64,000 nucleotides of DNA, taken from the NCBI GenBank assembly GCA_024710905.1, contig JANJTV010000109.1:1-64000 (forward strand), in the 5' to 3' direction. The notes below the pieces were generated by a model. It had not been told where the DNA came from and ran no database searches. It was given only the letters and a program-made list of their open reading frames with translations. Position 1 is the first letter of the stretch. Every line of letters begins with the position of its first letter. The DNA comes from Anaerolineales bacterium (GTDB taxonomy: Bacteria; Chloroflexota; Anaerolineae; Anaerolineales; Villigracilaceae). The position numbers and the translations under genes were made by a program. Below, one piece after another: positions 1 to 64,000 of the stretch.

Positions 1-356
<356 letters not shown>

Positions 357-410
357 TTAATATAGTATAAAATGTCACATTTTTTCATGTAAGTTTGGCG
401 TAAACGCACA

Positions 411-455
411 AAAAACGGGACTCCAGTATGCCGAATTGGCGGGAGTCCCGTTTTT
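411..455 (-). terminator. intrinsic (possibly bidirectional) terminator after trxB
   Basis: Inverted repeat AAAAACGGGACTCC ... GGAGTCCCGTTTTT. Confidence 0.75.
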
Positions 456-471
456 GATATTTGCTTTTGGA

Positions 472-1446
472 TTACGCTTCTTCTGCTTCGAGAAAACGAG
501 TTGCCTGGATGGCTGCCGCCGCGCCCATCCCGGCCGAGGTAACCACCTGCCTGAAGTGCGAGTCGGCCACCTCCCCGGCTACGAACACACCCGGCATGCT
601 GGTTTCCATCAGGTGATTGGCAACAATATAACCGCCTTCGTCCATCTCCAGCTGGCCTTTGAACATCTGCGTGTTCGGCGTATGACCAATGAAGATGAAC
701 AGGCCGTCCGTCTCCACCAGGCCGGCCTCGCCCGTTTTCAGGTTTTTTGTTTTGACGCCGGTGGTTTTCTGATCATCGCTGACCACTTCAGTCACCACCG
801 TATCCCAGATAAAGCTCACCTTGGGGTGGTCAAACGCCCGCTTCTGCAAAATGGCCCCGGCCCGCAGCGTATCGCGCCGGTGGATGATCGTTACCGAGGA
901 AGCATAGCGGGTGATGAACAGGCCTTCTTCCAGCGCACTGTCGCCACCACCGACAACAATAACCTTTTTATCCTTAAAAAACCAACCGTCACAGGTGGCG
1001 CAATATGAAACACCCTTGCCGGTATTTTCATACTCGCCCGGCACTTCCAGGTGGTTCGGGCGCGCACCGGTGGCGACAATCAGCGTCTCGGCCAGGTACA
1101 CGCCATTATCAGTTGTCACCCTGAAGGGTCGCTGGCTTAGATCCACCGCCTGGGCAGTATCAAATTCCACAACTGCGCCAAAGCGTTCGGCCTGCTTTTG
1201 GAACAGCTCGCCCAACTCCGCGCCGCCCACGCCCTCCGGGAAGCCGGGATAATTCTCAATCACATGCGTCAGGGCCGCCTGGCCGCCCAGTTCCATGCCA
1301 GTTAATACCACCGGGGCCAGTTCAGCACGGGCAGCGTACAATGCAGCCGAAAGCCCGGCCGGGCCGGAGCCCAGCACCAGCATTTTGACGTGCTTGGGTT
1401 CGGCATTATTTGCAGAAGGGAGGGAAGTACTTCCCAGGTTCAACAT
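472..1446 (-). CDS. trxB: thioredoxin reductase
   Basis: [49 protein letters not shown], and C-terminal [29 protein letters not shown]. Confidence 0.93.
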
Positions 1447-1565
1447 TCAGCACCTCATTAATAAATGGATAGTAGGAAACAATTGCATAGTATGGATGCC
1501 ACGCCGACGCAACACCTTACCTGTCATTTTATCAGATGACAGAAAGCCTAGAAAGTGACAAAAAG

Positions 1566-1590
1566 CTCCCCGGTGGTTGGCCGGGGAGCA
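1566..1590 (-). terminator. intrinsic terminator (minus strand)
   Basis: GCTCCCCGG-ccaacca-CCGGGGAGC followed by TTTTT on the minus strand. Confidence 0.8.
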
Positions 1591-1593
1591 GGA

Positions 1594-1809
1594 TCATTGA
1601 TTGATACGTTTGAAAGAAACCAGCCCACGTTTGCGGCGCACCTCAATCGCCGTACAGGCCTGCCGCTGTTGACCTGAAAACTGATCCGCGGTCAAGGTAT
1701 AGACCAGCAACGCCTGGGCGGCTGGGTGCAGGCTGGAGGTTTTCCCTTCCAGCCGGGCACGGAACAACTTGGCAATTAATTTCTGGGGACGGTCTTCGGG
1801 CAGCATCAT
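1594..1809 (-). CDS. small hypothetical protein (71 aa)
   Basis: ORF MMLPEDRPQKLIAKLF...FKRINQ; AAAGGA SD upstream of the 1809 start; terminator immediately downstream. Confidence 0.55.
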   Translation of the reverse strand: MMLPEDRPQKLIAKLFRARLEGKTSSLHPAAQALLVYTLTADQFSGQQRQACTAIEVRRKRGLVSFKRINQ

Positions 1810-1920
1810 GGCAGATATCCTTTTCTGTGATGCCCTTGTTTTAACATACACGCACACCGCCAAACATTGTACGTTCATGACAGCCGGATAACCAACACTT
1901 TGCAACCTTGCCGAGGTGTG

Positions 1921-3270
1921 CTATTTCACCGCTTTGTCTGGTATTTCCAGCGCTTTATCTAGGACGGAAAAACCTTCTTTCAGCTGTTCTTCATTGATAA
2001 TCAGGGGCGGGATGATTAACACCGTATGCCAGTGGGTATATAAGAACAGGCCATGGTCGAGGCAATATTTCCGCAGCGCTGCCATTTCCGGCGAGGAGCC
2101 ATTCCACGGGGTCATTGGCTCGCGGGTTTCGCGGTTCTTGACCAGTTCAAGGATGCCAAACAGCCCGATCGAACGCACCTCCCCCACCGATGGGTGACTC
2201 TCGCCCAGATCGGTCAACAGGTTATGCAACACTGGCCCCATCGCCGCTGCATGTTCCACAATTTTGTCATCCCGCATCACCTGGATGTTGGCCGCCGCTG
2301 CCGCCAGAGAAACCGGGTGGCTGGTGTAGGTCAGCCCCCCTTCGTAGGGAATGTCATCGAAACGGGATGCAATTTCGGGCTTCATCGCCACCGCGCCCAG
2401 CGGAGCGTAGGCACTGGTCAATCCCTTGGCCATGGTAATCATATCCGGCGTGACATCCCAGTGCTCAATCGCGAACCACCTGCCCGTGCGCCCAAACCCA
2501 GACATCACCTCGTCAGCGATCATCAGGATGCCATATTTGTCGCACAACGCACGCACGCCCTGCATGTAACCCTGCGGCGGGATGATGATACCGTTTGTGC
2601 CGGTCACGCTTTCCATCAGGATGGCCGCAATGGTCTCAGGGCCCTCGTAAAGGATAATCTCTTCCAGGTGGTTGAGATAATCGCGGGTAAACTCTGCTTC
2701 GGGCAGGTTAGGGTTGGTGCGGTGAAAAGTGGAACGATAACGATACGGGTCGAGGAAATGTACCACGCCAGGCATCAAGCTCGGCTCCCACATCTGGCGG
2801 CGCGGGTCGCCCGTAGCGGCCATGGCCCCGGCAGTAGCCCCGTGATAAGAACGATAGCGGGTCAGAATCTTGTGCCGCCCGGTGTAGCCGCGTGCCAGTT
2901 TGATGGCGTTCTCATTCGCGTCAGCCCCGCCCAGCGTAAACAACACCTTACCTAGCGCGCCGCCCGGCGTCAGGTCAGCCACCATTTTGCTGGCCAACGC
3001 GCGGATTTTGGTGGTCATGCCCGGCGCGGCATAGGGCAGTTCGCGGGCCTGCGACACCATGGCCTCGATCACACGCTCATTGCCATGACCAATATTCACA
3101 CACATGGTCATGGAATTAAAATCCAGGTAGCGGTTCTCGTCCGTATCCCAGAAATATACGCCTTTGGCGCGCGTCACCGGGATCGGGTTCACCTTTGCTT
3201 GGGCAGACCACGTCCAGAAAACGTGTTGCTTTGACAGCGGCAGGATTTGCTCATCATCAAGTTCGAACAT
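1921..3270 (-). CDS. class III (PLP-dependent) aminotransferase
   Basis: RYRSYHGATAGAMAATGDPRR, LMIADEVMSGFGRTGRWFAIEHWDVTPDMITMAKGLTSAYAPLGAVAM motifs. Confidence 0.9.
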   Translation of the reverse strand: MFELDDEQILPLSKQHVFWTWSAQAKVNPIPVTRAKGVYFWDTDENRYLDFNSMTMCVNIGHGNERVIEAMVSQARELPYAAPGMTTKIRALASKMVADLTPGGALGKVLFTLGGADANENAIKLARGYTGRHKILTRYRSYHGATAGAMAATGDPRRQMWEPSLMPGVVHFLDPYRYRSTFHRTNPNLPEAEFTRDYLNHLEEIILYEGPETIAAILMESVTGTNGIIIPPQGYMQGVRALCDKYGILMIADEVMSGFGRTGRWFAIEHWDVTPDMITMAKGLTSAYAPLGAVAMKPEIASRFDDIPYEGGLTYTSHPVSLAAAAANIQVMRDDKIVEHAAAMGPVLHNLLTDLGESHPSVGEVRSIGLFGILELVKNRETREPMTPWNGSSPEMAALRKYCLDHGLFLYTHWHTVLIIPPLIINEEQLKEGFSVLDKALEIPDKAVK

Positions 3271-3331
3271 GCGGCCTCACAATTGGTAGAATATCAGGAT
3301 TATAATCCCGCCCTACCGCCATAGGAGCAGT

Positions 3332-3880
3332 ATGCCCCTCCCGCCATACAAAAAATGGGTTGTCATTGGCACCACCGGGTCCGGCAAATCAACGCTGGCT
3401 GAGGCCCTGGCCTCCCGCCTGCCCGGCGATTTCATAGAGCTAGATGCGCTGCACTGGGAACCCAGCTGGCAGGAAGCGCCGGATGACGTATTCAGGGCAC
3501 GCGTGGCCGGGCATTTATCCGCTTCGCAGGCCTGGGTAGTGGCCGGGAATTACAGCACCACCCGGGATTTGGTCTGGCCGCAGGCGCAGGCCGTCATCTG
3601 GCTGGATTACCCGCTGTGGACGATCTTCTGGCGCCTCACCCGACGGACGTTTCGCCGTTGGTGGACGCAGGAACTACTCTGGGGCAAGAACCGTGAAAAC
3701 CTGTTCCATCACCTGAAATTATGGTCTGAGGAATCCCTCTTTCACTGGTTGTTTAAGACCTACTGGCGGCGCAAAAGGGAATATCCCCAACTGCTGGCCC
3801 TGCCGGAATACAAACATTTGGTGCTGTTCCACTTTTCATCCCCTGAAGACACAAATCACTGGCTGACCAGCCTGGAATAA
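3332..3880 (+). CDS. P-loop adenylate-kinase-like / topology-modulation-type ATPase
   Basis: Walker A GTTGSGKSTLAEALA; FIELDALHWEPSWQEAP; AGGAG SD upstream. Confidence 0.8.
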   Translation: MPLPPYKKWVVIGTTGSGKSTLAEALASRLPGDFIELDALHWEPSWQEAPDDVFRARVAGHLSASQAWVVAGNYSTTRDLVWPQAQAVIWLDYPLWTIFWRLTRRTFRRWWTQELLWGKNRENLFHHLKLWSEESLFHWLFKTYWRRKREYPQLLALPEYKHLVLFHFSSPEDTNHWLTSLE

Positions 3881-3881
3881 A

Positions 3882-3909
3882 ACTGCCCCTCATTTTACTG
3901 AGGGGCAGT
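3882..3909. terminator. bidirectional intrinsic terminator
   Basis: ACTGCCCCTC-attttact-GAGGGGCAGT followed by TTTT; T-rich on both strands. Confidence 0.8.
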
Positions 3910-3925
3910 TTTTGCAATAAATTTA

Positions 3926-5791
3926 CTAACGGGTCACAAGCACAAACAAACCGCCATAGGTGGTTGCCGTGGTGACGAGGTCATCAACAACTTCCACTGG
4001 CAGGCTTACCCAGCCGCTGGCAGCGGGGTCCCAGTACAGGATGGCAAATTCAGCCCCGTAGTGTGCCGGGGGAATGACCATCTCCACCTGCATGCTGGTG
4101 CCCGGGTTCATGGTCACATCCTGATTGCCATTGTAAAAACCAACGCCAAAGGCCGAAACGAAATCCCAGCCGTCAGGCAGTGAACCGGGGAGCTGCCCCT
4201 GCGTGAACGGGACAGACATGGCCTTGACATCGCAGCGTTCGGCAATGGTCAGTTCAGCGCCCGGGAGTGTCAGGATAGTCGGGCCATCGCAACTCAACAT
4301 GGAATTAATCTGGAACTTGTTGACAAAAAACGGGCTGATCAGTTTCCACGGGTCATACAGTACATTCCCATCTACTACCGTGTCACAGGCAGGGTCATCC
4401 GGCCCGCCCGGGCAGCCCCAGTAGTTGCCGGTGGCATCCAGTTCTTCGGCATCATAGTGGGAAAGGCCATACGTATTCCCGGAGAACTCGTTATTCTCTA
4501 CGATCATCTTGCTTTCATCAACAACGTTAGTTCCCAATCCCTCTTCATTACCGCTGATCAGGTTGTTGGTAATGGTCACATTATTGGCCGTGCCGTAAAC
4601 ATAAATCCCATCCCAATCGCCATTGGAGAAGGTATTGCCATCGATCAGGGTGTCGCCACCGCCAATCAGGTACAGGTTGACATCATTGCCATCAACGAAG
4701 TTGTCGAGCACATCCACTTCCCCTGCGCCATAGAGCAGGATGCCAGTGGAAATCCAATTTGAGCTAACGTCATAATTGTTCCCGGTCACTGTATTGCCCT
4801 GAATCAAGCCGCTGGTTCCACCGCTCAACTGGATACCGTTCTGGGCTGGGCTGCCCGGCGCCGAGAGTGGACCTGCTCCGGTAACGGTGTTATCAGTCAC
4901 TTCAACGGTCAGGGTAGTGCCAACCAGGGTAATCCCGTTTTTCTGGTAGTTTTCAACAATATTGCCGTCAATGACCAGGTTGTATGGATTGCCATCATTC
5001 ACATAGGCATAAATCCCCAACCCGTGCTGGCTTCCCGAGAACGGCGTATCGGTAATGTTCATGATTGTGCTATCGGAGATCATGCCGCCGGCATTGTAAT
5101 AGCCGATGCCAATAAACCGATAGTTGCCGTTACCGTTGCCATCCCCGTCAATCGTCAAACCAATCAGGTTGACATTGTCCGCGCCATGGACGTAGACAAT
5201 CGGTTTGTTGGTATACCCGGGCGACGGGAATGAATCCACCAGTACATTCGGGGATTGAATCACCACGCCGGGCGCCGTGCTCTGCAGGGTGATGGACTTG
5301 GTAATCTCCAACTGCTCCACGTACACACCCGGCTCAATGAAAATCACCTCGCCGTCCAGCGAGAAATCGATCGCCTTCTGGATCGGGTCTGAACAGGGTT
5401 GGTCTCCAGCCGTCAGCGGATCGCAATCCGCGGAGGTGAAGCTGTAAGTCGTCCCGCCGCGAATAATGAACGGATCAATCGGCTCTTGCATGATCTCTTC
5501 AGCCTGCTCGGAACCCAACACGATTGGTTCTCCGCTGGCAGCATCAACCAGGACAAGGTCCTCCTCTGACAGTGTTTCAACAATCTCAGGGGCCGATGGC
5601 GTTGAGTCACCAGCCTCGTCCCCTTCTTCGGGAGCTTCCCCGGCAGGGGCTGCCTCTTCCGAAGTTGTCTCTTCCGGAGTTGGCTCTTCCTGAATGATAT
5701 CGTCGGCCAAAACGGAAGTTGGCAACATCAACGACAGCATCAGGCTAAGTAATACAACAACAGATAAAAAAGGTAGCGGTTTCGTGTGCAT
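3926..5791 (-). CDS. secreted right-handed beta-helix (NosD/parallel beta-helix) protein
   Basis: Signal peptide, acidic low-complexity N-region, repeated IxGNxVxxN rungs, DATGNYWGCPGGPDD motif typical of NosD-like repeats. Confidence 0.82.
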   Translation of the reverse strand: MHTKPLPFLSVVVLLSLMLSLMLPTSVLADDIIQEEPTPEETTSEEAAPAGEAPEEGDEAGDSTPSAPEIVETLSEEDLVLVDAASGEPIVLGSEQAEEIMQEPIDPFIIRGGTTYSFTSADCDPLTAGDQPCSDPIQKAIDFSLDGEVIFIEPGVYVEQLEITKSITLQSTAPGVVIQSPNVLVDSFPSPGYTNKPIVYVHGADNVNLIGLTIDGDGNGNGNYRFIGIGYYNAGGMISDSTIMNITDTPFSGSQHGLGIYAYVNDGNPYNLVIDGNIVENYQKNGITLVGTTLTVEVTDNTVTGAGPLSAPGSPAQNGIQLSGGTSGLIQGNTVTGNNYDVSSNWISTGILLYGAGEVDVLDNFVDGNDVNLYLIGGGDTLIDGNTFSNGDWDGIYVYGTANNVTITNNLISGNEEGLGTNVVDESKMIVENNEFSGNTYGLSHYDAEELDATGNYWGCPGGPDDPACDTVVDGNVLYDPWKLISPFFVNKFQINSMLSCDGPTILTLPGAELTIAERCDVKAMSVPFTQGQLPGSLPDGWDFVSAFGVGFYNGNQDVTMNPGTSMQVEMVIPPAHYGAEFAILYWDPAASGWVSLPVEVVDDLVTTATTYGGLFVLVTR

Positions 5792-5892
5792 ATTAGGTTC
5801 CCTCCTTGAATATGCGAGTTAATGTAGGAGCAGTTCACCCCTTGGTAAACTTGGTTTCACTGTATGACAATTTCATTGCAGAAACAATGTGT

Positions 5893-5919
5893 TTTTGTCA
5901 TGTAATCTATATGACAAAA
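5893..5919. promoter_or_regulatory. perfect palindrome, candidate operator
   Basis: TTTTGTCAT-N9-ATGACAAAA; an additional TATGACAA half site lies near 5863. Confidence 0.5.
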
Positions 5920-5920
5920 C

Positions 5921-5938
5921 GCCCGGTGTTTACCGGGC
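5921..5938 (-). terminator. candidate terminator of the DUF58/MoxR operon
   Basis: GCCCGGT-AAAC-ACCGGGC followed by GTTTTGTC on the minus strand. Confidence 0.55.
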
Positions 5939-6073
5939 GCCGTTGCACAATTGCAGTCTTAAGGTTATCCAGTGGTCACAATCCTATCCTGCCTGCTGCG
6001 GATGTACGGGCGCACACAATCGGTATCTGCATATCCCCCGAGCAAAGGTAAAATTCCACCACGCAAAGCCGGA

Positions 6074-6586
6074 TTATACGCTGGTTGACTTTCCCCGTTT
6101 GCGCAGCCAGGAAACCATTAAGCCTATTCCTGCAAGTATGAGAACAATCAGTAAAAATGCCTGGTTAAAACTAAAACGAACGTGGCCCAACAAAGAAAAT
6201 GCCCCCAACCCCAGGCTGGCAGCAAGCCACAGGCCAAGCCTGACTAGGTGACGGCGCACAAACGCCCAGCGCGCATCATCATCTACGGCATAACCAGCCC
6301 GGACCTGCAATCCATAAATATCCCACCCCAACAGTCCTGCGAGAACAGCCCCATAAGCGGCCCAAACCGGCATTCTGGTCCACATTCCCAACCCTGCCAG
6401 CACAACCACCAGTGCCAAACCAATTCCCATGCCAGGCTCCCAGTGACGGCGCAGGCTGAACACCCACACCCCCGCAGGTAGGAAAACAGCAGCAGCCATT
6501 AATGGATTCGAACTGGCCAGCCCGCCTGCCGCCAGGCTGACAAGTGAGAACGCAACCGGGAACGAGATCAGGAACAGCGAGTTCAC
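6074..6586 (-). CDS. hypothetical integral membrane protein
   Basis: Multiple hydrophobic segments; overlaps the DUF58 gene by 4 bp. Confidence 0.7.
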   Translation of the reverse strand: MNSLFLISFPVAFSLVSLAAGGLASSNPLMAAAVFLPAGVWVFSLRRHWEPGMGIGLALVVVLAGLGMWTRMPVWAAYGAVLAGLLGWDIYGLQVRAGYAVDDDARWAFVRRHLVRLGLWLAASLGLGAFSLLGHVRFSFNQAFLLIVLILAGIGLMVSWLRKRGKSTSV

Positions 6587-7872
6587 AGGCGGCCTCCCCG
6601 CCCCAAGGACTGCAGATGGGCAGGCACACGACCCAAGCCATGCTGGGCCACCTGCTCAAACGGCTGGGTCACATCCCAATCCACCACCTGGATGCCAATG
6701 TGCCGCAACTGGCGGATGGTCAGCGCTCGCCGCAAACGCAAGGTGCGGGCAGCTGTTTCCACGGCCAGGCCGCCACCAGAAATCCGCTCTTCATATGAAA
6801 TCGGGTCCGGGCTGATGACAATCAACGGATAGCCGCTGCGCCGGATCTTCACCAGATTCTCCACGTCCTCAGGGATTAATGGGCTGACCACCACCAACTG
6901 CGAATGGGGCGGCAGCAGCCGGGAGGGAATCTCCAACCCGCTCAGGGCCAGGCTATCGCCAATCTCAGCCCGCGCCAGGGCTTGCATAATTTTCTCGGCC
7001 TGGAACTTGCCATAGCCGGGCATGACCCACTTCACATATTGCGAAAAAATCAGCAGGCCCACATGGTTGCCAGTGCTTAGAAAGGTACTCGACAGCGAGG
7101 CCGCTGCCAGCACCGAATACTCAAACAGGGACTGCCCGCCCGGGAACTCATTCACCCGGCGGCGGCCATCCAAAATAATCCCAATATCGGCCACCCGTTC
7201 CTGCTCAAACTCATTGGAATAAATCATGTGCTCATGGCGGGCCATGGCGCGCCAGTTAATCCAACGCGGCGAGTCGCCGGGCTGGTACTCCCGCGTGCCA
7301 AAATACTCGAGGCCCGCGCCACCCGTCCTGGCGGGAATCGTCCCGGAGTAAATACGTGTCACACGCGGGCGGATTTTCACCTGCCACAAACGCGGCACCA
7401 CCGGCAGCACCAGCAATTGCCCCGGCGTGGGCAACCGGTGTGTCTGCGAAAAAATACCAAACTGGTCTGAAATCGTTACATCCAGGTGGGAAAAAACATG
7501 GAATCCGCGCCGCCCACGCAGGGTGTACTCCCACTCGAGGGTTTCCCCGCGCTTCAGGCTGACCAGTTGGCTGGCCGCACCTTCGCTGACCTCCAAAAAA
7601 CCTGGCAGCGTGTCCTTAATCAAAACGGATTCGACTGCCGGTCCATGATTGGTCACACGCAGGGTAACCTGCACTTCGCCATCCGGCGTGATTCGTTCTG
7701 CGCTCAAGTGGCGCTCAGCCGTCAGGTGCGAAGACTCGGGGCTCGACCAAAATCCCAGCAACAGGTAGGCCGCCAAGGGCAAGGCCAACGAGAGCATCCC
7801 GGCATTCAGGGAACCCAGCCCGGCCATCAGGAGCAGGTAGAGCAGCCCCCCGATCAAAATCAGACGCGGCAT
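6583..7872 (-). CDS. DUF58 domain-containing protein
   Basis: EYFGTREYQPGDSPRWINWRAMARH motif, downstream of a MoxR ATPase. Confidence 0.88.
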   Translation of the reverse strand: MPRLILIGGLLYLLLMAGLGSLNAGMLSLALPLAAYLLLGFWSSPESSHLTAERHLSAERITPDGEVQVTLRVTNHGPAVESVLIKDTLPGFLEVSEGAASQLVSLKRGETLEWEYTLRGRRGFHVFSHLDVTISDQFGIFSQTHRLPTPGQLLVLPVVPRLWQVKIRPRVTRIYSGTIPARTGGAGLEYFGTREYQPGDSPRWINWRAMARHEHMIYSNEFEQERVADIGIILDGRRRVNEFPGGQSLFEYSVLAAASLSSTFLSTGNHVGLLIFSQYVKWVMPGYGKFQAEKIMQALARAEIGDSLALSGLEIPSRLLPPHSQLVVVSPLIPEDVENLVKIRRSGYPLIVISPDPISYEERISGGGLAVETAARTLRLRRALTIRQLRHIGIQVVDWDVTQPFEQVAQHGLGRVPAHLQSLGRGGRL

Positions 7873-7877
7873 GCCAG

Positions 7878-8840
7878 TTAAGCGCCTTTCAAAACGGGAA
7901 CGGGAACACCGTTCAGGATTTCACCAACAATATTTACTGCTGCGCCGCGTGACATCCAATACTCCGGCTGGAGGATGACGCGGTGGCTGAGCACCGGCAC
8001 AGCATACCCCTTGATGTCATCCGGCAGCACGAAATCACGCCCCTGCAAGGCGGCATGAGCGCGAGCCATCTTAAGGAATGCCAGTGAACCACGCGGGCTC
8101 GCCCCCACCGCTACGCGCCTGTCTTTACGGGTTTCCTGCACAATCCTGGCAATGTATTCTTCCAGGTCCGGGTCAATAAATACCTGTTCAACCACCTGGC
8201 GCATGGCAAGAATCTCCCTGGAACTGCTCAGACGCTCCAGTGAAACTTCATCCTGCCCGCGTTCGCGGCGTTTCTGGATGATCTGTTTTTCTTCTTCAAG
8301 AGTCGGGTACCCAAGGCTGAGTTTGATCATAAAGCGATCCAGTTGGGCTTCCGGCAAGGGAAATGTCCCTTCGTATTCGATTGGGTTCTGGGTAGCCATC
8401 ACCAGGAAAGGCTCCGGGAGGGTCATGGTATCACCTTCCAGCGTTACGCGGCCTTCCTGCATGGCTTCCAGCAGGGCAGATTGGGTCTTGGGGGAAGCGC
8501 GATTTATTTCATCCGCCAGGATCAGGTTGGCAAAAACCGGCCCCTGCCGCAACTCAAAGCGGTTTTCAGCACGATTAAAAATATAACCGCCGGTAATGTC
8601 ACCGGGCAGCAGGTCTGGCGTAAATTGGATGCGTTTGAAATCAAACCCCAGCACTTCGGCCATACTGCGGGCAATCAGGGTTTTGCCCAGGCCAGGATTA
8701 TCTTCGAACAGGATATGTCCACCTGCCAGCACAGAGGCCATTACCATCTCTAATACCGGGCGTTTCCCAACAACCGCCCGCCCCACCTGGTCCAGCACTT
8801 TGTTGCCCAGTTCGGCAACCTGTTGCACGGTTTTAGCCAT
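7878..8840 (-). CDS. MoxR-family AAA+ ATPase
   Basis: ILFEDNPGLGKTLIARSMAEVLGFDFKRIQFTPDLLPGDITG; LADEINRASPKTQSALLEAMQEGRVT; MATQNPIEYEGTFPLPEAQLDRF. Confidence 0.95.
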   Translation of the reverse strand: MAKTVQQVAELGNKVLDQVGRAVVGKRPVLEMVMASVLAGGHILFEDNPGLGKTLIARSMAEVLGFDFKRIQFTPDLLPGDITGGYIFNRAENRFELRQGPVFANLILADEINRASPKTQSALLEAMQEGRVTLEGDTMTLPEPFLVMATQNPIEYEGTFPLPEAQLDRFMIKLSLGYPTLEEEKQIIQKRRERGQDEVSLERLSSSREILAMRQVVEQVFIDPDLEEYIARIVQETRKDRRVAVGASPRGSLAFLKMARAHAALQGRDFVLPDDIKGYAVPVLSHRVILQPEYWMSRGAAVNIVGEILNGVPVPVLKGA

Positions 8841-9420
8841 TCTCCATCTCCATATTGGTTTCGAGATATTTCAAGACATCGTTCACATCCACATCAAGTG
8901 CTGTTTTGGGTGCAGGCCCAAACCAGCCCGGCACCTGAAAGTCTGCAAAGGTTCTGTTCAATCCCGCTTCGAGATAAGCACGGATTTCATCAGAAGCGGG
9001 CGGCAGGAGCGACCAATCCAACCTCCTGAGCGGCCTGCCCGCTCGCAGGGAGGCCATCTCCAACGCCATGCGGGCCAGCATGTTGGCCGTTTGCCACTTG
9101 TAATAGACACCCCGCTGGCCTTTTTGCATCCATTTCGATAGGCTGGCAATCGAACCGTCGGCAGGCAGACGCTTGCGCTTCCGGTTTGTATAGATAGGAA
9201 TGTCATCATAAAGTGTGCTGACCGCAACATATAAAACTGCCAGCACCAACAGTACCCAAAAGACCGGCTGGGGAATCAGTGAGTAGATTACCCCGAAACC
9301 CCATAGCAGGTAAGCAATGGGCGCAATCACCAGCGTATCCACGACATCCAGCAACGGCAGGGCTAAAAAGGCAGAAATTAACAGCAGGCCGCCCAGCAAG
9401 ATCCAGCGGGTACGATTCAT
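8833..9420 (-). CDS. hypothetical membrane protein in MoxR/DUF58 operon
   Basis: N-terminal TM segments; start/stop overlaps with neighbours on both sides. Confidence 0.7.
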   Translation of the reverse strand: MNRTRWILLGGLLLISAFLALPLLDVVDTLVIAPIAYLLWGFGVIYSLIPQPVFWVLLVLAVLYVAVSTLYDDIPIYTNRKRKRLPADGSIASLSKWMQKGQRGVYYKWQTANMLARMALEMASLRAGRPLRRLDWSLLPPASDEIRAYLEAGLNRTFADFQVPGWFGPAPKTALDVDVNDVLKYLETNMEMENG

Positions 9421-10331
9421 GACGCCCCCCCGCAGGCCCGCAGGATGGCTTGCAAGGCCTCCGTCGCCCGGGAGATTTTTTGCTCGCTGACCTGCCTGCC
9501 GCCATAGCGAACTTCTTCAAACAGGCTGGTCAGGGTTTGCACCGCCCCGGCAGGGATACCCGCCTGTTGCATACGCAGGCCGAATTCATGCGGGGTCATG
9601 GAAGCCTGTCGTTCTATGCCACGCTCACTGCTGACAACCCGGCTCATCCGCATGTAGCAATCCGTAATTGCATCGCCCCAATCGCGGCCTTCGCGCAATT
9701 GCGAAAGCGCATCACGCGAAATATCGGCTAGGTCTTCAAGTGGCATTTCGGCTTTTTTGCGTCGGTCACGCTGGCGTACTGCCCACATAAAAAACCAGAA
9801 GGATGCAAAAACAAGCCCTGTGGCTACGGCAAACCGCAACCAGGGCGGGATGATTGGCATCTCAAAGCTGGGCATGACCCCTGGCAACAATTCCCCGCTC
9901 TCGCCCTGGCCTGCCTGCCCACCTGTTCCAAAGGAGATGCCTGTTTCAAGGACGACATTCAAGAGCAGGTATAACCCAAGGGCAATTAATCCAAAACGCA
10001 GGAGCATTTGGAACAATTTTTTACGCGATTCAGGGTCGAACAAGGCGAGTAATAGCGCTAGCAAAACAGAGAGTGCCATCCAGAATAGCAGGGTCTGGTA
10101 AAACGGCGGCGACGAGGAGGGCTCCCCTTCAAATGTGATTTCACCCTGTGGCATGGCAAATGGCAACTGCCCGGCCGGGTCAAACTGCATGTCAGGCAAC
10201 CCGGCAGCCACCACCGCCAGGGCAATAACTGCCACTGTTGCCAGCCCAAAAACGACCCATTTATGCCCAAGGAATCTTTGCATTGCGTCATTGTACCCGA
10301 CTTGCCTGAGGCTCTGATATACTTTTTCCAT
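9417..10331 (-). CDS. DUF4129 domain-containing membrane protein
   Basis: C-terminal AITDCYMRMSRVVSSERGIERQASMTPHEFGLRMQQAGIP; operon context. Start at 10331 (or 10337). Confidence 0.82.
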   Translation of the reverse strand: MEKVYQSLRQVGYNDAMQRFLGHKWVVFGLATVAVIALAVVAAGLPDMQFDPAGQLPFAMPQGEITFEGEPSSSPPFYQTLLFWMALSVLLALLLALFDPESRKKLFQMLLRFGLIALGLYLLLNVVLETGISFGTGGQAGQGESGELLPGVMPSFEMPIIPPWLRFAVATGLVFASFWFFMWAVRQRDRRKKAEMPLEDLADISRDALSQLREGRDWGDAITDCYMRMSRVVSSERGIERQASMTPHEFGLRMQQAGIPAGAVQTLTSLFEEVRYGGRQVSEQKISRATEALQAILRACGGAS

Positions 10332-10719
10332 GAGCATGAGCAGCCTGCATCCCAGGGCAATTGAGGGAATTCACGCCTTCAACGATGGTGATTTTTTCGA
10401 AGCCCATGAACTGCTGGAGGAAGCCTGGCTGGTCGAGCCTGGCGAACTGCGCAACCTGTATCGCGGCATTTTACAGGCGGCAGTCGTTTACCTGCACATC
10501 ACACGCAATAATTATGAAGGGGCTGTGAAAGTATACGGCCGCAGCCAGAAATGGCTGGCAGGCTGGCCAGATATCGTCCTTGGGCTGGATGTCACCCGCT
10601 TGAAAACAGACCTGGAGGCTGCCATTGCCGAGGTGCAGCGGTTGGGGCCAGGCCAATTAGATCAGTTCGACAAAACCTTTTTCAAACCACTGCTGCTTGA
10701 ACAAAGGACCAATCAATGA
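10330..10719 (+). CDS. DUF309 domain-containing protein
   Basis: FNDGDFFEAHELLEEAWLVEPGELRNLYRGILQAAVVYLHI. Confidence 0.87.
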   Translation: MSMSSLHPRAIEGIHAFNDGDFFEAHELLEEAWLVEPGELRNLYRGILQAAVVYLHITRNNYEGAVKVYGRSQKWLAGWPDIVLGLDVTRLKTDLEAAIAEVQRLGPGQLDQFDKTFFKPLLLEQRTNQ

Positions 10720-10916
10720 ATACCGAAGCCAAACGCATCGCCACCGGAACGCTGCGCGAACAGGTACAGCCCCCTCAGAAAACTCCCCAAACGGCCCGAC
10801 GCGAATATACCTGTGATGTATGTGGCTTCTTGATGGTTGAAAGCAAATGCAAAATAACCTGCCAAAACTGTGGCAACCGCTTCGATTGTTCAGACTTGAA
10901 TATCTATTTTGACTAA
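10716..10916 (+). CDS. small zinc-ribbon protein
   Basis: CDVCGFLMVESKCKITCQNCGNRFDCSDL; 4-bp overlap with the DUF309 gene. Confidence 0.72.
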   Translation: MNTEAKRIATGTLREQVQPPQKTPQTARREYTCDVCGFLMVESKCKITCQNCGNRFDCSDLNIYFD

Positions 10917-10952
10917 AAACTTCCCGCCGAATTCCGGCGGGAAGTTTTTAGT
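10912..10952. terminator. bidirectional terminator between convergent genes
   Basis: 18-bp perfect inverted repeat ACTAAAAACTTCCCGCCG-aattc-CGGCGGGAAGTTTTTAGT. Confidence 0.9.
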
Positions 10953-10954
10953 AT

Positions 10955-12529
10955 CTAATCAAAGGTCGCGCTGTAACAACTGATTTCTTGCCCGGAGGGC
11001 GTTTTAACCATCAAGGAATAATCATCTTCATCTGGCACATACCCATCCAGGTTGACCTGCCCGAGGGTTTGCATAGCCCAATACCTTGATAGATGGAGGG
11101 ATTGCCACGACTCATCGAAGGACGAATGCCAGGCCTTATGGCAGGCCAGGGCCGCACCGAGCTTCTCGCGAACCGGCTGCTCCAACCCTGAGGACTGGTA
11201 CAGTGTCGCGATAACGGGAACCGCATCCGGGGAAAGCGAGGCGAGGTAGCCTGCATCCAGATCCTGCCCACCCAACGCGCGATGCACATTCTGGCGCACG
11301 ATAAACCCATCCACATTCATCACCAACAGGGTGGCGGCAAACCCAATGGCTGCCAGGGTACCTGCCAGGGCGAACAACCGCTGGCGATTGCGCAAGTCCA
11401 GCCAGACCGTGACAGCCAGCAAGGCCGCCAGCCAGATGATAAACACATGGGTATACATCCGCAGTCGGGTAAAACCATACGCCGCTTCGTAGAGCAACAA
11501 GCGCTGGAAAGCCGAGACAAGCATGACACCAACCAGCAGGAATAGCACCACGCCCAGACCGGTAAAGATTTTGGCTTGCTGGTCGTTCTGGCGCTTCACC
11601 AACACACTCAGGCCCAGGAAAAGCATCAGGCTGAAGAACGCCACCGAGACCAGTTCACCAAACCCACGCCGGGCGTATTCGGCATAGGTGTAGCCTTCAA
11701 TGACGATATTGGCCCGCCCCCCAAAAAAGTACTGGAATTGGATGGCGACAAACAGGCCGAACAGCAACACCACCCCGCCCAGCATAATGGATGCCTCGGT
11801 AAAGCCAAAAAATTGCGGCACGAGGGGTTTATCCAGCCCGAGCAGTTTTTCATCAGAAGAGCGGTTGGCAGCATGCAGGTACACGCCCGCCAAGGCATAG
11901 GCGATTACAGCAATATACAAGGCGCGGAAGATGTATTCCGGCAGGTTTTCGAGGCTGAGCAACCTGACAAACTCATCCATACGGGCAGCAAAAACCAGGT
12001 CTGCCGAAGAAAGCAGGGCAGCAAAAAATGCCACCAGCGGGAGAGTCAGCAACAGCCCGCGAATGACCGGCCAGATGCGGGATGAATTCTTCACGCTATC
12101 CGGGTTATCTTCACGCGCGGTAGCCTGCACTTCAGACTGGAACATAAGCGGGCGGGCCAGCAGGCTGGCGATCAAGTCGAACAGGCGGGCCACATAATCG
12201 GCCAGGCCATACTCCAGCCAGCGGCCTCCCTGCCAGGTGACAGCCAGAAGTACCAGCGCCAACAGGGTAAACACGTGTGCCAGGAAAACGCTAAGGGGCT
12301 CTGCACGCAGGAACGTGAAGACGGCAAAGAACAGAATCAGGCCAATGACATACAGACTGTTGCGGGCAGGTTTGATCCCACCAGCGACCAGCAGGCCAAC
12401 CCCGGCAGCCAGGGTGGCCAGGGCAAATACGGCAAATGATATGCCGGGTTCATGCTGCCAGAAGAGCAAGTCGAATAACCAGCCCAGCAGCAATACAGTG
12501 AACCAAAGACGGTTGGGTGTTTGTTTCAT
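10955..12529 (-). CDS. DUF4173/DUF4153-like polytopic membrane protein
   Basis: Many TM segments; GFTEASIMLGGVVLLFGLFVAIQFQYFFGG, YAEYARRGFGELV motifs typical of the family. Confidence 0.8.
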   Translation of the reverse strand: MKQTPNRLWFTVLLLGWLFDLLFWQHEPGISFAVFALATLAAGVGLLVAGGIKPARNSLYVIGLILFFAVFTFLRAEPLSVFLAHVFTLLALVLLAVTWQGGRWLEYGLADYVARLFDLIASLLARPLMFQSEVQATAREDNPDSVKNSSRIWPVIRGLLLTLPLVAFFAALLSSADLVFAARMDEFVRLLSLENLPEYIFRALYIAVIAYALAGVYLHAANRSSDEKLLGLDKPLVPQFFGFTEASIMLGGVVLLFGLFVAIQFQYFFGGRANIVIEGYTYAEYARRGFGELVSVAFFSLMLFLGLSVLVKRQNDQQAKIFTGLGVVLFLLVGVMLVSAFQRLLLYEAAYGFTRLRMYTHVFIIWLAALLAVTVWLDLRNRQRLFALAGTLAAIGFAATLLVMNVDGFIVRQNVHRALGGQDLDAGYLASLSPDAVPVIATLYQSSGLEQPVREKLGAALACHKAWHSSFDESWQSLHLSRYWAMQTLGQVNLDGYVPDEDDYSLMVKTPSGQEISCYSATFD

Positions 12530-12645
12530 CGATACCTCCAGTTGAGATTTGCATCAGGGTAGTCGCACCGGGCTGGCAAAATCTCTCTGACAGGTGTTGA
12601 TAGTACCACCTTGCTTACAGGAAGGTTAGAAAATGGCAGGCCCTA

Positions 12646-12674
12646 TTGACTTTCCCCCACGGATATGTGATACT
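12646..12674 (+). promoter_or_regulatory. sigma70-type promoter of the small-ORF/structured RNA locus
   Basis: TTGACT - 17 bp - GATACT with extended TGT directly before the -10. Confidence 0.55.
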
Positions 12675-12729
12675 TTACCACATCAGGGGAAAACAACTTA
12701 AATCGCCATCCCATAGAAAGGAGGAGGTG

Positions 12730-12795
12730 ATGTCTCGTATGGACAGTAATAGTATGCAACCCAGCGCTGTGGCATCCCTCCTCGGTCTCCGATAA
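12730..12795 (+). CDS. putative 21-aa small protein or leader peptide
   Basis: AAAGGAGGAGG SD directly upstream of ATG; MSRMDSNSMQPSAVASLLGLR stop. Confidence 0.5.
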   Translation: MSRMDSNSMQPSAVASLLGLR

Positions 12796-12811
12796 GGAAG
12801 CCACAGCGCGC

Positions 12812-12846
12812 ACAAGGGTGCCGTCCGAAAGGGCGGCACTCCTTGT
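12812..12846 (+). terminator. long GNRA-capped hairpin, possible terminator
   Basis: ACAAGG GTGCCGTCC-GAAA-GGGCGGCAC t CCTTGT; T-tract weak (TTTAAGTTTAAG). Confidence 0.55.
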
Positions 12847-12852
12847 TTAAGT

Positions 12853-14064
12853 TTAAGGCAGCGCCCACCTGAAGCGCCAGGCGTCGCCCTCCTGCGTCAG
12901 GGTGGTGGCAGAACCAACCACCTGGAACCAGGTATTGCCCGGCTTAAAGGGGAAGTATTCCCCGTTTTGGGTCGCGTAAATAATCAACTGATCCAGCGCA
13001 TTACGGTACCAGACCAACTCAAACATTTGTCCATCCCTGAACAGGTAAGCCTTTCCGGGACCGGAGACAACAATATCCACAATCTCCGGGTTGCGGCTGT
13101 AGTACTGGTGCGTGATGTACACCACGACTACATTATCCGCTGTGATTGGCTCGCCCGTCAGCCGGTCGGTGGCCTGCTCATATTGTGGATTGTCACCGCT
13201 GGTATCGTTGGCCGTCTCGGCATACCGGAAATATTTACCGGTTTCAGGGTCGTAATCCCAGTAGTTATAAATGGCGCCGGAATAACGCACATACACATGG
13301 TCAGCAGGCTGGCCGTCATAAGGAAGCGGATAACGGAAAAACAGGCCATCCAAATTCTGGCGACCATTACCACCGGGCACGCTGCGACCATTAATCAGTT
13401 CGGTAATACCCGCCGTATCGGCCACCAGCAGGTTGGCGCCCTGTGGTTCAAAACGACACATGGGTGGGCAGGATGACTCAATGACCAAACGATCGGCATA
13501 ATTTTGGTTGTACATCAAGTTGCGCACACGATAATCGGCTGAGCCAAAGGCAAAATTGGCCTTATACATGGTAATGATGTGATGATCAAAAAAGCGCGCC
13601 GAACGGACTGAGCCAACCATCTCAGCATCATTACCGTAATACAGCGCGATAAATCGCGTCGAACCTTCCTCGGTGTAATATTCATAAACATGGTCGGCCA
13701 GCGAAAGTCCCCATTGCGGGCGGACGTTGCGCGGCAGGTTCGAAACCTTTACAGCCACCGGGCGGCGATCGAGGATGCTGAAATCACCTTCATACTCCAG
13801 GCCGGTAAGCGGATTGACAAACACAGGGAAGCCCACCGGTCCGTATCCTTCTGACGGGTAGGCCGGGGTGGGCGTGGGGGTTGCCGTGGGCGTGGGTGTG
13901 ATCGTGGGTGTGGGAGTACGGCTGGGGGTAGGGGTGGCGGTCAATGTAGGCGTTTCGGTGGGGAACAATGCCGCAGGGATGGAATCACAAGCCGAAAGGC
14001 CAAACATGCCGATCAATGCAAATAAAAATATGCGTTTCATGGTTGCTCCTATTTTGGCAATCAT
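12853..14064 (-). CDS. DUF3048 (YerB-like) lipoprotein
   Basis: Lipobox LSACDS; TPTPT linker; NPLTGLEYEGDFSILDRRPVAVKVSNLPRNVRPQWGLSLADHVYEYYTEEGSTRF. Confidence 0.88.
   Translation of the reverse strand: MIAKIGATMKRIFLFALIGMFGLSACDSIPAALFPTETPTLTATPTPSRTPTPTITPTPTATPTPTPAYPSEGYGPVGFPVFVNPLTGLEYEGDFSILDRRPVAVKVSNLPRNVRPQWGLSLADHVYEYYTEEGSTRFIALYYGNDAEMVGSVRSARFFDHHIITMYKANFAFGSADYRVRNLMYNQNYADRLVIESSCPPMCRFEPQGANLLVADTAGITELINGRSVPGGNGRQNLDGLFFRYPLPYDGQPADHVYVRYSGAIYNYWDYDPETGKYFRYAETANDTSGDNPQYEQATDRLTGEPITADNVVVVYITHQYYSRNPEIVDIVVSGPGKAYLFRDGQMFELVWYRNALDQLIIYATQNGEYFPFKPGNTWFQVVGSATTLTQEGDAWRFRWALP
13862..13960 (-). repeat. low-complexity TPT-rich linker coding repeat
   Basis: Encodes ETPTLTATPTPSRTPTPTITPTPTATPTPTP of the DUF3048 lipoprotein. 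Confidence 0.8.
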
Positions 14065-14113
14065 ACCAAAACTTTAACTTGCCTTTGCCCGTGCCAGACC
14101 ATATAATGCTGCC

Positions 14114-14959
14114 ATGCAACCCAACACACACCCATTACAAAATGCCATCCCCTGGATGGTGGTTCTGGCGGCGCTTCTGGCAGTTGGCGCCTGGCTGGCA
14201 ATCAGCCCGGAAGGCGTACTTGGCAAAGTTGACGCCTTTGGTTATGCTGTTTGCCACCGCCTTGAAGAACGATCCTTCCTGCTGGATGATGGCAGGCAGT
14301 TACCCTTATGCGCACGTTGTTCAGGGATGTACCTGGGTGCCGTGCTCGGCCTGGCCTACCAGGCATTTGTCTCCGGGCGCAGTGGCCAGCTGCCCGGCTG
14401 GAGGCGCGCCACGCCACTTTTGTTATTCTTTGGCCTGTTCGCAATTGATGGCAGTAACTCGTACCTGTACATGTTGAAATCAATTTACCCAACCGGTCTG
14501 TTCGACCAGTTGCAAAACCTGTACACACCCAACAACACCTTGCGCCTGTTCACCGGCATGGGCATGGGGCTGGGAATCGGGGTGGCGCTATACCCGTCCT
14601 TCCAGCAAACTGTCTGGCAAGACTGGCAGGCCAAACCTGCCATTGCCACCTGGAAACAGATGCTGACCCTGATCGGCCTGGCGCTGGTGGTATGCTTCCT
14701 GGTGCTGACCGAGTGGGATATTGTGCTCTATCCTGCCGCACTCATCAGCGCCGGTGGCGTGCTGGCTGTGCTCAGCCTGGTTTACAGCATGGTTTGGATT
14801 ATGTTCATGCGCCAGGAAAACGCCTTCACCCACTGGAAACAACTCTGGCTGCCCCTGCTGGCCGGGATGACTCTGGCCTTGCTACAGATCCTGGTGATTG
14901 ATGTGGTCCGCCTGTGGTTCACCGGCACCTGGGGAGGCTTTCCACTGCCTGGCGCGTAG
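14114..14959 (+). CDS. DUF2085 domain-containing membrane protein
   Basis: AVCHRLEERSFLLDDGRQLPLCARCSGMYLGAVLGL motif. Confidence 0.88.
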   Translation: MQPNTHPLQNAIPWMVVLAALLAVGAWLAISPEGVLGKVDAFGYAVCHRLEERSFLLDDGRQLPLCARCSGMYLGAVLGLAYQAFVSGRSGQLPGWRRATPLLLFFGLFAIDGSNSYLYMLKSIYPTGLFDQLQNLYTPNNTLRLFTGMGMGLGIGVALYPSFQQTVWQDWQAKPAIATWKQMLTLIGLALVVCFLVLTEWDIVLYPAALISAGGVLAVLSLVYSMVWIMFMRQENAFTHWKQLWLPLLAGMTLALLQILVIDVVRLWFTGTWGGFPLPGA

Positions 14960-14977
14960 ATACATTCGGAGGAGTCT

Positions 14978-15544
14978 ATGGACCTTTTGCTCGGTATTTT
15001 CTCTGCTTTCGGGCTTTCGGCCAGCGCCGGGTTGAATGCTTACATTCCCCTGTTCGTCATCGCCGTAGCCGCCCGCTACACCGACCTGTTCAAACTGAGT
15101 GCACCGTTCGATACGTTGACCAACCCCTGGATTATCGTGCTGCTCGGCGTGTTGATCATCATCGAATTTCTGGCCGACAAAGTACCCGCCATCAACCACG
15201 TCAATGACGCCATCCAGACCTTTGTGCGGCCAGTGGCCGGGGCGATTGCATTTGCCGCCAGCGCTCGGGTATTGACAGATGTTTCGCCAGTCATTTCGCT
15301 GGCCTGCGGGCTGCTGATTGCAGGCAGCGTGCACACGGTCAAGGCGGCGGCCATCCGCCCGGCGGTTACGGCCACCACCGGCGGGGCAGGCAATGTACCG
15401 GTCGGCATCGCCGAAGACATCATTACCACCGTCACTTCCATCCTGGCTGTTATCCTGCCTGTGTTGATGGCCGTCTTGATGGTGATCATGCTGGTCTTGT
15501 TGATTGTCTGGCTCTGGCGTCGGTCACAACAACCGGTCACTTGA
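14978..15544 (+). CDS. DUF4126 domain-containing membrane protein
   Basis: FGLSASAGLNAYIPLFVIAVAARYTDLFKL; repeated TM segments. Confidence 0.82.
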   Translation: MDLLLGIFSAFGLSASAGLNAYIPLFVIAVAARYTDLFKLSAPFDTLTNPWIIVLLGVLIIIEFLADKVPAINHVNDAIQTFVRPVAGAIAFAASARVLTDVSPVISLACGLLIAGSVHTVKAAAIRPAVTATTGGAGNVPVGIAEDIITTVTSILAVILPVLMAVLMVIMLVLLIVWLWRRSQQPVT

Positions 15545-15581
15545 GTTAAAATTCATCATCTTGCCCACCTGGAGAAAACTA

Positions 15582-15782
15582 ATGTCTGACCCAACTTTTA
15601 CTGCCATGCCCAGCACCCCGCTCACCCCTGAAAAACCCAAAAAGAGCAACACCGGGATGATGATCGGTATCGTTATTGCCTTGTTGCTATGTTGCTGCTG
15701 CCTGGGGCTGGGCGTCACCTTGTGGTTCACCGGCGACTCGATTGTCGAAGCGCTTAACGCCGCGGGCAGTTTCGCGCCGTAA
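15582..15782 (+). CDS. small single-pass membrane protein with poly-Cys segment
   Basis: MSDPTFTAMPSTPLTPEKPKKSNTGMMIGIVIALLLCCCCLGLGVTLWFTGDSIVEALNAAGSFAP; SD GGAGAA upstream. Confidence 0.65.
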   Translation: MSDPTFTAMPSTPLTPEKPKKSNTGMMIGIVIALLLCCCCLGLGVTLWFTGDSIVEALNAAGSFAP

Positions 15783-15791
15783 ATCACCACC

Positions 15792-15830
15792 ATTCAAAAA
15801 CAGCCCCTAAAACGGGGGCTGTTTTTGAAT
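15792..15830. terminator. bidirectional terminator between convergent genes
   Basis: 16-bp perfect inverted repeat ATTCAAAAACAGCCCC...GGGGCTGTTTTTGAAT. Confidence 0.9.
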
Positions 15831-16265
15831 GAACAAATCCTGCAATTCCCCCAATCCCTGCAGGGCCAGCGCACGGGTTTCCTCATCCAGCGGCAGTGCG
15901 GCAAATTCATCCTCATCCAGCACTACCTGCTGCCCATCTGCTGAAACCCACAAATCCAGGGCCAGGTCAACATACGAGATCGCATCCGGTCCATCCCAAA
16001 CTGCCGGGCGGCCCACATTGCAATACCAGCCTTTCACCTGCTCATCGTCGCGGTCATGAATCTGGAAGATGTTATACCAGCGGTCAAAATAAAACTCTTC
16101 TACAAACCGGTCGCCCCGCTTCAGCACCACCCCCATAAACGGCGCATCTTCGCGGTTAAACAGCGCTTCCAGCCGTACATGGCGCACATCCTGCACCAAT
16201 ACCTGGCCGTCATACGACCAGGTCACCTCCCCGACCAGGTTGCGTTTATTCACCGTGATCTTCAT
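15807..16265 (-). CDS. DUF402 domain-containing protein (FomD/Ntdp-like)
   Basis: FYFDRWYNIFQIHDRDDEQVKGWYCNVGRPAVWDGPDAISYVDLALDLWVSADGQQVVLDEDEF; overlaps the ABC ATPase gene. Confidence 0.82.
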   Translation of the reverse strand: MKITVNKRNLVGEVTWSYDGQVLVQDVRHVRLEALFNREDAPFMGVVLKRGDRFVEEFYFDRWYNIFQIHDRDDEQVKGWYCNVGRPAVWDGPDAISYVDLALDLWVSADGQQVVLDEDEFAALPLDEETRALALQGLGELQDLFIQKQPPF

Positions 16266-17271
16266 CTAAACCTCCCAGGCACTGCGCGCGCTTCACAAAA
16301 AATTCCAGCCGCTGTCCGGCAGTTGGCGCTTCTTCCAGCCAGATCACCAACCCGCCCTCCAGCGTGACAATATGCTTTTCTCCATCAAACACCTCGTCGG
16401 TTGGCACACCACGCATGGCCTGTTCCCCCCCTTTCAGCGACGCAGAGGGACGTACCAGTACACGGATGTTTTCTCCCGCACGATGACCATGCCTACACCC
16501 CAGCAGGATTTCACCCCACCGGCTGTGGGCCACCCCGGGCCGTTCCACCGTTAAATCAAGGATATTGCCCAGCCCCAAGAAACCCGCCGCCCAGGCCGAG
16601 GCGGGTTCCGCGGCCACCTGGGCCGGGCTACCCGCCTGGTGAATCCGCCCTTCATACAGCAAAAGGATTGTATCCGCCACGGCAAAGGCCTCACGCTGGT
16701 CGTGGGTTACATACATGGCCGGGATGCCAGCCTGTTTCAGGATGCCGCGCAGTTCATCCAGTAAGCTCTCTTTTAAGGCACGGTCGAGCGCGCCAAGCGG
16801 CTCATCCAGCATCAGCAGGCGCGGATTGGGGGCCAATGCCCGCGCCAACGCCACGCGCTGCTGCTCACCGCCCGAAAGTTCCGCCACGCGCCGCCGGGCA
16901 AAGGTTTCCATCCGCACCAGTTCCAAAACACTGGCCACACGCTCTACAATTGTGTTTTCCGCCCGGCCTTGCATGCGTAGGCCAAAGGCCACATTCTCGA
17001 AGACATCCAGGTGCGGGAAGAGTGCATAATCCTGGAACATCAGCCCAAACTGCCGGCGGTGGGCCGGGATACCAGCCAGCGATACACCATCCCAGATAAC
17101 CTCCCCGCTGTCTGGTGTTTCCAGCCCGGCCAAAAGCCGAAGTAGTGTGCTTTTGCCGCTACCCGATGCGCCCAACAGGCAGATCGTTTCACCTGGCCGG
17201 ACAGCAAACGAAACACCCTGTAACAAGGGCTGGCCTTCATAAAACTTGGTGATATTGGTGATTTCAAGCAT
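16246..17271 (-). CDS. ABC transporter ATP-binding protein (predicted thiamine uptake)
   Basis: Walker A LLGASGSGKSTLLRLLAGLE, signature LSGGEQQRVALARALA, Walker B LLMLDEPLGALDR; TPP-riboswitch operon. Confidence 0.9.
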   Translation of the reverse strand: MLEITNITKFYEGQPLLQGVSFAVRPGETICLLGASGSGKSTLLRLLAGLETPDSGEVIWDGVSLAGIPAHRRQFGLMFQDYALFPHLDVFENVAFGLRMQGRAENTIVERVASVLELVRMETFARRRVAELSGGEQQRVALARALAPNPRLLMLDEPLGALDRALKESLLDELRGILKQAGIPAMYVTHDQREAFAVADTILLLYEGRIHQAGSPAQVAAEPASAWAAGFLGLGNILDLTVERPGVAHSRWGEILLGCRHGHRAGENIRVLVRPSASLKGGEQAMRGVPTDEVFDGEKHIVTLEGGLVIWLEEAPTAGQRLEFFVKRAQCLGGLDEDHGE

Positions 17272-17277
17272 GCAGGC

Positions 17278-18960
17278 TCACAATTCTCCCGACACCCTGA
17301 AACGTTCAATCAGCCAGATGCCCAGCCCGGCCAGCAATAACAACAGGGTGGCCATGGCCATGGCCTGGCCATAATTCAACGCGCCGGGCTGCGAAAGGAA
17401 GCGGTAAATGGCAGTTGGCAGGGTTGGAGTCTCCGGACGGGCCAGCAGGGAGGCTGCACCAAACTCTCCCAGCGACACAGTAAAAGCAAACGCCCCGGCC
17501 GACACCAGCGCACGGGAAATGATCGGCCAGTCCACCTGCCGCCAAACCTGCCAGGGGCTGGCTCCCAGAACAGCTGCGGCCTCACGGTAACGGTTGGGGA
17601 TGGCCGCCAGCGCGGACTGCAAATTCCGCACGACGAATGGCAGGGCAATGGTGGTGTGCGCCAGCGGCAGCAGCCAGGGCCAGGTCAGCAGGGTGGACCC
17701 GCCCGGCCAGAGCGCACGGTTAAACGTGATGATATATCCTAGCCCCAGCGTCACCGCCGAAGCGCCAAGTGGCAGCATAAGCAGTGGGTCGAGCCATTTT
17801 TCGAGGCGGCCAGGCTTCACCAGCAAGCGCGCCAGCGGAAAACCCAGCAGCAGGGAAAGCACCACCGTGATGAATGCATATTGCAACGAATTCCAAGCGG
17901 CTGTAAAAGGCGGGACGTAAAACAAGGAACCACGCGGGTTCTGGAAGAGCATCTCGAAGAACTGCAAGGTCAATACCGGCCAGCCACCCTCCCATTGTAA
18001 AAAAGCCCGCGCAGGCAGAGAAACAAGCGGCAGGCCAAAAAAGAGCAGGATTACCAAGGCAGCCAACCGCACCAACCCTTTTTCAGGGAAACTTATTGGC
18101 GGGCGGGTGTAGGACGTCCGTGTACGTGCAGAATTATCCGGGCTGCCGCCAGGCAGCACATATCGGCTGTACAGGGCTGAAAGACCCAGCGTACAGGCCA
18201 GCTGCAGCAGGGAAAGGAAAGCTGCGGCAGGCAGGTTGAGGAACTGCAAGGCCTGGATATATATTTCAACTTCAATGGTAGAAAAGCGCGGCCCGCCCAA
18301 CAACAGGATGACCCCAAAACTGGAAAAATCGAACAGGAACACCAGCACACCTGCGGCCAGGATTGCAGGCCAGATGACCGGCAGGGTCACCCGCCAAAAG
18401 GCCTGAAGGTTACCGGCGCCCAGCATGCGAGCTGCATCGGGCAGGCGGGCATCCATCTGCTGCAAGGCGGTGGAGACCAGCCGGACGACAATGATGGTAT
18501 TGTAAAAAACATGCGCCGTCAAAATGGCGGGCAGGCTGTTTAAGAACAGGATTGGTGGCCAGCCCAGCCCATCGAGCAGGATCAGATTCAGCCAACCGCG
18601 CGGGCCAAGCAGGGCGTTGAACCCGGCCGCCACCACAACGGTCGGCAAGAGAAACGGGACTGCCGTCAGCGTGTGCAGGAAACCTTTCAGTGGGAAGTTG
18701 TATCGGGCAAAGAGAAAGGCCAGGGGGAGCCCGAAAAACAGCGTCAAGATGGTTGAAAGCGCCGCCTGGAAAAACGTAAATCCCAACACCTGCATGGCGC
18801 GCGCGCCGGTTTCATCCAAAAGAACAGGTAGCGATACCGCGCCGAGACCCTGCCACAGGATGCGAACCAGCGGGATGAAAAAGAAAACCGCCAGGAAGAT
18901 GGAAGGGGCCAGCCACGGCCATCGCGTGCGCCAGGCTGGCCCGTGAACAGGCGATATCAT
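17278..18960 (-). CDS. ABC transporter permease, duplicated (ThiP-like)
   Basis: Two EAA-like modules (DAARMLGAGNLQAFWRVTLPVIWPAI and EAAAVLGASPWQVWRQVDWPIISRAL). Confidence 0.88.
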   Translation of the reverse strand: MISPVHGPAWRTRWPWLAPSIFLAVFFFIPLVRILWQGLGAVSLPVLLDETGARAMQVLGFTFFQAALSTILTLFFGLPLAFLFARYNFPLKGFLHTLTAVPFLLPTVVVAAGFNALLGPRGWLNLILLDGLGWPPILFLNSLPAILTAHVFYNTIIVVRLVSTALQQMDARLPDAARMLGAGNLQAFWRVTLPVIWPAILAAGVLVFLFDFSSFGVILLLGGPRFSTIEVEIYIQALQFLNLPAAAFLSLLQLACTLGLSALYSRYVLPGGSPDNSARTRTSYTRPPISFPEKGLVRLAALVILLFFGLPLVSLPARAFLQWEGGWPVLTLQFFEMLFQNPRGSLFYVPPFTAAWNSLQYAFITVVLSLLLGFPLARLLVKPGRLEKWLDPLLMLPLGASAVTLGLGYIITFNRALWPGGSTLLTWPWLLPLAHTTIALPFVVRNLQSALAAIPNRYREAAAVLGASPWQVWRQVDWPIISRALVSAGAFAFTVSLGEFGAASLLARPETPTLPTAIYRFLSQPGALNYGQAMAMATLLLLLAGLGIWLIERFRVSGEL

Positions 18961-18963
18961 GAA

Positions 18964-20016
18964 TTATCGGAGGACGGTTTGCGTCCAGGCCTCAATCCAG
19001 GCTTCGCGGTTGCCAGCAATATCTTCGGAGGGCAAGCTGGCCGGGGATATTGCTACCCGGGCATATTCAACAAAGACAGGCGGCAGGGCAGCCTGCGGGT
19101 TGACCGGGAAGACGAACGTGCGCAGGGGCATATCTTCCTGGAAAGGCACGGAGAGCATGAAGTCAACAAATTTTTCAGCGGCGGCGCGGTTGGGCGTGCC
19201 CGCGAGAATGCCAACGAACTCAACCTGGCGGAAGCATGTACCCGGCGCAATGATGGAGGCGGTAGGCGCTTCGGTAGACGGTTCTTCGGCAAAATAGACC
19301 TCGGCAGCCGGGCTGGAAGCGTAGGAGACGACCATTGGCTGCGGGCCTTTGCCTGCCGAGCCGCTGAAGTTGGTGTAGTAGGCGGTTTCCCAGCCGTCCA
19401 CCACCTGCACATCATTGGCGCGCAGGGCTGCCCAGAAGTCTAGATAGCCAGGGTCGCCAAACTCGGCAATGGTCGCCAGCAGGAAGGCCAAGCCGGGCGA
19501 GGAAGTAGCCGGGTTTTCCACCACCAGCAGGCCCTTGTATTCCGGGTTGATCAGGTCTTGCAGGCTGGCTGGCACGGGCAGGTTGTTTTCGGCAAACCAG
19601 GCGCGGTCATAGTTGATGCAAACATCGCCATAATCCACCGGCAGGGCGCGGTTTTGCGGATCGAGGCGGAATTCCGTGGGAATCCCGGCCAGGGCGGGCG
19701 CATTATACGGCTCGAAAATATCCGCAGCGAGGGCACGGGAGAGGAAGGTATTATCGACGCCAAAGAAGACGTCAGCCAGCGGCGCTTCGCGCGAGAGGAT
19801 GGCCTTGTTCAGCACGGAGCCGGTATCGCCGCTCTTGAGGAAGGTGACCTTGATGTCGTTTTCAGCTTCGAAAGCAGCCACCACCTCCTCGCTGACATCG
19901 AACGAATCGTGGGTCATCACGGTCAACGTGACAGGCCCGGCGGTAGTTGCCGGGACGCAGGCAGCAAGAACAAGGTTGAACAGCAGGGTGGAAACGATAA
20001 ATTTCTTAAACATCAT
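18964..20016 (-). CDS. thiamine-type ABC transporter substrate-binding lipoprotein (TbpA/ThiB-like)
   Basis: Lipobox VLAACV; LTVMTHDSFDVSEEVVAAFEAENDIKVTFLKSGDTGSVLNKAILSREAPLADVFFGVDNTFLSRAL. Confidence 0.9.
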   Translation of the reverse strand: MMFKKFIVSTLLFNLVLAACVPATTAGPVTLTVMTHDSFDVSEEVVAAFEAENDIKVTFLKSGDTGSVLNKAILSREAPLADVFFGVDNTFLSRALAADIFEPYNAPALAGIPTEFRLDPQNRALPVDYGDVCINYDRAWFAENNLPVPASLQDLINPEYKGLLVVENPATSSPGLAFLLATIAEFGDPGYLDFWAALRANDVQVVDGWETAYYTNFSGSAGKGPQPMVVSYASSPAAEVYFAEEPSTEAPTASIIAPGTCFRQVEFVGILAGTPNRAAAEKFVDFMLSVPFQEDMPLRTFVFPVNPQAALPPVFVEYARVAISPASLPSEDIAGNREAWIEAWTQTVLR

Positions 20017-20027
20017 CACTCCGTGAT

Positions 20028-20672
20028 TTATTTGGACTTTCGCTGGTGGATGCAGCACAAAACACCGCGCTTGACACGAATCTTGGCTGTATCGGCCAGC
20101 ATGCGATTGCTGATGCCGCGCGTGCGGTAAGGCAGCAGGGTTTCCTTGTTGAGGGGGTAGGTCAGGCCTTCGGTGGAAACGCCTTCAGCAGGCACACCCA
20201 ATGGGATGAGCGAAATAATATCCCCCGATGCGCCCTGCACAGTGGCCTGGCTGGTAATAACGAATACCTCGGTCAGCCCGTCATCCAGGCGGGCATTCAG
20301 GGCTTGCAGGTCGGGGTCAGCCAGCAGGGCAACATTGCCGAGCGTTTGGTCCAGCCGGTTCCCCAGTCCGGCCACAATCACTACCGGCGAATAACCTGCC
20401 CGGGAGGCGTGCATCAGGGCCAGCTCCAGGTCGCTTTCGTCTTTATTGACCGGGAAACTCAGGATATGCACACCCATATCATTGAAGACCCGCACCTCAG
20501 CTTCAGAGAGCGAATCCAGGTCGCCGATAATGACATTCGGGATGACACCCAGCGCAATCGCATGCCGGGCGCCGCCGTCGGCGGCAATCAGGAAATCATC
20601 CGGTTCAAGGATCTGTCGGGCTGCGCCTACATCGGGCAGCATCCCGTTTACAAATATGATGGCTCGTGTCAT
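20028..20672 (-). CDS. thiN: thiamine diphosphokinase
   Basis: MTRAIIFVNGML...FLIAADGGARHAIALGVIPNVIIGDLDSLSEAEV...PVNKDESDLELAL; directly downstream of the TPP riboswitch. Confidence 0.9.
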   Translation of the reverse strand: MTRAIIFVNGMLPDVGAARQILEPDDFLIAADGGARHAIALGVIPNVIIGDLDSLSEAEVRVFNDMGVHILSFPVNKDESDLELALMHASRAGYSPVVIVAGLGNRLDQTLGNVALLADPDLQALNARLDDGLTEVFVITSQATVQGASGDIISLIPLGVPAEGVSTEGLTYPLNKETLLPYRTRGISNRMLADTAKIRVKRGVLCCIHQRKSK

Positions 20673-20676
20673 AAAA

Positions 20677-20701
20677 AACAACCTCCGCCGGGGAGGTTGT
20701 T
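20677..20701 (-). terminator. riboswitch expression-platform hairpin
   Basis: Minus strand AACAACCTCC-ccggc-GGAGGTTGTT + TTTTTT; the 3' arm contains the GGAGG SD of thiN. Confidence 0.82.
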
Positions 20702-20714
20702 GGTTTGACAAAGA

Positions 20715-20805
20715 AGCATCCCTCCGCCAGCATAATCTGGATCAGGTTCTGCGGGTCGAGGGCACATGCCCTCCTCTCAGCCTGTCAGCAGGCTCCCCGT
20801 TTAGT
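20715..20805 (-). promoter_or_regulatory. TPP (thiamine pyrophosphate) riboswitch
   Basis: Minus strand ACGGGGAGCC...CAGGCTGAGAGGAGGGC...GACCCGCAGAACCTGATCCAGATTATGCTGGCGGAGGGATGC; classical THI element. Confidence 0.95.
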
Positions 20806-20850
20806 TGTATGGCTACAGTATACGCGGCGCTCGGGAGCAAGTCAAGCAAA

Positions 20851-21636
20851 TTATCGTACGCGACGTTTCCACTCTTCCTTGAGCTGCAAATCTCGCGGCG
20901 TCTCTCCCGACTCGAGGGTCAGGAAATCATTCAGAAGGCGGTTGAAGCTGGCCACGTCATCCAGCATGGGGAAATGACCGGCCTGTTCCAGCACAATCAT
21001 ATGGGTCATGGCTGGTAGCGCTTCCGGCGAAACAGTCGGCAGCGAAACAGCCGGGTCATTCTGCCCGTAGACCAGCAGGCAGGCCGTGGTCAGGTTTGCC
21101 ATGCGGTTGACCAGCCCCAGGGTATCCTCCGAACCAAAGGAGGCCGGGATGGCCAGTGGGTCAGACTTGGCCGAATCGGTACGAACAGGCTCAGTGCCGG
21201 GATCCTTGCTCAACAGCCACTCAGACAGGTCGGTAGGGGTGCCAGCGCGCAGACGGGCATTGACATTCTCCATGCTCAGGGGCATGTCCACCGCCATAAT
21301 GCGATCCACCATGTTCGGGTAGCGCATGGCAAACATCATCCCCACCAGGCCACCCAGGCCATGCCCGATCAGGGCAACTTTGCCAATGCCCATCTCCTGA
21401 AGGAAAAAATCGAGCAGCGCAGTTTGCTTATCCAGCCCGTAACGATCTTTCTCGTGGGCACTTTCCCCAAATCCCCATAGATCCATTGCATAAGCGCGGA
21501 AGGAGGTCGAGGCCGTCTGCATGGCGGGAATCCAGTACCGCCATGAACCGACCCAGCTGTGCAGGAAGATGATCGGACGGCCACGCCCAATCACCTCGTA
21601 ATGCACAATACCGCCGTCCAGGATAATCGCACTCAT
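20851..21636 (-). CDS. alpha/beta-hydrolase fold protein with nucleophile Ser replaced by Gly (GHGLGG)
   Basis: GIVHYEVIGRGRPIIFLHSWVGSWRYW; elbow VALIGHGLGGLVGMMFA; Asp (GQNDPAV) and His (AGHFPMLD) retained. Confidence 0.85.
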   Translation of the reverse strand: MSAIILDGGIVHYEVIGRGRPIIFLHSWVGSWRYWIPAMQTASTSFRAYAMDLWGFGESAHEKDRYGLDKQTALLDFFLQEMGIGKVALIGHGLGGLVGMMFAMRYPNMVDRIMAVDMPLSMENVNARLRAGTPTDLSEWLLSKDPGTEPVRTDSAKSDPLAIPASFGSEDTLGLVNRMANLTTACLLVYGQNDPAVSLPTVSPEALPAMTHMIVLEQAGHFPMLDDVASFNRLLNDFLTLESGETPRDLQLKEEWKRRVR

Positions 21637-21643
21637 TCGAAGG

Positions 21644-22018
21644 TTATTTTCCGTACTTCTTAAGAATGGCCGAAATACGTTCCGTCAACTGGTCTGGCGC
21701 AAACGGCTTCAAAAGATATTCCTCCGCACCTGCATCCAGTCCTTGCTGAATTTCCAATTCCTGACCCTTGGCAGACAAAAAGACCACCGGTGTGTGAGCA
21801 ACATCCGGGTCAGCCTTAATCTTCTGGCAGGCCTCATACCCGGTCATTTTTGGCATTCGCACGTCAAACATGGCCAGGTCTGGTCGTTCCCTCCTGACCA
21901 GTTCGTAGCCTTCTTCGCCATTCGCACCCGTCACGACCTCATGCCCGGCAAAACGCAGGGTAAAAGCGATCAATTCGCGGATATCGGGTTCATCTTCAGC
22001 AATTACAATTTTCGCCAT
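21644..22018 (-). CDS. stand-alone response regulator receiver protein
   Basis: IVIAEDEPDIRELI, LAMFDVRMPKMTGYEAC, VVFLSAKG, LLKPF. Confidence 0.93.
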   Translation of the reverse strand: MAKIVIAEDEPDIRELIAFTLRFAGHEVVTGANGEEGYELVRRERPDLAMFDVRMPKMTGYEACQKIKADPDVAHTPVVFLSAKGQELEIQQGLDAGAEEYLLKPFAPDQLTERISAILKKYGK

Positions 22019-22021
22019 TCA

Positions 22022-25000
22022 TTACTCCTCAACTTCATCCACCGGCAGGGTGAACGAGAATATACTTCCCTCACCGGGGATTCCCTTGCTGGTCATCCAG
22101 ATTTTGCCCTGATGCATTTCAACCAGTTGTTTGACGATGGGCAGGCCCAGCCCTGTGCCTGGTGTGGCGAGCACGAGCGGATCCTCACCCCGGAAGAATC
22201 GCTCAAAAATGCGATCCTGCTGCTCCAACGGGATGCCGATGCCCGAGTCTTGCACATCCATCTGTACTGTGCCATTCGAGCGCTTAATCTGAATATTAAT
22301 CTTGCCATTGGCGGGCGTGTAATTATACGCATTATCCACCAGGTTACCAACAATCTGGCGCAAACGCTCAGGGTCGGCTAGTACGCGCGGTAACTTCTTG
22401 ACCCCGGAAATCTTCACCTGCATTGGTTTGTTTTCTTCTTCAGCACGGCGCAACACATCAGTCACGACTTCATCGGCCACTTCACGCAAATCAATCGGCT
22501 GCAGCGAAAGAGTCACGCGCCCGGCTTCAATGCGAGAAATATCCAGCAAATCATTCACCAGGATGTTTAGGCGTTCAATATTCCCCTTCACAATATCCAG
22601 GAAATGTGTCTGGTTTTCATTCAGTGCACCAGCCGCGCCCATCAACAACACATCCACATACCCGCGGATGGAAGTCATCGGGGTACGCAGTTCGTGGCTG
22701 ACGGTCGCAACGAATTCAGACTTAAGCCGGTCAACTTCCACTTCATGGGTAATATCGCGGAAAATGGACACCGTGCCCAAGAATTCCTTGCGCCAGATGA
22801 CCGGCGCCAGGTTTACCATGATGATGCGGCCGTTATCCAGGGTTAATTGCTCGGCATAAGTCTCGCCAGCATGGGAGTCTCCCGGGTTTTCAGACCAGTT
22901 GTGAATAGCCTGCACCCAGGCCTGGGTTGTCTTTCCGAACAGACCGGCAAAGTTCTCCAGCGGCTTGCCTGCCATTTCATCTGACCGCAGGCTAAGGATA
23001 CGTTCAGCAGATGCGTTCAGGAAGGAAACATGGTTTTGTGGATCTGTCACGATCACACCATCTGCCACTGCTTCAAGGATGGCGGTTTGGCGGCTGGCTT
23101 CCACCTGCTGGCTGCGCAACATCGAACCGAGCCTTTCGGCCTGGTCACGAATCAACTCATAAAGCTGGGCGTTGTTAATGGCAATTGCCACCTGTGAACC
23201 AATCGCTTTCACCATTTCCAACGCATCTTCGTTAAAGTAACCCACATGGCGGTGGAAGACCATGATTGAGCCTATGACATCTTCGCCAACCGTCAGCGGC
23301 GCAACAACCGCGCTGCGATGATCCTGTGATCCTTGTGAAACAATCCAACGCGGGTCGAGGAACAGGTCGTCCACAAGCACAGACTGGCGATTCTTGACCA
23401 CCCAGCCTGCCAGGCCTTCACCAATCTTGAGTTTCAGGGTGGCGTTGCCCTGGTGTACGTCCGTCACATATCCATAACCGGCGCGGTAATGCAGCATATT
23501 GTCTTCGGGATGAATCAGCAGGATGGTGCCCTGCTCGCCGCCAATGGCTTCATTGAGCAAAGCCAGTGTACGGCTGAGTGCCCGATCCAGGTCGAGGCTG
23601 GCGGACACCTCGGTAAGGATGCGCAGTAAGGTTTCCGTATTGCGCTGTTCGCGCTCCAATTCTGCCGTGCGTTCCACCACGCGTTGTTCCAGGGTGGCCG
23701 CCAGCTGCTGCGTCTGCGCAAACAACTGACCGTTCTTGATTGAAACGATGGCCTGGTTTGCCAGCGTACCAAGAATCTGCAGGTCAGAGTCTGAATAGGC
23801 ATTGAACATATAACTCTGGGCAGAGAGCGCACCAATTGCCTTACCACCAGAGAACATCGGTACAGCAATGATTGAATGAGGTGTACCCCTCTCACCCACC
23901 GTGATGCCCCCCTGCGATTCAGCATCCGCAGCATCCAGGATCAGGATTGGCTCACCAGTATCGATCACCTTGCCGCTCAGGCCCTGCCCGTAAGGCACGC
24001 GCACACCATTAATACGCTGGCCAAAATCATGCACATACACGCCTTCAATTTCATTCGTGTCATCGTCCAACAGGGTAATCACAATCGCATCCACCGGCAT
24101 CAGGCGATTAATCGCTTCATGGATGGCAACATACACTTCTTCGGGGTCCAGCTTGCCGGAAACTTCAAAGCTGGCCTGGTTCAGCATGGAGAGGCGTTCG
24201 GCTGTCGCCACCGTAGATTGGTACAAATCCGCATTTTCCAACGCGATGGCTGCCTGGTTGCCCATGGTTCGGGCAAGTTCAATCTCGGTCGAACTAAACC
24301 GGCGCGGTTCCGCGGATGGGATCAGAACAAGGTAAAGGTTTTGGCTGCTGGCAACAGGCAGAACCAGCAGGGATACCGCACCTTGCAACAACTCGGCCAG
24401 CGGACCGACTGCCTCATCCCCGTCAATATTCTCCGTTGAATAGACGCTCAAGGTTTGGCGAATTTCCTGGAAAAGCGGGGCTTCAGGAACAGCCCGATAA
24501 ATGGGCGGGTTACCGCTTTCTTCAGGGACAACGCTCATCAGGAAACCCTGGTTACTCTGGTCAATCAGGATTACCAGGCCGTTTTGGGCATCCAGGGCCT
24601 GAATCATGTGGGTCGCGGTCAGTGAAAGCACCTGGTCGGCATTCAACAACCCGCTCAGCTCAGAAGAGAATTTATTCAGCAGGCCAAGACGGCGTGAACG
24701 TTCGTCCAGATCGGCGGCGCGACGAATACTTTCTTCGAACAGGTTGGCATTGTCCAAGGCCACAGCCGCCTGGCTGGCAAAAGTTGCCACCAACTGCACT
24801 TCATCATCCACATAGTAGTTGGCTTCAGCCTTTTCAAGCGCAATCACACCAATCACCTGGCCCTTGGCCAATAATGGCACACCCAGCCAGGTAAGGTTTC
24901 GTTTTTCAACCAGGGATGAGAAACGAGCATCCGTACTGACGTCTCCGACTAGGATCGGCTGGCTGGCCCGGGTCATTTCTTCCAGCAAGGCACTGTCTTT

Positions 25001-28000
25001 AATGTCCACCGAAATCCCCTTGCGCTCTTCGGTATCAGCAAAACCACGCGCATCGGCCACACGCATCACATCGCCTTCACGCAGCCACAGGATAGCCGTA
25101 TCATACAAAATAATCGAACCCATACGCTCAAGCAGCGACGCCACCAGTTCACTGCGCTGCAGGCTTGTGGTAATTCCCGCAGAAACAGTGTTGAGCGCTT
25201 GCAACTGTCCCGCACGTTCCTGCGTTGTTTGCACCAGGCGCACATTTTCAAGCGCCAGCGCAACCTGCTGGGTCAACGAAAGCAACAGGTTCTCATCCTC
25301 TACGTTAAAAGCGGATGGTGTATTAAAGTTGTCCAATACCATTACACCCAGGTCGCGATCAGAGGCGCGCACGGGGATTAACATCGATGAAACAGGCAGG
25401 CGCCCCCCGGTTGCCTTCCGATAAAGCAACAAACTCTCCGCTGACAGGTTGTAGTCAACGGCAAAGTTCACTTCTTCCACACGGCGCGGCTGGCCTGCCG
25501 AGAACACCATGCCAGGCAAACCCTCGCCGCGCTGGTAGTTGATGTCCATCACGCTTTCAATATCGGCATACCCGGAAGCAGTTTCAGGAACAAGCATCTC
25601 CAGGCGTTCATTCCATAACAAGACAACACCAGCATGCGCCTCGGGCAAAGCCCCCAATGCACTATCCAGCAACGAGCGGACAATCTCTTGCGGGGTCAGG
25701 CCGCTTAACTGGCGGCTGAAGTCAAGCAGCAAGTTCACTTCAGACAGGCGTTGGCGGGTTTCACCAAGCAGCTGGATGTTTTGCACGATGATTGAGATCT
25801 GGCGGCTAATCTGGTAGAAGACCTGCTTGTCATCCTGCGCCAGGCCCATCATCGGCTCGGTATCCACACCCATCACCGCCGCAACCGGTTCACCATTAAC
25901 CATCACTGGCATACAAATAAAGGATTTCGTTTTGAGCGCCGATAAGAAGGGGGTATCGTGCCAGTTTTCATCCTCATCAACATTGATAGCCACGATAGTC
26001 TCGCCCGTTTGCAGGGAGGTACGCAGCGGATTCTTCTGGCCGAAAAGTGCTTCAAGATTGGTACCACGCGGCAGGTTGCCATAGGTATCCGTAATACGCG
26101 GACCTTCGGATGTATTACGCGCCACCATGGAGATGGTCATATTCAGGCTGGTAAGTAATTGTTTCCCCAGCGTCTGCAAGGCGATATTTGAATCAACCTG
26201 CTTTGAAATGGCTTCGATGACCTGCAAGCCAGCCCGAATCTGGCGAGTGCGTTGGTTCAGGTTGGTAACCGATATGGTCTGCTCCAGGTCTTTGTGCAGC
26301 AACATCGGCAGGCTGCGCTGGCTGAACTGAACCAGGCTTTTCTGGCGCTGCACCTCGGAGGACAGATCGTCAATCTGGGTTTTGTACTCTTTAATTTTGC
26401 CGCCACTGGAAACAGTCAAAGCCGCCTGCACCGCAAATACTTCCAGGCTTTCATAGGTTGAGCGGTCCGGTCGCATGCCATTGCGCGGCGCATCCACGCT
26501 GATTAGCCCCAACGGCTCACCCTGGGTGGATTGGATGGGAATAATCAGGGCATCATCAGGGTGCCAGGCATTCGGCTGATCACTGGCCGCTTCGGCGAGG
26601 GAGGTGATGAATTGGACGTCGGAGGGAATCACCGGCGCCTGGTCATTGGGAATGAAATACAGGTTGCCAATCTTAAAATCTTCGCGCATCAATTGCTGAA
26701 CGCTGTTCCAAGGCTGCGGATGTGCGCTCACTGTTTCCCATACATCATCTGTCAAGCCAGCATGGGTAACACGATTCAATTGACCGGTTTCGCTGTCATA
26801 CAAACTGATCAACACAATAGAAAACGGCGTGGCTTCCACAATGCCATTTGCGATTAGGTGTAAGGCGTCTTCAAGAGGCTGGTCCACCCGCAGGGCCTGC
26901 GATGTTTCAAACAACTGCAAGAGGGTTTGTGTGCGGCGGTTGAGCAATTCAGCGCGGCGCTGCTGGTCGCGGTTACGGAAGGCGTTGGCCAGTGCAATGG
27001 CAGCCTGCACCGAAAGTGAACGCAGGAGTTCGATATCAATCTCGTCGAATCCGTTTTCATCCTTGCTATGCAGGTCAAAGAAACCATATGTTTCTTGTTG
27101 GTAAGCAATGGGAATAGCCAAGGCCTGGAGAATGCCTTCGTGCGGCTGGCGCTCCTCGGTGAACTGCTCCCGAATCACATCCGCCTGTTCAAGCGCTTTA
27201 TTGGCCCGGGCAGGGAAACCCTCTCGCACAGAATGCCCCAGCGACATCAATACCTTGAAGGGTTCGCCTTCTTCACGTGTATCTTCAAAAAAGACTGTGC
27301 TACCGCAGTCAGCGCGGGTAACGCGTAAGGCTTCTTCATGGACAATGCGTAACAGGTCTTTAATGTCAGTGGTGACACTCAACTCGCGCGAGATACGGCT
27401 GATGGATGTAAGCATTTCAGCACGTCGGCGCAATTGCTCATCGGTTTGGGATGTAAGCTGGGCGTTTTCCAAGGCAATGCCAAGCTGGGTCGCCAGGGTG
27501 GAAACCAGTTGCATGTCGCTGTTGGTAAATGCGTTTAATTTCGTAGAACTCAACATCAGTTCGCCAACACCTCGCCCACGCATCACAATCGGGACAACAA
27601 TGGCTGAGGCACTGCCAGCACCACGGATTAGCGGACGATACAGGCCAAACACACGCCGATCGGAAGAAACATCACCCGACATAAACGGCCGCTGGCTGCC
27701 TGCCACGGTAACGTGATAGGCAGCCGGGCGAACATTAATCTGGGAGAGAGACTCAACCAACGAGTCGCGTACCCCAAATAATGACGGCACATGCGCGCGC
27801 ATGATCCCTTCGCGTTCATCGAGCAAAAAGATTGATGCCTGGTCCGCCTGCAACAAAATAGCAATCTCCTGCACCGAAAAACGCAGGATTTCGTCCAGCG
27901 ACGCCTCGGAACTCACCAGGCTGGCGATTCGGCGCATCGACTCAAGCCGCTGGTTACGGATTCGCGCCTGGTTGGCAAGTAAAGCATTCTCAATGATAGA

Positions 28001-29461
28001 TGCGACCTGCCCGGCGGCAATATTCACCAGCCGGAATTCTTCCCGATCCAGACCGGCCTCACTCCCCTGCCAATTGGAAAGCTGCAAATAACCCAGGAAG
28101 CGATTGGAACTGACCAATGGCACAAATAAGGTGTCCCGCATGCTGGCGGCCTGGGCCAGGTCTTGCAGCCCCAACTCACCCCAGACCGGGTCTTGCGCTG
28201 CATTACGTGTCTCTAAAATTTCCTGACGGTCTATATATTGAGCCGCCGGGCTATCATTCTTGATGGTTGTACGATACAGGTTGACGAATTGGTTAGAAAG
28301 ACCATGGAAAGGTGAACGCGCTTCCAGCAGATTACGCTGTTGGTCATAGAGCAGGAAGCCCAAGATACCTACATCGAAAAGGCCAACCAGGCTGTTGACC
28401 AATTTCGAGAACAACTCCCCAAACTCATTGGCAGTAGCCGCAGTTTGCGCCAACTGATCCAGCCCGGCCAACTGGGTATTCCAGCGTTCCTGTTTTTCGT
28501 AAATGAGCGCATTCCGAATGGCATAGGCCACCTGGCCCGAGACCAATTTCAGGATGTTCAAATCTTCATTTGAGAAACCATTCGTTGGGGTTACCCCAAC
28601 TTCGATCGTTCCAATCAGGTTCTTTTCCACCAGGAGCGGTACGCCGATATAAGCGCCCATGGGCGGAATATTCACCCCGGTCGGGTCATACGGCACAGCC
28701 GAAAGACGGGTGTTGGCAATATAAAGCTCTTGCTGTTCATCCAGCAGGCGTGATTCATACGCACCAAAATGACTCTGCCCAACTTGTTGCAAGGTGCGGG
28801 CGGTACCCGAAGGGCCGCCCAGGCGGTAAGCCACCAGGCGTTTTTCAAAATTATTCCAAACCTTAATCTCCAGGTAATCTGACGGAACCATCTGTTCAAG
28901 GTTAGACAGGATGGTCTGTAAAACTTTCTTCAGGTCAAGGTTCGATGCAACCGTTTCACTAAAATCTGTGACGGTACGCAGGGCGTTGGGATGCAAGGTC
29001 TCACGGGAATATTCTTCCGTCGTTGCTGCTGACCCAGCCGAGTCAGCGCGCCGCAACGCCACCAGCACAGACGATACCGCGCCTGGTACGTGATAGGAAA
29101 AGGCATCGACAAGCCGCCCATTAACTGAAAAACGCGTCTGACCTTCAGCCGCGCAAATTTCAAGGAATGACTCGCTGGGCCGTACCCGGCGCCCTAGGCG
29201 TTCAATGTTGGGGGTTTCTCCCTCAAAAAGGTCGAACCACTCTCGCCCCACCTCATTTATCTGCATCACCCTTCCACCAGTTTGTACAATCAGGATGGCT
29301 TCTTCGTGGGACTGAATCTGGGAAAACACTTGGCGGGGAGGTTCCTGCACGGCCGGCCGAACCTGTGGCACAACGCGCAATAATAGCCAGACCAGTAAAA
29401 CAAATACCAGTCCGAAGATCAGGAACCCAATCCCCAGGCCGAGCGATTGCCCTTCGATCAT
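22022..29461 (-). CDS. giant multi-GAF/PAS sensor histidine kinase (2479 aa)
   Basis: N-terminal TM, about 11 GAF-like repeats, PAS (AVADGVIVTDPQNHVSFLNASAERIL), H-box FVATVSHELRTPMTSIRGYVD, N-box NLVDNAYNYTP, G-boxes DSGIGIP/GTGLGLPIVK. Confidence 0.95.
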   Translation of the reverse strand: MIEGQSLGLGIGFLIFGLVFVLLVWLLLRVVPQVRPAVQEPPRQVFSQIQSHEEAILIVQTGGRVMQINEVGREWFDLFEGETPNIERLGRRVRPSESFLEICAAEGQTRFSVNGRLVDAFSYHVPGAVSSVLVALRRADSAGSAATTEEYSRETLHPNALRTVTDFSETVASNLDLKKVLQTILSNLEQMVPSDYLEIKVWNNFEKRLVAYRLGGPSGTARTLQQVGQSHFGAYESRLLDEQQELYIANTRLSAVPYDPTGVNIPPMGAYIGVPLLVEKNLIGTIEVGVTPTNGFSNEDLNILKLVSGQVAYAIRNALIYEKQERWNTQLAGLDQLAQTAATANEFGELFSKLVNSLVGLFDVGILGFLLYDQQRNLLEARSPFHGLSNQFVNLYRTTIKNDSPAAQYIDRQEILETRNAAQDPVWGELGLQDLAQAASMRDTLFVPLVSSNRFLGYLQLSNWQGSEAGLDREEFRLVNIAAGQVASIIENALLANQARIRNQRLESMRRIASLVSSEASLDEILRFSVQEIAILLQADQASIFLLDEREGIMRAHVPSLFGVRDSLVESLSQINVRPAAYHVTVAGSQRPFMSGDVSSDRRVFGLYRPLIRGAGSASAIVVPIVMRGRGVGELMLSSTKLNAFTNSDMQLVSTLATQLGIALENAQLTSQTDEQLRRRAEMLTSISRISRELSVTTDIKDLLRIVHEEALRVTRADCGSTVFFEDTREEGEPFKVLMSLGHSVREGFPARANKALEQADVIREQFTEERQPHEGILQALAIPIAYQQETYGFFDLHSKDENGFDEIDIELLRSLSVQAAIALANAFRNRDQQRRAELLNRRTQTLLQLFETSQALRVDQPLEDALHLIANGIVEATPFSIVLISLYDSETGQLNRVTHAGLTDDVWETVSAHPQPWNSVQQLMREDFKIGNLYFIPNDQAPVIPSDVQFITSLAEAASDQPNAWHPDDALIIPIQSTQGEPLGLISVDAPRNGMRPDRSTYESLEVFAVQAALTVSSGGKIKEYKTQIDDLSSEVQRQKSLVQFSQRSLPMLLHKDLEQTISVTNLNQRTRQIRAGLQVIEAISKQVDSNIALQTLGKQLLTSLNMTISMVARNTSEGPRITDTYGNLPRGTNLEALFGQKNPLRTSLQTGETIVAINVDEDENWHDTPFLSALKTKSFICMPVMVNGEPVAAVMGVDTEPMMGLAQDDKQVFYQISRQISIIVQNIQLLGETRQRLSEVNLLLDFSRQLSGLTPQEIVRSLLDSALGALPEAHAGVVLLWNERLEMLVPETASGYADIESVMDINYQRGEGLPGMVFSAGQPRRVEEVNFAVDYNLSAESLLLYRKATGGRLPVSSMLIPVRASDRDLGVMVLDNFNTPSAFNVEDENLLLSLTQQVALALENVRLVQTTQERAGQLQALNTVSAGITTSLQRSELVASLLERMGSIILYDTAILWLREGDVMRVADARGFADTEERKGISVDIKDSALLEEMTRASQPILVGDVSTDARFSSLVEKRNLTWLGVPLLAKGQVIGVIALEKAEANYYVDDEVQLVATFASQAAVALDNANLFEESIRRAADLDERSRRLGLLNKFSSELSGLLNADQVLSLTATHMIQALDAQNGLVILIDQSNQGFLMSVVPEESGNPPIYRAVPEAPLFQEIRQTLSVYSTENIDGDEAVGPLAELLQGAVSLLVLPVASSQNLYLVLIPSAEPRRFSSTEIELARTMGNQAAIALENADLYQSTVATAERLSMLNQASFEVSGKLDPEEVYVAIHEAINRLMPVDAIVITLLDDDTNEIEGVYVHDFGQRINGVRVPYGQGLSGKVIDTGEPILILDAADAESQGGITVGERGTPHSIIAVPMFSGGKAIGALSAQSYMFNAYSDSDLQILGTLANQAIVSIKNGQLFAQTQQLAATLEQRVVERTAELEREQRNTETLLRILTEVSASLDLDRALSRTLALLNEAIGGEQGTILLIHPEDNMLHYRAGYGYVTDVHQGNATLKLKIGEGLAGWVVKNRQSVLVDDLFLDPRWIVSQGSQDHRSAVVAPLTVGEDVIGSIMVFHRHVGYFNEDALEMVKAIGSQVAIAINNAQLYELIRDQAERLGSMLRSQQVEASRQTAILEAVADGVIVTDPQNHVSFLNASAERILSLRSDEMAGKPLENFAGLFGKTTQAWVQAIHNWSENPGDSHAGETYAEQLTLDNGRIIMVNLAPVIWRKEFLGTVSIFRDITHEVEVDRLKSEFVATVSHELRTPMTSIRGYVDVLLMGAAGALNENQTHFLDIVKGNIERLNILVNDLLDISRIEAGRVTLSLQPIDLREVADEVVTDVLRRAEEENKPMQVKISGVKKLPRVLADPERLRQIVGNLVDNAYNYTPANGKINIQIKRSNGTVQMDVQDSGIGIPLEQQDRIFERFFRGEDPLVLATPGTGLGLPIVKQLVEMHQGKIWMTSKGIPGEGSIFSFTLPVDEVEE

Positions 29462-29470
29462 GATTAACCC

Positions 29471-30370
29471 TTAGGCATTGCCCCCAGAGTCCTGGCGGCG
29501 CGCCTCAGCGGCAAGTTCGGTAATCTCACGAATATCGGCAAACCCTTGTTTGGATGGGGACACCACGCCAATCGACAGGGTCATCAACGGCGCTTGTTCC
29601 TGGCCGCCATCTTTCCCGGGGGCAAAAATGAACCCCTGCTGGCGATCCATAAAGTTATAGTGGGTCTTCACATCCTCAGCAAAGCGGGCTTTCAGGCGTT
29701 CGCGAATGGTATCAGCTGCCCCTTCCTGGCTGATGATGACAAAATTATCCCCGCCAGCATGACCAATAAAATCTGTCGATGTGCCCAAATCATCGAGCAC
29801 CTCACCAATCAACATACCGGTAAAGCGCAGAACATCATCCCCGGCCACAAAACCATAAACATCTTTGAACGGTTCAAAACTGTCAATGCGGATGTCCATA
29901 TAGGCCCAGCCTTGCTCACGAATAATTCGGCGCAGCTGTTCTTCGATCAACCTTCCGGCAGGCAACCCGGAGCGTGGATCCGTTAAACTTTCCCGCTCAG
30001 ACCGCCGGATGGCACCCTGCACGCGTAACTTGAGCTCTTCAATATCGAAGGGCTTGGTAATGTAATCATCCGCGCCAAGTTCCAACCCCTGCAGGCGGTC
30101 ACTGCGCTCATCCTTCTGGGTTAGGAAAATGACCGGGATGTGGCTGGTACGGGTATTGGTACGCAATGTCCGGCAGACTTCATATCCGTCAATATCCGGC
30201 AGCATGATATCCAACACAATCAAGTGAGGCAACACCTGACGTGTCTTCTCCAATGCATCCGAACCGCGCATGGCCGTATCCACATCATACCCAAGCCCGC
30301 TAAAGTAAATCTTCAGCATCGTTGAGATATCAATGTCATCTTCTACAACCAGTAGCCGGGCTTTTCCCAT
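29471..30370 (-). CDS. response regulator with degenerate GGDEF domain (GGDNF)
   Basis: Receiver LLVVEDDIDISTML...LIVLDIMLPDIDGYEVC...FLTQK...ITKPF; C-terminal FIGHAGGDNFVIISQE. GGAGG SD supports the start at 30370. Confidence 0.9.
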   Translation of the reverse strand: MGKARLLVVEDDIDISTMLKIYFSGLGYDVDTAMRGSDALEKTRQVLPHLIVLDIMLPDIDGYEVCRTLRTNTRTSHIPVIFLTQKDERSDRLQGLELGADDYITKPFDIEELKLRVQGAIRRSERESLTDPRSGLPAGRLIEEQLRRIIREQGWAYMDIRIDSFEPFKDVYGFVAGDDVLRFTGMLIGEVLDDLGTSTDFIGHAGGDNFVIISQEGAADTIRERLKARFAEDVKTHYNFMDRQQGFIFAPGKDGGQEQAPLMTLSIGVVSPSKQGFADIREITELAAEARRQDSGGNA

Positions 30371-30397
30371 AATAGAGCCTCCGTTCAAAATATTCCA

Positions 30398-31486
30398 TTA
30401 TCTGCGTTTGAGCGCCTTGCGGGCATTCTGTCGCACAAAATCAATTTGGTCTTCCGTTACTTCACGCTCAAAAGAGCGAAAACCACTTAGCCGAAAGCCA
30501 TGCTTTTTGGCAATGGCGGTTATTTCGTCCACCCGCTCGCGCGAGATGTCCTTACCCAGTGTATAGTCTTCAAAGCGGCCTTCCAGTGCCAGGGCCATTG
30601 TTTCGGCCATGCAGGCATAAGATTTGCCCTCCGGGAAGCCAAAGTTAAAGTGAAAATTGACCGGCCCGGGTACATCCACCATGCCGCCATCGACCACAAG
30701 TATATCGTTTCGCGCCGCTGCCACCATTGCAGATACATCGCGAGGCCGGGCAACATCACAAACAACACTACCGGGCTGCAAATGTTCAGGCCTGATGACA
30801 TCATGCACAGCACTCGTCACCGTCAGGGTTAACTGCGCTTTTGAAAGCACATCCATACTGGTACTCACATGCAGGCAAGCCTTCGAGCGCGGGGAAATCC
30901 TTTCCCGCACGGCGTGCAGGGCATCCTCGCGGCGACCTATTAAGTATAACTCACCTACGGCCTCTGCGAGAAGTTCTGCACAAACTTTGCCGATTGTTCC
31001 GCTAGCCCCCACCACAGCCGCAGTTGCCGATTCGAGGGGAATTTCCATCACCCGTGCAGCTTCGATAATTGCATCCACCGCCATCGAGACAGTATAAGAA
31101 TCACCAGTTGTTACAGGCACATCTAGGGAACGGGCAATGGTAATACCGGCATCCCCCACCACCGAAGTAAAGGCCCCCAGCCCTAAAATATTTGCGCCCA
31201 GCCGCTCGGCCAGGCGCCCGGTTTGTATGATCTTGTCGTAGACCATTTTTTCCGGCAGTTCCAGCATACGTTTTGGCGTAAATGGGCAGGCGATGAACCA
31301 GCCTTTTATTTCCTTCCCGGTTGCTGCCGAGGTTATTCCTTCAATTTCAGAGATATATACCGGCGGGAAAAACGTGGAGAAAAAGTTAATCTGGTCTTCG
31401 TTGAGAATACGCCCGAGCAGGGGAAATTTACGGCTGACATCCCTTTTCGGGTCAATCGGGTGAATGATAAATGCAAAAGAATCCAT
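30398..31486 (-). CDS. long-chain acyl-ACP reductase (AAR)-like protein / predicted amino-acid dehydrogenase
   Basis: ITSAATGKEIKGWFIACPFTPKRML, LGLGAFTSVVGDAG, VTTGDSYT, AAVVGASGTIGKVCAELL, KSYACMAETMALALEGRFEDYTLG align with cyanobacterial AAR motifs. Confidence 0.78.
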   Translation of the reverse strand: MDSFAFIIHPIDPKRDVSRKFPLLGRILNEDQINFFSTFFPPVYISEIEGITSAATGKEIKGWFIACPFTPKRMLELPEKMVYDKIIQTGRLAERLGANILGLGAFTSVVGDAGITIARSLDVPVTTGDSYTVSMAVDAIIEAARVMEIPLESATAAVVGASGTIGKVCAELLAEAVGELYLIGRREDALHAVRERISPRSKACLHVSTSMDVLSKAQLTLTVTSAVHDVIRPEHLQPGSVVCDVARPRDVSAMVAAARNDILVVDGGMVDVPGPVNFHFNFGFPEGKSYACMAETMALALEGRFEDYTLGKDISRERVDEITAIAKKHGFRLSGFRSFEREVTEDQIDFVRQNARKALKRR

Positions 31487-31488
31487 AA

Positions 31489-32766
31489 TTACCAAGACTC
31501 AAGGTCTGCCTGCTCCTGGCGGGAATATAAACGCTTGTGCATGGAAGCGTTCTTGAATTTATGATGGTCGCTGTCTTCATAACGAATGTCTTTGTCAATT
31601 ACCCGGCGTTCTTTGGATGCCGCCAGCACAACATCAGACTCAATGGTCCTGGCAGGATAGACGATCATCCCGGAACCCAGGCGGCAGTTATGCCCTACCG
31701 CCCCGCCAAGCACAGGCCGGTTGGAAGGTCGTAACTGGTCGGCCCCATCCAGGGCGCGGATAGGTGCAGGGATTAGGTTGTAATCAGTAAATGTCGAACC
31801 AGCGCCAATGAACGTATTACGCCCCACCACGCACATTTGCAAACAGGTATTTTGCGCAACCATCGAGTTATCCATGATGGTGGTCATAAACAGGGCGGCG
31901 CGGAATGGCAGGAAAGTGCCATCCCCGACCACGGAAAGCATTAATTGCACATCCTGCGAAAGGTTTACATTATTCCCAATAATGCAATTCTCCACTACTG
32001 CGCCGGGACCAATGGTGACGTTATCCCCAATCGTCGTCGGGCCGTGGATAATGGCATGCGGGTCAATAATGCAATTCTTGCCAATCTTGACCAGCGAAGA
32101 GCATTCCAGCAGTTGTTTGCCTTCATAAATTGCCCGGCTCAAAACACCAAGCTTATAACCGAGGTCAATAGCCAGTTGGTTTTCAAAACGCGCGCCGCGT
32201 TTGAACAAACCAAAGATAATATCCACAACAAAGATGTGAACCCATGAATCAATGGCAATTAACGCCCGCAATGGGACCTGGAAGACCAGGTCGCCGCGCT
32301 CGCCAGCCATATAAGACGGCACATGGTAATAGCCAATCTCACGGGCCTGCAGGTCAATCACCAGCGGCTCCACATCCGCCACCGGACCGTTGGGGTAATA
32401 CCACAGGTCAGCCATGTACATATGCCCGGCAGGAGCATAAGATGTAGAGAGTGGCAGGGCATGTTCTCGGAAAGCAGGGTCATCCAAAGTAAACGCTGCC
32501 CGGCAGGGGCGGTTTTTCCTGCGTGCCTGGCGCAAAAATTCCTGGATGTAATGCTCGTCAAAGAAAAGGTTGTCGCGGTAGACCAGCATCGGTTCGCGCA
32601 ATAAAGGCAGCGGCGCGCCTGCCCGAACATCCACTTCGCGGGTGACGTATGGCGCAAGGACATCCCGCTGCCATAGCCAGAGCGGTCGATTCTGGATTCT
32701 TAGATCACGGGCGGCTTCATTGAAAGGGGACAGTTTCCGTGGTGCTTTCAGGATCACTTTTAACAT
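31489..32766 (-). CDS. hexapeptide-repeat (left-handed beta-helix) transferase
   Basis: Hexapeptide repeats IGKNCIIDPHAIIHGPTTIGDNVTIGPGAVVENCIIGNNVNL. Confidence 0.82.
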   Translation of the reverse strand: MLKVILKAPRKLSPFNEAARDLRIQNRPLWLWQRDVLAPYVTREVDVRAGAPLPLLREPMLVYRDNLFFDEHYIQEFLRQARRKNRPCRAAFTLDDPAFREHALPLSTSYAPAGHMYMADLWYYPNGPVADVEPLVIDLQAREIGYYHVPSYMAGERGDLVFQVPLRALIAIDSWVHIFVVDIIFGLFKRGARFENQLAIDLGYKLGVLSRAIYEGKQLLECSSLVKIGKNCIIDPHAIIHGPTTIGDNVTIGPGAVVENCIIGNNVNLSQDVQLMLSVVGDGTFLPFRAALFMTTIMDNSMVAQNTCLQMCVVGRNTFIGAGSTFTDYNLIPAPIRALDGADQLRPSNRPVLGGAVGHNCRLGSGMIVYPARTIESDVVLAASKERRVIDKDIRYEDSDHHKFKNASMHKRLYSRQEQADLESW

Positions 32767-32772
32767 TTTTTA

Positions 32773-33396
32773 CTATCCCATCGGAACTGAATCTATGAGG
32801 ATTGTACAAGTGTTGTCGCCGCAGGCAATACACTGGGTTTCTTCCACGTGGAACAGCTTGCCACCGCTGACCCAGTACAAAGCTTCCTGGAGCAGGCCAA
32901 CAGCCAGGTGACAGGACGGTTCATTTGCCTTGCGCTCCCAGCACAGTGGGCAACGATCAATATGCCAGAGCAATTGCCTATCCAGCATTTCCACGCGGAC
33001 TTGCTGGTCTGTATATTTATTGAATATATCCGCAAATGCGTTCGCGCCAACTTTCAATTTCATCGGTAGCGGCATCATCCGAAAACTGAGTTCAGTCAGG
33101 CCCAGGGCGGGACCAAACTCGCGCAGGCCATGTGAAAAACAGGAACGCCCTGCCCGCATGGCAATGCCTTTGCCGCCGCGCGGGCCGTAGACCTCTTCAA
33201 GGCCAGTTTGTATCTTGCTGACTGCAGAAAAGGGAAAAAGACGCTGTTGATTGTGCGGGGGGTATTCTTGCACCCATTCATTGAGGGCAATGCGATTTAA
33301 TAATGCCCGGACGCTGTTACGGCCAATAATTTCTTCGGTGGCCAGAAGCAAAATCCGCCCCATCAGGTTTGGATAATGGTACATCTCAACAGTCAT
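32773..33396 (-). CDS. V4R (4-vinyl reductase) domain protein
   Basis: C-terminal LLQEALYWVSGGKLFHVEETQCIACGDNTCTILI typical of V4R. Confidence 0.78.
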   Translation of the reverse strand: MTVEMYHYPNLMGRILLLATEEIIGRNSVRALLNRIALNEWVQEYPPHNQQRLFPFSAVSKIQTGLEEVYGPRGGKGIAMRAGRSCFSHGLREFGPALGLTELSFRMMPLPMKLKVGANAFADIFNKYTDQQVRVEMLDRQLLWHIDRCPLCWERKANEPSCHLAVGLLQEALYWVSGGKLFHVEETQCIACGDNTCTILIDSVPMG

Positions 33397-33400
33397 CGCA

Positions 33401-34195
33401 TTACTCGCCCGACTCTTCGTCGAGGAAGTTTTTCAGTTTTTCCATGAAATCTTCAGATGTATCGAGCATGGGGAAGTGTTGCGCCTTCTCCCATCGCACA
33501 ACCTTGGCCGTTGGCACGCCCTGCACCAGCGGCTGCCACTGGCGAGGGTGGACGATATTATCGCGGTCGCCATACATCCCCAACACAGGCACTTTAATCT
33601 GGTTAAGCATGGGGCGCAAATCAGTGCGACGCAAGGATGCAATTGAAAGCAGGAAGGATTCGAGAGTTGTGGCCGACAGGTCGCGATCCATCATCTTCGG
33701 GAAGCGCGGGTCGCTACAGATAAACGGGGAAGCCACACGGATACCGCCCCTGAACGCCCACATCATATTAAACAGCATCATGGCGATAAAATGATAGCCG
33801 GCAAGTTTTAATGGGATGGCAAGCGACGAACCCACAATCGGCGAACCTACCACCACAACTTTGGAAACACGCTGGGGATATTGCAAGGCCACAGACAGGC
33901 TGACCGTACCGCCCATGCTATGCCCAACCAGCGGGGCACTCACAATACCCAACCGATCCATAAATTGGTCTACAAGGCTGACAAAATCCTGAACAGCGTA
34001 AGTTTCACGTTTCTTGCCCGATTCACCAAACCCCCAGAAATCCAAGGCATAGGTGCGATAATAGCGGCCTAAATAAGCCATGGTTTCCTGCCACAACCCC
34101 CACGAGCCAAGCCAGCCGTGAAGGAGGATTACAGGACGCCCACGCCCATAGACTTCATAATGTACTATACCCTGGTCTGTGGTGATGGATGACAC
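33401..34195 (-). CDS. alpha/beta hydrolase (RsbQ/D14-like)
   Basis: GIVHYEVYGRGRPVILLHGWLGSWGLW; nucleophile elbow LVGHSMGGTVSL; GDRDNIV; AQHFPMLD. Confidence 0.9.
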   Translation of the reverse strand: MSSITTDQGIVHYEVYGRGRPVILLHGWLGSWGLWQETMAYLGRYYRTYALDFWGFGESGKKRETYAVQDFVSLVDQFMDRLGIVSAPLVGHSMGGTVSLSVALQYPQRVSKVVVVGSPIVGSSLAIPLKLAGYHFIAMMLFNMMWAFRGGIRVASPFICSDPRFPKMMDRDLSATTLESFLLSIASLRRTDLRPMLNQIKVPVLGMYGDRDNIVHPRQWQPLVQGVPTAKVVRWEKAQHFPMLDTSEDFMEKLKNFLDEESGE

Positions 34196-34229
34196 AACAT
34201 TCGCCGTGGTTCAAAGATGGGGGTGAAAA

Positions 34230-34769
34230 TTACTTGCCGCCTTCCATTTCAGCCAGGATGCTGTACAGCAATTCCAGTAGGACATTCTTTACAGCCGCCT
34301 TATCTGATGCAACGCAGGGCAATAATTTCACTTTTGAGTCGAGCCGCAGGGCATGGCGCATGTCGTCCAATTCCCAGGCGTCGTCACGATCCTGCTTGTT
34401 GGCCGCCACGACATATGGAGTGGGAGCGTACGCACGGAAAGTTTCAAGGATGGAGCGGGCTTCACGGAAAGTTTCCGGGCGGGTGCTGTCGACCATCACA
34501 ATAAAGCCAAGCATCCCTTCCGAGAGAATCTCCCACATGAAGTCAAAGCGTTTCTGGCCAGGGGTACCGAACAGGTACAACACCAGGTCTTCATCCACCG
34601 TGATGCGGCCAAAGTCCATCGCCACCGTAGTGGCCTGTTTGACAGCCTTTTCAGAGTCCGAGCTGATCTTTCGCTCTGTCGAGACAACATCAATTTCGCT
34701 GACAGAACGGATGAATTCCGTTTTGCCAGCACTAAAGGGGCCGGTAACAACCATTTTGACCGTTTGCAT
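34230..34769 (-). CDS. MglA-like small Ras-superfamily GTPase
   Basis: G1 VTGPFSAGKTEFI, G3 LFGTPGQKRFDFMW, G4 VAANKQD. Confidence 0.87.
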   Translation of the reverse strand: MQTVKMVVTGPFSAGKTEFIRSVSEIDVVSTERKISSDSEKAVKQATTVAMDFGRITVDEDLVLYLFGTPGQKRFDFMWEILSEGMLGFIVMVDSTRPETFREARSILETFRAYAPTPYVVAANKQDRDDAWELDDMRHALRLDSKVKLLPCVASDKAAVKNVLLELLYSILAEMEGGK

Positions 34770-34790
34770 AATTCCTCACCCTTGCCAGAT

Positions 34791-35612
34791 TTAGATGGAC
34801 CTGATGCGCGTGATCAAGCGGTTGACCAGCGACTTCTGCTCTTCCTGATCCTTGACCGGCAATGATGGACGTGCCCGTTCGGGCACAGACGCCGCCCCTT
34901 CGGGGCGAACCACTTCCACCAGGCCAGCCTGTATCAGGCCGTAAACAATGCGGCGGATTTCAATATCGCTCATTTTGGAAGCCGAAGCGATCTGCCGCAT
35001 TGTGTTCTTGGGATTAATAAATGAAACCACCCGCCATTCTTCCACGCTCAAATTCATCTTTTGAATGTTGGCACCGGGCCGCTCTGTGAACTTGAGCGCC
35101 ATATCCAGACTGGGGATTTCATCCTGCAATTGCTCCAACTCGCGCAACTGGCGTGAGCCCTCGATAATCAGGTTCTCGAGATCAAGGCGAACATTGATGC
35201 GATCATCTGAAGGCAGGGCTTCGTTGTCAAACCGGAACGAGCCCTCCACCCAGGTAAATAACTTGCGTATCACATCCGTAAAATAGGCCTGCAGGGCATT
35301 CAGCACATCTTCCTGGGTCATGTATCCGGCATTAATCAACATCAAGCCAAGTTCCTTGTCAGAGATCTGCGCTGCACGGGTCTGGATCGCCTTCAACTGC
35401 CCGGTGGTCAGACGATTGGAACGATGTAAAACAGCCGCAAGGCGGCTGTCATCTTGCCCCACCTGGGCATAGGCCAGTTTTCCATCCCGAAACGTAATCC
35501 GGGCCGTATCATTAGGCGCTTCAACAATCAAAGTGCCCGTCTTGCTGGCAAGGTTGATCAAGTTAAGCAACTGCGTGACCGTAAAATCACGCAGGTTACC
35601 TCTTAGCGCCAT
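34791..35612 (-). CDS. DUF4388 (PATAN-like) domain protein
   Basis: MALRGNLRDFTVTQLLNLINLASKTGTLIVEAPNDTARITFRDGKLAYA. Confidence 0.87.
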   Translation of the reverse strand: MALRGNLRDFTVTQLLNLINLASKTGTLIVEAPNDTARITFRDGKLAYAQVGQDDSRLAAVLHRSNRLTTGQLKAIQTRAAQISDKELGLMLINAGYMTQEDVLNALQAYFTDVIRKLFTWVEGSFRFDNEALPSDDRINVRLDLENLIIEGSRQLRELEQLQDEIPSLDMALKFTERPGANIQKMNLSVEEWRVVSFINPKNTMRQIASASKMSDIEIRRIVYGLIQAGLVEVVRPEGAASVPERARPSLPVKDQEEQKSLVNRLITRIRSI

Positions 35613-35659
35613 AAGCTGCCTCGATGAGTCAATTTGTCCGCAAGAAACATATTAAAAGG

Positions 35660-35688
35660 ATTATACATGGTAGGTATGCTCGCGTCAA
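35660..35688 (-). promoter_or_regulatory. sigma70-type promoter at the head of the 10-gene operon
   Basis: Minus strand TTGACG - 17 bp - TATAAT, about 48 bp upstream of the DUF4388 start. Confidence 0.75.
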
Positions 35689-35738
35689 ATAAGTGAAGCA
35701 TGGAATGTATGGCGACTGAAAGGGTCAAATTTGCCTAC

Positions 35739-36701
35739 TTAGGGTCCCGGGCGGGCTTCAACAACTGCCTTCACTTGCGCAATGGCCGGGCCAAAGCTGT
35801 ACACCTCCACGGCAAATTCGAGCGTATCACCGGGCTGCAGGCTGCCCTGCCATTCCCAGCGACGCACCCCCACCACGCTGCCATCCGCCGCATACGCCAC
35901 CGCCGCCAGCCAGATCGTATCGGCGGGCACAGGCGCATCCTGCGCCAGGCGTAAAACCCCATCCAGGTTGGCTATCGTGCCGGTGACATCCACCAGGGTA
36001 ATCACTTGCTCAACACTGATTGATACATAACGAGGGTCGCTGGGCAGTAATAGGGTGCTGTTTTGCAGGGTCGTCACGCCGTTCAGGCCATCGATGGATT
36101 GATTGGGGAAGAAAACCACTAGCGGGAGCGTTTCGCCGGGCGGGATGATATTTAACGGGGCATACGCGGGCTGGCTCACGACCGGCCTGCCATCCGTACC
36201 CACCAGGCTAACCTGGGCAATGGGATTTTCTACCGACAGCCCAAACGGGTTGCCCGCCAGCACCAAGCAATACACCCCGCCGCCAGATGGGAAACACCCT
36301 GGTGGCCAAAGTTGAATGCCCGCCGGGGTGGGAGCGGCAATGGCCTGGGCATCTTCAGAACTGGCCGGGATGCGCAACTGCTGGCCAACAAACAAAGATT
36401 CAGCCACCACGCCTGGGTTGGCCGCCTGCAAATCTTGCAGCCGAATTCCAAAATTTTCGGCAATCTGGCCGAGTGTATCATTGCGTTGAACGGTATAAAT
36501 AAACGGGGTTGGGCTGGGCAGCGGGATGGGCGTCTGGAACTGGGTTGCTGTCGGGGCGGCAAAAACCGTCCGCGTGGCATAAGGCTGGAGCATAACAGTG
36601 GGCAAGGCTGTGGGGGAGCCCGCCTCCCCAGCGTTGAACGCGGCACAACCTGTCATCAAAAAAATGACCAGCAGGGCTGGCATCCATCTTCTCTCTTTCA
36701 T
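35739..36701 (-). CDS. LysM-domain lipoprotein
   Basis: Lipobox LMTGCA; YTVQRNDTLGQIAENFGIRLQDLQAANPGVVAESLFVGQQLRIP. Confidence 0.87.
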   Translation of the reverse strand: MKERRWMPALLVIFLMTGCAAFNAGEAGSPTALPTVMLQPYATRTVFAAPTATQFQTPIPLPSPTPFIYTVQRNDTLGQIAENFGIRLQDLQAANPGVVAESLFVGQQLRIPASSEDAQAIAAPTPAGIQLWPPGCFPSGGGVYCLVLAGNPFGLSVENPIAQVSLVGTDGRPVVSQPAYAPLNIIPPGETLPLVVFFPNQSIDGLNGVTTLQNSTLLLPSDPRYVSISVEQVITLVDVTGTIANLDGVLRLAQDAPVPADTIWLAAVAYAADGSVVGVRRWEWQGSLQPGDTLEFAVEVYSFGPAIAQVKAVVEARPGP

Positions 36702-36762
36702 TTCTTCATTATATCAGTGGCAGAGCCTTGTCCACGCGCCATTGCTATGCTAGACTCAATCC

Positions 36763-38616
36763 ATGGCTGATATGATGCCGACTGAAATCTCCCCTGAGGA
36801 GATCTTGCTTGAACAAGCCATTGATGACATTCGCCAGGGCAAGTTTGCCGCTGCGCGAGATGCCCTGACGCGGCTGATTAAGACCGACCAAAACAATGCT
36901 ACCTACTGGGTATGGATGAGCGCTGCCATGGAAACCCAGAAGGAACGGCTGTACTGCCTGCAGGCGGCCTATAAACTAGACCCGACCAATGTGGCTGCGC
37001 GGCGCGGCCTGCGGCTGATGAGCGCCCTGCCACCGGATGATTCGATTAAGCCCTTCCCCATGAACCACCCACGCCCGTGGGAGGACAAGGTTAAGATTGC
37101 TGACGACAAACCCAAGGAAGGTGGCCTGAAAGCCCTGGCCGGGAACCCGGCCTTCAGGCTGGTGGCGATCTTGATGGTCGGCGTAATACTGGTAGGGGCG
37201 GTGCTGGTCGCGTTCAGCGCCAACGAGCAATTGCGCCCGGTTCGTACGGCCCGCCCAACGATGGATGGGACATTTACGCCAACTGTCACAGCAATATCAC
37301 AGCGCTCGGCAACGCCTGGCTCTGGAGGGGTTTCCCCGCTGATAGGCCTGCTCTCTGAACCCCATACCCCAACCCCAATTTATGCCGCCACCCCGCACGG
37401 GGATGTGGCCTTGGATAGCTACCGCGGCGCGATGCGCGCCTATAACAGCGGGCAATGGGACATGGTGGCTGTGATGATGGCACAGGTGGCTACCGCCCAA
37501 CCCGGTTCAGTGGATGCGATTTATTTCATCGCCGAGTCGTACCGCCTGAGCGGACGCTACCAAGAAGCGCTGGATACTTACCAGCAGGCGATTGCCATCA
37601 ATGCTAATTTTGCGCCGAATTTCCTTGGCCGCGCCCGCACCCGGCTGTCCCAGAACCCGCGCAATAATGTGCTTTCAGACCTAAACGCTGCCATCAATCT
37701 GGACCCCAATTATGGCGAAGCTTTCCTTGAAAGGGGTCTATATCATTTCAACACCAACGATCTGGAATCTGCCTTAAAAGACTTGCGCCAGGCGGCCATC
37801 CTGATGCCCGGTTCGCCACTTGTACAACTGGCACTGGCAAAAACAGAGATTGCCCAGGGCAACTATGAAGAAGCTGTTGTTGCAGCCAGATTGGCCAACG
37901 AACTGGATATTACGAACCTGGAGAGTTACCTGGTGCTCGGGACGGCCTACCGGTTGAACGGTCAGTTGGATGAAGCCGTTTCGCTGCTGGAAACCTATGT
38001 AGAGTATGCGCCGGACAGTTCAGATGCGTTCATGACCCTGGGACAGGCTTATCTTAACGAAGGCCGCCTGGATGAATCCCTGGATGCATTGAATAAAGCC
38101 CTGCAACTGGATGAGCGAAACTCCAGCGCATATGTTGCCCGCGGGGAGGTTTACCTCCAGCAGGAAGAAAATGAAGATGCCCTGGAAGATTTCCAGCGGG
38201 CCAGGCAATTTAACCAAAACTCTTTTGAAGCCGCAATCGGGCTGGCGCGAGCTTACCTTGCACTGGGCCAGCCAAACAATGCTTATGCCCTGGCTTTGTT
38301 ACCCAATGAGCGATTAGTACAAACCGACCAACAATGGGGGTTGTACTTCTACTATCGTGCCCAAGCATTGGAAGGATTAAATGAGCGGGATGCAGCCTAC
38401 CGTGATTGGCGTGACCTGCTTGCCCTGCCGGAAGATGCTGTCAGTGAAGAAATGCGTGCCGAGGCGCAGCAACGGGCAGATGCTTTGCGTTCCCCCACCC
38501 CGTCAGCAAACACGGCGACCCCGGCTACGTCGCGGACACCCACACCAACCCAAACCCGAATTCCTTCGGCAACCCCCTCCCCAACCAATACGCGTGCGCC
38601 TTCCGCAACGCCGTAG
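36763..38616 (+). CDS. TPR-repeat protein with single TM segment and C-terminal TPT-rich tail
   Basis: Serial TPRs (YQEALDTYQQAIAINANFAPNFLGRAR...); TM LVAILMVGVILVGAVLVAF. Confidence 0.88.
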   Translation: MADMMPTEISPEEILLEQAIDDIRQGKFAAARDALTRLIKTDQNNATYWVWMSAAMETQKERLYCLQAAYKLDPTNVAARRGLRLMSALPPDDSIKPFPMNHPRPWEDKVKIADDKPKEGGLKALAGNPAFRLVAILMVGVILVGAVLVAFSANEQLRPVRTARPTMDGTFTPTVTAISQRSATPGSGGVSPLIGLLSEPHTPTPIYAATPHGDVALDSYRGAMRAYNSGQWDMVAVMMAQVATAQPGSVDAIYFIAESYRLSGRYQEALDTYQQAIAINANFAPNFLGRARTRLSQNPRNNVLSDLNAAINLDPNYGEAFLERGLYHFNTNDLESALKDLRQAAILMPGSPLVQLALAKTEIAQGNYEEAVVAARLANELDITNLESYLVLGTAYRLNGQLDEAVSLLETYVEYAPDSSDAFMTLGQAYLNEGRLDESLDALNKALQLDERNSSAYVARGEVYLQQEENEDALEDFQRARQFNQNSFEAAIGLARAYLALGQPNNAYALALLPNERLVQTDQQWGLYFYYRAQALEGLNERDAAYRDWRDLLALPEDAVSEEMRAEAQQRADALRSPTPSANTATPATSRTPTPTQTRIPSATPSPTNTRAPSATP

Positions 38617-38630
38617 CAACCTGTTCCCCA

Positions 38631-38667
38631 CAGCAAACCTCCCGCCTTACGAGCGGGAGGTTTGCTG
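38631..38667. terminator. bidirectional terminator between convergent genes
   Basis: 15-bp perfect inverted repeat CAGCAAACCTCCCGC-cttacga-GCGGGAGGTTTGCTG followed by TTTT. Confidence 0.85.
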
Positions 38668-39018
38668 TTTTGCTGTGGCGGCCGCTTTCCGACAGGCCGG
38701 GCAGGGACATAATGCCCGCAAATAGTGCCAGTTGTAAATGCCGTAGTCATGATAATCTTCCCAGACCAGAGTGACGCCATACGCGCCAGTGGAAACAATA
38801 TTCACCAGCCGGGTGGCAGGAGAGTCTTCCAACATGACATTAAAGACTTCAGCATCCGGCTCTGATTTCATATTCTCATGACCGCCCCGGCACTGGGCGC
38901 ACGGACAGGCTGCCCGCAACAGGGAAAAGGGATAGATACTGGTGTGGCCATCTGTCCAGGTGACGGTCATTTCCATGGCCTGGCGATTGGCTTTTATTCC
39001 GGTTGGTCGAAGGTTCAT
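38647..39018 (-). CDS. DUF971 domain-containing protein
   Basis: VTWTDGHTSIYPFSLLRAACPCAQCRGG; VWEDYHDYGIYNWHYLRALCPCPAC. Confidence 0.87.
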   Translation of the reverse strand: MNLRPTGIKANRQAMEMTVTWTDGHTSIYPFSLLRAACPCAQCRGGHENMKSEPDAEVFNVMLEDSPATRLVNIVSTGAYGVTLVWEDYHDYGIYNWHYLRALCPCPACRKAAATAKQQTSRS

Positions 39019-39036
39019 TGTGTTTGCTCCAAAAAT

Positions 39037-39510
39037 TTACGGTGCGGGGATGTAGCCCAGGAAGGCATCTGCTGCCCAACCTGACCGTTTGTCGTCATAA
39101 ATCGCAACCAGGTACCACCAGGTGTAGCCATCCTTAAATTGTGGCCCGTCTTGCACCTGAAAGACCTCCGAATCATACCCGAGGAACAATTGTGGAGCAT
39201 CCAGACCGGCGTCTGCGCGCAGGCGCAGCCCCTGCCCGGAAGTCCCGCTGATTTGGACGTAGCCGCCAATGGAAATCTCGCCCGATACCGGCGTGGGCGT
39301 CTGGTTTCCTGCTGGCTCGGTAGGTGGTGGGAGGGGAGTGCCCGTCGGTGCGGGGATAACCGTCTGGGCAGCCAGGAAATTCCCCGGTTCCGGCGGCGGG
39401 GGAGCCGTCCAGATAATCCAGGCAAAAGTGATTACCAACAAGGCAACAGCCAACCCAAGGATGGCCAGGAAAACGCGGGGGGTCAGGATGTCGTTAAGGT
39501 TTACATTCAT
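39037..39510 (-). CDS. membrane-anchored SH3-like domain protein
   Basis: N-terminal TM LAILGLAVALLVITFAWIIWTAP; SH3b-like ISGTSGQGLRLRADAGLDAPQLFLGYDSEVFQV. Confidence 0.7.
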   Translation of the reverse strand: MNVNLNDILTPRVFLAILGLAVALLVITFAWIIWTAPPPPEPGNFLAAQTVIPAPTGTPLPPPTEPAGNQTPTPVSGEISIGGYVQISGTSGQGLRLRADAGLDAPQLFLGYDSEVFQVQDGPQFKDGYTWWYLVAIYDDKRSGWAADAFLGYIPAP

Positions 39511-40475
39511 GATGGCTTAAGTAAATGTCTCGCACCGGGTGGAATAAGCAGGCGAATGGCGGCAGGCTGGCAGGAAATTTCTGCCCGGGTGGTTTCTCCC
39601 AGTGGATCACCATCCAATTGGATATGGAAGGGTTGGTCAGATTCCATCACCAGATGTTCAAAATTAATCTTGTGGGCATCCAGCGCCCGCAGGTGATGGC
39701 CACCCAGCATACCAAAAGCATGCCGCAAGGCATCGCTCAGGTTTGCTCCGGAAAACAGCCAGATATCCATCTTCCCGTCATCAAGATATGCTTCCGGCGA
39801 AATCTCTGCCAACCCGCCCAGGTAACTGCGTATATTGGTGGCCACGGCCTGCATAATCTGCCCCTGCCAGCGGGTATGCCCGGCAGTAACTTGCACATTC
39901 ACCCCATTCCATAGGGCGGCCTGGGTAACGGCTTCGACAAAAAAGTGTGGCACAGGCATGTATTTGGCCACTCTTGTGCGCGGCTCCACCCGGCGGATGG
40001 TCAGGCCGTCCAGGCCGATTCCTGCCCAGAGCAGGAAGGGCTGGCCATTACAAATTCCCAGATCCACAGCGGCAGGCGATGCAGCCAGCAAGGTTTGGAT
40101 GTTTTGGCGCATGGCCCAGGGCCGCGTCCATTCTAAGGAAGGCAAGCCCAGGTCTACACCAAGCACATTGCTTGTCCCGGCGGGCAGTACACCCAGCGCG
40201 GTCTGGGAGCCAACCAACCCGGCAGCCGCCATCCGCAGGGTACCATCGCCGCCTGCGGCAAAAACAGCATCCAACCCATCCTCCGCAGCCTGGCGGGCCA
40301 GTTCCGTGACATGGGCCGCGCTGCGCGTGGACGCCAGGCGTACCGTCCAACCGGCGTGGCGCAACAGGCGCACAGCATCATAAACGAACAGTCGGGCGGG
40401 CAACCTGCCAGCCGTAGGATTGTAAAGGAACAGGCCCTGCATAGTGGGGATTATATCAGCCGTGGAAAGCCCCAT
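39507..40475 (-). CDS. diacylglycerol kinase family lipid kinase (YegS/BmrU-like)
   Basis: FLYNPTAGR; AVFAAGGDGTLRMAAAGLVGSQTALGVLPAGTSNVLGVDLGL. Confidence 0.92.
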   Translation of the reverse strand: MGLSTADIIPTMQGLFLYNPTAGRLPARLFVYDAVRLLRHAGWTVRLASTRSAAHVTELARQAAEDGLDAVFAAGGDGTLRMAAAGLVGSQTALGVLPAGTSNVLGVDLGLPSLEWTRPWAMRQNIQTLLAASPAAVDLGICNGQPFLLWAGIGLDGLTIRRVEPRTRVAKYMPVPHFFVEAVTQAALWNGVNVQVTAGHTRWQGQIMQAVATNIRSYLGGLAEISPEAYLDDGKMDIWLFSGANLSDALRHAFGMLGGHHLRALDAHKINFEHLVMESDQPFHIQLDGDPLGETTRAEISCQPAAIRLLIPPGARHLLKPS

Positions 40476-40492
40476 GATATAATTTTTTTAAC

Positions 40493-41608
40493 ATGACCGG
40501 CCAGACACCCCTGCTTAATAATCGATATCAGATGATTGAGCCGCTCGGCTCAGGCGGCATGGCGCAGGTTTTCCGCGCCCGTGACCTGATGCTGGAACGG
40601 TTTGTGGCCGTTAAGGTACTGCGCCCGGACTACTCTGCCGACCCGGATTTCCAGGTACGCTTCAGGCAGGAAGCCAAAGCCGCAGCGAACCTGTCTCACC
40701 CTAACATTGTCACCGTACACGACTTCGGTTTTGACCAGGGCATGCTATTCATTGTCATGGAGCATATCCCCGGCACAAACCTGAAAACCATGGTCGAAAA
40801 CCTGGGTAAATTCAACCCGGAAGAAGCCCTGCCACTGCTTGTGCAGGCTTGCGCAGGTATTGGTTACGCGCACCGCGCCGGACTAGTGCACTGCGATGTC
40901 AAACCACATAATATGCTGGTCACGCCAGACCACCGCCTGAAAGTTACCGACTTCGGCATTGCCCGTGCCATCGCCAGCATCCACCCGGATGAGCAAACCG
41001 ATGTAATCTGGGGCTCGCCATTGTATTTCTCACCCGAACAGGCCGGTGGGCAGGCCCCCTCCCCGGCTTCGGATGTTTATTCGCTTGGCGTAGTAATGTA
41101 TGAAATGCTGACCGGCAGGCCGCCTTTTGTGGCGAAAACAGCTGAAAAACTGGCCCAGTTACACCGCGAAGCCCAGCCCGAACCGCCCGGTAAGTTCAAC
41201 CCTGCCATTGGCGACGCACTGGAACAGATTATCCTGAAAGTGCTTTCCAAAGAACCTGCCGCGCGCTATCGCACCGCCGACCAGTTGGGCCGTGTGCTGA
41301 TGACTTTTGGCAACACTCGCCAGAACCCGGCGGTTGCCCTGACCCCCGAACCTCCGCCCACCGACACCGAACCGACCATTGCGCCGCAGCCCACCCGTCG
41401 CGCCACATCCCCTACAGCTGCACGCCCGGTTGTTCCTGCGCGCCCGGCTGTCACCCGCTATACACCCCCGCCACGCCCCGAAACCATTGAAGAAGAAGTT
41501 ATTGACATAGACTGGGTGGCCGTGGCCCTGGGCTTGCTGGCCTTTGTGGCTGTTGGTGGGCTGATTCCCTTCTGGATGTACATCTACTACCAGTTCACTG
41601 CCTTCTAA
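40493..41608 (+). CDS. tail-anchored Ser/Thr protein kinase (Hanks type)
   Basis: YQMIEPLGSGGMAQVFRARDLMLERFVAVKVL; HCDVKPHNMLVTPDHRLKVTDFGIAR; C-terminal TM. Confidence 0.94.
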   Translation: MTGQTPLLNNRYQMIEPLGSGGMAQVFRARDLMLERFVAVKVLRPDYSADPDFQVRFRQEAKAAANLSHPNIVTVHDFGFDQGMLFIVMEHIPGTNLKTMVENLGKFNPEEALPLLVQACAGIGYAHRAGLVHCDVKPHNMLVTPDHRLKVTDFGIARAIASIHPDEQTDVIWGSPLYFSPEQAGGQAPSPASDVYSLGVVMYEMLTGRPPFVAKTAEKLAQLHREAQPEPPGKFNPAIGDALEQIILKVLSKEPAARYRTADQLGRVLMTFGNTRQNPAVALTPEPPPTDTEPTIAPQPTRRATSPTAARPVVPARPAVTRYTPPPRPETIEEEVIDIDWVAVALGLLAFVAVGGLIPFWMYIYYQFTAF

Positions 41609-42271
41609 ATGACCACAACCATCATCGCGCCATCCATCCTGTCTGCCGATTTCACCCACCTGGGCGAACAACTTGCGGCATGTGAACAAGCCGGGGCGGA
41701 TTGGATTCATGTGGATGTGATGGACGGGCATTTTGTACCCAACCTGACGATTGGCCCATTGGTGGTGGAAGCCTGTAAACGCGCCACCGGGCTACCCCTC
41801 GACGTGCACTTGATGATCGAAAAGCCGGAGTCCATTATCCCGGCCTTCGCCAGGGCAGGCGCCTCGCGCCTGACCATTCACGTGGAGACCTGCCCGCACC
41901 TGCACCGCACGCTGGAACAAATCCGCGGGCTCGGCGTCTCAGCCGGGGTGACATTGAACCCATCCACCCCGGTTGAGTCTTTGCGGCATGTGCTGCACCT
42001 GATTGACCTGGCGCTGGTGATGACCGTCAACCCTGGTTTCGGCGGGCAGTCGTTTATCAAAGAAATGCTGCCCAAAATCCAACACCTGCGCCAGATGTTG
42101 GATAAACACAACCCGACCGCCTGGCTGCAGGTAGATGGGGGAATTTCGGCAGAGACCATTGGCTTGGCCCACACGGCGGGCGCCAATGCATTTGTGGCCG
42201 GGAATGCAGTTTTCAACCACCCAAACGGGATACAGGCCGGGGTGAGTGCACTGCGAGAGAAATTGGTTTAA
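41609..42271 (+). CDS. rpe: ribulose-phosphate 3-epimerase
   Basis: IAPSILSADFTHLGEQ; WIHVDVMDGHFVPNLTIGP; VMTVNPGFGGQSFI; LQVDGGISAETI. Confidence 0.96.
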   Translation: MTTTIIAPSILSADFTHLGEQLAACEQAGADWIHVDVMDGHFVPNLTIGPLVVEACKRATGLPLDVHLMIEKPESIIPAFARAGASRLTIHVETCPHLHRTLEQIRGLGVSAGVTLNPSTPVESLRHVLHLIDLALVMTVNPGFGGQSFIKEMLPKIQHLRQMLDKHNPTAWLQVDGGISAETIGLAHTAGANAFVAGNAVFNHPNGIQAGVSALREKLV

Positions 42272-42290
42272 CGGGTTAAAACAAAAATCA

Positions 42291-42309
42291 CGGCCAAACC
42301 AGTTGGCCG
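42291..42309 (-). terminator. terminator of rpmB
   Basis: CGGCCAA-ctggt-TTGGCCG followed by TGATTTTTGTTTT on the minus strand. Confidence 0.7.
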
Positions 42310-42346
42310 GATTCTTGTTCGGTTCATCCAGAAAAGAGATGCCGTG

Positions 42347-42529
42347 TTAGGCGGTTTTCACCAGGGTGCGAATGCACTTGGTGCACAAAGTCTTCTGAAC
42401 TTTGCGGCCTTTTTCAAACACGGTTACCTTCTGCAGGTTCGGGCGAAAGGTACGGTTACTCGCCCGCTGGGAGAAAGAGCGGTTGTGTCCGAAGGTGGTA
42501 GTCTTGCTGCAATGTGCGCACTTGGCCAT
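42347..42529 (-). CDS. rpmB: 50S ribosomal protein L28
   Basis: MAKCAHCSKTTTFGHNRSFSQRASNRTFRPNLQKVTVFEKGRKVQKTLCTKCIRTLVKTA. Confidence 0.95.
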   Translation of the reverse strand: MAKCAHCSKTTTFGHNRSFSQRASNRTFRPNLQKVTVFEKGRKVQKTLCTKCIRTLVKTA

Positions 42530-42637
42530 TTTCTTGCTTCCTTTCTTGCTATAATTACATTGAAAAGCGCGTTATTCTATCACAGAACGAACCCTTCTTC
42601 AAGACAGGTGTTAAACCAATACGCAAAGGATTTCAAC

Positions 42638-42994
42638 ATGGGCGAAGAAAAAACAACCCTGGGCAGCATCAGCATCTCCCCCAACGCCGTGGCCTCGATT
42701 GCCTACCACGCCACCCTGCAATCTTATGGAGTAGTGGGGCTGGCCCCAAAGAACCTGGCCGAGGGAATTGCCGCCACCATCACCCGCGAACCCAGCCGGG
42801 GTGTAAATGTAAAATTTGATGGTGAGCATCTCAACATTGATATTTATGTGATCGTCGAATTTGGTACACGCATTGCCACGGTGGCAAACAGTGTGGCCAA
42901 TGCCGTCGTTTTTAACGTCGAAAAATCGGTCGGCCTGAAAGTAAATGAAGTAAATGTACATGTGCAGGGCCTGCGCGTGAGCAACCCGGACTAG
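42638..42994 (+). CDS. Asp23/Gls24 family envelope stress protein
   Basis: LGSISISPNAVASIAYHATLQSYGVVGLAPK...VEKSVGLKVNEVNVHVQGLRV. Confidence 0.93.
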   Translation: MGEEKTTLGSISISPNAVASIAYHATLQSYGVVGLAPKNLAEGIAATITREPSRGVNVKFDGEHLNIDIYVIVEFGTRIATVANSVANAVVFNVEKSVGLKVNEVNVHVQGLRVSNPD

Positions 42995-43025
42995 TGCCGG
43001 AAATCTTTAACTTGAGTGGAGAGCG

Positions 43026-44675
43026 ATGAAACGGATTGAAGATGCGCCGATTGACGGCCTGGCCTTTAAGAGACTGGTGGAAGCCGGGCTGACCTGGCTG
43101 CGAACCAACCAGCAAACAGTAAATGCCCTGAACGTGTTCCCGGTGCCAGATGGCGATACCGGGACGAACATGCTGCTGACCATGCAGTCTGCTTATAACG
43201 AAATTTCCAGCCTGGGGCATACCAGCGTCAGCCAGATGGCAGCCGCCGTTTCGCAAGGCGCGCTGATGGGCGCACGCGGTAACTCCGGCGTAATCCTTTC
43301 ACAGTTGTGGCGCGGGTTTTCACGCGGCCTGCACGGCGTAGAAGTGATTGATGCGCCATCGCTGGCGAAAGCGTTTTCCGAGGCTCGCGACACCGCTTAT
43401 AAAGGCGTGGTGCGGCCGGTGGAAGGCACCATCCTGACTGTATCGAAGGATATTGCTGCCGCGGTTGAAGCGGCTGTGACCGAGATTAGTGACCCGATTG
43501 AACTGCTACGTGTGGCGGTGAAAGCCGCTGACGAATCAGTACAGCGCACACCAGATTTGCTGCCCATTCTCAAGCAGGCCGGGGTGGTTGATTCGGGCGG
43601 TAAGGGGCTTTATTTCATCCTGGAGGGCATGCTGCGCCTGGTGGATGACCTGCCATTGGACCAGGCCGAATCCACCGTGCAGCCGCTCTCCGCCATGAAC
43701 CTGGAGAACGCCATGGAAGACGTGGAAGAAGGCCAGGATTGGGAAGTGGTAGTAGATTTCCGCCCGAATGGCGAGTTGGACTTGCGCACGTTCTACGGAA
43801 AGCTGGAGGAAATGGGCACCTCCATTCAGGTGGGCGAAGGGGATGGTATGTACCGTATGCACATCCATGTGCCGCTTGAAAACCGTTACACGCCCATTGA
43901 ATATATTATGGAAGTTGGCACCATCACCAAGGTCGCCATTGAAAACCTGCTGGCACAAATGGACGAAATCGAACATCGCGCCCAGGGCACCAAGATTGAA
44001 CTGGCCAACGTGGAACCGGGCCAGATCGCTGTGGTGGTGGTTTCCCCCGGCGCAGGCATCTCACGCATTTTCGGTAGTCTGGGTGCGTGTGCCGTGGTAG
44101 CTGGCGGTCAGACGATGAATCCTTCCACAAAGGATATCCTCGAATCGTTTGAAAACTTGCCCACCGATAAGGTCATCATCCTCCCGAACAATAAGAACAT
44201 CATCCTGGCTGCCCAGCAGGCCAAGGAAGTGACCGTCAAAAAAGTACACGTGATCCCCAGCCGCAATATTCCCCAGGGGTTGGCTGCCATGTTGCATCTT
44301 GACCCGGATGGCGACCTGGAAGCAATAGCCGGGCGCATGGAAAAATCACTGGAAAATGTTGTTACCGGCGAAATTACCATTGCCACCCGCACTGTTGAAA
44401 TTGACGGCGTTAATGTAAAAGACGGCCAGGTGATCGGCCTGTTGAACGGCAAACTGGCCATTTCATCAGACAGTCTGGAACATGCCGTGCTGGAGTTCCT
44501 TGAAAAAGCCGGTGCCGCCGATTATGAACTAATTACCCTATTCTACGGCGAAGACATGAAGCACGCCGAGGCCAACCGCATCGCAGACCTGATTCGCGAA
44601 AAGTACCCTGACCAAGAAATTGAAGTGCAGGAAGGCGGCCAGCCGCACTATCAGTTCATCATTTCGATTGAATAA
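43026..44675 (+). CDS. DAK2 domain fatty-acid kinase catalytic subunit-like (FakA/YloV)
   Basis: LNVFPVPDGDTGTNMLLTM; GARGNSGVILSQLWRGFS; adjacent DegV/FakB gene. Confidence 0.93.
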   Translation: MKRIEDAPIDGLAFKRLVEAGLTWLRTNQQTVNALNVFPVPDGDTGTNMLLTMQSAYNEISSLGHTSVSQMAAAVSQGALMGARGNSGVILSQLWRGFSRGLHGVEVIDAPSLAKAFSEARDTAYKGVVRPVEGTILTVSKDIAAAVEAAVTEISDPIELLRVAVKAADESVQRTPDLLPILKQAGVVDSGGKGLYFILEGMLRLVDDLPLDQAESTVQPLSAMNLENAMEDVEEGQDWEVVVDFRPNGELDLRTFYGKLEEMGTSIQVGEGDGMYRMHIHVPLENRYTPIEYIMEVGTITKVAIENLLAQMDEIEHRAQGTKIELANVEPGQIAVVVVSPGAGISRIFGSLGACAVVAGGQTMNPSTKDILESFENLPTDKVIILPNNKNIILAAQQAKEVTVKKVHVIPSRNIPQGLAAMLHLDPDGDLEAIAGRMEKSLENVVTGEITIATRTVEIDGVNVKDGQVIGLLNGKLAISSDSLEHAVLEFLEKAGAADYELITLFYGEDMKHAEANRIADLIREKYPDQEIEVQEGGQPHYQFIISIE

Positions 44676-44741
44676 AACCCGGCAAAGGAGTACGACGCGC
44701 CACAAGGACATTCCTCCCTCGGCGCGTCGTATTGTTTTCTT

Positions 44742-45590
44742 ATGAAAATCGGATTTGTTACTGACTCTCCCTCAGACTTGCCCGCCGACCTGGCCGAACG
44801 CCACGGGATAATCATAATCCCTGCCGTGCTGGTCATGGAAGGCAGGGATTATATCGACGGGCAGGACATCACCCGCGAGCAATTCTATGAACGCCTGCCA
44901 GCCCTGAAAACCCCGCCCACCACTGCCGCCCCCTCCCCGGCTTCTTTTCACCAGGCCTACCAGACCCTGTTCAGCCGCGGCTGCGACCAAGTTATCTCGT
45001 TGCATACATCCGAGCGCCTGACCGCCATTGCCAACATCGCCCGCCAGGTAGCCAGCGAATTTGACGGGCGAATCACCGTGCTGGACAGCGCTTCGCTGAC
45101 CCTCGGTGTCGGCTTCCAGGTGCTGGCCGGGATGGAAGCCGCTGAAGAAGGTCTGCCGCTACCCGATGTGCTGGCAGCCATCGAATCCACTCGCAAGCGC
45201 GTCCGCGTGGCCGCCGCGCTTGACACAATGGATTACCTGCGCCGTTCCGGGCGCGTCCCTGCCGCAGTCACCGCCATTGGCGGCGTGCTGAGCATCAAAC
45301 CGGTGGTTGAAATTCACAAAGGACAGATCAAGTTCATTCAGGCGGCCCGCACCACCCAGCAGGCCACCAATGCCTTGCAGGACTTCCTGCAAGTTCTCGG
45401 CCCGCTGGAACGGTTGACCCTGTTGCACACCAATGCCGAACACCGCGCCCGCAACCTGCTCACCACCCTGATGAGCAGCCCCGTCCGCCTGACCCTGCCG
45501 CGCGAGATCGGCATCACCAACGTCACCAGCGTCATCGGCACCCACGTCGGGCCGGGTGGCCTGGGTTTTGCCGCCGTCACAGCCGCCTGA
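44742..45590 (+). CDS. DegV family protein (FakB-like)
   Basis: KIGFVTDSPSDLPADLAERHGIIIIPAVLVMEGRDYIDGQDITREQFYERL; KTPPTTAAPSPASF. Confidence 0.94.
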   Translation: MKIGFVTDSPSDLPADLAERHGIIIIPAVLVMEGRDYIDGQDITREQFYERLPALKTPPTTAAPSPASFHQAYQTLFSRGCDQVISLHTSERLTAIANIARQVASEFDGRITVLDSASLTLGVGFQVLAGMEAAEEGLPLPDVLAAIESTRKRVRVAAALDTMDYLRRSGRVPAAVTAIGGVLSIKPVVEIHKGQIKFIQAARTTQQATNALQDFLQVLGPLERLTLLHTNAEHRARNLLTTLMSSPVRLTLPREIGITNVTSVIGTHVGPGGLGFAAVTAA

Positions 45591-45613
45591 TTTCTTCTGA
45601 TAAAATACCACCC

Positions 45614-48169
45614 ATGCAACCGTCCCTCGAAAAACTTCGCAAATTTTTCCGTCTTGAAGCAGAAAACAAATATGAAAACAAAGCCGTCATTGGTGGCCTG
45701 GCTAAAATCCTGGATTTCTGGGAAGCCGAAGCCCGCAACGAAGGCGTCCCTGAAGATTTGGTGCAGCTTGTCTCGACCCGCCTGCAGGATTATCACCGCC
45801 TGACTCCCACCTCTCGCGCCGACACGCTCAAGGGAGTCTGGAAGCGCATCCAGGGGCAGATTGGTGAAGCGGAAATCCCTGAGCCAGTCTATACCGAAGT
45901 AAAACAGCAGCAACCGCCTGCACCTGTGGATGAAACGCCCCGGCAGGCTCCCCCCAGCCCGGAACCTGTTAAACCAACGGAATCCGCCTCCCCGGCGCCC
46001 GCCCCCAAACCCGCTCCGCCTCCGCAATACCGCGTCGAGCGGCGCCTCCCGCCGCCGAAGGCATCCACCTATCCGGGCGCGATCAATACCGGCACGCCGA
46101 TTGCCCTGAACGCCAAACTGACCGTGTTGCAAGGGGTCGGCCCAAAGAATGCCGCTTCTCTTGAAAAGCTGGGCATGTTCACGCTTGGTGACATGCTCTA
46201 CAACTTCCCGCGCCGCTACGACGACTACAGCCAACTCAAACCCATCCGCGACCTGTTTTACGGAAACAGCTACACTGTGCTGGGACAGGTGCAAAGTGTG
46301 ATCAACCGCCCGTTGCGCGGCGGGAAAATGAATATTGTAGAAGCGATTATTAACGACGGCACCGGCTCGCTGCGTATTGGCTGGTTCAATCAACCCTGGA
46401 TGGCCAACCGCCTGAAAGAAGGTATGAGCATTTCGGTGGCAGGGAAGGTCGAACAATACCTGGGCCGCCTGGTGATGAACAACCCGGACTGGGAACCGGT
46501 GGACACCGAGAACCTGCACACCAACCGAATTGTGCCCATTTACAGCCTGACTGCCACCATCACCCAGAAGTGGCTGCGCGGGCAAATGAACCAGGTGGTG
46601 CAATACTGGGCGCCTCGCGTCTCAGACCCGTTGCCCGAAACCATTCGCCAGGCCGCTGATGTACGCCCCCTGGGCGAAGCCATTCACCAGGTGCACTTCC
46701 CCGACTCGCAAGAAAGCCTCACGGTATCACGCGAACGCCTGGCCTTTGATGAGATTTTCTACCTACAAATGGGCGTACTGCGCCAGAAACGGGATTTGCA
46801 GGCCGTACCCGGGACGATTGTGGATGTGCCAGATGAATGGCTGGACGCCCGCCTGGCAACCCTGCCCTTCCCATTAACCCGGGCGCAAAAATGCGCCGTG
46901 GACGATATAGTGGTGGACCTTGGCTCGGGCCGCAGCATGAACCGCCTGATCCAGGGCGACGTTGGCTCTGGCAAGACAGTTGTTGCCGCCATGGCCGCCA
47001 TGATGATTACCAAAGGTGGCGCCCAGGCTGCCATCATGGCGCCGACCTCCATCCTGGCCGAGCAGCATTTCAAGAACTTCTCCGACTTCCTGGTTGGGGA
47101 AGGAATGCTGGCCGAGGGTCAGGTGCGACTGCTGACCGGGGACACCAGTGCTTCCGAGCGTGCATCCCTGCTGGAAGGGTTGGCCTCGGGCGAAGTTAAA
47201 GTGGTGATCGGCACCCATGCGCTGATTGAAGACCCGGTGGTTTTCAAGGATTTGCAGCTGGTGGTGATTGACGAACAACACCGCTTTGGTGTGGATCAGC
47301 GTGCCGCCCTTCGCAGGAAAGGCAACAACCCGCACCTGCTGGTAATGACGGCCACACCCATCCCGCGCTCACTGGCGCTGACCCTGTACGGCGACCTGGA
47401 CCTTTCCATCATGGATGAACTGCCCGCCGGGCGCGAGCCAATCAACACGCATGTGCTGACCCCGCAGGAACGGGAACGTGCCTACACACTCATCCGTGCC
47501 CAAATTAATGCCGGGCGTCAGGCTTTTATTGTTTACCCACTAATCGAAGAAAGTGAAAAACTGGAAGATACCCGCGCCGCAGTGGATGACCACGAACGGC
47601 TCTCGAAAGAGATTTTCCCCGACCTGAAACTCGGCCTGCTGCATGGCAAAATGCGCCCGGACGAAAAAGACCGCATCATGGCCGAATTCCGCAACAAGGA
47701 GTATGACATCCTGGTCTCGACCACCGTCATCGAAGTCGGCGTAGATGTCCCCAACGCCACGGTCATGCTGATTGAAGGCGCAAACCGCTTCGGGCTGGCC
47801 CAGCTCCACCAGTTGCGCGGGCGGGTAGGCCGCGGCGGCGGCGAATCCTTCTGCCTGCTGGTTCCTGAACATAGCGACGCTGTTGAAAATGAGCGCTTGC
47901 AGGCCATGTCCGAAACCAATGATGGTTTTAAACTGGCCGAGCTCGACTTGAAGCAACGCGGCCCCGGCCAATTCCTTGGCACAGCGCAATCCGGTTATGC
48001 CAGCAGCCTGAAAATGGCCTCTCTCGGCGATATCGCATTAATTGAAAAGGCTCGCAAACATGCCACCGAGTTGTTTGCTGTCGACCCCAACCTATCTTTG
48101 CCAGAACACGCCCTGCTGCAAGACGCCTTCAACCGTTTTTGGGGCCAGGGCAAAGGAGATGTAAGCTAA
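45614..48169 (+). CDS. recG: ATP-dependent DNA helicase RecG
   Basis: LIQGDVGSGKTVVAAMAAM; VVIDEQHRFGVDQRAALR; MTATPIPRSLALTLYGDLDLSIMDELPAGR; GANRFGLAQLHQLRGRVGRG. Confidence 0.97.
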   Translation: MQPSLEKLRKFFRLEAENKYENKAVIGGLAKILDFWEAEARNEGVPEDLVQLVSTRLQDYHRLTPTSRADTLKGVWKRIQGQIGEAEIPEPVYTEVKQQQPPAPVDETPRQAPPSPEPVKPTESASPAPAPKPAPPPQYRVERRLPPPKASTYPGAINTGTPIALNAKLTVLQGVGPKNAASLEKLGMFTLGDMLYNFPRRYDDYSQLKPIRDLFYGNSYTVLGQVQSVINRPLRGGKMNIVEAIINDGTGSLRIGWFNQPWMANRLKEGMSISVAGKVEQYLGRLVMNNPDWEPVDTENLHTNRIVPIYSLTATITQKWLRGQMNQVVQYWAPRVSDPLPETIRQAADVRPLGEAIHQVHFPDSQESLTVSRERLAFDEIFYLQMGVLRQKRDLQAVPGTIVDVPDEWLDARLATLPFPLTRAQKCAVDDIVVDLGSGRSMNRLIQGDVGSGKTVVAAMAAMMITKGGAQAAIMAPTSILAEQHFKNFSDFLVGEGMLAEGQVRLLTGDTSASERASLLEGLASGEVKVVIGTHALIEDPVVFKDLQLVVIDEQHRFGVDQRAALRRKGNNPHLLVMTATPIPRSLALTLYGDLDLSIMDELPAGREPINTHVLTPQERERAYTLIRAQINAGRQAFIVYPLIEESEKLEDTRAAVDDHERLSKEIFPDLKLGLLHGKMRPDEKDRIMAEFRNKEYDILVSTTVIEVGVDVPNATVMLIEGANRFGLAQLHQLRGRVGRGGGESFCLLVPEHSDAVENERLQAMSETNDGFKLAELDLKQRGPGQFLGTAQSGYASSLKMASLGDIALIEKARKHATELFAVDPNLSLPEHALLQDAFNRFWGQGKGDVS

Positions 48170-48171
48170 CT

Positions 48172-48690
48172 ATGGTTCGAGCCATGTTCCCCGGCACGTT
48201 CGACCCGATCCATTACGGGCACATTGATATTGCGAATCGCGCCTCACGCCTGTTCGACGAAGTGGTGGTGGCCGTGTATGACAAGCCGCTCAAATCCCTG
48301 GTCTTTTCGCCAGAAGAACGCATGGCGCTGGTACAGGAGGCTTTCAAGGATCATTCGAAAATCCGTGTAATTGGTTACAGCGGCCTGACGGTAAACGCCT
48401 GCCACGATATTTCGGCCCAGGTGATTGTGCGTGGATTGCGGGTCTTCTCGGATTTTGAGTTTGAATTCCGTATGGCGCTAGCCAACCACAGGCTGGCTCC
48501 CGATATCGAGATTGTGTCCTTCATCACCCACGAGGACCACACCTTCCTGTCTTCTACCACTGTGCGCGAAATCGCCGCACTGGATGGCGATGTTTCCAGC
48601 ATGGTGCCCCCCCATGTCATGACGGCCTTGCAACAAAAGGTTGGCGGGATGAGTGACAGCCAGCGCCCCGCCAATTCGCTGCGCGACTGA
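48172..48690 (+). CDS. coaD: phosphopantetheine adenylyltransferase
   Basis: AMFPGTFDPIHYGHIDIANRAS; ISAQVIVRGLRVFSDFEFEFRMALANHRLAPDIEIVSF; FLSSTTVREIAALDGDVSSMVPPHV. Confidence 0.96.
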   Translation: MVRAMFPGTFDPIHYGHIDIANRASRLFDEVVVAVYDKPLKSLVFSPEERMALVQEAFKDHSKIRVIGYSGLTVNACHDISAQVIVRGLRVFSDFEFEFRMALANHRLAPDIEIVSFITHEDHTFLSSTTVREIAALDGDVSSMVPPHVMTALQQKVGGMSDSQRPANSLRD

Positions 48691-48785
48691 TTTACATTTC
48701 GCAATGGCTTATTAATTCGCAATAGCATCGTTTGTACTATAATAGTGAACACTGGAAACTTTTTGCCGCAATCGCGGAGGCCATC

Positions 48786-49307
48786 ATGGACATCCTTCAC
48801 TTAGTAGACCGACTCGAAGAACTCTTCAACGAAAGCCGCAGCGTTCCGTTCACCCGCAACGTCGTGGTGGATGAAGACCGCATGCTCGATATTATCGACC
48901 AGATGCGCGTTACCATTCCCGAAGAAGTGAAGAAAGCCCAGCAACTGCTGGCCCAGAAAGACCGCATCCTGGCGCAAGCACAGGAAGAAGCCAAACGCAT
49001 TGTTGAATTGTCCCGCGAAAAAGCCGAAAGCATGGTGGATCGCGAATCGATTACCAAGACCGCCCAGAGCCGCGCCGACCAGATCCTTGCCCAGGCCCGT
49101 GCCGACGCCCAGGCCACCCGCCACGACGCAGACGACTATGTCATCGACTCGCTGCAAACCCTGGAAGGTGAATTGACTCGCCTGATGACCCAAGTACGCA
49201 ATGGCATCCGCAGCCTGGAGGAGGAACGCCTGCGCACCGCACAGAACTCCTACAGCCCGCCGTCCAACCGTAGCAATGAGCCTGCGGAAGAAGAATTGGA
49301 AGATTAA
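48786..49307 (+). CDS. coiled-coil (DivIVA / ATP-synthase-b-like) hypothetical protein
   Basis: MDILHLVDRLEELFNESRSVPFTRNVVVDEDRMLDIIDQMRVTIPEEVKKAQQLLAQKDRILAQAQEEAKRIVEL; GGAGG SD upstream. Confidence 0.75.
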   Translation: MDILHLVDRLEELFNESRSVPFTRNVVVDEDRMLDIIDQMRVTIPEEVKKAQQLLAQKDRILAQAQEEAKRIVELSREKAESMVDRESITKTAQSRADQILAQARADAQATRHDADDYVIDSLQTLEGELTRLMTQVRNGIRSLEEERLRTAQNSYSPPSNRSNEPAEEELED

Positions 49308-49312
49308 AGAGC

Positions 49313-49339
49313 AACTCCCCTGAACAAATCAGGGGAGTT
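49313..49339 (+). terminator. intrinsic terminator
   Basis: AACTCCCCTGA-acaaa-TCAGGGGAGTT followed by TTTG. Confidence 0.85.
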
Positions 49340-49362
49340 TTTGTATCGCCCCAAAAACCGAC

Positions 49363-50382
49363 TCATCCCTTCACTCCGTACCACCACGACAGAAGCGGAT
49401 TGGGCCGGATGACAACCGAATACAGTAGCAACGGAATCCCAATGGCAAAGGGGAAAGTAACCAATGGATTGGCCCAGGCCGGGCCAAACATAGCGGCCAA
49501 TTTTTCTCCGAGAATATATTGCACCGGGTTATGGAAGATCAGGATGACTAGCGAAGCCGCGCCGAGGGTTTTCAGGCCATTTGTCAGCCAGGCCGGGCCG
49601 CGCTCCAGTAGGAAAGCAAGCGCCAGCACAAAAAGGATGCCTGCCAGGGCCGCCAGTGTACCCAGCAACGGAAATGGGTATAAACGGTCTGCCAGGTTGA
49701 TTGGTTCGGACAGGAAGAACAGGGCCAGCGAAAAATACACCATTCCCGAACCAGCCAGCAGCCAGGGAGAAGCCAGCCAGTTCTCCGGCAGGCGCAGGCG
49801 GGCCTGCCAGCCAAACAGGAAGTAAGCGCACGACACCAGCGCCAGGTCTGCACCCCAGGGCAATCCTTTCAGGTTGCCCAACACAGGCAAATTTACCGGT
49901 ACAAACCAACCAATCATCCAGATGCCCAATGCAAGGAAAATAACTACAGCAAACCAGACCCCCCAACCCGGCAGGCGGGCCACTGCCCAGGCCAGCAGGC
50001 TGACCACGAACAGCGTTGGCAGGAACCACATCGGCACCCATTCCAGGTAGTAGCCATTGGCATAAAAAGACTTGACCAGCCTTGAAATGGCAACAGGGAT
50101 TTCCAACTTGCCGAAAAAGACCGAAATGAAATACAAAACAAAGATGGTGAAGAAAAACGGCTTGACCAGCCCATGCAGACGCCTGGTGAAAAACTCTCTA
50201 AACGGCGTTTCAACCTTGAAGACCATGCCGGAGAGGAAGAAGAATAATGGCATGTGGAAAGCATAAATCAGGTTAAACAGCATTGGGTAGGCATCGCGCG
50301 TGCCGCCATGCCCCAGCACCACCAGCAGGATGCCAATACCGCGGGCAATATCCAGGTAACCGATCCGATTGGGAATTTGCAT
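49363..50382 (-). CDS. acyltransferase 3 family membrane protein
   Basis: RIGYLDIARGIGILLVVLGHGG; NLIYAFHMPLFFFLSGMVFK; ~10 TM segments. Confidence 0.88.
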   Translation of the reverse strand: MQIPNRIGYLDIARGIGILLVVLGHGGTRDAYPMLFNLIYAFHMPLFFFLSGMVFKVETPFREFFTRRLHGLVKPFFFTIFVLYFISVFFGKLEIPVAISRLVKSFYANGYYLEWVPMWFLPTLFVVSLLAWAVARLPGWGVWFAVVIFLALGIWMIGWFVPVNLPVLGNLKGLPWGADLALVSCAYFLFGWQARLRLPENWLASPWLLAGSGMVYFSLALFFLSEPINLADRLYPFPLLGTLAALAGILFVLALAFLLERGPAWLTNGLKTLGAASLVILIFHNPVQYILGEKLAAMFGPAWANPLVTFPFAIGIPLLLYSVVIRPNPLLSWWYGVKG

Positions 50383-50387
50383 AAACC

Positions 50388-51272
50388 CTACCCCCGGCCA
50401 AATTTATGCGCTGGGAGGCCCTGCGCATTCGTGTGGATTCGGAACAGGCCGCCCGAGGCGCGGCGTACCGCCAAATGAACACGTCCCAACCCCTGGCGGG
50501 CGCTGGTGATATACAAATCGGTTAAATCCGGCCCGCCAAACGTGCACGAGCTAACGTGTTTTGCCGGGACCGGGATGCGCGCCAACAGTCCTCCGTTCTG
50601 CGGGTTCCAGACCGTAATACTGGAACCACCCCACATGGCAACCCACAGGCGTCCTGCAGTGTCAATGGTCATGCCATCCGGGTGACCCATGCCAGGCGGG
50701 ATTTGCACTGCCAGGCGCGGGTTGGCAATGTCACCGCTGGCCAAGTCATAATCATAGGCTGTTACTTTGCGGGTGGGTGTGTCAATATGATAGAAGATTT
50801 TGCCGTCCAGGCTCCAGGCCAGGCCATTGGAAATACGCAGGCCGGTAAGCAGGGTCTTGACTGTGCCATCTGTATGCAGGGAATACAATGCGGCAACCGG
50901 TTCCTGGCCGTTGCGTGAGATGGAGCCGGCCACAAAGCGGCCATCCGGACCGCATTTTCCATCGTTGAAGCGGCTGTCGGGCAGGTGATCCGCCGGGCGG
51001 TGGAATACCGTTAATTTAACGGGATCCAGGCTGAGGGTAGCCAGCCCGTCACGCACCCCGGTTACGAATCCGCCCGCTTTGGCGGGAGCAATGCAGCCAA
51101 TGGGCTGGTCAAATTCATGGAGCACATCCGTGCCAGAAGCAGGGTCATAGGCATGGATGTGACCGGCAGTAATATCCAACCAGTAGAGCAGGTGTTTTTC
51201 CAAATCCCACACCGGTCCTTCACCCAGGTGGGCGCGGACGGGGAGCAGCAGTTCGGGGCGGGAGAGTTGCAT
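50388..51272 (-). CDS. SMP-30/gluconolactonase family protein
   Basis: LGEGPVWDLEKHLLYWLDITAGHIHAYDP; GLRISNGLAWSLDGKIFYHIDTPTRKV; HPDGMTIDTAGRLWVAMWGG. Confidence 0.93.
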   Translation of the reverse strand: MQLSRPELLLPVRAHLGEGPVWDLEKHLLYWLDITAGHIHAYDPASGTDVLHEFDQPIGCIAPAKAGGFVTGVRDGLATLSLDPVKLTVFHRPADHLPDSRFNDGKCGPDGRFVAGSISRNGQEPVAALYSLHTDGTVKTLLTGLRISNGLAWSLDGKIFYHIDTPTRKVTAYDYDLASGDIANPRLAVQIPPGMGHPDGMTIDTAGRLWVAMWGGSSITVWNPQNGGLLARIPVPAKHVSSCTFGGPDLTDLYITSARQGLGRVHLAVRRASGGLFRIHTNAQGLPAHKFGRG

Positions 51273-51274
51273 GG

Positions 51275-52207
51275 TTAGAACCAGTCTCGTTTGTAGAAGA
51301 TGAATATGGCCAGCGCAGTGAGAGTCACCGCAAAACCAATGATGCCGAGGAACGCCAACGGATGGCTTTCAAAGGGCAGGGCGACGTTCATGCCATAGAA
51401 GGAGGCAACCACAGTGGGAATATTGAGCACAATGGTCAGGGCGGCCAGGGCTTTCATGACGACGTTCAGGTTGTTGGAGATGACGCTGGCGAAAGCATCC
51501 ATCATACCAGCCAGGATTTCGGTGGAAATGTTGGCCATCTGGATGGCCTGCTGGTTTTCGGTAAGCACGTCTTCCAGCAGGTCTGAGTCTTCTTCGTACT
51601 GGGTAAAGGTCTGCATACGCTGGATGCGTTCCATCATCACCTCATTGGAGCGTAGGGCGGTGGCAAAGTAGGTCAGGCTTTTCTGGTACTTAAACAGTTC
51701 GAGCAATTCCTTGTTGCGGGTGGAGGCCTGCAGGCGGTCTTCAACCGCATCCACAGATTTGTTGATCTCGCGCAGGTAGGCCAGGTAACGCACGGCGGTT
51801 TCGAGCAAGATGTAAAGCGCCAGGCGGTAACGCTTGGCTGTACGCAGGCCGCGATATTTGCCATTGCATAGTACGCGCACCACATCGTTATCGTGGCGGC
51901 AGATGGTAACGACAAAATTGTTCTTTAAGATAATCCCCAGCGGCACACTTGAATAGGGCACATCAGCAGATGTACCATTAAAAATCGGCGCGCGAATCAG
52001 GATGAAGATGTAGTCTTCATCCCGTTCGGTGCGGGCCATTTCGTCCAGGTCAAGGGAGTATTGAATCAGGTCCGGCTCAACGCCAAGTTCTTCGAGCTGG
52101 CTAATCTCGTCCGGGGAGGGGTCTACGACATTAATCCATGAGCCGTTGATGAATTGCTCCTGGATTTGCAGTCCGTGTTGTTCGCTGTTTTTGAGGATGC
52201 TCAGCAT
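51275..52207 (-). CDS. corA: CorA family magnesium transporter
   Basis: C-terminal VVASFYGMNVALPFESHPLAFLGIIGFAVTLTALAIFIFYKRDWF (YGMN motif, two TMs). Confidence 0.94.
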   Translation of the reverse strand: MLSILKNSEQHGLQIQEQFINGSWINVVDPSPDEISQLEELGVEPDLIQYSLDLDEMARTERDEDYIFILIRAPIFNGTSADVPYSSVPLGIILKNNFVVTICRHDNDVVRVLCNGKYRGLRTAKRYRLALYILLETAVRYLAYLREINKSVDAVEDRLQASTRNKELLELFKYQKSLTYFATALRSNEVMMERIQRMQTFTQYEEDSDLLEDVLTENQQAIQMANISTEILAGMMDAFASVISNNLNVVMKALAALTIVLNIPTVVASFYGMNVALPFESHPLAFLGIIGFAVTLTALAIFIFYKRDWF

Positions 52208-52230
52208 GGGCTGTTCCTTTCGGGTGATAA

Positions 52231-52344
52231 TTATGAAAGGACGCAGAAGGCGTCCGAAATTAAGTGCGGTTCACGCGTGGACGCGCTTTCTGTACTGGGA
52301 GGCTCTTGTTTGGATGAGCCGTTTCGGTTGCCTTCTATACTCAT
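52231..52344 (-). CDS. putative 37-aa leader peptide upstream of corA
   Basis: GAAAGGAGGAG SD then MSIEGNRNGSSKQEPPSTESASTREPHLISDAFCVLS stop, 23 bp before the corA ATG. Confidence 0.6.
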   Translation of the reverse strand: MSIEGNRNGSSKQEPPSTESASTREPHLISDAFCVLS

Positions 52345-52382
52345 GATGAACTCCTCCTTTCTTTCAGGTTGCAAACAGGGCA

Positions 52383-52411
52383 AGTATACGACTTAATAAA
52401 CCATGAGACAA
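52383..52411 (-). promoter_or_regulatory. promoter of corA leader transcript
   Basis: Minus strand TTGTCT - 17 bp - TATACT. Confidence 0.6.
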
Positions 52412-52484
52412 CAGGGAAATTGGCAGGAACAATAACAAAGATTGCTAATTCTCACCCGGCCGGTTTGGCGCGTATAATATCCAT

Positions 52485-54908
52485 ATGAGCGCAGACGCGG
52501 TGAGCATCCAGGTTGGCGGCAATGTGGAAGGCAGCATTGTGGTGGGTGACAATAATTTTGTCGTCAATGAAAACCACGGCACCCTTATCTACAAGCAGGC
52601 GGGGCCGCAGGTGCAACGCCGCAGCCTGAAACCCCAGCCGCCGCGCGCACCGCGCGGGTTTGTCAACCGCAGCGAGGAACTGCAAAAAATAGGTTCCTGG
52701 CTGGCGGCGAACGAAATGGTGCTGGTCCACGCGCCGGATGGCATGGGCAAGTCGGCACTTCTGCGCCAGGCGGCCAACCTTGAAGCCGCCCGCAGCTTGC
52801 CAGATGGCGTGCTGCTGCTCGAAGGCGTAGATGTCAACGGGCAGGCCCTCGGCGCGGAAGATGTGCTCCAGCGACTGTTCGATGCCCTGTTCGAGTCAGA
52901 CCCGCCACTCAAGGTGAATGCAGCCACCGCCCGGACCTACCTTTCCAACACGCGGCCGCTACTGGTTTTCGATGAAGTAGCCCTGCCGCCCGCCCTACAA
53001 AACAGCCTGCCAGACCTCTTCCCCAACAGCCCGATGCTACTGAGCGCCGATACGACCACCGGCGGCGAATTCCAGCGCCTGTACATCAAACCGCTCCCGC
53101 GCAACGAATCGCTGACCCTGCTGGCTGCCAAAGCGGAGATCACCCTCAACGACGCAACCCGCCAGGCATTCGATGGCATTTGCGCTCACCTGGCCGACGT
53201 GGCCCTGGCGCTGATCATCACCGGCAATGTGCTGCGCGAGACAACCCTCAGCGCAGAACAAGCGCTGGCAATGCTGCAAAATTCGCCTGACGCCAGCCGC
53301 GACCCAATACAAAACGCGCTGGACAAAGCCTTTGGGCTGGCTTACGCCCAACTTTCCCCTGAAGAACAAAAATTGCTCAGCACAGCAGCCTTTACACCGG
53401 GACTATCCATGTCGCCGGGCTGGCTGGAATCAGCCCTGGGAAACGTCCCTGCCGAAGCCTTTCTTGAGCGATTAAAAGCACTGGGATTACTCTACGCCAA
53501 CAGTCCACGCCTGCGCCTGCCAGCCGGATTCCGCGCCCAGGCGCGAAACCGGGCTGGCCTCCCCGAAGCGGATGTGCTCTCCCGACTGACCGATTACCTG
53601 CTCAAGGGAGAAAACTCACCCGCATTTGTGCAGGAAGAACTAGGGAACTTCTGGGGCGCCATGCAAGCCGCCGCCACTGCAGGGAACTGGGAAACCGCCC
53701 TGCAACTGGCCCGCCGCATGGATGCCGCCCTGTGCCTGCATGGTCTGTGGGAAATGTGGAAAGCGGCGCTCGACATTGCGCTTGAAGCGGCCCGCCAGAA
53801 CAACAACCAGTTCGCCGAAGCCTGGGCCATCCATCAACTGGGCACGCGGCTGGCAGGCCTGGGTCAGACTGCGCAGGCCAAATTGCTACTCAAGCAAGCC
53901 CTGGCTTTAAGGGAAAAAATCGGCGATACCGAGGGGGTAGCCTACTCACGCCATAACCTGGATGCGCTGCTGCCTGCACCCGTTTCACCGCTGCCCAAAT
54001 GGGTGCCTGCCGGGCTGGTTGGCCTCGTCACCACCCTGCTGGTCACACTCGGTGCAGCCGGGGCATTAATCCCCACCCTGCTGGCTCCGGCGATCAACAA
54101 CGGAACTGAGACCCCTACTCCCACTGTCTCCCCCACGCCCAGCCCCACCCCGGTAGACCTGTCCGGGCCGCAATTGAAAATTGCAATGGACGACACAACC
54201 TCGCAATACGGCCCGCAAGCCGAAGCCTGCGGCGGATCCATATTGGTGGTGCATGCCTTTGCCAGCGACCCCGGCGGCATCCAGGGAATCAGCGGGCGTT
54301 ACAAATACCAGTACGGCCCGCTTGATAGCAAATGGTATGAAGCCAAATTCATTGAAACCGGGTCAGGCCAATACCGCCTTGAAATTGACCACAATGAAGA
54401 TGATCGCGCCTGGAACACTCTCGACAACCTGGACGGCGACCTGTTGTTGGAGGTGATTGCCACAGATGGTTCTGGCAACACCACCCAAATAGAAGAAAAA
54501 GCCCCTGTACGTTACGCCAATTGCGATACCAGCGGCCCCACCATCACTCGGCCCTACTCCAGCCCCAGCCCGGCCTACTACGGCCCGGCAAGTTGCACCG
54601 AACAGCTATATTCTGAAATGCACGCCTTCATTAACGACGAATCTGGGATCCAGGAAGCGTATATCGAATACACCTACTCGGCCAAAGGCGCCTTCGCGCC
54701 AGATTATCGACTCGACCTGCTAATCTGGGGCAGCAACGGGCATTATGGGAACTTCCTGTACCACAACAAAGAAAGCCAGGCTGAAAAATGGCTGGGCGAT
54801 AGCTCAGGGTATATCACCTGGGTGGTTGTCGCGGTGGATACTTTCGGTAATGTCAGTCGCAGCCGCGAAATTCTCACCCCCATTCGGTATTGTATTACCC
54901 CTGGCTAG
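52485..54908 (+). CDS. STAND (NB-ARC-like) NTPase with N-terminal RHIM-like motif, TPR-like region, TM and extracellular Ig-like domains
   Basis: N-term VSIQVGGNVEGSIVVGDNNFVV; Walker A APDGMGKSALLRQAANLEA; RPLLVFDEVALP; TM GLVGLVTTLLVTLGAAGALIPTLL; TPT linker. Confidence 0.82.
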   Translation: MSADAVSIQVGGNVEGSIVVGDNNFVVNENHGTLIYKQAGPQVQRRSLKPQPPRAPRGFVNRSEELQKIGSWLAANEMVLVHAPDGMGKSALLRQAANLEAARSLPDGVLLLEGVDVNGQALGAEDVLQRLFDALFESDPPLKVNAATARTYLSNTRPLLVFDEVALPPALQNSLPDLFPNSPMLLSADTTTGGEFQRLYIKPLPRNESLTLLAAKAEITLNDATRQAFDGICAHLADVALALIITGNVLRETTLSAEQALAMLQNSPDASRDPIQNALDKAFGLAYAQLSPEEQKLLSTAAFTPGLSMSPGWLESALGNVPAEAFLERLKALGLLYANSPRLRLPAGFRAQARNRAGLPEADVLSRLTDYLLKGENSPAFVQEELGNFWGAMQAAATAGNWETALQLARRMDAALCLHGLWEMWKAALDIALEAARQNNNQFAEAWAIHQLGTRLAGLGQTAQAKLLLKQALALREKIGDTEGVAYSRHNLDALLPAPVSPLPKWVPAGLVGLVTTLLVTLGAAGALIPTLLAPAINNGTETPTPTVSPTPSPTPVDLSGPQLKIAMDDTTSQYGPQAEACGGSILVVHAFASDPGGIQGISGRYKYQYGPLDSKWYEAKFIETGSGQYRLEIDHNEDDRAWNTLDNLDGDLLLEVIATDGSGNTTQIEEKAPVRYANCDTSGPTITRPYSSPSPAYYGPASCTEQLYSEMHAFINDESGIQEAYIEYTYSAKGAFAPDYRLDLLIWGSNGHYGNFLYHNKESQAEKWLGDSSGYITWVVVAVDTFGNVSRSREILTPIRYCITPG

Positions 54909-55058
54909 GCTCGCCCACGCACGCTCGCGCGCGGGTTTTATGTTAAATCCATAAAATCCCCAAATTGCCTCTTGTAAAATAGAATATTTGTTCTATAATT
55001 AAGTTGTCTCACCAAGAACAACCCTTTTCCCTATGGCACATTTAATGGAGAACAAGCC

Positions 55059-55760
55059 ATGAAAGCAACCCTTCCCATCCAATTCCTTAACGGCCTGAAA
55101 CAAGGCAGGCAGCAGCGAGGTTTCTACTTCGGCGCACTGCTGATCGTGGCATTGCTGTCCTTCGAGGTCTTCAACTACTCCACCACAGAGTTCGCCCTGA
55201 ACGACGTACTCGGCAACCTGTCCTTCATGGGCATCCGCTGGGCCACCATCCTGTCCATTGCCTTCTGTACCATCGACTTTGCCGGCATCGCCCGCCTGTT
55301 CACCCCCGAGCAAGGTGCCGACGAACCGGCCGAAGTCTGGTATTTGTTTGGCGCCTGGGTACTGGCCGCTGCCATGAACGCCACCCTCACCTGGTGGGGC
55401 ATCTCGGTCGCCATCCACAACCACAGCATCCAGGGCGAGGCCATCATTGCCCGCGAAACCCTGGTCAGTGTCGTGCCGGTCTTCGTCGCAGTGATGGTCT
55501 GGGTCATTCGCCTGCTGATTATCGGGACCTTTGCCATGGCCGGGGAACGGCTTTTCAGCCAGGCCAGCGACAAGCTCCCACGCGCCGCCGCACCGCGCAA
55601 TGAGACCGTCACCTATACCCAGCCGGCTGCCGCCGCACGCAAACCTGCGTCGCGCCCGCAGCCGAGCTACCCCACCAACAGGAACATTCGCCCCGAGGCT
55701 ACCTATCACCCGGTTGGGTTGGCGGCCAAAGACGCCGAAGAAAGCCGTCCGTGGCGGTAA
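55059..55760 (+). CDS. hypothetical polytopic membrane protein
   Basis: Four hydrophobic segments; cytoplasmic basic/Pro-rich tail; SD GGAG upstream. Confidence 0.72.
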   Translation: MKATLPIQFLNGLKQGRQQRGFYFGALLIVALLSFEVFNYSTTEFALNDVLGNLSFMGIRWATILSIAFCTIDFAGIARLFTPEQGADEPAEVWYLFGAWVLAAAMNATLTWWGISVAIHNHSIQGEAIIARETLVSVVPVFVAVMVWVIRLLIIGTFAMAGERLFSQASDKLPRAAAPRNETVTYTQPAAAARKPASRPQPSYPTNRNIRPEATYHPVGLAAKDAEESRPWR

Positions 55761-55770
55761 GCACCCCTTG

Positions 55771-55800
55771 ACCGGCTTGTCCAGACGTGGACAGGCCGGT
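55771..55800 (+). terminator. intrinsic terminator
   Basis: ACCGGCTTGTCCA-gacg-TGGACAGGCCGGT followed by TTTTATTT. Confidence 0.85.
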
Positions 55801-55848
55801 TTTTATTTCCAAATACTACAATACAATTATCCCAAAGGAATTAACGTG

Positions 55849-56238
55849 ATGAAAAATAATAAAGCAGTCTACAGCAATGTCGATGAATACATTGCCACCT
55901 TCCCGGCAGATATTCGCCAGCGCCTGGAGACAATTCGCACCGCCATCCGCGCCGCCGCACCGGAAGCCAGGGAAAAGATTAGTTACCAGATTCCCGCCTA
56001 TGAACTCAATGGCAACCTGATTTATTTCGCGGGCTACAAAAACCACACCAGCATCTACCCGATTCCACGCGGAACACAGGCCTTCCAACAGAAAGTCCAG
56101 CCGTATGTTTTTGGCCGGGGAACATTGCGCTTTGCCAACCACCAGCCCCTGCCCATGCAGTTAATCCATGAGGTCATCCAGGCCCGCCTGGCCGAACACC
56201 TTGAAAAAAATGCCTTAACGGGCAAAACCAGGTCTTAG
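55849..56238 (+). CDS. DUF1801 domain-containing protein
   Basis: VDEYIATFPADIRQRLETIRTAIRAAAPEAREKISYQIPAYELNG. Confidence 0.9.
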   Translation: MKNNKAVYSNVDEYIATFPADIRQRLETIRTAIRAAAPEAREKISYQIPAYELNGNLIYFAGYKNHTSIYPIPRGTQAFQQKVQPYVFGRGTLRFANHQPLPMQLIHEVIQARLAEHLEKNALTGKTRS

Positions 56239-57641
56239 GACTTGTTGTCATGCCACTTGCCTAAGCCATCGTAGGCGGCATATTTATACGAGTCAGAGAG
56301 TGTTGGGTAATTAAAAACAGAATCGATAAAAGCATCAATTGATTCACCTTGCGCCAGGACATACGCCCCAAGGTGAATCAATTCAGAGGCCATTTCGCCG
56401 ATCAGGTGAACGCCGAGTAGTTTTTTATCCTTTGGTGAAAAGATGAGTTTCAGCATCCCATCTGTGTCCCCCACAATTAATCCGCGCGGGTTATTGGCAT
56501 AAAATGCCCGCCCAACCAGGTATTCAATCCCCTTCTCCTGGCATTCTTCTTCCGACAGCCCGATCATTGATATTTCAGGGATGGTGTAAACCGCCAGCGG
56601 GATGACCGAAGACAGGCTCTCTTTATAGCGCAAATCAAAGGCATGCACCATCGCCACCCGCGCCTGCTCCATGGAAGTGGAAGCAAGTGCCGGGAAACCA
56701 ATCACATCCCCGGCAGCAAAAAGGTTATCCACCGACGTCTGGTATTTTTCATTGACCAACACCAGGCCACGCTTGCCCAGTTCGACGCCCAGAGCTTCAA
56801 GGCCCAGACCTTCTATGTTACTTTGCCGCCCGGCTGCGAACAGGGCGGTTTCGCTCTCCAACACTTCACCCGTGTCAAGCTGAATACGAACCCCATGATT
56901 GACGATTTCAGTTTTCTCAACACGGGTATTAAAGAGAAACCGCAACCCCAGCCGTTCCAGACGCTGCTGTAGGCGGCTGGCAATCTCCCCATCAATAAAT
57001 GGCAGCAGGCGGTCACGAGTATCCACCAGTGAGACGGCCACGCCCAGGGCCGTGAAAATCCCTGCGTACTCCGATCCAATTACTCCACCGCCAACAATTG
57101 TCATGCTTTTCGGGATTCGATCCATGTTCAGGATTGAATCGGAATCATAGATATAACCCGGGGTAAATGGCACGTCTGGCGGATGGTGAGGTGATGAGCC
57201 AGTTGCAATTAAGACAATGTTTGTGGTCAGGTCGCGAGTTTCGCCTGTCAACAAACGCACTTGTACGGTGTGCGAGTCCTTAAGCGAGGCGTCACCCCAG
57301 ATTAGCTCAATGTTATGGTTCTCAAAATTCCGGCTGATAATCTTCCATTCGGTCTGGATGACAACCTGCTCACGGTACATAAAGTTACCGATGTTCAGGT
57401 CTTCCTTGAGCGAATAATCGATGCCATACAATCCCCGTTGCCGCAACCCAGAATAATAGAGGGCTGTTTCCCGTAGTGTCTTCGACGGGACAGTACCTGT
57501 ATTAATCCCTGCCCCGCCAACATAGGGAGCACGCTCAACAACAGCAACTTTCTTGCCAAAGTAGGCTGCCTGCGCGGCGCCCTTTTCTCCGGCCGGGCCA
57601 CTACCAATTACAACAAGGTCGTAATCATATCCTGTGGTCAT
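56235..57641 (-). CDS. sthA: Si-specific (soluble) NAD(P)+ transhydrogenase
   Basis: DLVVIGSGPAGEKGAAQAAYFGKKVAVVER; GINTGTVPSKTLRETALYYSG (no redox Cys pair); VGRAFYANNPRGLIVGDTDGMLKLIF. Confidence 0.92.
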   Translation of the reverse strand: MTTGYDYDLVVIGSGPAGEKGAAQAAYFGKKVAVVERAPYVGGAGINTGTVPSKTLRETALYYSGLRQRGLYGIDYSLKEDLNIGNFMYREQVVIQTEWKIISRNFENHNIELIWGDASLKDSHTVQVRLLTGETRDLTTNIVLIATGSSPHHPPDVPFTPGYIYDSDSILNMDRIPKSMTIVGGGVIGSEYAGIFTALGVAVSLVDTRDRLLPFIDGEIASRLQQRLERLGLRFLFNTRVEKTEIVNHGVRIQLDTGEVLESETALFAAGRQSNIEGLGLEALGVELGKRGLVLVNEKYQTSVDNLFAAGDVIGFPALASTSMEQARVAMVHAFDLRYKESLSSVIPLAVYTIPEISMIGLSEEECQEKGIEYLVGRAFYANNPRGLIVGDTDGMLKLIFSPKDKKLLGVHLIGEMASELIHLGAYVLAQGESIDAFIDSVFNYPTLSDSYKYAAYDGLGKWHDNKS

Positions 57642-57677
57642 CGGCATTCTCCTTTTTCCTGCGAGAAAACAAGGTGC

Positions 57678-58562
57678 TTATTTGCGTACGGTCAGGTCGC
57701 TTAAGCTGCTTTCGCCATCCGCCAGCACATACAGGCTGCGCGGGCGCGGTTTTTTTTCATAGATAAAATCGGTCACCAGGTAACCAGCGGTAAAGGCGGC
57801 TTCAAAGGCATTGCGGGTGAAAAAGCGCCAGTCTTTTGCCAGGGAAAAGTCTGCCTGTTTAAGCGCCAGGAAATCGCTGGGAATCTCCAGCAGGGCCAGC
57901 GGCCCGGCCAGGTCGGGGACTGACCCCGGCGGGCGAATCAGCCCGGAATCAGGAACTGTCACTTCGTACAGGGCGGGAATCTCCGCCAGCGAGTAATGTT
58001 CCATGGTCAGTTCGCGGCGTGGGCGCAGCCCGAGTCGGCGTTCCACCCGGGGGGTGTGAATCCACCAATCCACCTGGAAGCGGTCGGAGGGCAGGCCAAC
58101 GTTCAATCCATCCCGCATTTCGCCATAGACTTCGCGCAGGTAGGTATTGCAGACCGCGCCAAGCCGGGCAATGTTGAGATATGCGTTGCGGCTGAGCAGG
58201 GGGTCATACGTCCAAGTGATGCGGTCGAGGCCCTGCTGGCGCACCATTTGCCACTGGGCGCGCTTGAGGGCAAACCCGACACCAGAATCGCGATATTCAG
58301 GGAGCACACCCAGCTGGTGGGAACAATGCTTCGGTCGCGGGCCATCCGGCACTTCGTACAGGCCGGGGAAGCCCCAGGCATTGCCAACCAATTTTTCGCC
58401 ATCGAACGCGCCGAGCACCAGCCCGCCATTATGCGCCACAGTCAGCAGCACATGCGCCGGGACAACATCCGTTTCACTGCCGGGCCAGACCTGGCGCTGT
58501 AATTCCTCCACCAGGGCCATTTCTTCAGGGGTCTCAAGTGTGCGGATGTCGAATTTAGGCAT
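57678..58562 (-). CDS. GNAT-superfamily acetyltransferase-like protein (COG3375-like)
   Basis: LVGNAWGFPGLYEVPDGPRPKHCSHQLGVLPEYRDSGVGFALKRAQWQMVRQQGLDRITWTYDPLLSRNAYLNIARLGA. Confidence 0.82.
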   Translation of the reverse strand: MPKFDIRTLETPEEMALVEELQRQVWPGSETDVVPAHVLLTVAHNGGLVLGAFDGEKLVGNAWGFPGLYEVPDGPRPKHCSHQLGVLPEYRDSGVGFALKRAQWQMVRQQGLDRITWTYDPLLSRNAYLNIARLGAVCNTYLREVYGEMRDGLNVGLPSDRFQVDWWIHTPRVERRLGLRPRRELTMEHYSLAEIPALYEVTVPDSGLIRPPGSVPDLAGPLALLEIPSDFLALKQADFSLAKDWRFFTRNAFEAAFTAGYLVTDFIYEKKPRPRSLYVLADGESSLSDLTVRK

Positions 58563-59490
58563 GGCGTTCAAAGAAGGTTTGCAGGGCTTGGCGCGTCCAG
58601 TTGATGGATTTGAGGTGCTCGAGACGATAGCTAAAGCGGGCAGGCAGAAAGCCAAACACGCGCGGGATTGTTTCGACGGCGCAGGTACGATTGTAGGAAA
58701 AATAATCAACCGAAAAAGACGATAACGGGAAGCCAGGGAAGATGCTCTCCAGGATGACTGTCAGTGTGCGCATATAACTCAAGCCCATCGGCACCAACAA
58801 TCGGCGCAGGTTGGCAGCATCGAGGATTAAGTCCAGGCTTTGCTTGAAGGTGAAATGTTCGCTGCCGCCTACTTCATAAGTCTGGTTGATGGTTTCATTA
58901 TTATCCAACGACCAGAGCAGGCAGGTGACCAGGTCTTCCACCCACAACGGCTGCAGCAATTCCTCGCCCTGCCGGGGTAGGAACATGATCGGGAACAACC
59001 CGGCCAGGCGCGCCAGCGCAGTGGTGAAATGATCTTCCGGCCCGTAGAGGATGCTGGAGCGCAGGATGGTGTGGGGTACGCCACTCTTGCGGATGAATTC
59101 CTCGGCAATGCCTTTGACTTTCAAAATCGGGTAATACGAAGAACGGTCTGCCCCCAACTGGCTGACGTAAAAGATGCGCCGTACCCGGCTTTCAGCAGAA
59201 ACCCGCGCCAGCATATTTGTACCGCGCGCATCGGTTTCGAGCACATTGCCACGCGAGCCCTGCCTTTCAGCACTGGCCAGGTGGTAGATGATATCCACAC
59301 CACGCAGGGCCGCCTTCAGACCACGTTCGTCGCCCAGGCCAGTGACGGCCACTTCCACAGGCACACCGCGCGGCAGATTGGGGGTTTGGGGGGAAGGACG
59401 AATCAGCAGGCGCACTTGGTGGCCGTTGGCAACCAGTTCACGAACCAGTGCACGGCCAAGGAAACCCGTCCCGCCGGTAACAAGAATCAT
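58555..59490 (-). CDS. NAD(P)-binding atypical SDR / NDUFA9-like epimerase
   Basis: MILVTGGTGFLGRALVRELVANGHQVRLLIR; YPILKVKGIAEEFIRKSGVPHTILRSSILYGPEDHF. Confidence 0.9.
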   Translation of the reverse strand: MILVTGGTGFLGRALVRELVANGHQVRLLIRPSPQTPNLPRGVPVEVAVTGLGDERGLKAALRGVDIIYHLASAERQGSRGNVLETDARGTNMLARVSAESRVRRIFYVSQLGADRSSYYPILKVKGIAEEFIRKSGVPHTILRSSILYGPEDHFTTALARLAGLFPIMFLPRQGEELLQPLWVEDLVTCLLWSLDNNETINQTYEVGGSEHFTFKQSLDLILDAANLRRLLVPMGLSYMRTLTVILESIFPGFPLSSFSVDYFSYNRTCAVETIPRVFGFLPARFSYRLEHLKSINWTRQALQTFFERHA

Positions 59491-59522
59491 AAGTGGAGAT
59501 TATACCTTTGTTACCTGGTGGC

Positions 59523-60500
59523 TTAATCCGCGCTGTAGACCTGCGGGTTGACGCAATGCGGCAAGCGTTCACCGCGCAGCCCGGCCAGCAGGTTTTCTGC
59601 CGCCAGGCGAGACATCTCATCCCGCGTGCGAGCCGAGGCGCTGGCAATATGCGGGGCGATCAGGCAGTTTTCCAGCGTCAGGAGCGGGCTGTCCATGGGT
59701 AGGGGTTCCGGGTCCGTTACATCCAACGCAGCCGCAAAAATCCGTTTTGCAACCAGCGCATCATACAGGGCCACCTGGTTGAGCACCCCGCCGCGCGCCG
59801 TGTTCACCAAAATTGCCGTTGGTTTCATCTTTGCCAGGAACCGGGCATCGACCAGGTGGCGAGTCTGTTCGGTCAGCGGGGTATGGATGGAAACAAAATC
59901 AGACTCGGCCAGCAGTTCATCCAGGCTGGCGGCAGGCAGTGCGCCATGCTCTGGCGTTTTGCCGGGATCATGATACAACACACGCATCCCAAACCCGACA
60001 GCGCGCCTGGCAACTGCCCGGCCAATTCGGCCAAACCCCACCAGCCCCAGCGTCGCGCCGACAAAATCCGCGCCAAGCAACACCGATGGCCCCCAGGTCT
60101 GCCACTTCCCGGCACGCACATAACGTTCCGCTTCGGTTACCCGCCGCGCTGCGGCCATCACCAGGGCAAAAGCAAAATCGGCGGTGGCATCCGTCAGGAT
60201 CCCCGGCGTATTCCCCACAGGGATTCTGCGTTCGGTAGCATCCGACAGCACAATATTATCCACCCCGACAGCATGATTACTGACGACTTTCAGTTGCGGA
60301 CCGGCGGCATCCAACACTTCGGCATCAATTTTATCGGTCAGCAGGCAGAGCAGACCATCCACCCCGGCCACTTTTTGCACCAAATCTATCCGGCCCGGCG
60401 GAAGTTCCCCCGGCCAGACTTCAACATCACAGGCCTGCATGATCAAATCCAGCCCAACTGGCCTGATTTCACGCGTGACGAATACTTTTGGTTTTGGCAT
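59523..60500 (-). CDS. D-isomer-specific 2-hydroxyacid dehydrogenase (glyoxylate/hydroxypyruvate reductase type)
   Basis: [80 protein letters not shown]. Confidence 0.92.
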
Positions 60501-60518
60501 GGCGCTATAATACCCGAA

Positions 60519-61841
60519 ATGCCGCCTGCCGACAAAATCACCCTACCGCTTAAAGACCACCCTCTTCAGCAAAGCATCGAGAGCATCCTCCGCGCCGCCT
60601 TGCAGGCCGCAGACCCGGCCAGGGCTGTGCGCAACTTTGTACGCGTTGAAAATCGTCACTTGTTCGTGGACGGCACGACGTATGCATTGGATGATTTCGA
60701 GGGGATCTCCCTGCTCGGAATCGGCAAAGCCGCCGAACAGATGACCCTGCCGCTGGCGGAGATGCTCTCCGGCTGGCCCACCCGGGGCTTGCTCATTCCC
60801 AAACAGGCCGCGCACAGCCTCCCGGCCGGGTTCCGTCAAATGACAGGCGGGCATCCCCTCCCCAACCAGAACAGCCTGCTGGCGGGGCAGCAAGCCATGC
60901 AATTTGTACAACCATTAACCGAAAAACATCTCTTCATTGCGCTACTCTCCGGGGGAGGTTCGGCACTGGCCACCCGGCCTACAACTGGAATTTCGCTGGC
61001 CGATCTGCAAGAACTGACATCCCAACTGCTTGCCTGTGGCGCGCGAATAGAAGAAATCAACACCCTACGCCGCGCACTGGACGACATCAAAGGCGGTGGG
61101 CTGGCACGGGCAGCCTCCCCGGCAACGATGGTCAGCCTGATTCTCTCGGATGTCGTCTCTGGCAACCCCGCAGATGTTTCCTCCGGCCCAACCGTCCCCG
61201 GTCCAACCGGACCGGCTGATGCATACAATATTTTAGAAAAATACAACCTATTGCAAACAACCCCCGAATCCATCCTCAGGGTGCTGACCAAGCCTCTCGA
61301 AACGGCAGTACAGATTTCGGGTGAGCCTGCCAACCAGGTGGTGGTAGTGGGCAGCAATCACCTTGCTGCACAGGCCGCCCTGCGGGCAGCGGAATCATCC
61401 GGCTTCCACACTACAGACCTGGGGAATCATTGGCAGGGCGAGGCACAGCAGGTAGCAAAACAATTGGTTGAACGTCTTAAGAAAGAGACACAGCGGCCTG
61501 CCTGCCTGGTGGCCGGCGGCGAAACAACCGTCACCCTGCACGGCGAGGGGCGCGGCGGGCGCAACACCGAGCTGGCCCTGGCAGCAGCATTGGCATTGGA
61601 TGGGCTGGAAAATGCCCTGCTGGTAAGCCTGGCAACTGATGGCGAGGACGGCCCAACCGATGCCGCCGGGGCAGTTGCCAGCGGAGAAACGCTTGCTCGT
61701 GCCCGGGAATTGGGATTGGATGCAAGCGGGTACCTGGCTCGCAATGATTCATATTCATTTTTTAATCAATTGACCGGGTTGATTAAAATTGGCCCCACAG
61801 GGACAAATGTAAACGACCTGGTTTTTATGTTTCGCTGGTAA
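60519..61841 (+). CDS. glycerate 2-kinase (DUF4147/MOFRL)
   Basis: [91 protein letters not shown]. Confidence 0.93.
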
Positions 61842-61985
61842 GCACAAATATTTCACCAGATAACCAGAAGCTCTGAAGGTCAGGAAGACTGATATATTCG
61901 GTCAAATCCTTCACAAACATTAAAATAGAAATTGGCTATAATCGGATTTTCCATTCTGCCGTATCAATAAATAAGGAGCATCATC

Positions 61986-63002
61986 ATGGTTAAAAAGATT
62001 TTTGTAGCACTGGTTGCTTTTATATTCCTGCTTTCTGCCTGCAATACCCAAACGGGCCCTGCAGTACCAACATCTTATGAAACAGCATCTGTGCGGGTGA
62101 CCATCAATGACAATATTAGTTATGCCCCCTTGTTAATTGCGAAAGAAGAGGGGTACTTCGAGGATTATGGTCTTAACGTCGAGTTTGTCACTTTTGACAA
62201 AGCATCGGAGGCGGTTGCACTTCTGCTCACCGGGCAAATTGATATTTACGCTGGCACCCTCAATGCGGGCTTTTTGAATGCAATCGCGCAGGAACCGAAC
62301 ATCAAAGCGGTTGCAGATCGGGGACACATCGCAACTGATGACCTTTGCACATACCAGGCCATCCTGATTCGCAAAGATCTTTATGAAAACGGTGCTGTAA
62401 CAGGCCCTGAAGCAATGGCAGGGAAAATACTGGCGGCAAAATCGTCCGGGATCCATGCATACTTACTGGATACTTACCTGCGTTATGGTGGTTTAACCTT
62501 TGCTGATATTCAGGTTAACGACCTCCCTGACAACGTGATTGTTGATGCCTTTGATGCGAAAACCATTGACGGCATGGTTGCAACAGAGCCAACATTGAGT
62601 TTTATTCTTGGTTCCGGCACAGCCGTCACTCTGGCAGAGACCCAAAGCGTAATTGGCTCACTACAAACCGGGGTAATTGCCTTTGGGAAGGATATTCTTC
62701 AAGACCGCCCGGAGGTTGGTGCGCGTTTTCTGGCGGCCTACCTGAAAGGTGTTCAGCAATATAACGAAGGGAAAACTGATCGCAACCTGGCCATTCTCCA
62801 CGAACAAACCAGCGAAGAGATGGAAACCTTGAATAACAGTTGCTGGCCGGCAATACGCACCGATGGGACAATTGATTTTGCAGGCGTTCAAGGCTACCAG
62901 CAATGGGCAATTGGCTCAGGCGAGTTGGACCAATTGGTGACCGAAGAGCAATTCTATGACCCAAAGCTCCTGCTAGAAGCCCAAAAGCTCATCCAGCCGT
63001 AA
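61986..63002 (+). CDS. ABC transporter substrate-binding lipoprotein (SsuA/TauA/THI5-like)
   Basis: Lipobox LLSACN; NISYAPLLIAKEEGYFEDYGLNVEFVTFDKASEAVALLLTGQIDIYAG. Confidence 0.9.
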   Translation: MVKKIFVALVAFIFLLSACNTQTGPAVPTSYETASVRVTINDNISYAPLLIAKEEGYFEDYGLNVEFVTFDKASEAVALLLTGQIDIYAGTLNAGFLNAIAQEPNIKAVADRGHIATDDLCTYQAILIRKDLYENGAVTGPEAMAGKILAAKSSGIHAYLLDTYLRYGGLTFADIQVNDLPDNVIVDAFDAKTIDGMVATEPTLSFILGSGTAVTLAETQSVIGSLQTGVIAFGKDILQDRPEVGARFLAAYLKGVQQYNEGKTDRNLAILHEQTSEEMETLNNSCWPAIRTDGTIDFAGVQGYQQWAIGSGELDQLVTEEQFYDPKLLLEAQKLIQP

Positions 63003-63013
63003 AGAGGAAACCT

Positions 63014-64000
63014 TTGCAAGATTTAACTACTATTAAAGAAAGCTACCTCCTACAAAATTACTGGGAGCACGTCTACCAGGTGGCCCAGGCATTTGCCAGC
63101 AAGCCCTTTCTTGTGACAACGAAGGGCTTGCTGAATTATTCCGAGGTAAACCGCCTCTCAAATATCATCAGCGCTTCCATCAAATCAAATGCATCCCTTA
63201 AGGGCGTTGGGGTTGGGGTGTTCCTGAAAGACCCCCTTCAAGTTGCGCCAGCCATGGTGGGCATCGTTAAATCTGGGAACTATATTGTTCCGTTGGATAT
63301 TTCATATCCAGAAACTACGCTCAAGGGCATGGCGCAAACGGCGGACATCAAACTCATCATCACGAATCGAGTCCTTGAAGATCTGGCAGGTGTCTATTTC
63401 AGGAATCTCCCAATTATCTTTTATGATGACACAATCAAGGGATTACAGGGGCAGGGGACTGAAAACCCGACGGTGTACTACAAGCCGGAGGATGTTGTTC
63501 AGATTCTATTTACATCGGGGTCAACAGGCACCCCAAAAGGTGCAATTGAAGATTACCGTTATTTTATCCGGGCTATTTTTAACCGGATACAGAGCAACTA
63601 CTATGATGTTGATGAAAGGCATCTGCAACTTTCAACATTTTCATTTTCAGGGCCACATATACGCCTTTTTTTAACCCTTACCACGGGAAACAGCCTGTAT
63701 TATTACGACATTAAAGAAGATGGAATGGCCGGGCTGCCCACTTGGATAAAACAACAACAAATAACCTACTTCAGCGCCACCCCAACCCTATTCAGGAGTT
63801 TTGTCAGCACCCTGCACCCTGAGGACACTTTCCCTACGGTGAACAAATTTAGCAATGGTGGGGAAAAGAAACGCATCAGCGACATTGAAGCCGTGCGAAA
63901 GCATTTCCCGAACGTAAAAAAAATTCGGCTCGGGTTTGGCGCTACAGAAACCCAAAACGTGGCCGGGAGCTACGTCCCGATTGATTATGATTTTCCCAGA
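63014..64000 (+). CDS. AMP-binding (NRPS adenylation-like) enzyme, partial at right edge
   Basis: TTG start after AAAGAGG SD; KSGNYIVPLDISYPE, A3 VVQILFTSGSTGTPKGAIE, A5 GFGATETQNVAGSY; open to the window end. Confidence 0.85.
   Translation, partial: MQDLTTIKESYLLQNYWEHVYQVAQAFASKPFLVTTKGLLNYSEVNRLSNIISASIKSNASLKGVGVGVFLKDPLQVAPAMVGIVKSGNYIVPLDISYPETTLKGMAQTADIKLIITNRVLEDLAGVYFRNLPIIFYDDTIKGLQGQGTENPTVYYKPEDVVQILFTSGSTGTPKGAIEDYRYFIRAIFNRIQSNYYDVDERHLQLSTFSFSGPHIRLFLTLTTGNSLYYYDIKEDGMAGLPTWIKQQQITYFSATPTLFRSFVSTLHPEDTFPTVNKFSNGGEKKRISDIEAVRKHFPNVKKIRLGFGATETQNVAGSYVPIDYDFPR

Follow-up and report, generated by a model that had tools for sequence, protein, structure and literature searches.

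Organization of the cluster

The window (the whole stretch of DNA analysed here, 64,000 nt) carries ten open reading frames which all lie on the minus strand, from position 35612 down to 20851, exactly where a first-pass annotation had placed them, and domain models uphold the labels it gave to the ten proteins. Computed from the longest starts, the intergenic gaps are 21, 34, 4, 6, -7, 9, 9, 3 and 7 bp; the single overlap disappears when the reductase is given an ATG start, so that the range of roughly 2-34 bp proposed earlier is fair. The observation of gene order, spacing and promoter is confirmed. The features are, in the order of transcription:

35660..35688, minus strand: promoter TTGACG-17-TATAAT (conserved form TTGAC[G/T]-17-TATAAT)
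35613..35659, minus strand: 5' leader of 47 nt between promoter and gene 1
34791..35612, minus strand: gene 1, DUF4388 protein, 273 aa (domain model; in 40/40 families)
34230..34769, minus strand: gene 2, MglA-like small GTPase, 179 aa, GTPGQ in G3 (PF03029/Ras)
33401..34195, minus strand: gene 3, alpha/beta hydrolase (hydrolase 1), Ser93-Asp212-His240 intact (domain model, alignment)
32773..33396, minus strand: gene 4, stand-alone V4R protein, MopR/PoxR, H-NOX and TRAPPC3 fold (domain model, fold)
31489..32766, minus strand: gene 5, Hexapep protein, degenerate nucleotidyltransferase-like N-domain followed by a left-handed beta-helix (domain model, fold)
30398..31495, minus strand: gene 6, AAR/PigE-type acyl-thioester reductase, catalytic Cys295, 365 aa (models, alignment)
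29471..30388, minus strand: gene 7, receiver (phosphorylatable Asp60) with degenerate GGDEF domain (GGDNF) (domain models, alignment)
22022..29461, minus strand: gene 8, kinase of 2479 aa with N-terminal hydrophobic segment, 10 GAF stretches, PAS, HisKA and HATPase
21644..22018, minus strand: gene 9, lone CheY-like receiver, Asp52 (domain model, alignment)
20851..21636, minus strand: gene 10, alpha/beta hydrolase (hydrolase 2), GHGLG replacing GxSxG (alignment)
20677..20701, minus strand: terminator-like stem then T-run, possible transcript end (pattern match only)

The TTGACG-N17-TATAAT promoter noticed earlier ahead of gene 1 agrees with the consensus at 11 of 12 positions, and 0.1 such site is expected per 18 kb, counting both strands. 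The same score of 11/12 is found before gene 1 in all 55 related loci with a clean gene-1 start, shuffled sequences giving a mean of 8.0, and 64 of the 77 loci outside the home family reach 11 or 12. Just 2 of the 161 other gene starts in the compared loci attain 11, and upstream of the internal genes a score of 10 is reached in no more than 5 of 73 loci. The region is not enriched in terminator-like sites over chance (25 found versus 19.7 expected, sd 4.6). In many relatives the leader opens with a short stem-loop whose sequence varies, a feature that the leader in the window does not clearly show; the best leader stem measures on average 6.3 bp versus 4.6 in shuffles.

Conservation and modular make-up across Anaerolineae

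The first-pass annotation had made its proposal depend on co-conservation of the genes in related genomes, and the ordered genes are indeed kept across 40 families: gene order is the same in 96 of the 99 loci anchored on the GTPase, and the sole change in the three exceptions is a V4R gene shifted to the end. All ten genes occur in 28 loci from 11 families and at least eight in 46 loci from 22 families, and the flanking open reading frames mostly change (38 of 396 recur in at least three other families). These comparisons show that the ten genes form one strictly ordered cluster with one conserved near-consensus promoter across the class Anaerolineae. To our knowledge, ten unrelated genes kept class-wide in a fixed order behind one such promoter are rare outside ribosomal and ATPase operons.

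The cluster is also modular. Its fixed core consists of the DUF4388 protein and the MglA-like GTPase, to which the V4R sensor is added in 29 of the 40 families; V4R is missing from some loci, and loci reduced to DUF4388-GTPase-V4R occur in six families. Families f23 and f24 have an enzyme set made up of hydrolase 1, the hexapeptide protein and the AAR/PigE-like reductase but no phosphorelay set (receiver-GGDNF, multi-GAF kinase and receiver), and in family f2 the phosphorelay set accompanies V4R without the enzyme set; each set is attached to the core as a unit. Of the 27 loci that carry both sets, 26 have hydrolase 2, compared with 1 of the 38 other loci (Fisher 7e-16 by locus and 9e-7 by family, with loci or families treated as independent).

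The GTPase, DUF4388 and a second locus

The DUF4388 protein scores 95.9 bits against PF14332 (cut-off 25), which we take to be the PATAN domain. Its middle part weakly resembles the N-domains of PilB/MshE and its C-terminal part the MarR winged helices; a kinship with Roadblock was rejected, the profile comparison giving a probability of 0.3%. In the GTPase, the GTPGQ motif of G3 is invariant (158/158) and fits MglA groups 2-5, which are defined by it (PMC4316618). Thr48 is equally invariant (158/158) and may correspond to the published G2 position at which Thr replaces the intrinsic Arg. Coupling to an MglB/Roadblock gene is usual for groups 2 and 3 but does not extend to all group 5 members, and groups 1 and 5 have been noted to have PATAN neighbours (PMC4316618). 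None of the ten genes encodes an MglB/Roadblock partner; a Robl_LC7 protein is encoded at a second locus of the same genome, arranged as Roadblock-V4R-receiver-GGDEF. This locus is conserved in most of the relatives checked (families f1, f3, f4, f6, f7, f8, f12, f13 and f14), adjoins the operon only in genome G031 (locus L053), and links the GTPase switch to a roadblock protein.

The enzyme set

The catalytic triad of hydrolase 1 is intact in 135 of 135 sequences, and no close relative was found in the PDB at 1e-20. The reductase lies below the cut-offs of both models tried, with 106.8 bits against the acyl-ACP reductase model TIGR04058 (cut-off 449.7) and 217 bits against the curated PigE model, and it retains the catalytic Cys and the NADP-binding motif GxxGxxG in 133 of 133 sequences. 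The reductase domains of PigE and TamH convert acyl thioesters to aldehydes (PMC8341465, PMC9594044). Gene 6 encodes the reductase alone, in 365 aa, with no class III aminotransferase fused to it; a fused reductase-aminotransferase is present in locus L181. In the compared loci the reductase never occurs without the hexapeptide gene, and it is cleanly absent from 10 loci of 7 families which keep the neighbours on both sides. Since these loci are otherwise intact, the product of the reductase cannot act as a signal on which the sensors obligately depend, and the earlier idea of a sensed acyl product loses that part.

The whole chain of gene 5 matches the fold of sugar-1-phosphate nucleotidylyltransferases with a hexapeptide tail (ST0452/GMPPA), and its N-terminal sequence is without their GxGxRxxPxxxxxPK signature. 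The protein appears to resemble a degenerate sugar nucleotidyltransferase; an LpxA-type acyltransferase is not supported by these whole-fold matches, and a role on acyl substrates is doubtful.

Sensors and phosphorelay

The V4R protein scores 34.7 bits against PF02830 (cut-off 31). A profile search against PDB sequences gave no match and the fold search alone succeeded: the structure model (pLDDT 93.5) was matched by Foldseek to H-NOX, MopR/PoxR and TRAPPC3 with E values of 1e-5 to 1e-4, palmitate-bound TRAPPC3 being among the matches. Among sequences with a letter at the position, C162 is conserved in 116/116, E186 in 109/112, C189 in 109/111 and C197 in 109/110; these residues, which presumably correspond to the zinc ligands of MopR/PoxR, are predicted from the alignment to form a zinc site. 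An H-NOX heme sensor was rejected because the YxSxR motif is absent from the sequence.

The receiver of gene 7 has its Asp60 in all 135 sequences with a letter there, and that of gene 9 its Asp in 110 of 110. The catalytic Glu of GG[DE]EF is found in none of 132 gene 7 homologues, being replaced by N (99), D (27), S (4) or T (2), so that an active diguanylate cyclase was rejected. The kinase is predicted to have an N-terminal membrane segment. Hydrolase 2 is the closest paralog of gene 3 in the genome and has lost the nucleophile Ser in 97 of 103 sequences, His and Asp being mostly kept; the Ser is retained in the other six (f20, f102 and L051).

Comparison with known systems

The Streptomyces conservon comprises the kinase CvnA, the roadblock protein CvnB, CvnC and the GTPase CvnD. 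The present cluster shares with conservons and with MglA groups 2-5 the GTPGQ of G3 and the linkage of a small GTPase to a histidine kinase, but it has neither a roadblock nor a CvnC-type domain among its ten genes. As for MglA groups 2-5, the genomes also encode a Roadblock protein, and group 5 is known to have PATAN neighbours; here, however, Roadblock sits at the second locus with V4R and receiver-GGDEF, and DUF4388, V4R, two hydrolases, a hexapeptide protein and an acyl reductase are added. RsbQ-type systems pair an alpha/beta hydrolase with a sensor protein, a placement also seen here, with the difference that one hydrolase keeps its triad and has a paralog without the nucleophile.

Gene 6 shares with AAR, the PigE N-domain and the TamH C-domain the fold family, GxxGxxG and Cys295 (Cys296 in PigE, Cys294 in AAR), but is stand-alone, lacks an aminotransferase, remains below both cut-offs and has no ADO in its genomes. 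The V4R protein agrees with V4R, H-NOX and TRAPPC3 proteins over the full-length fold and has the conserved Cys/Glu set of the V4R zinc site, but it stands alone beside a Ras-like GTPase instead of being fused to a transcription factor. The same three folds as in Asgard and eukaryotic TRAPP (Rab GTPase, roadblock/longin and TRAPPC3) are encoded by linked genes over two loci; the GTPase is however of the bacterial MglA type, no longin protein was found and no membrane traffic is known. The GTPase genes of the Asgard archaeon MK-D1 are reported not to share operons, as a general rule, with partners of this kind (PMC10933270). No description of the cluster was found in literature on Chloroflexota acyl-ACP reductases, on DUF4388 with GTPases or on V4R with GTPases.

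Interpretation and alternatives

The conserved ten-gene order and promoter point to an undescribed signalling circuit. The first-pass annotation had proposed that the operon couples acyl chemistry to sensing and a phosphorelay: the coupling stands at the genetic level, where it is implied by gene content, and the enzymes do not belong to the invariant core. As the best explanation of the whole we infer that an MglA-type GTPase switch would be wired to acyl metabolism, a reading of function to which we give about an even chance. The reductase would convert acyl-ACP or acyl-CoA to a fatty aldehyde, and hydrolase 1 and the hexapeptide protein may serve to make or use this lipid or envelope intermediate or a related one. 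With its hydrophobic-ligand fold, the V4R protein could, like the Ser-less hydrolase, be a receptor that only binds such a molecule; both receivers would be phosphorylated by the GAF kinase, with the receiver-GGDNF protein as a non-cyclase adaptor. The output would be whether the GTPase carries GTP, a state set together with DUF4388 and the Roadblock protein encoded at the second locus, and it may act on a process at the membrane or surface, for example polarity, pili or the growth of the envelope. Any given ligand-sensor pair must be dispensable, since the reductase is missing from 10 loci and V4R from others.

A different account, which we regard as possible while leaning against it, is a cell-surface or polarity operon in which a membrane machine (for pili, gliding or envelope growth) is governed by the GTPase together with DUF4388 and Roadblock in the manner of MglA/MglB, the enzymes supply no more than an envelope lipid required by it, a product that is not sensed, and the kinase senses outside cues. 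It draws on the known control of polarity and pili by MglA-type GTPases and their PATAN neighbours in groups 1 and 5 (PMC4316618), on the weak PilB and MshE likeness of DUF4388, and on the six families with enzyme-free DUF4388-GTPase-V4R loci as well as the separate loss of the reductase; yet it leaves unexplained why the Ser-less hydrolase is almost confined to loci with both enzyme and kinase sets and why a hydrophobic-ligand fold stands beside acyl enzymes. That a strong promoter and selection for joint high expression hold the genes together, with no direct coupling of enzyme and signalling sets, would suit the unusually strong, conserved promoter and the separate dispensability of each set. 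We nevertheless find it improbable, because the order and the near-zero spacing persist through 40 families in which the flanking genes mostly change, and because a rearranged cluster in another class (L272) still groups DUF4388-GTPase with V4R-Hexap-hydrolase. Least probable is that the genes make alkanes or fatty alcohols as an operon of the cyanobacterial AAR type to which regulators have been added: the reductase has the Cys and the Rossmann motif intact, but its 107 bits fall far from 449.7, no alcohol dehydrogenase is found among the ten genes, and the aldehyde-deformylating oxygenase (PF11266) is present in 0 of 41 genomes, the control being found in Synechococcus elongatus. The alkane pathway was rejected on this absence, and the alkane half of this account is largely refuted.

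The GTPase switch wired to acyl metabolism can be given a more specific form, which we consider unlikely: a lipid-responsive bacterial GTPase circuit built over two loci from the folds of the TRAPP core (Ras-like GTPase, V4R/TRAPPC3-fold sensor and Roadblock), with its own enzymes for acyl-aldehyde production and its multi-GAF phosphorelay sharing one operon, in which V4R would sense a hydrophobic acyl product and adjust the GTPase accordingly. If true, the V4R circuit would be a bacterial counterpart of acyl-binding TRAPPC3 acting on Rab.

The loss of a nucleophile, conserved beside an intact paralog, offers a clear-cut test of the idea that enzymes can turn into receptors, and the joint role of bacterial V4R proteins and MglA-like GTPases becomes directly testable with single purified proteins. 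Gene linkage connects the small GTPase with candidate regulators, a step that proved hard in the Asgard study of MK-D1, and the cluster as a whole points to a basic, unnamed function of Anaerolineae.

Organization and promoter of the ten-gene cluster

Reading of the open reading frames in the window upheld the strand and order of the ten genes proposed by the first-pass annotation: DUF4388, MglA-like GTPase, hydrolase 1, V4R, hexapeptide protein (Hexap), AAR/PigE-like reductase, receiver-GGDNF, multi-GAF kinase, receiver and Ser-less hydrolase 2 (genes 1 to 10), with successive gaps of 21, 34, 4, 6, -7, 9, 9, 3 and 7 bp. Its domain labels agreed with Pfam and NCBIfam searches, those of genes 6 and 8 being sharpened; the kinase presents ten GAF stretches, PAS, HisKA and HATPase domains and an N-terminal hydrophobic segment found in 49/50 close orthologs. 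The surroundings in the window are:

35739-36701, same strand, directly upstream: LysM-domain lipoprotein-like gene, with a homolog upstream in some relatives
20845-20817, between the operon and the downstream genes: promoter-like site
20701-20677, likewise between them: terminator-like stem
17278-20711, just downstream: thiamine pyrophosphokinase, substrate-binding protein and permease

The -35/-10 site before gene 1 scores 11/12 in every one of the 55 loci where gene 1 has a clean start, against a mean of 8.0 for shuffled upstream regions; in these 55 loci the -10 is invariant, and base six of the -35 is, with few exceptions, G or T. Outside the home family, 64/77 loci score 11 or 12. Internal genes reach at least 10 in at most 5/73 loci, and among 161 further gene starts from these loci only 2 score 11. 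Directly after the promoter, most relatives carry a short predicted stem-loop of varying sequence (window 35613-35659; leaders L061-L139), with a mean stem of 6.3 bp versus 4.6 in shuffled leaders.

Conservation and modules

Within the same family, most genomes, all of different genera, carry the reductase at 71-83% identity; in several further families of the order it shows 63-75%. Its neighbourhood is almost always the same ten genes. The picture was unchanged for 80 named loci, all Anaerolineae, Anaerolineales, Chloroflexi, Chloroflexota or a genus thereof. When a class-wide sample was anchored on the GTPase instead (99 loci, 40 families), gene order was monotone in 96/99, the three exceptions having V4R relocated behind gene 10; the full ten genes occur in 28 loci (11 families), and eight or more of them in 46 loci (22 families). 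The original observation is confirmed, and is stronger than first stated. The flanks are much more variable: 38/396 flanking ORFs have an operon-adjacent homolog in at least three other families, and those listed as recurring are one upstream gene and the downstream thiamine pyrophosphokinase. The latter adjoins the operon in several families. One gene in the upstream flank of DUF4388 (L209, L213, L221, L223, L224, L230, L232) is shared by nine families and has a lipoprotein-like start in L190 and L191.

Of the loci, 65 are complete at the downstream end. DUF4388-GTPase-V4R occurs alone in 15 loci of six families; some loci of families f23 and f24 hold DUF4388-GTPase-hydrolase-Hexap-AAR and lack the kinase, and family f2 has DUF4388-GTPase-V4R-receiver-GGDNF-kinase-receiver and no enzymes. 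Gene 10 is present in 26/27 loci carrying both the enzymes (hydrolase 1, Hexap, reductase) and the phosphorelay (receiver-GGDNF, kinase, receiver), versus 1/38 of the others (Fisher p of 7e-16 by locus and 9e-7 by family, common descent being ignored). Wherever the reductase occurs in these loci, Hexap is there too, whereas 10 loci of 7 families have Hexap and the receiver gene with the reductase cleanly absent between them; as the reductase can be dispensed with, signals other than its product are possible. Elsewhere in the phylum, in other classes, 8/9 loci read have the DUF4388-GTPase pair by itself, and one genome has a rearranged DUF4388-GTPase-V4R-Hexap-hydrolase cluster.

Enzymes

The best match of gene 6 is the thioester-reductase half of PigE (217 bits; PDB 4ppm, 2.5e-35), followed by cyanobacterial AAR (107 bits; 6jzq, 1.1e-23), both scores lying below curated cut-offs; its AAR Cys295 is invariant in 133 sequences. 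In this family, the domains of PigE and TamH yield aldehydes by reducing acyl thioesters (PMC8341465, PMC9594044). Fusions in which the AAR-like reductase follows an N-terminal domain of ~300 aa without Pfam match, giving proteins of about 685-760 aa, occur in other classes as well as in some members of this class (L168-L174, L179, L182). A TamH-like protein, L181:8018-10567, is a class III aminotransferase fused to an AAR-like domain, followed by a gene matching the multi-GAF kinase.

Hydrolase 1 retains Ser-Asp-His in 135/135 sequences. Its nearest paralog within the genome is hydrolase 2, which lacks the Ser in 97/103 (G 70, D 15, N 6, A 6), His and Asp being mostly retained. The hexapeptide protein model (pLDDT 91.0; the other four models were far poorer, 63-78) matches the fold of sugar-1-phosphate nucleotidylyltransferases (ST0452, GMPPA; 1e-13 to 1e-10), and their nucleotide-binding signature is missing from the protein.

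Signalling proteins and a second locus

The V4R model (pLDDT 93.5) matches palmitate-bound TRAPPC3, H-NOX and two phenol sensors, MopR and PoxR, in alignments that span most of the protein; its conserved Cys and Glu residues form a predicted zinc site like that of the V4R family. Both receivers retain the Asp, and the GGDEF Glu of gene 7 is found in 0/132. Residues 53-110 of the DUF4388 protein (gene at window 34791-35612) show similarity to N-domains found in PilB, PilF and MshE (best E 1e-4); N-domains of this kind can bind c-di-GMP. The GTPase carries GTPGQ in 158/158 sequences, the mark of MglA groups 2-5, and polarity and pili are under the control of MglA-type GTPases acting with Roadblock proteins (PMC4316618).

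A separate Roadblock-V4R-receiver-GGDEF set exists in the same genome (C67:2530-4522; L275, G000) and in most relatives checked. The loci are:

L275, L277, L284, L286, L287, L290-L293, L295, L297 and L053:410-2298: Roadblock/LC7, V4R paralog, receiver-GGDEF paralog

In G031 (L053:410-2298), these three genes sit immediately upstream of the operon. The set is divergent in f2, only its Roadblock-V4R part was seen in f5 and f9, and it was not seen at the one locus read in f11. Roadblock and GTPase are missing together from the same 1/41 genomes. Gene linkage thus ties together GTPase, V4R and Roadblock, the three folds of the TRAPP core, in these bacteria; for the Asgard archaeon MK-D1, by contrast, GTPase genes are reported to lie, in general, outside operons with partners of this sort (PMC10933270).

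Proposed role

A search of open-access papers found no earlier description of the cluster. The interpretation first proposed is partly supported: the coupling holds at the genetic level and is putative at the level of function. The operon would make or turn over an acyl-derived compound; V4R and the Ser-less hydrolase may read a hydrophobic ligand, the GAF kinase would integrate further cues, and these inputs would set the state of the GTPase. The best reading is that the operon constitutes a new form of MglA-type GTPase signalling, whose function we infer.
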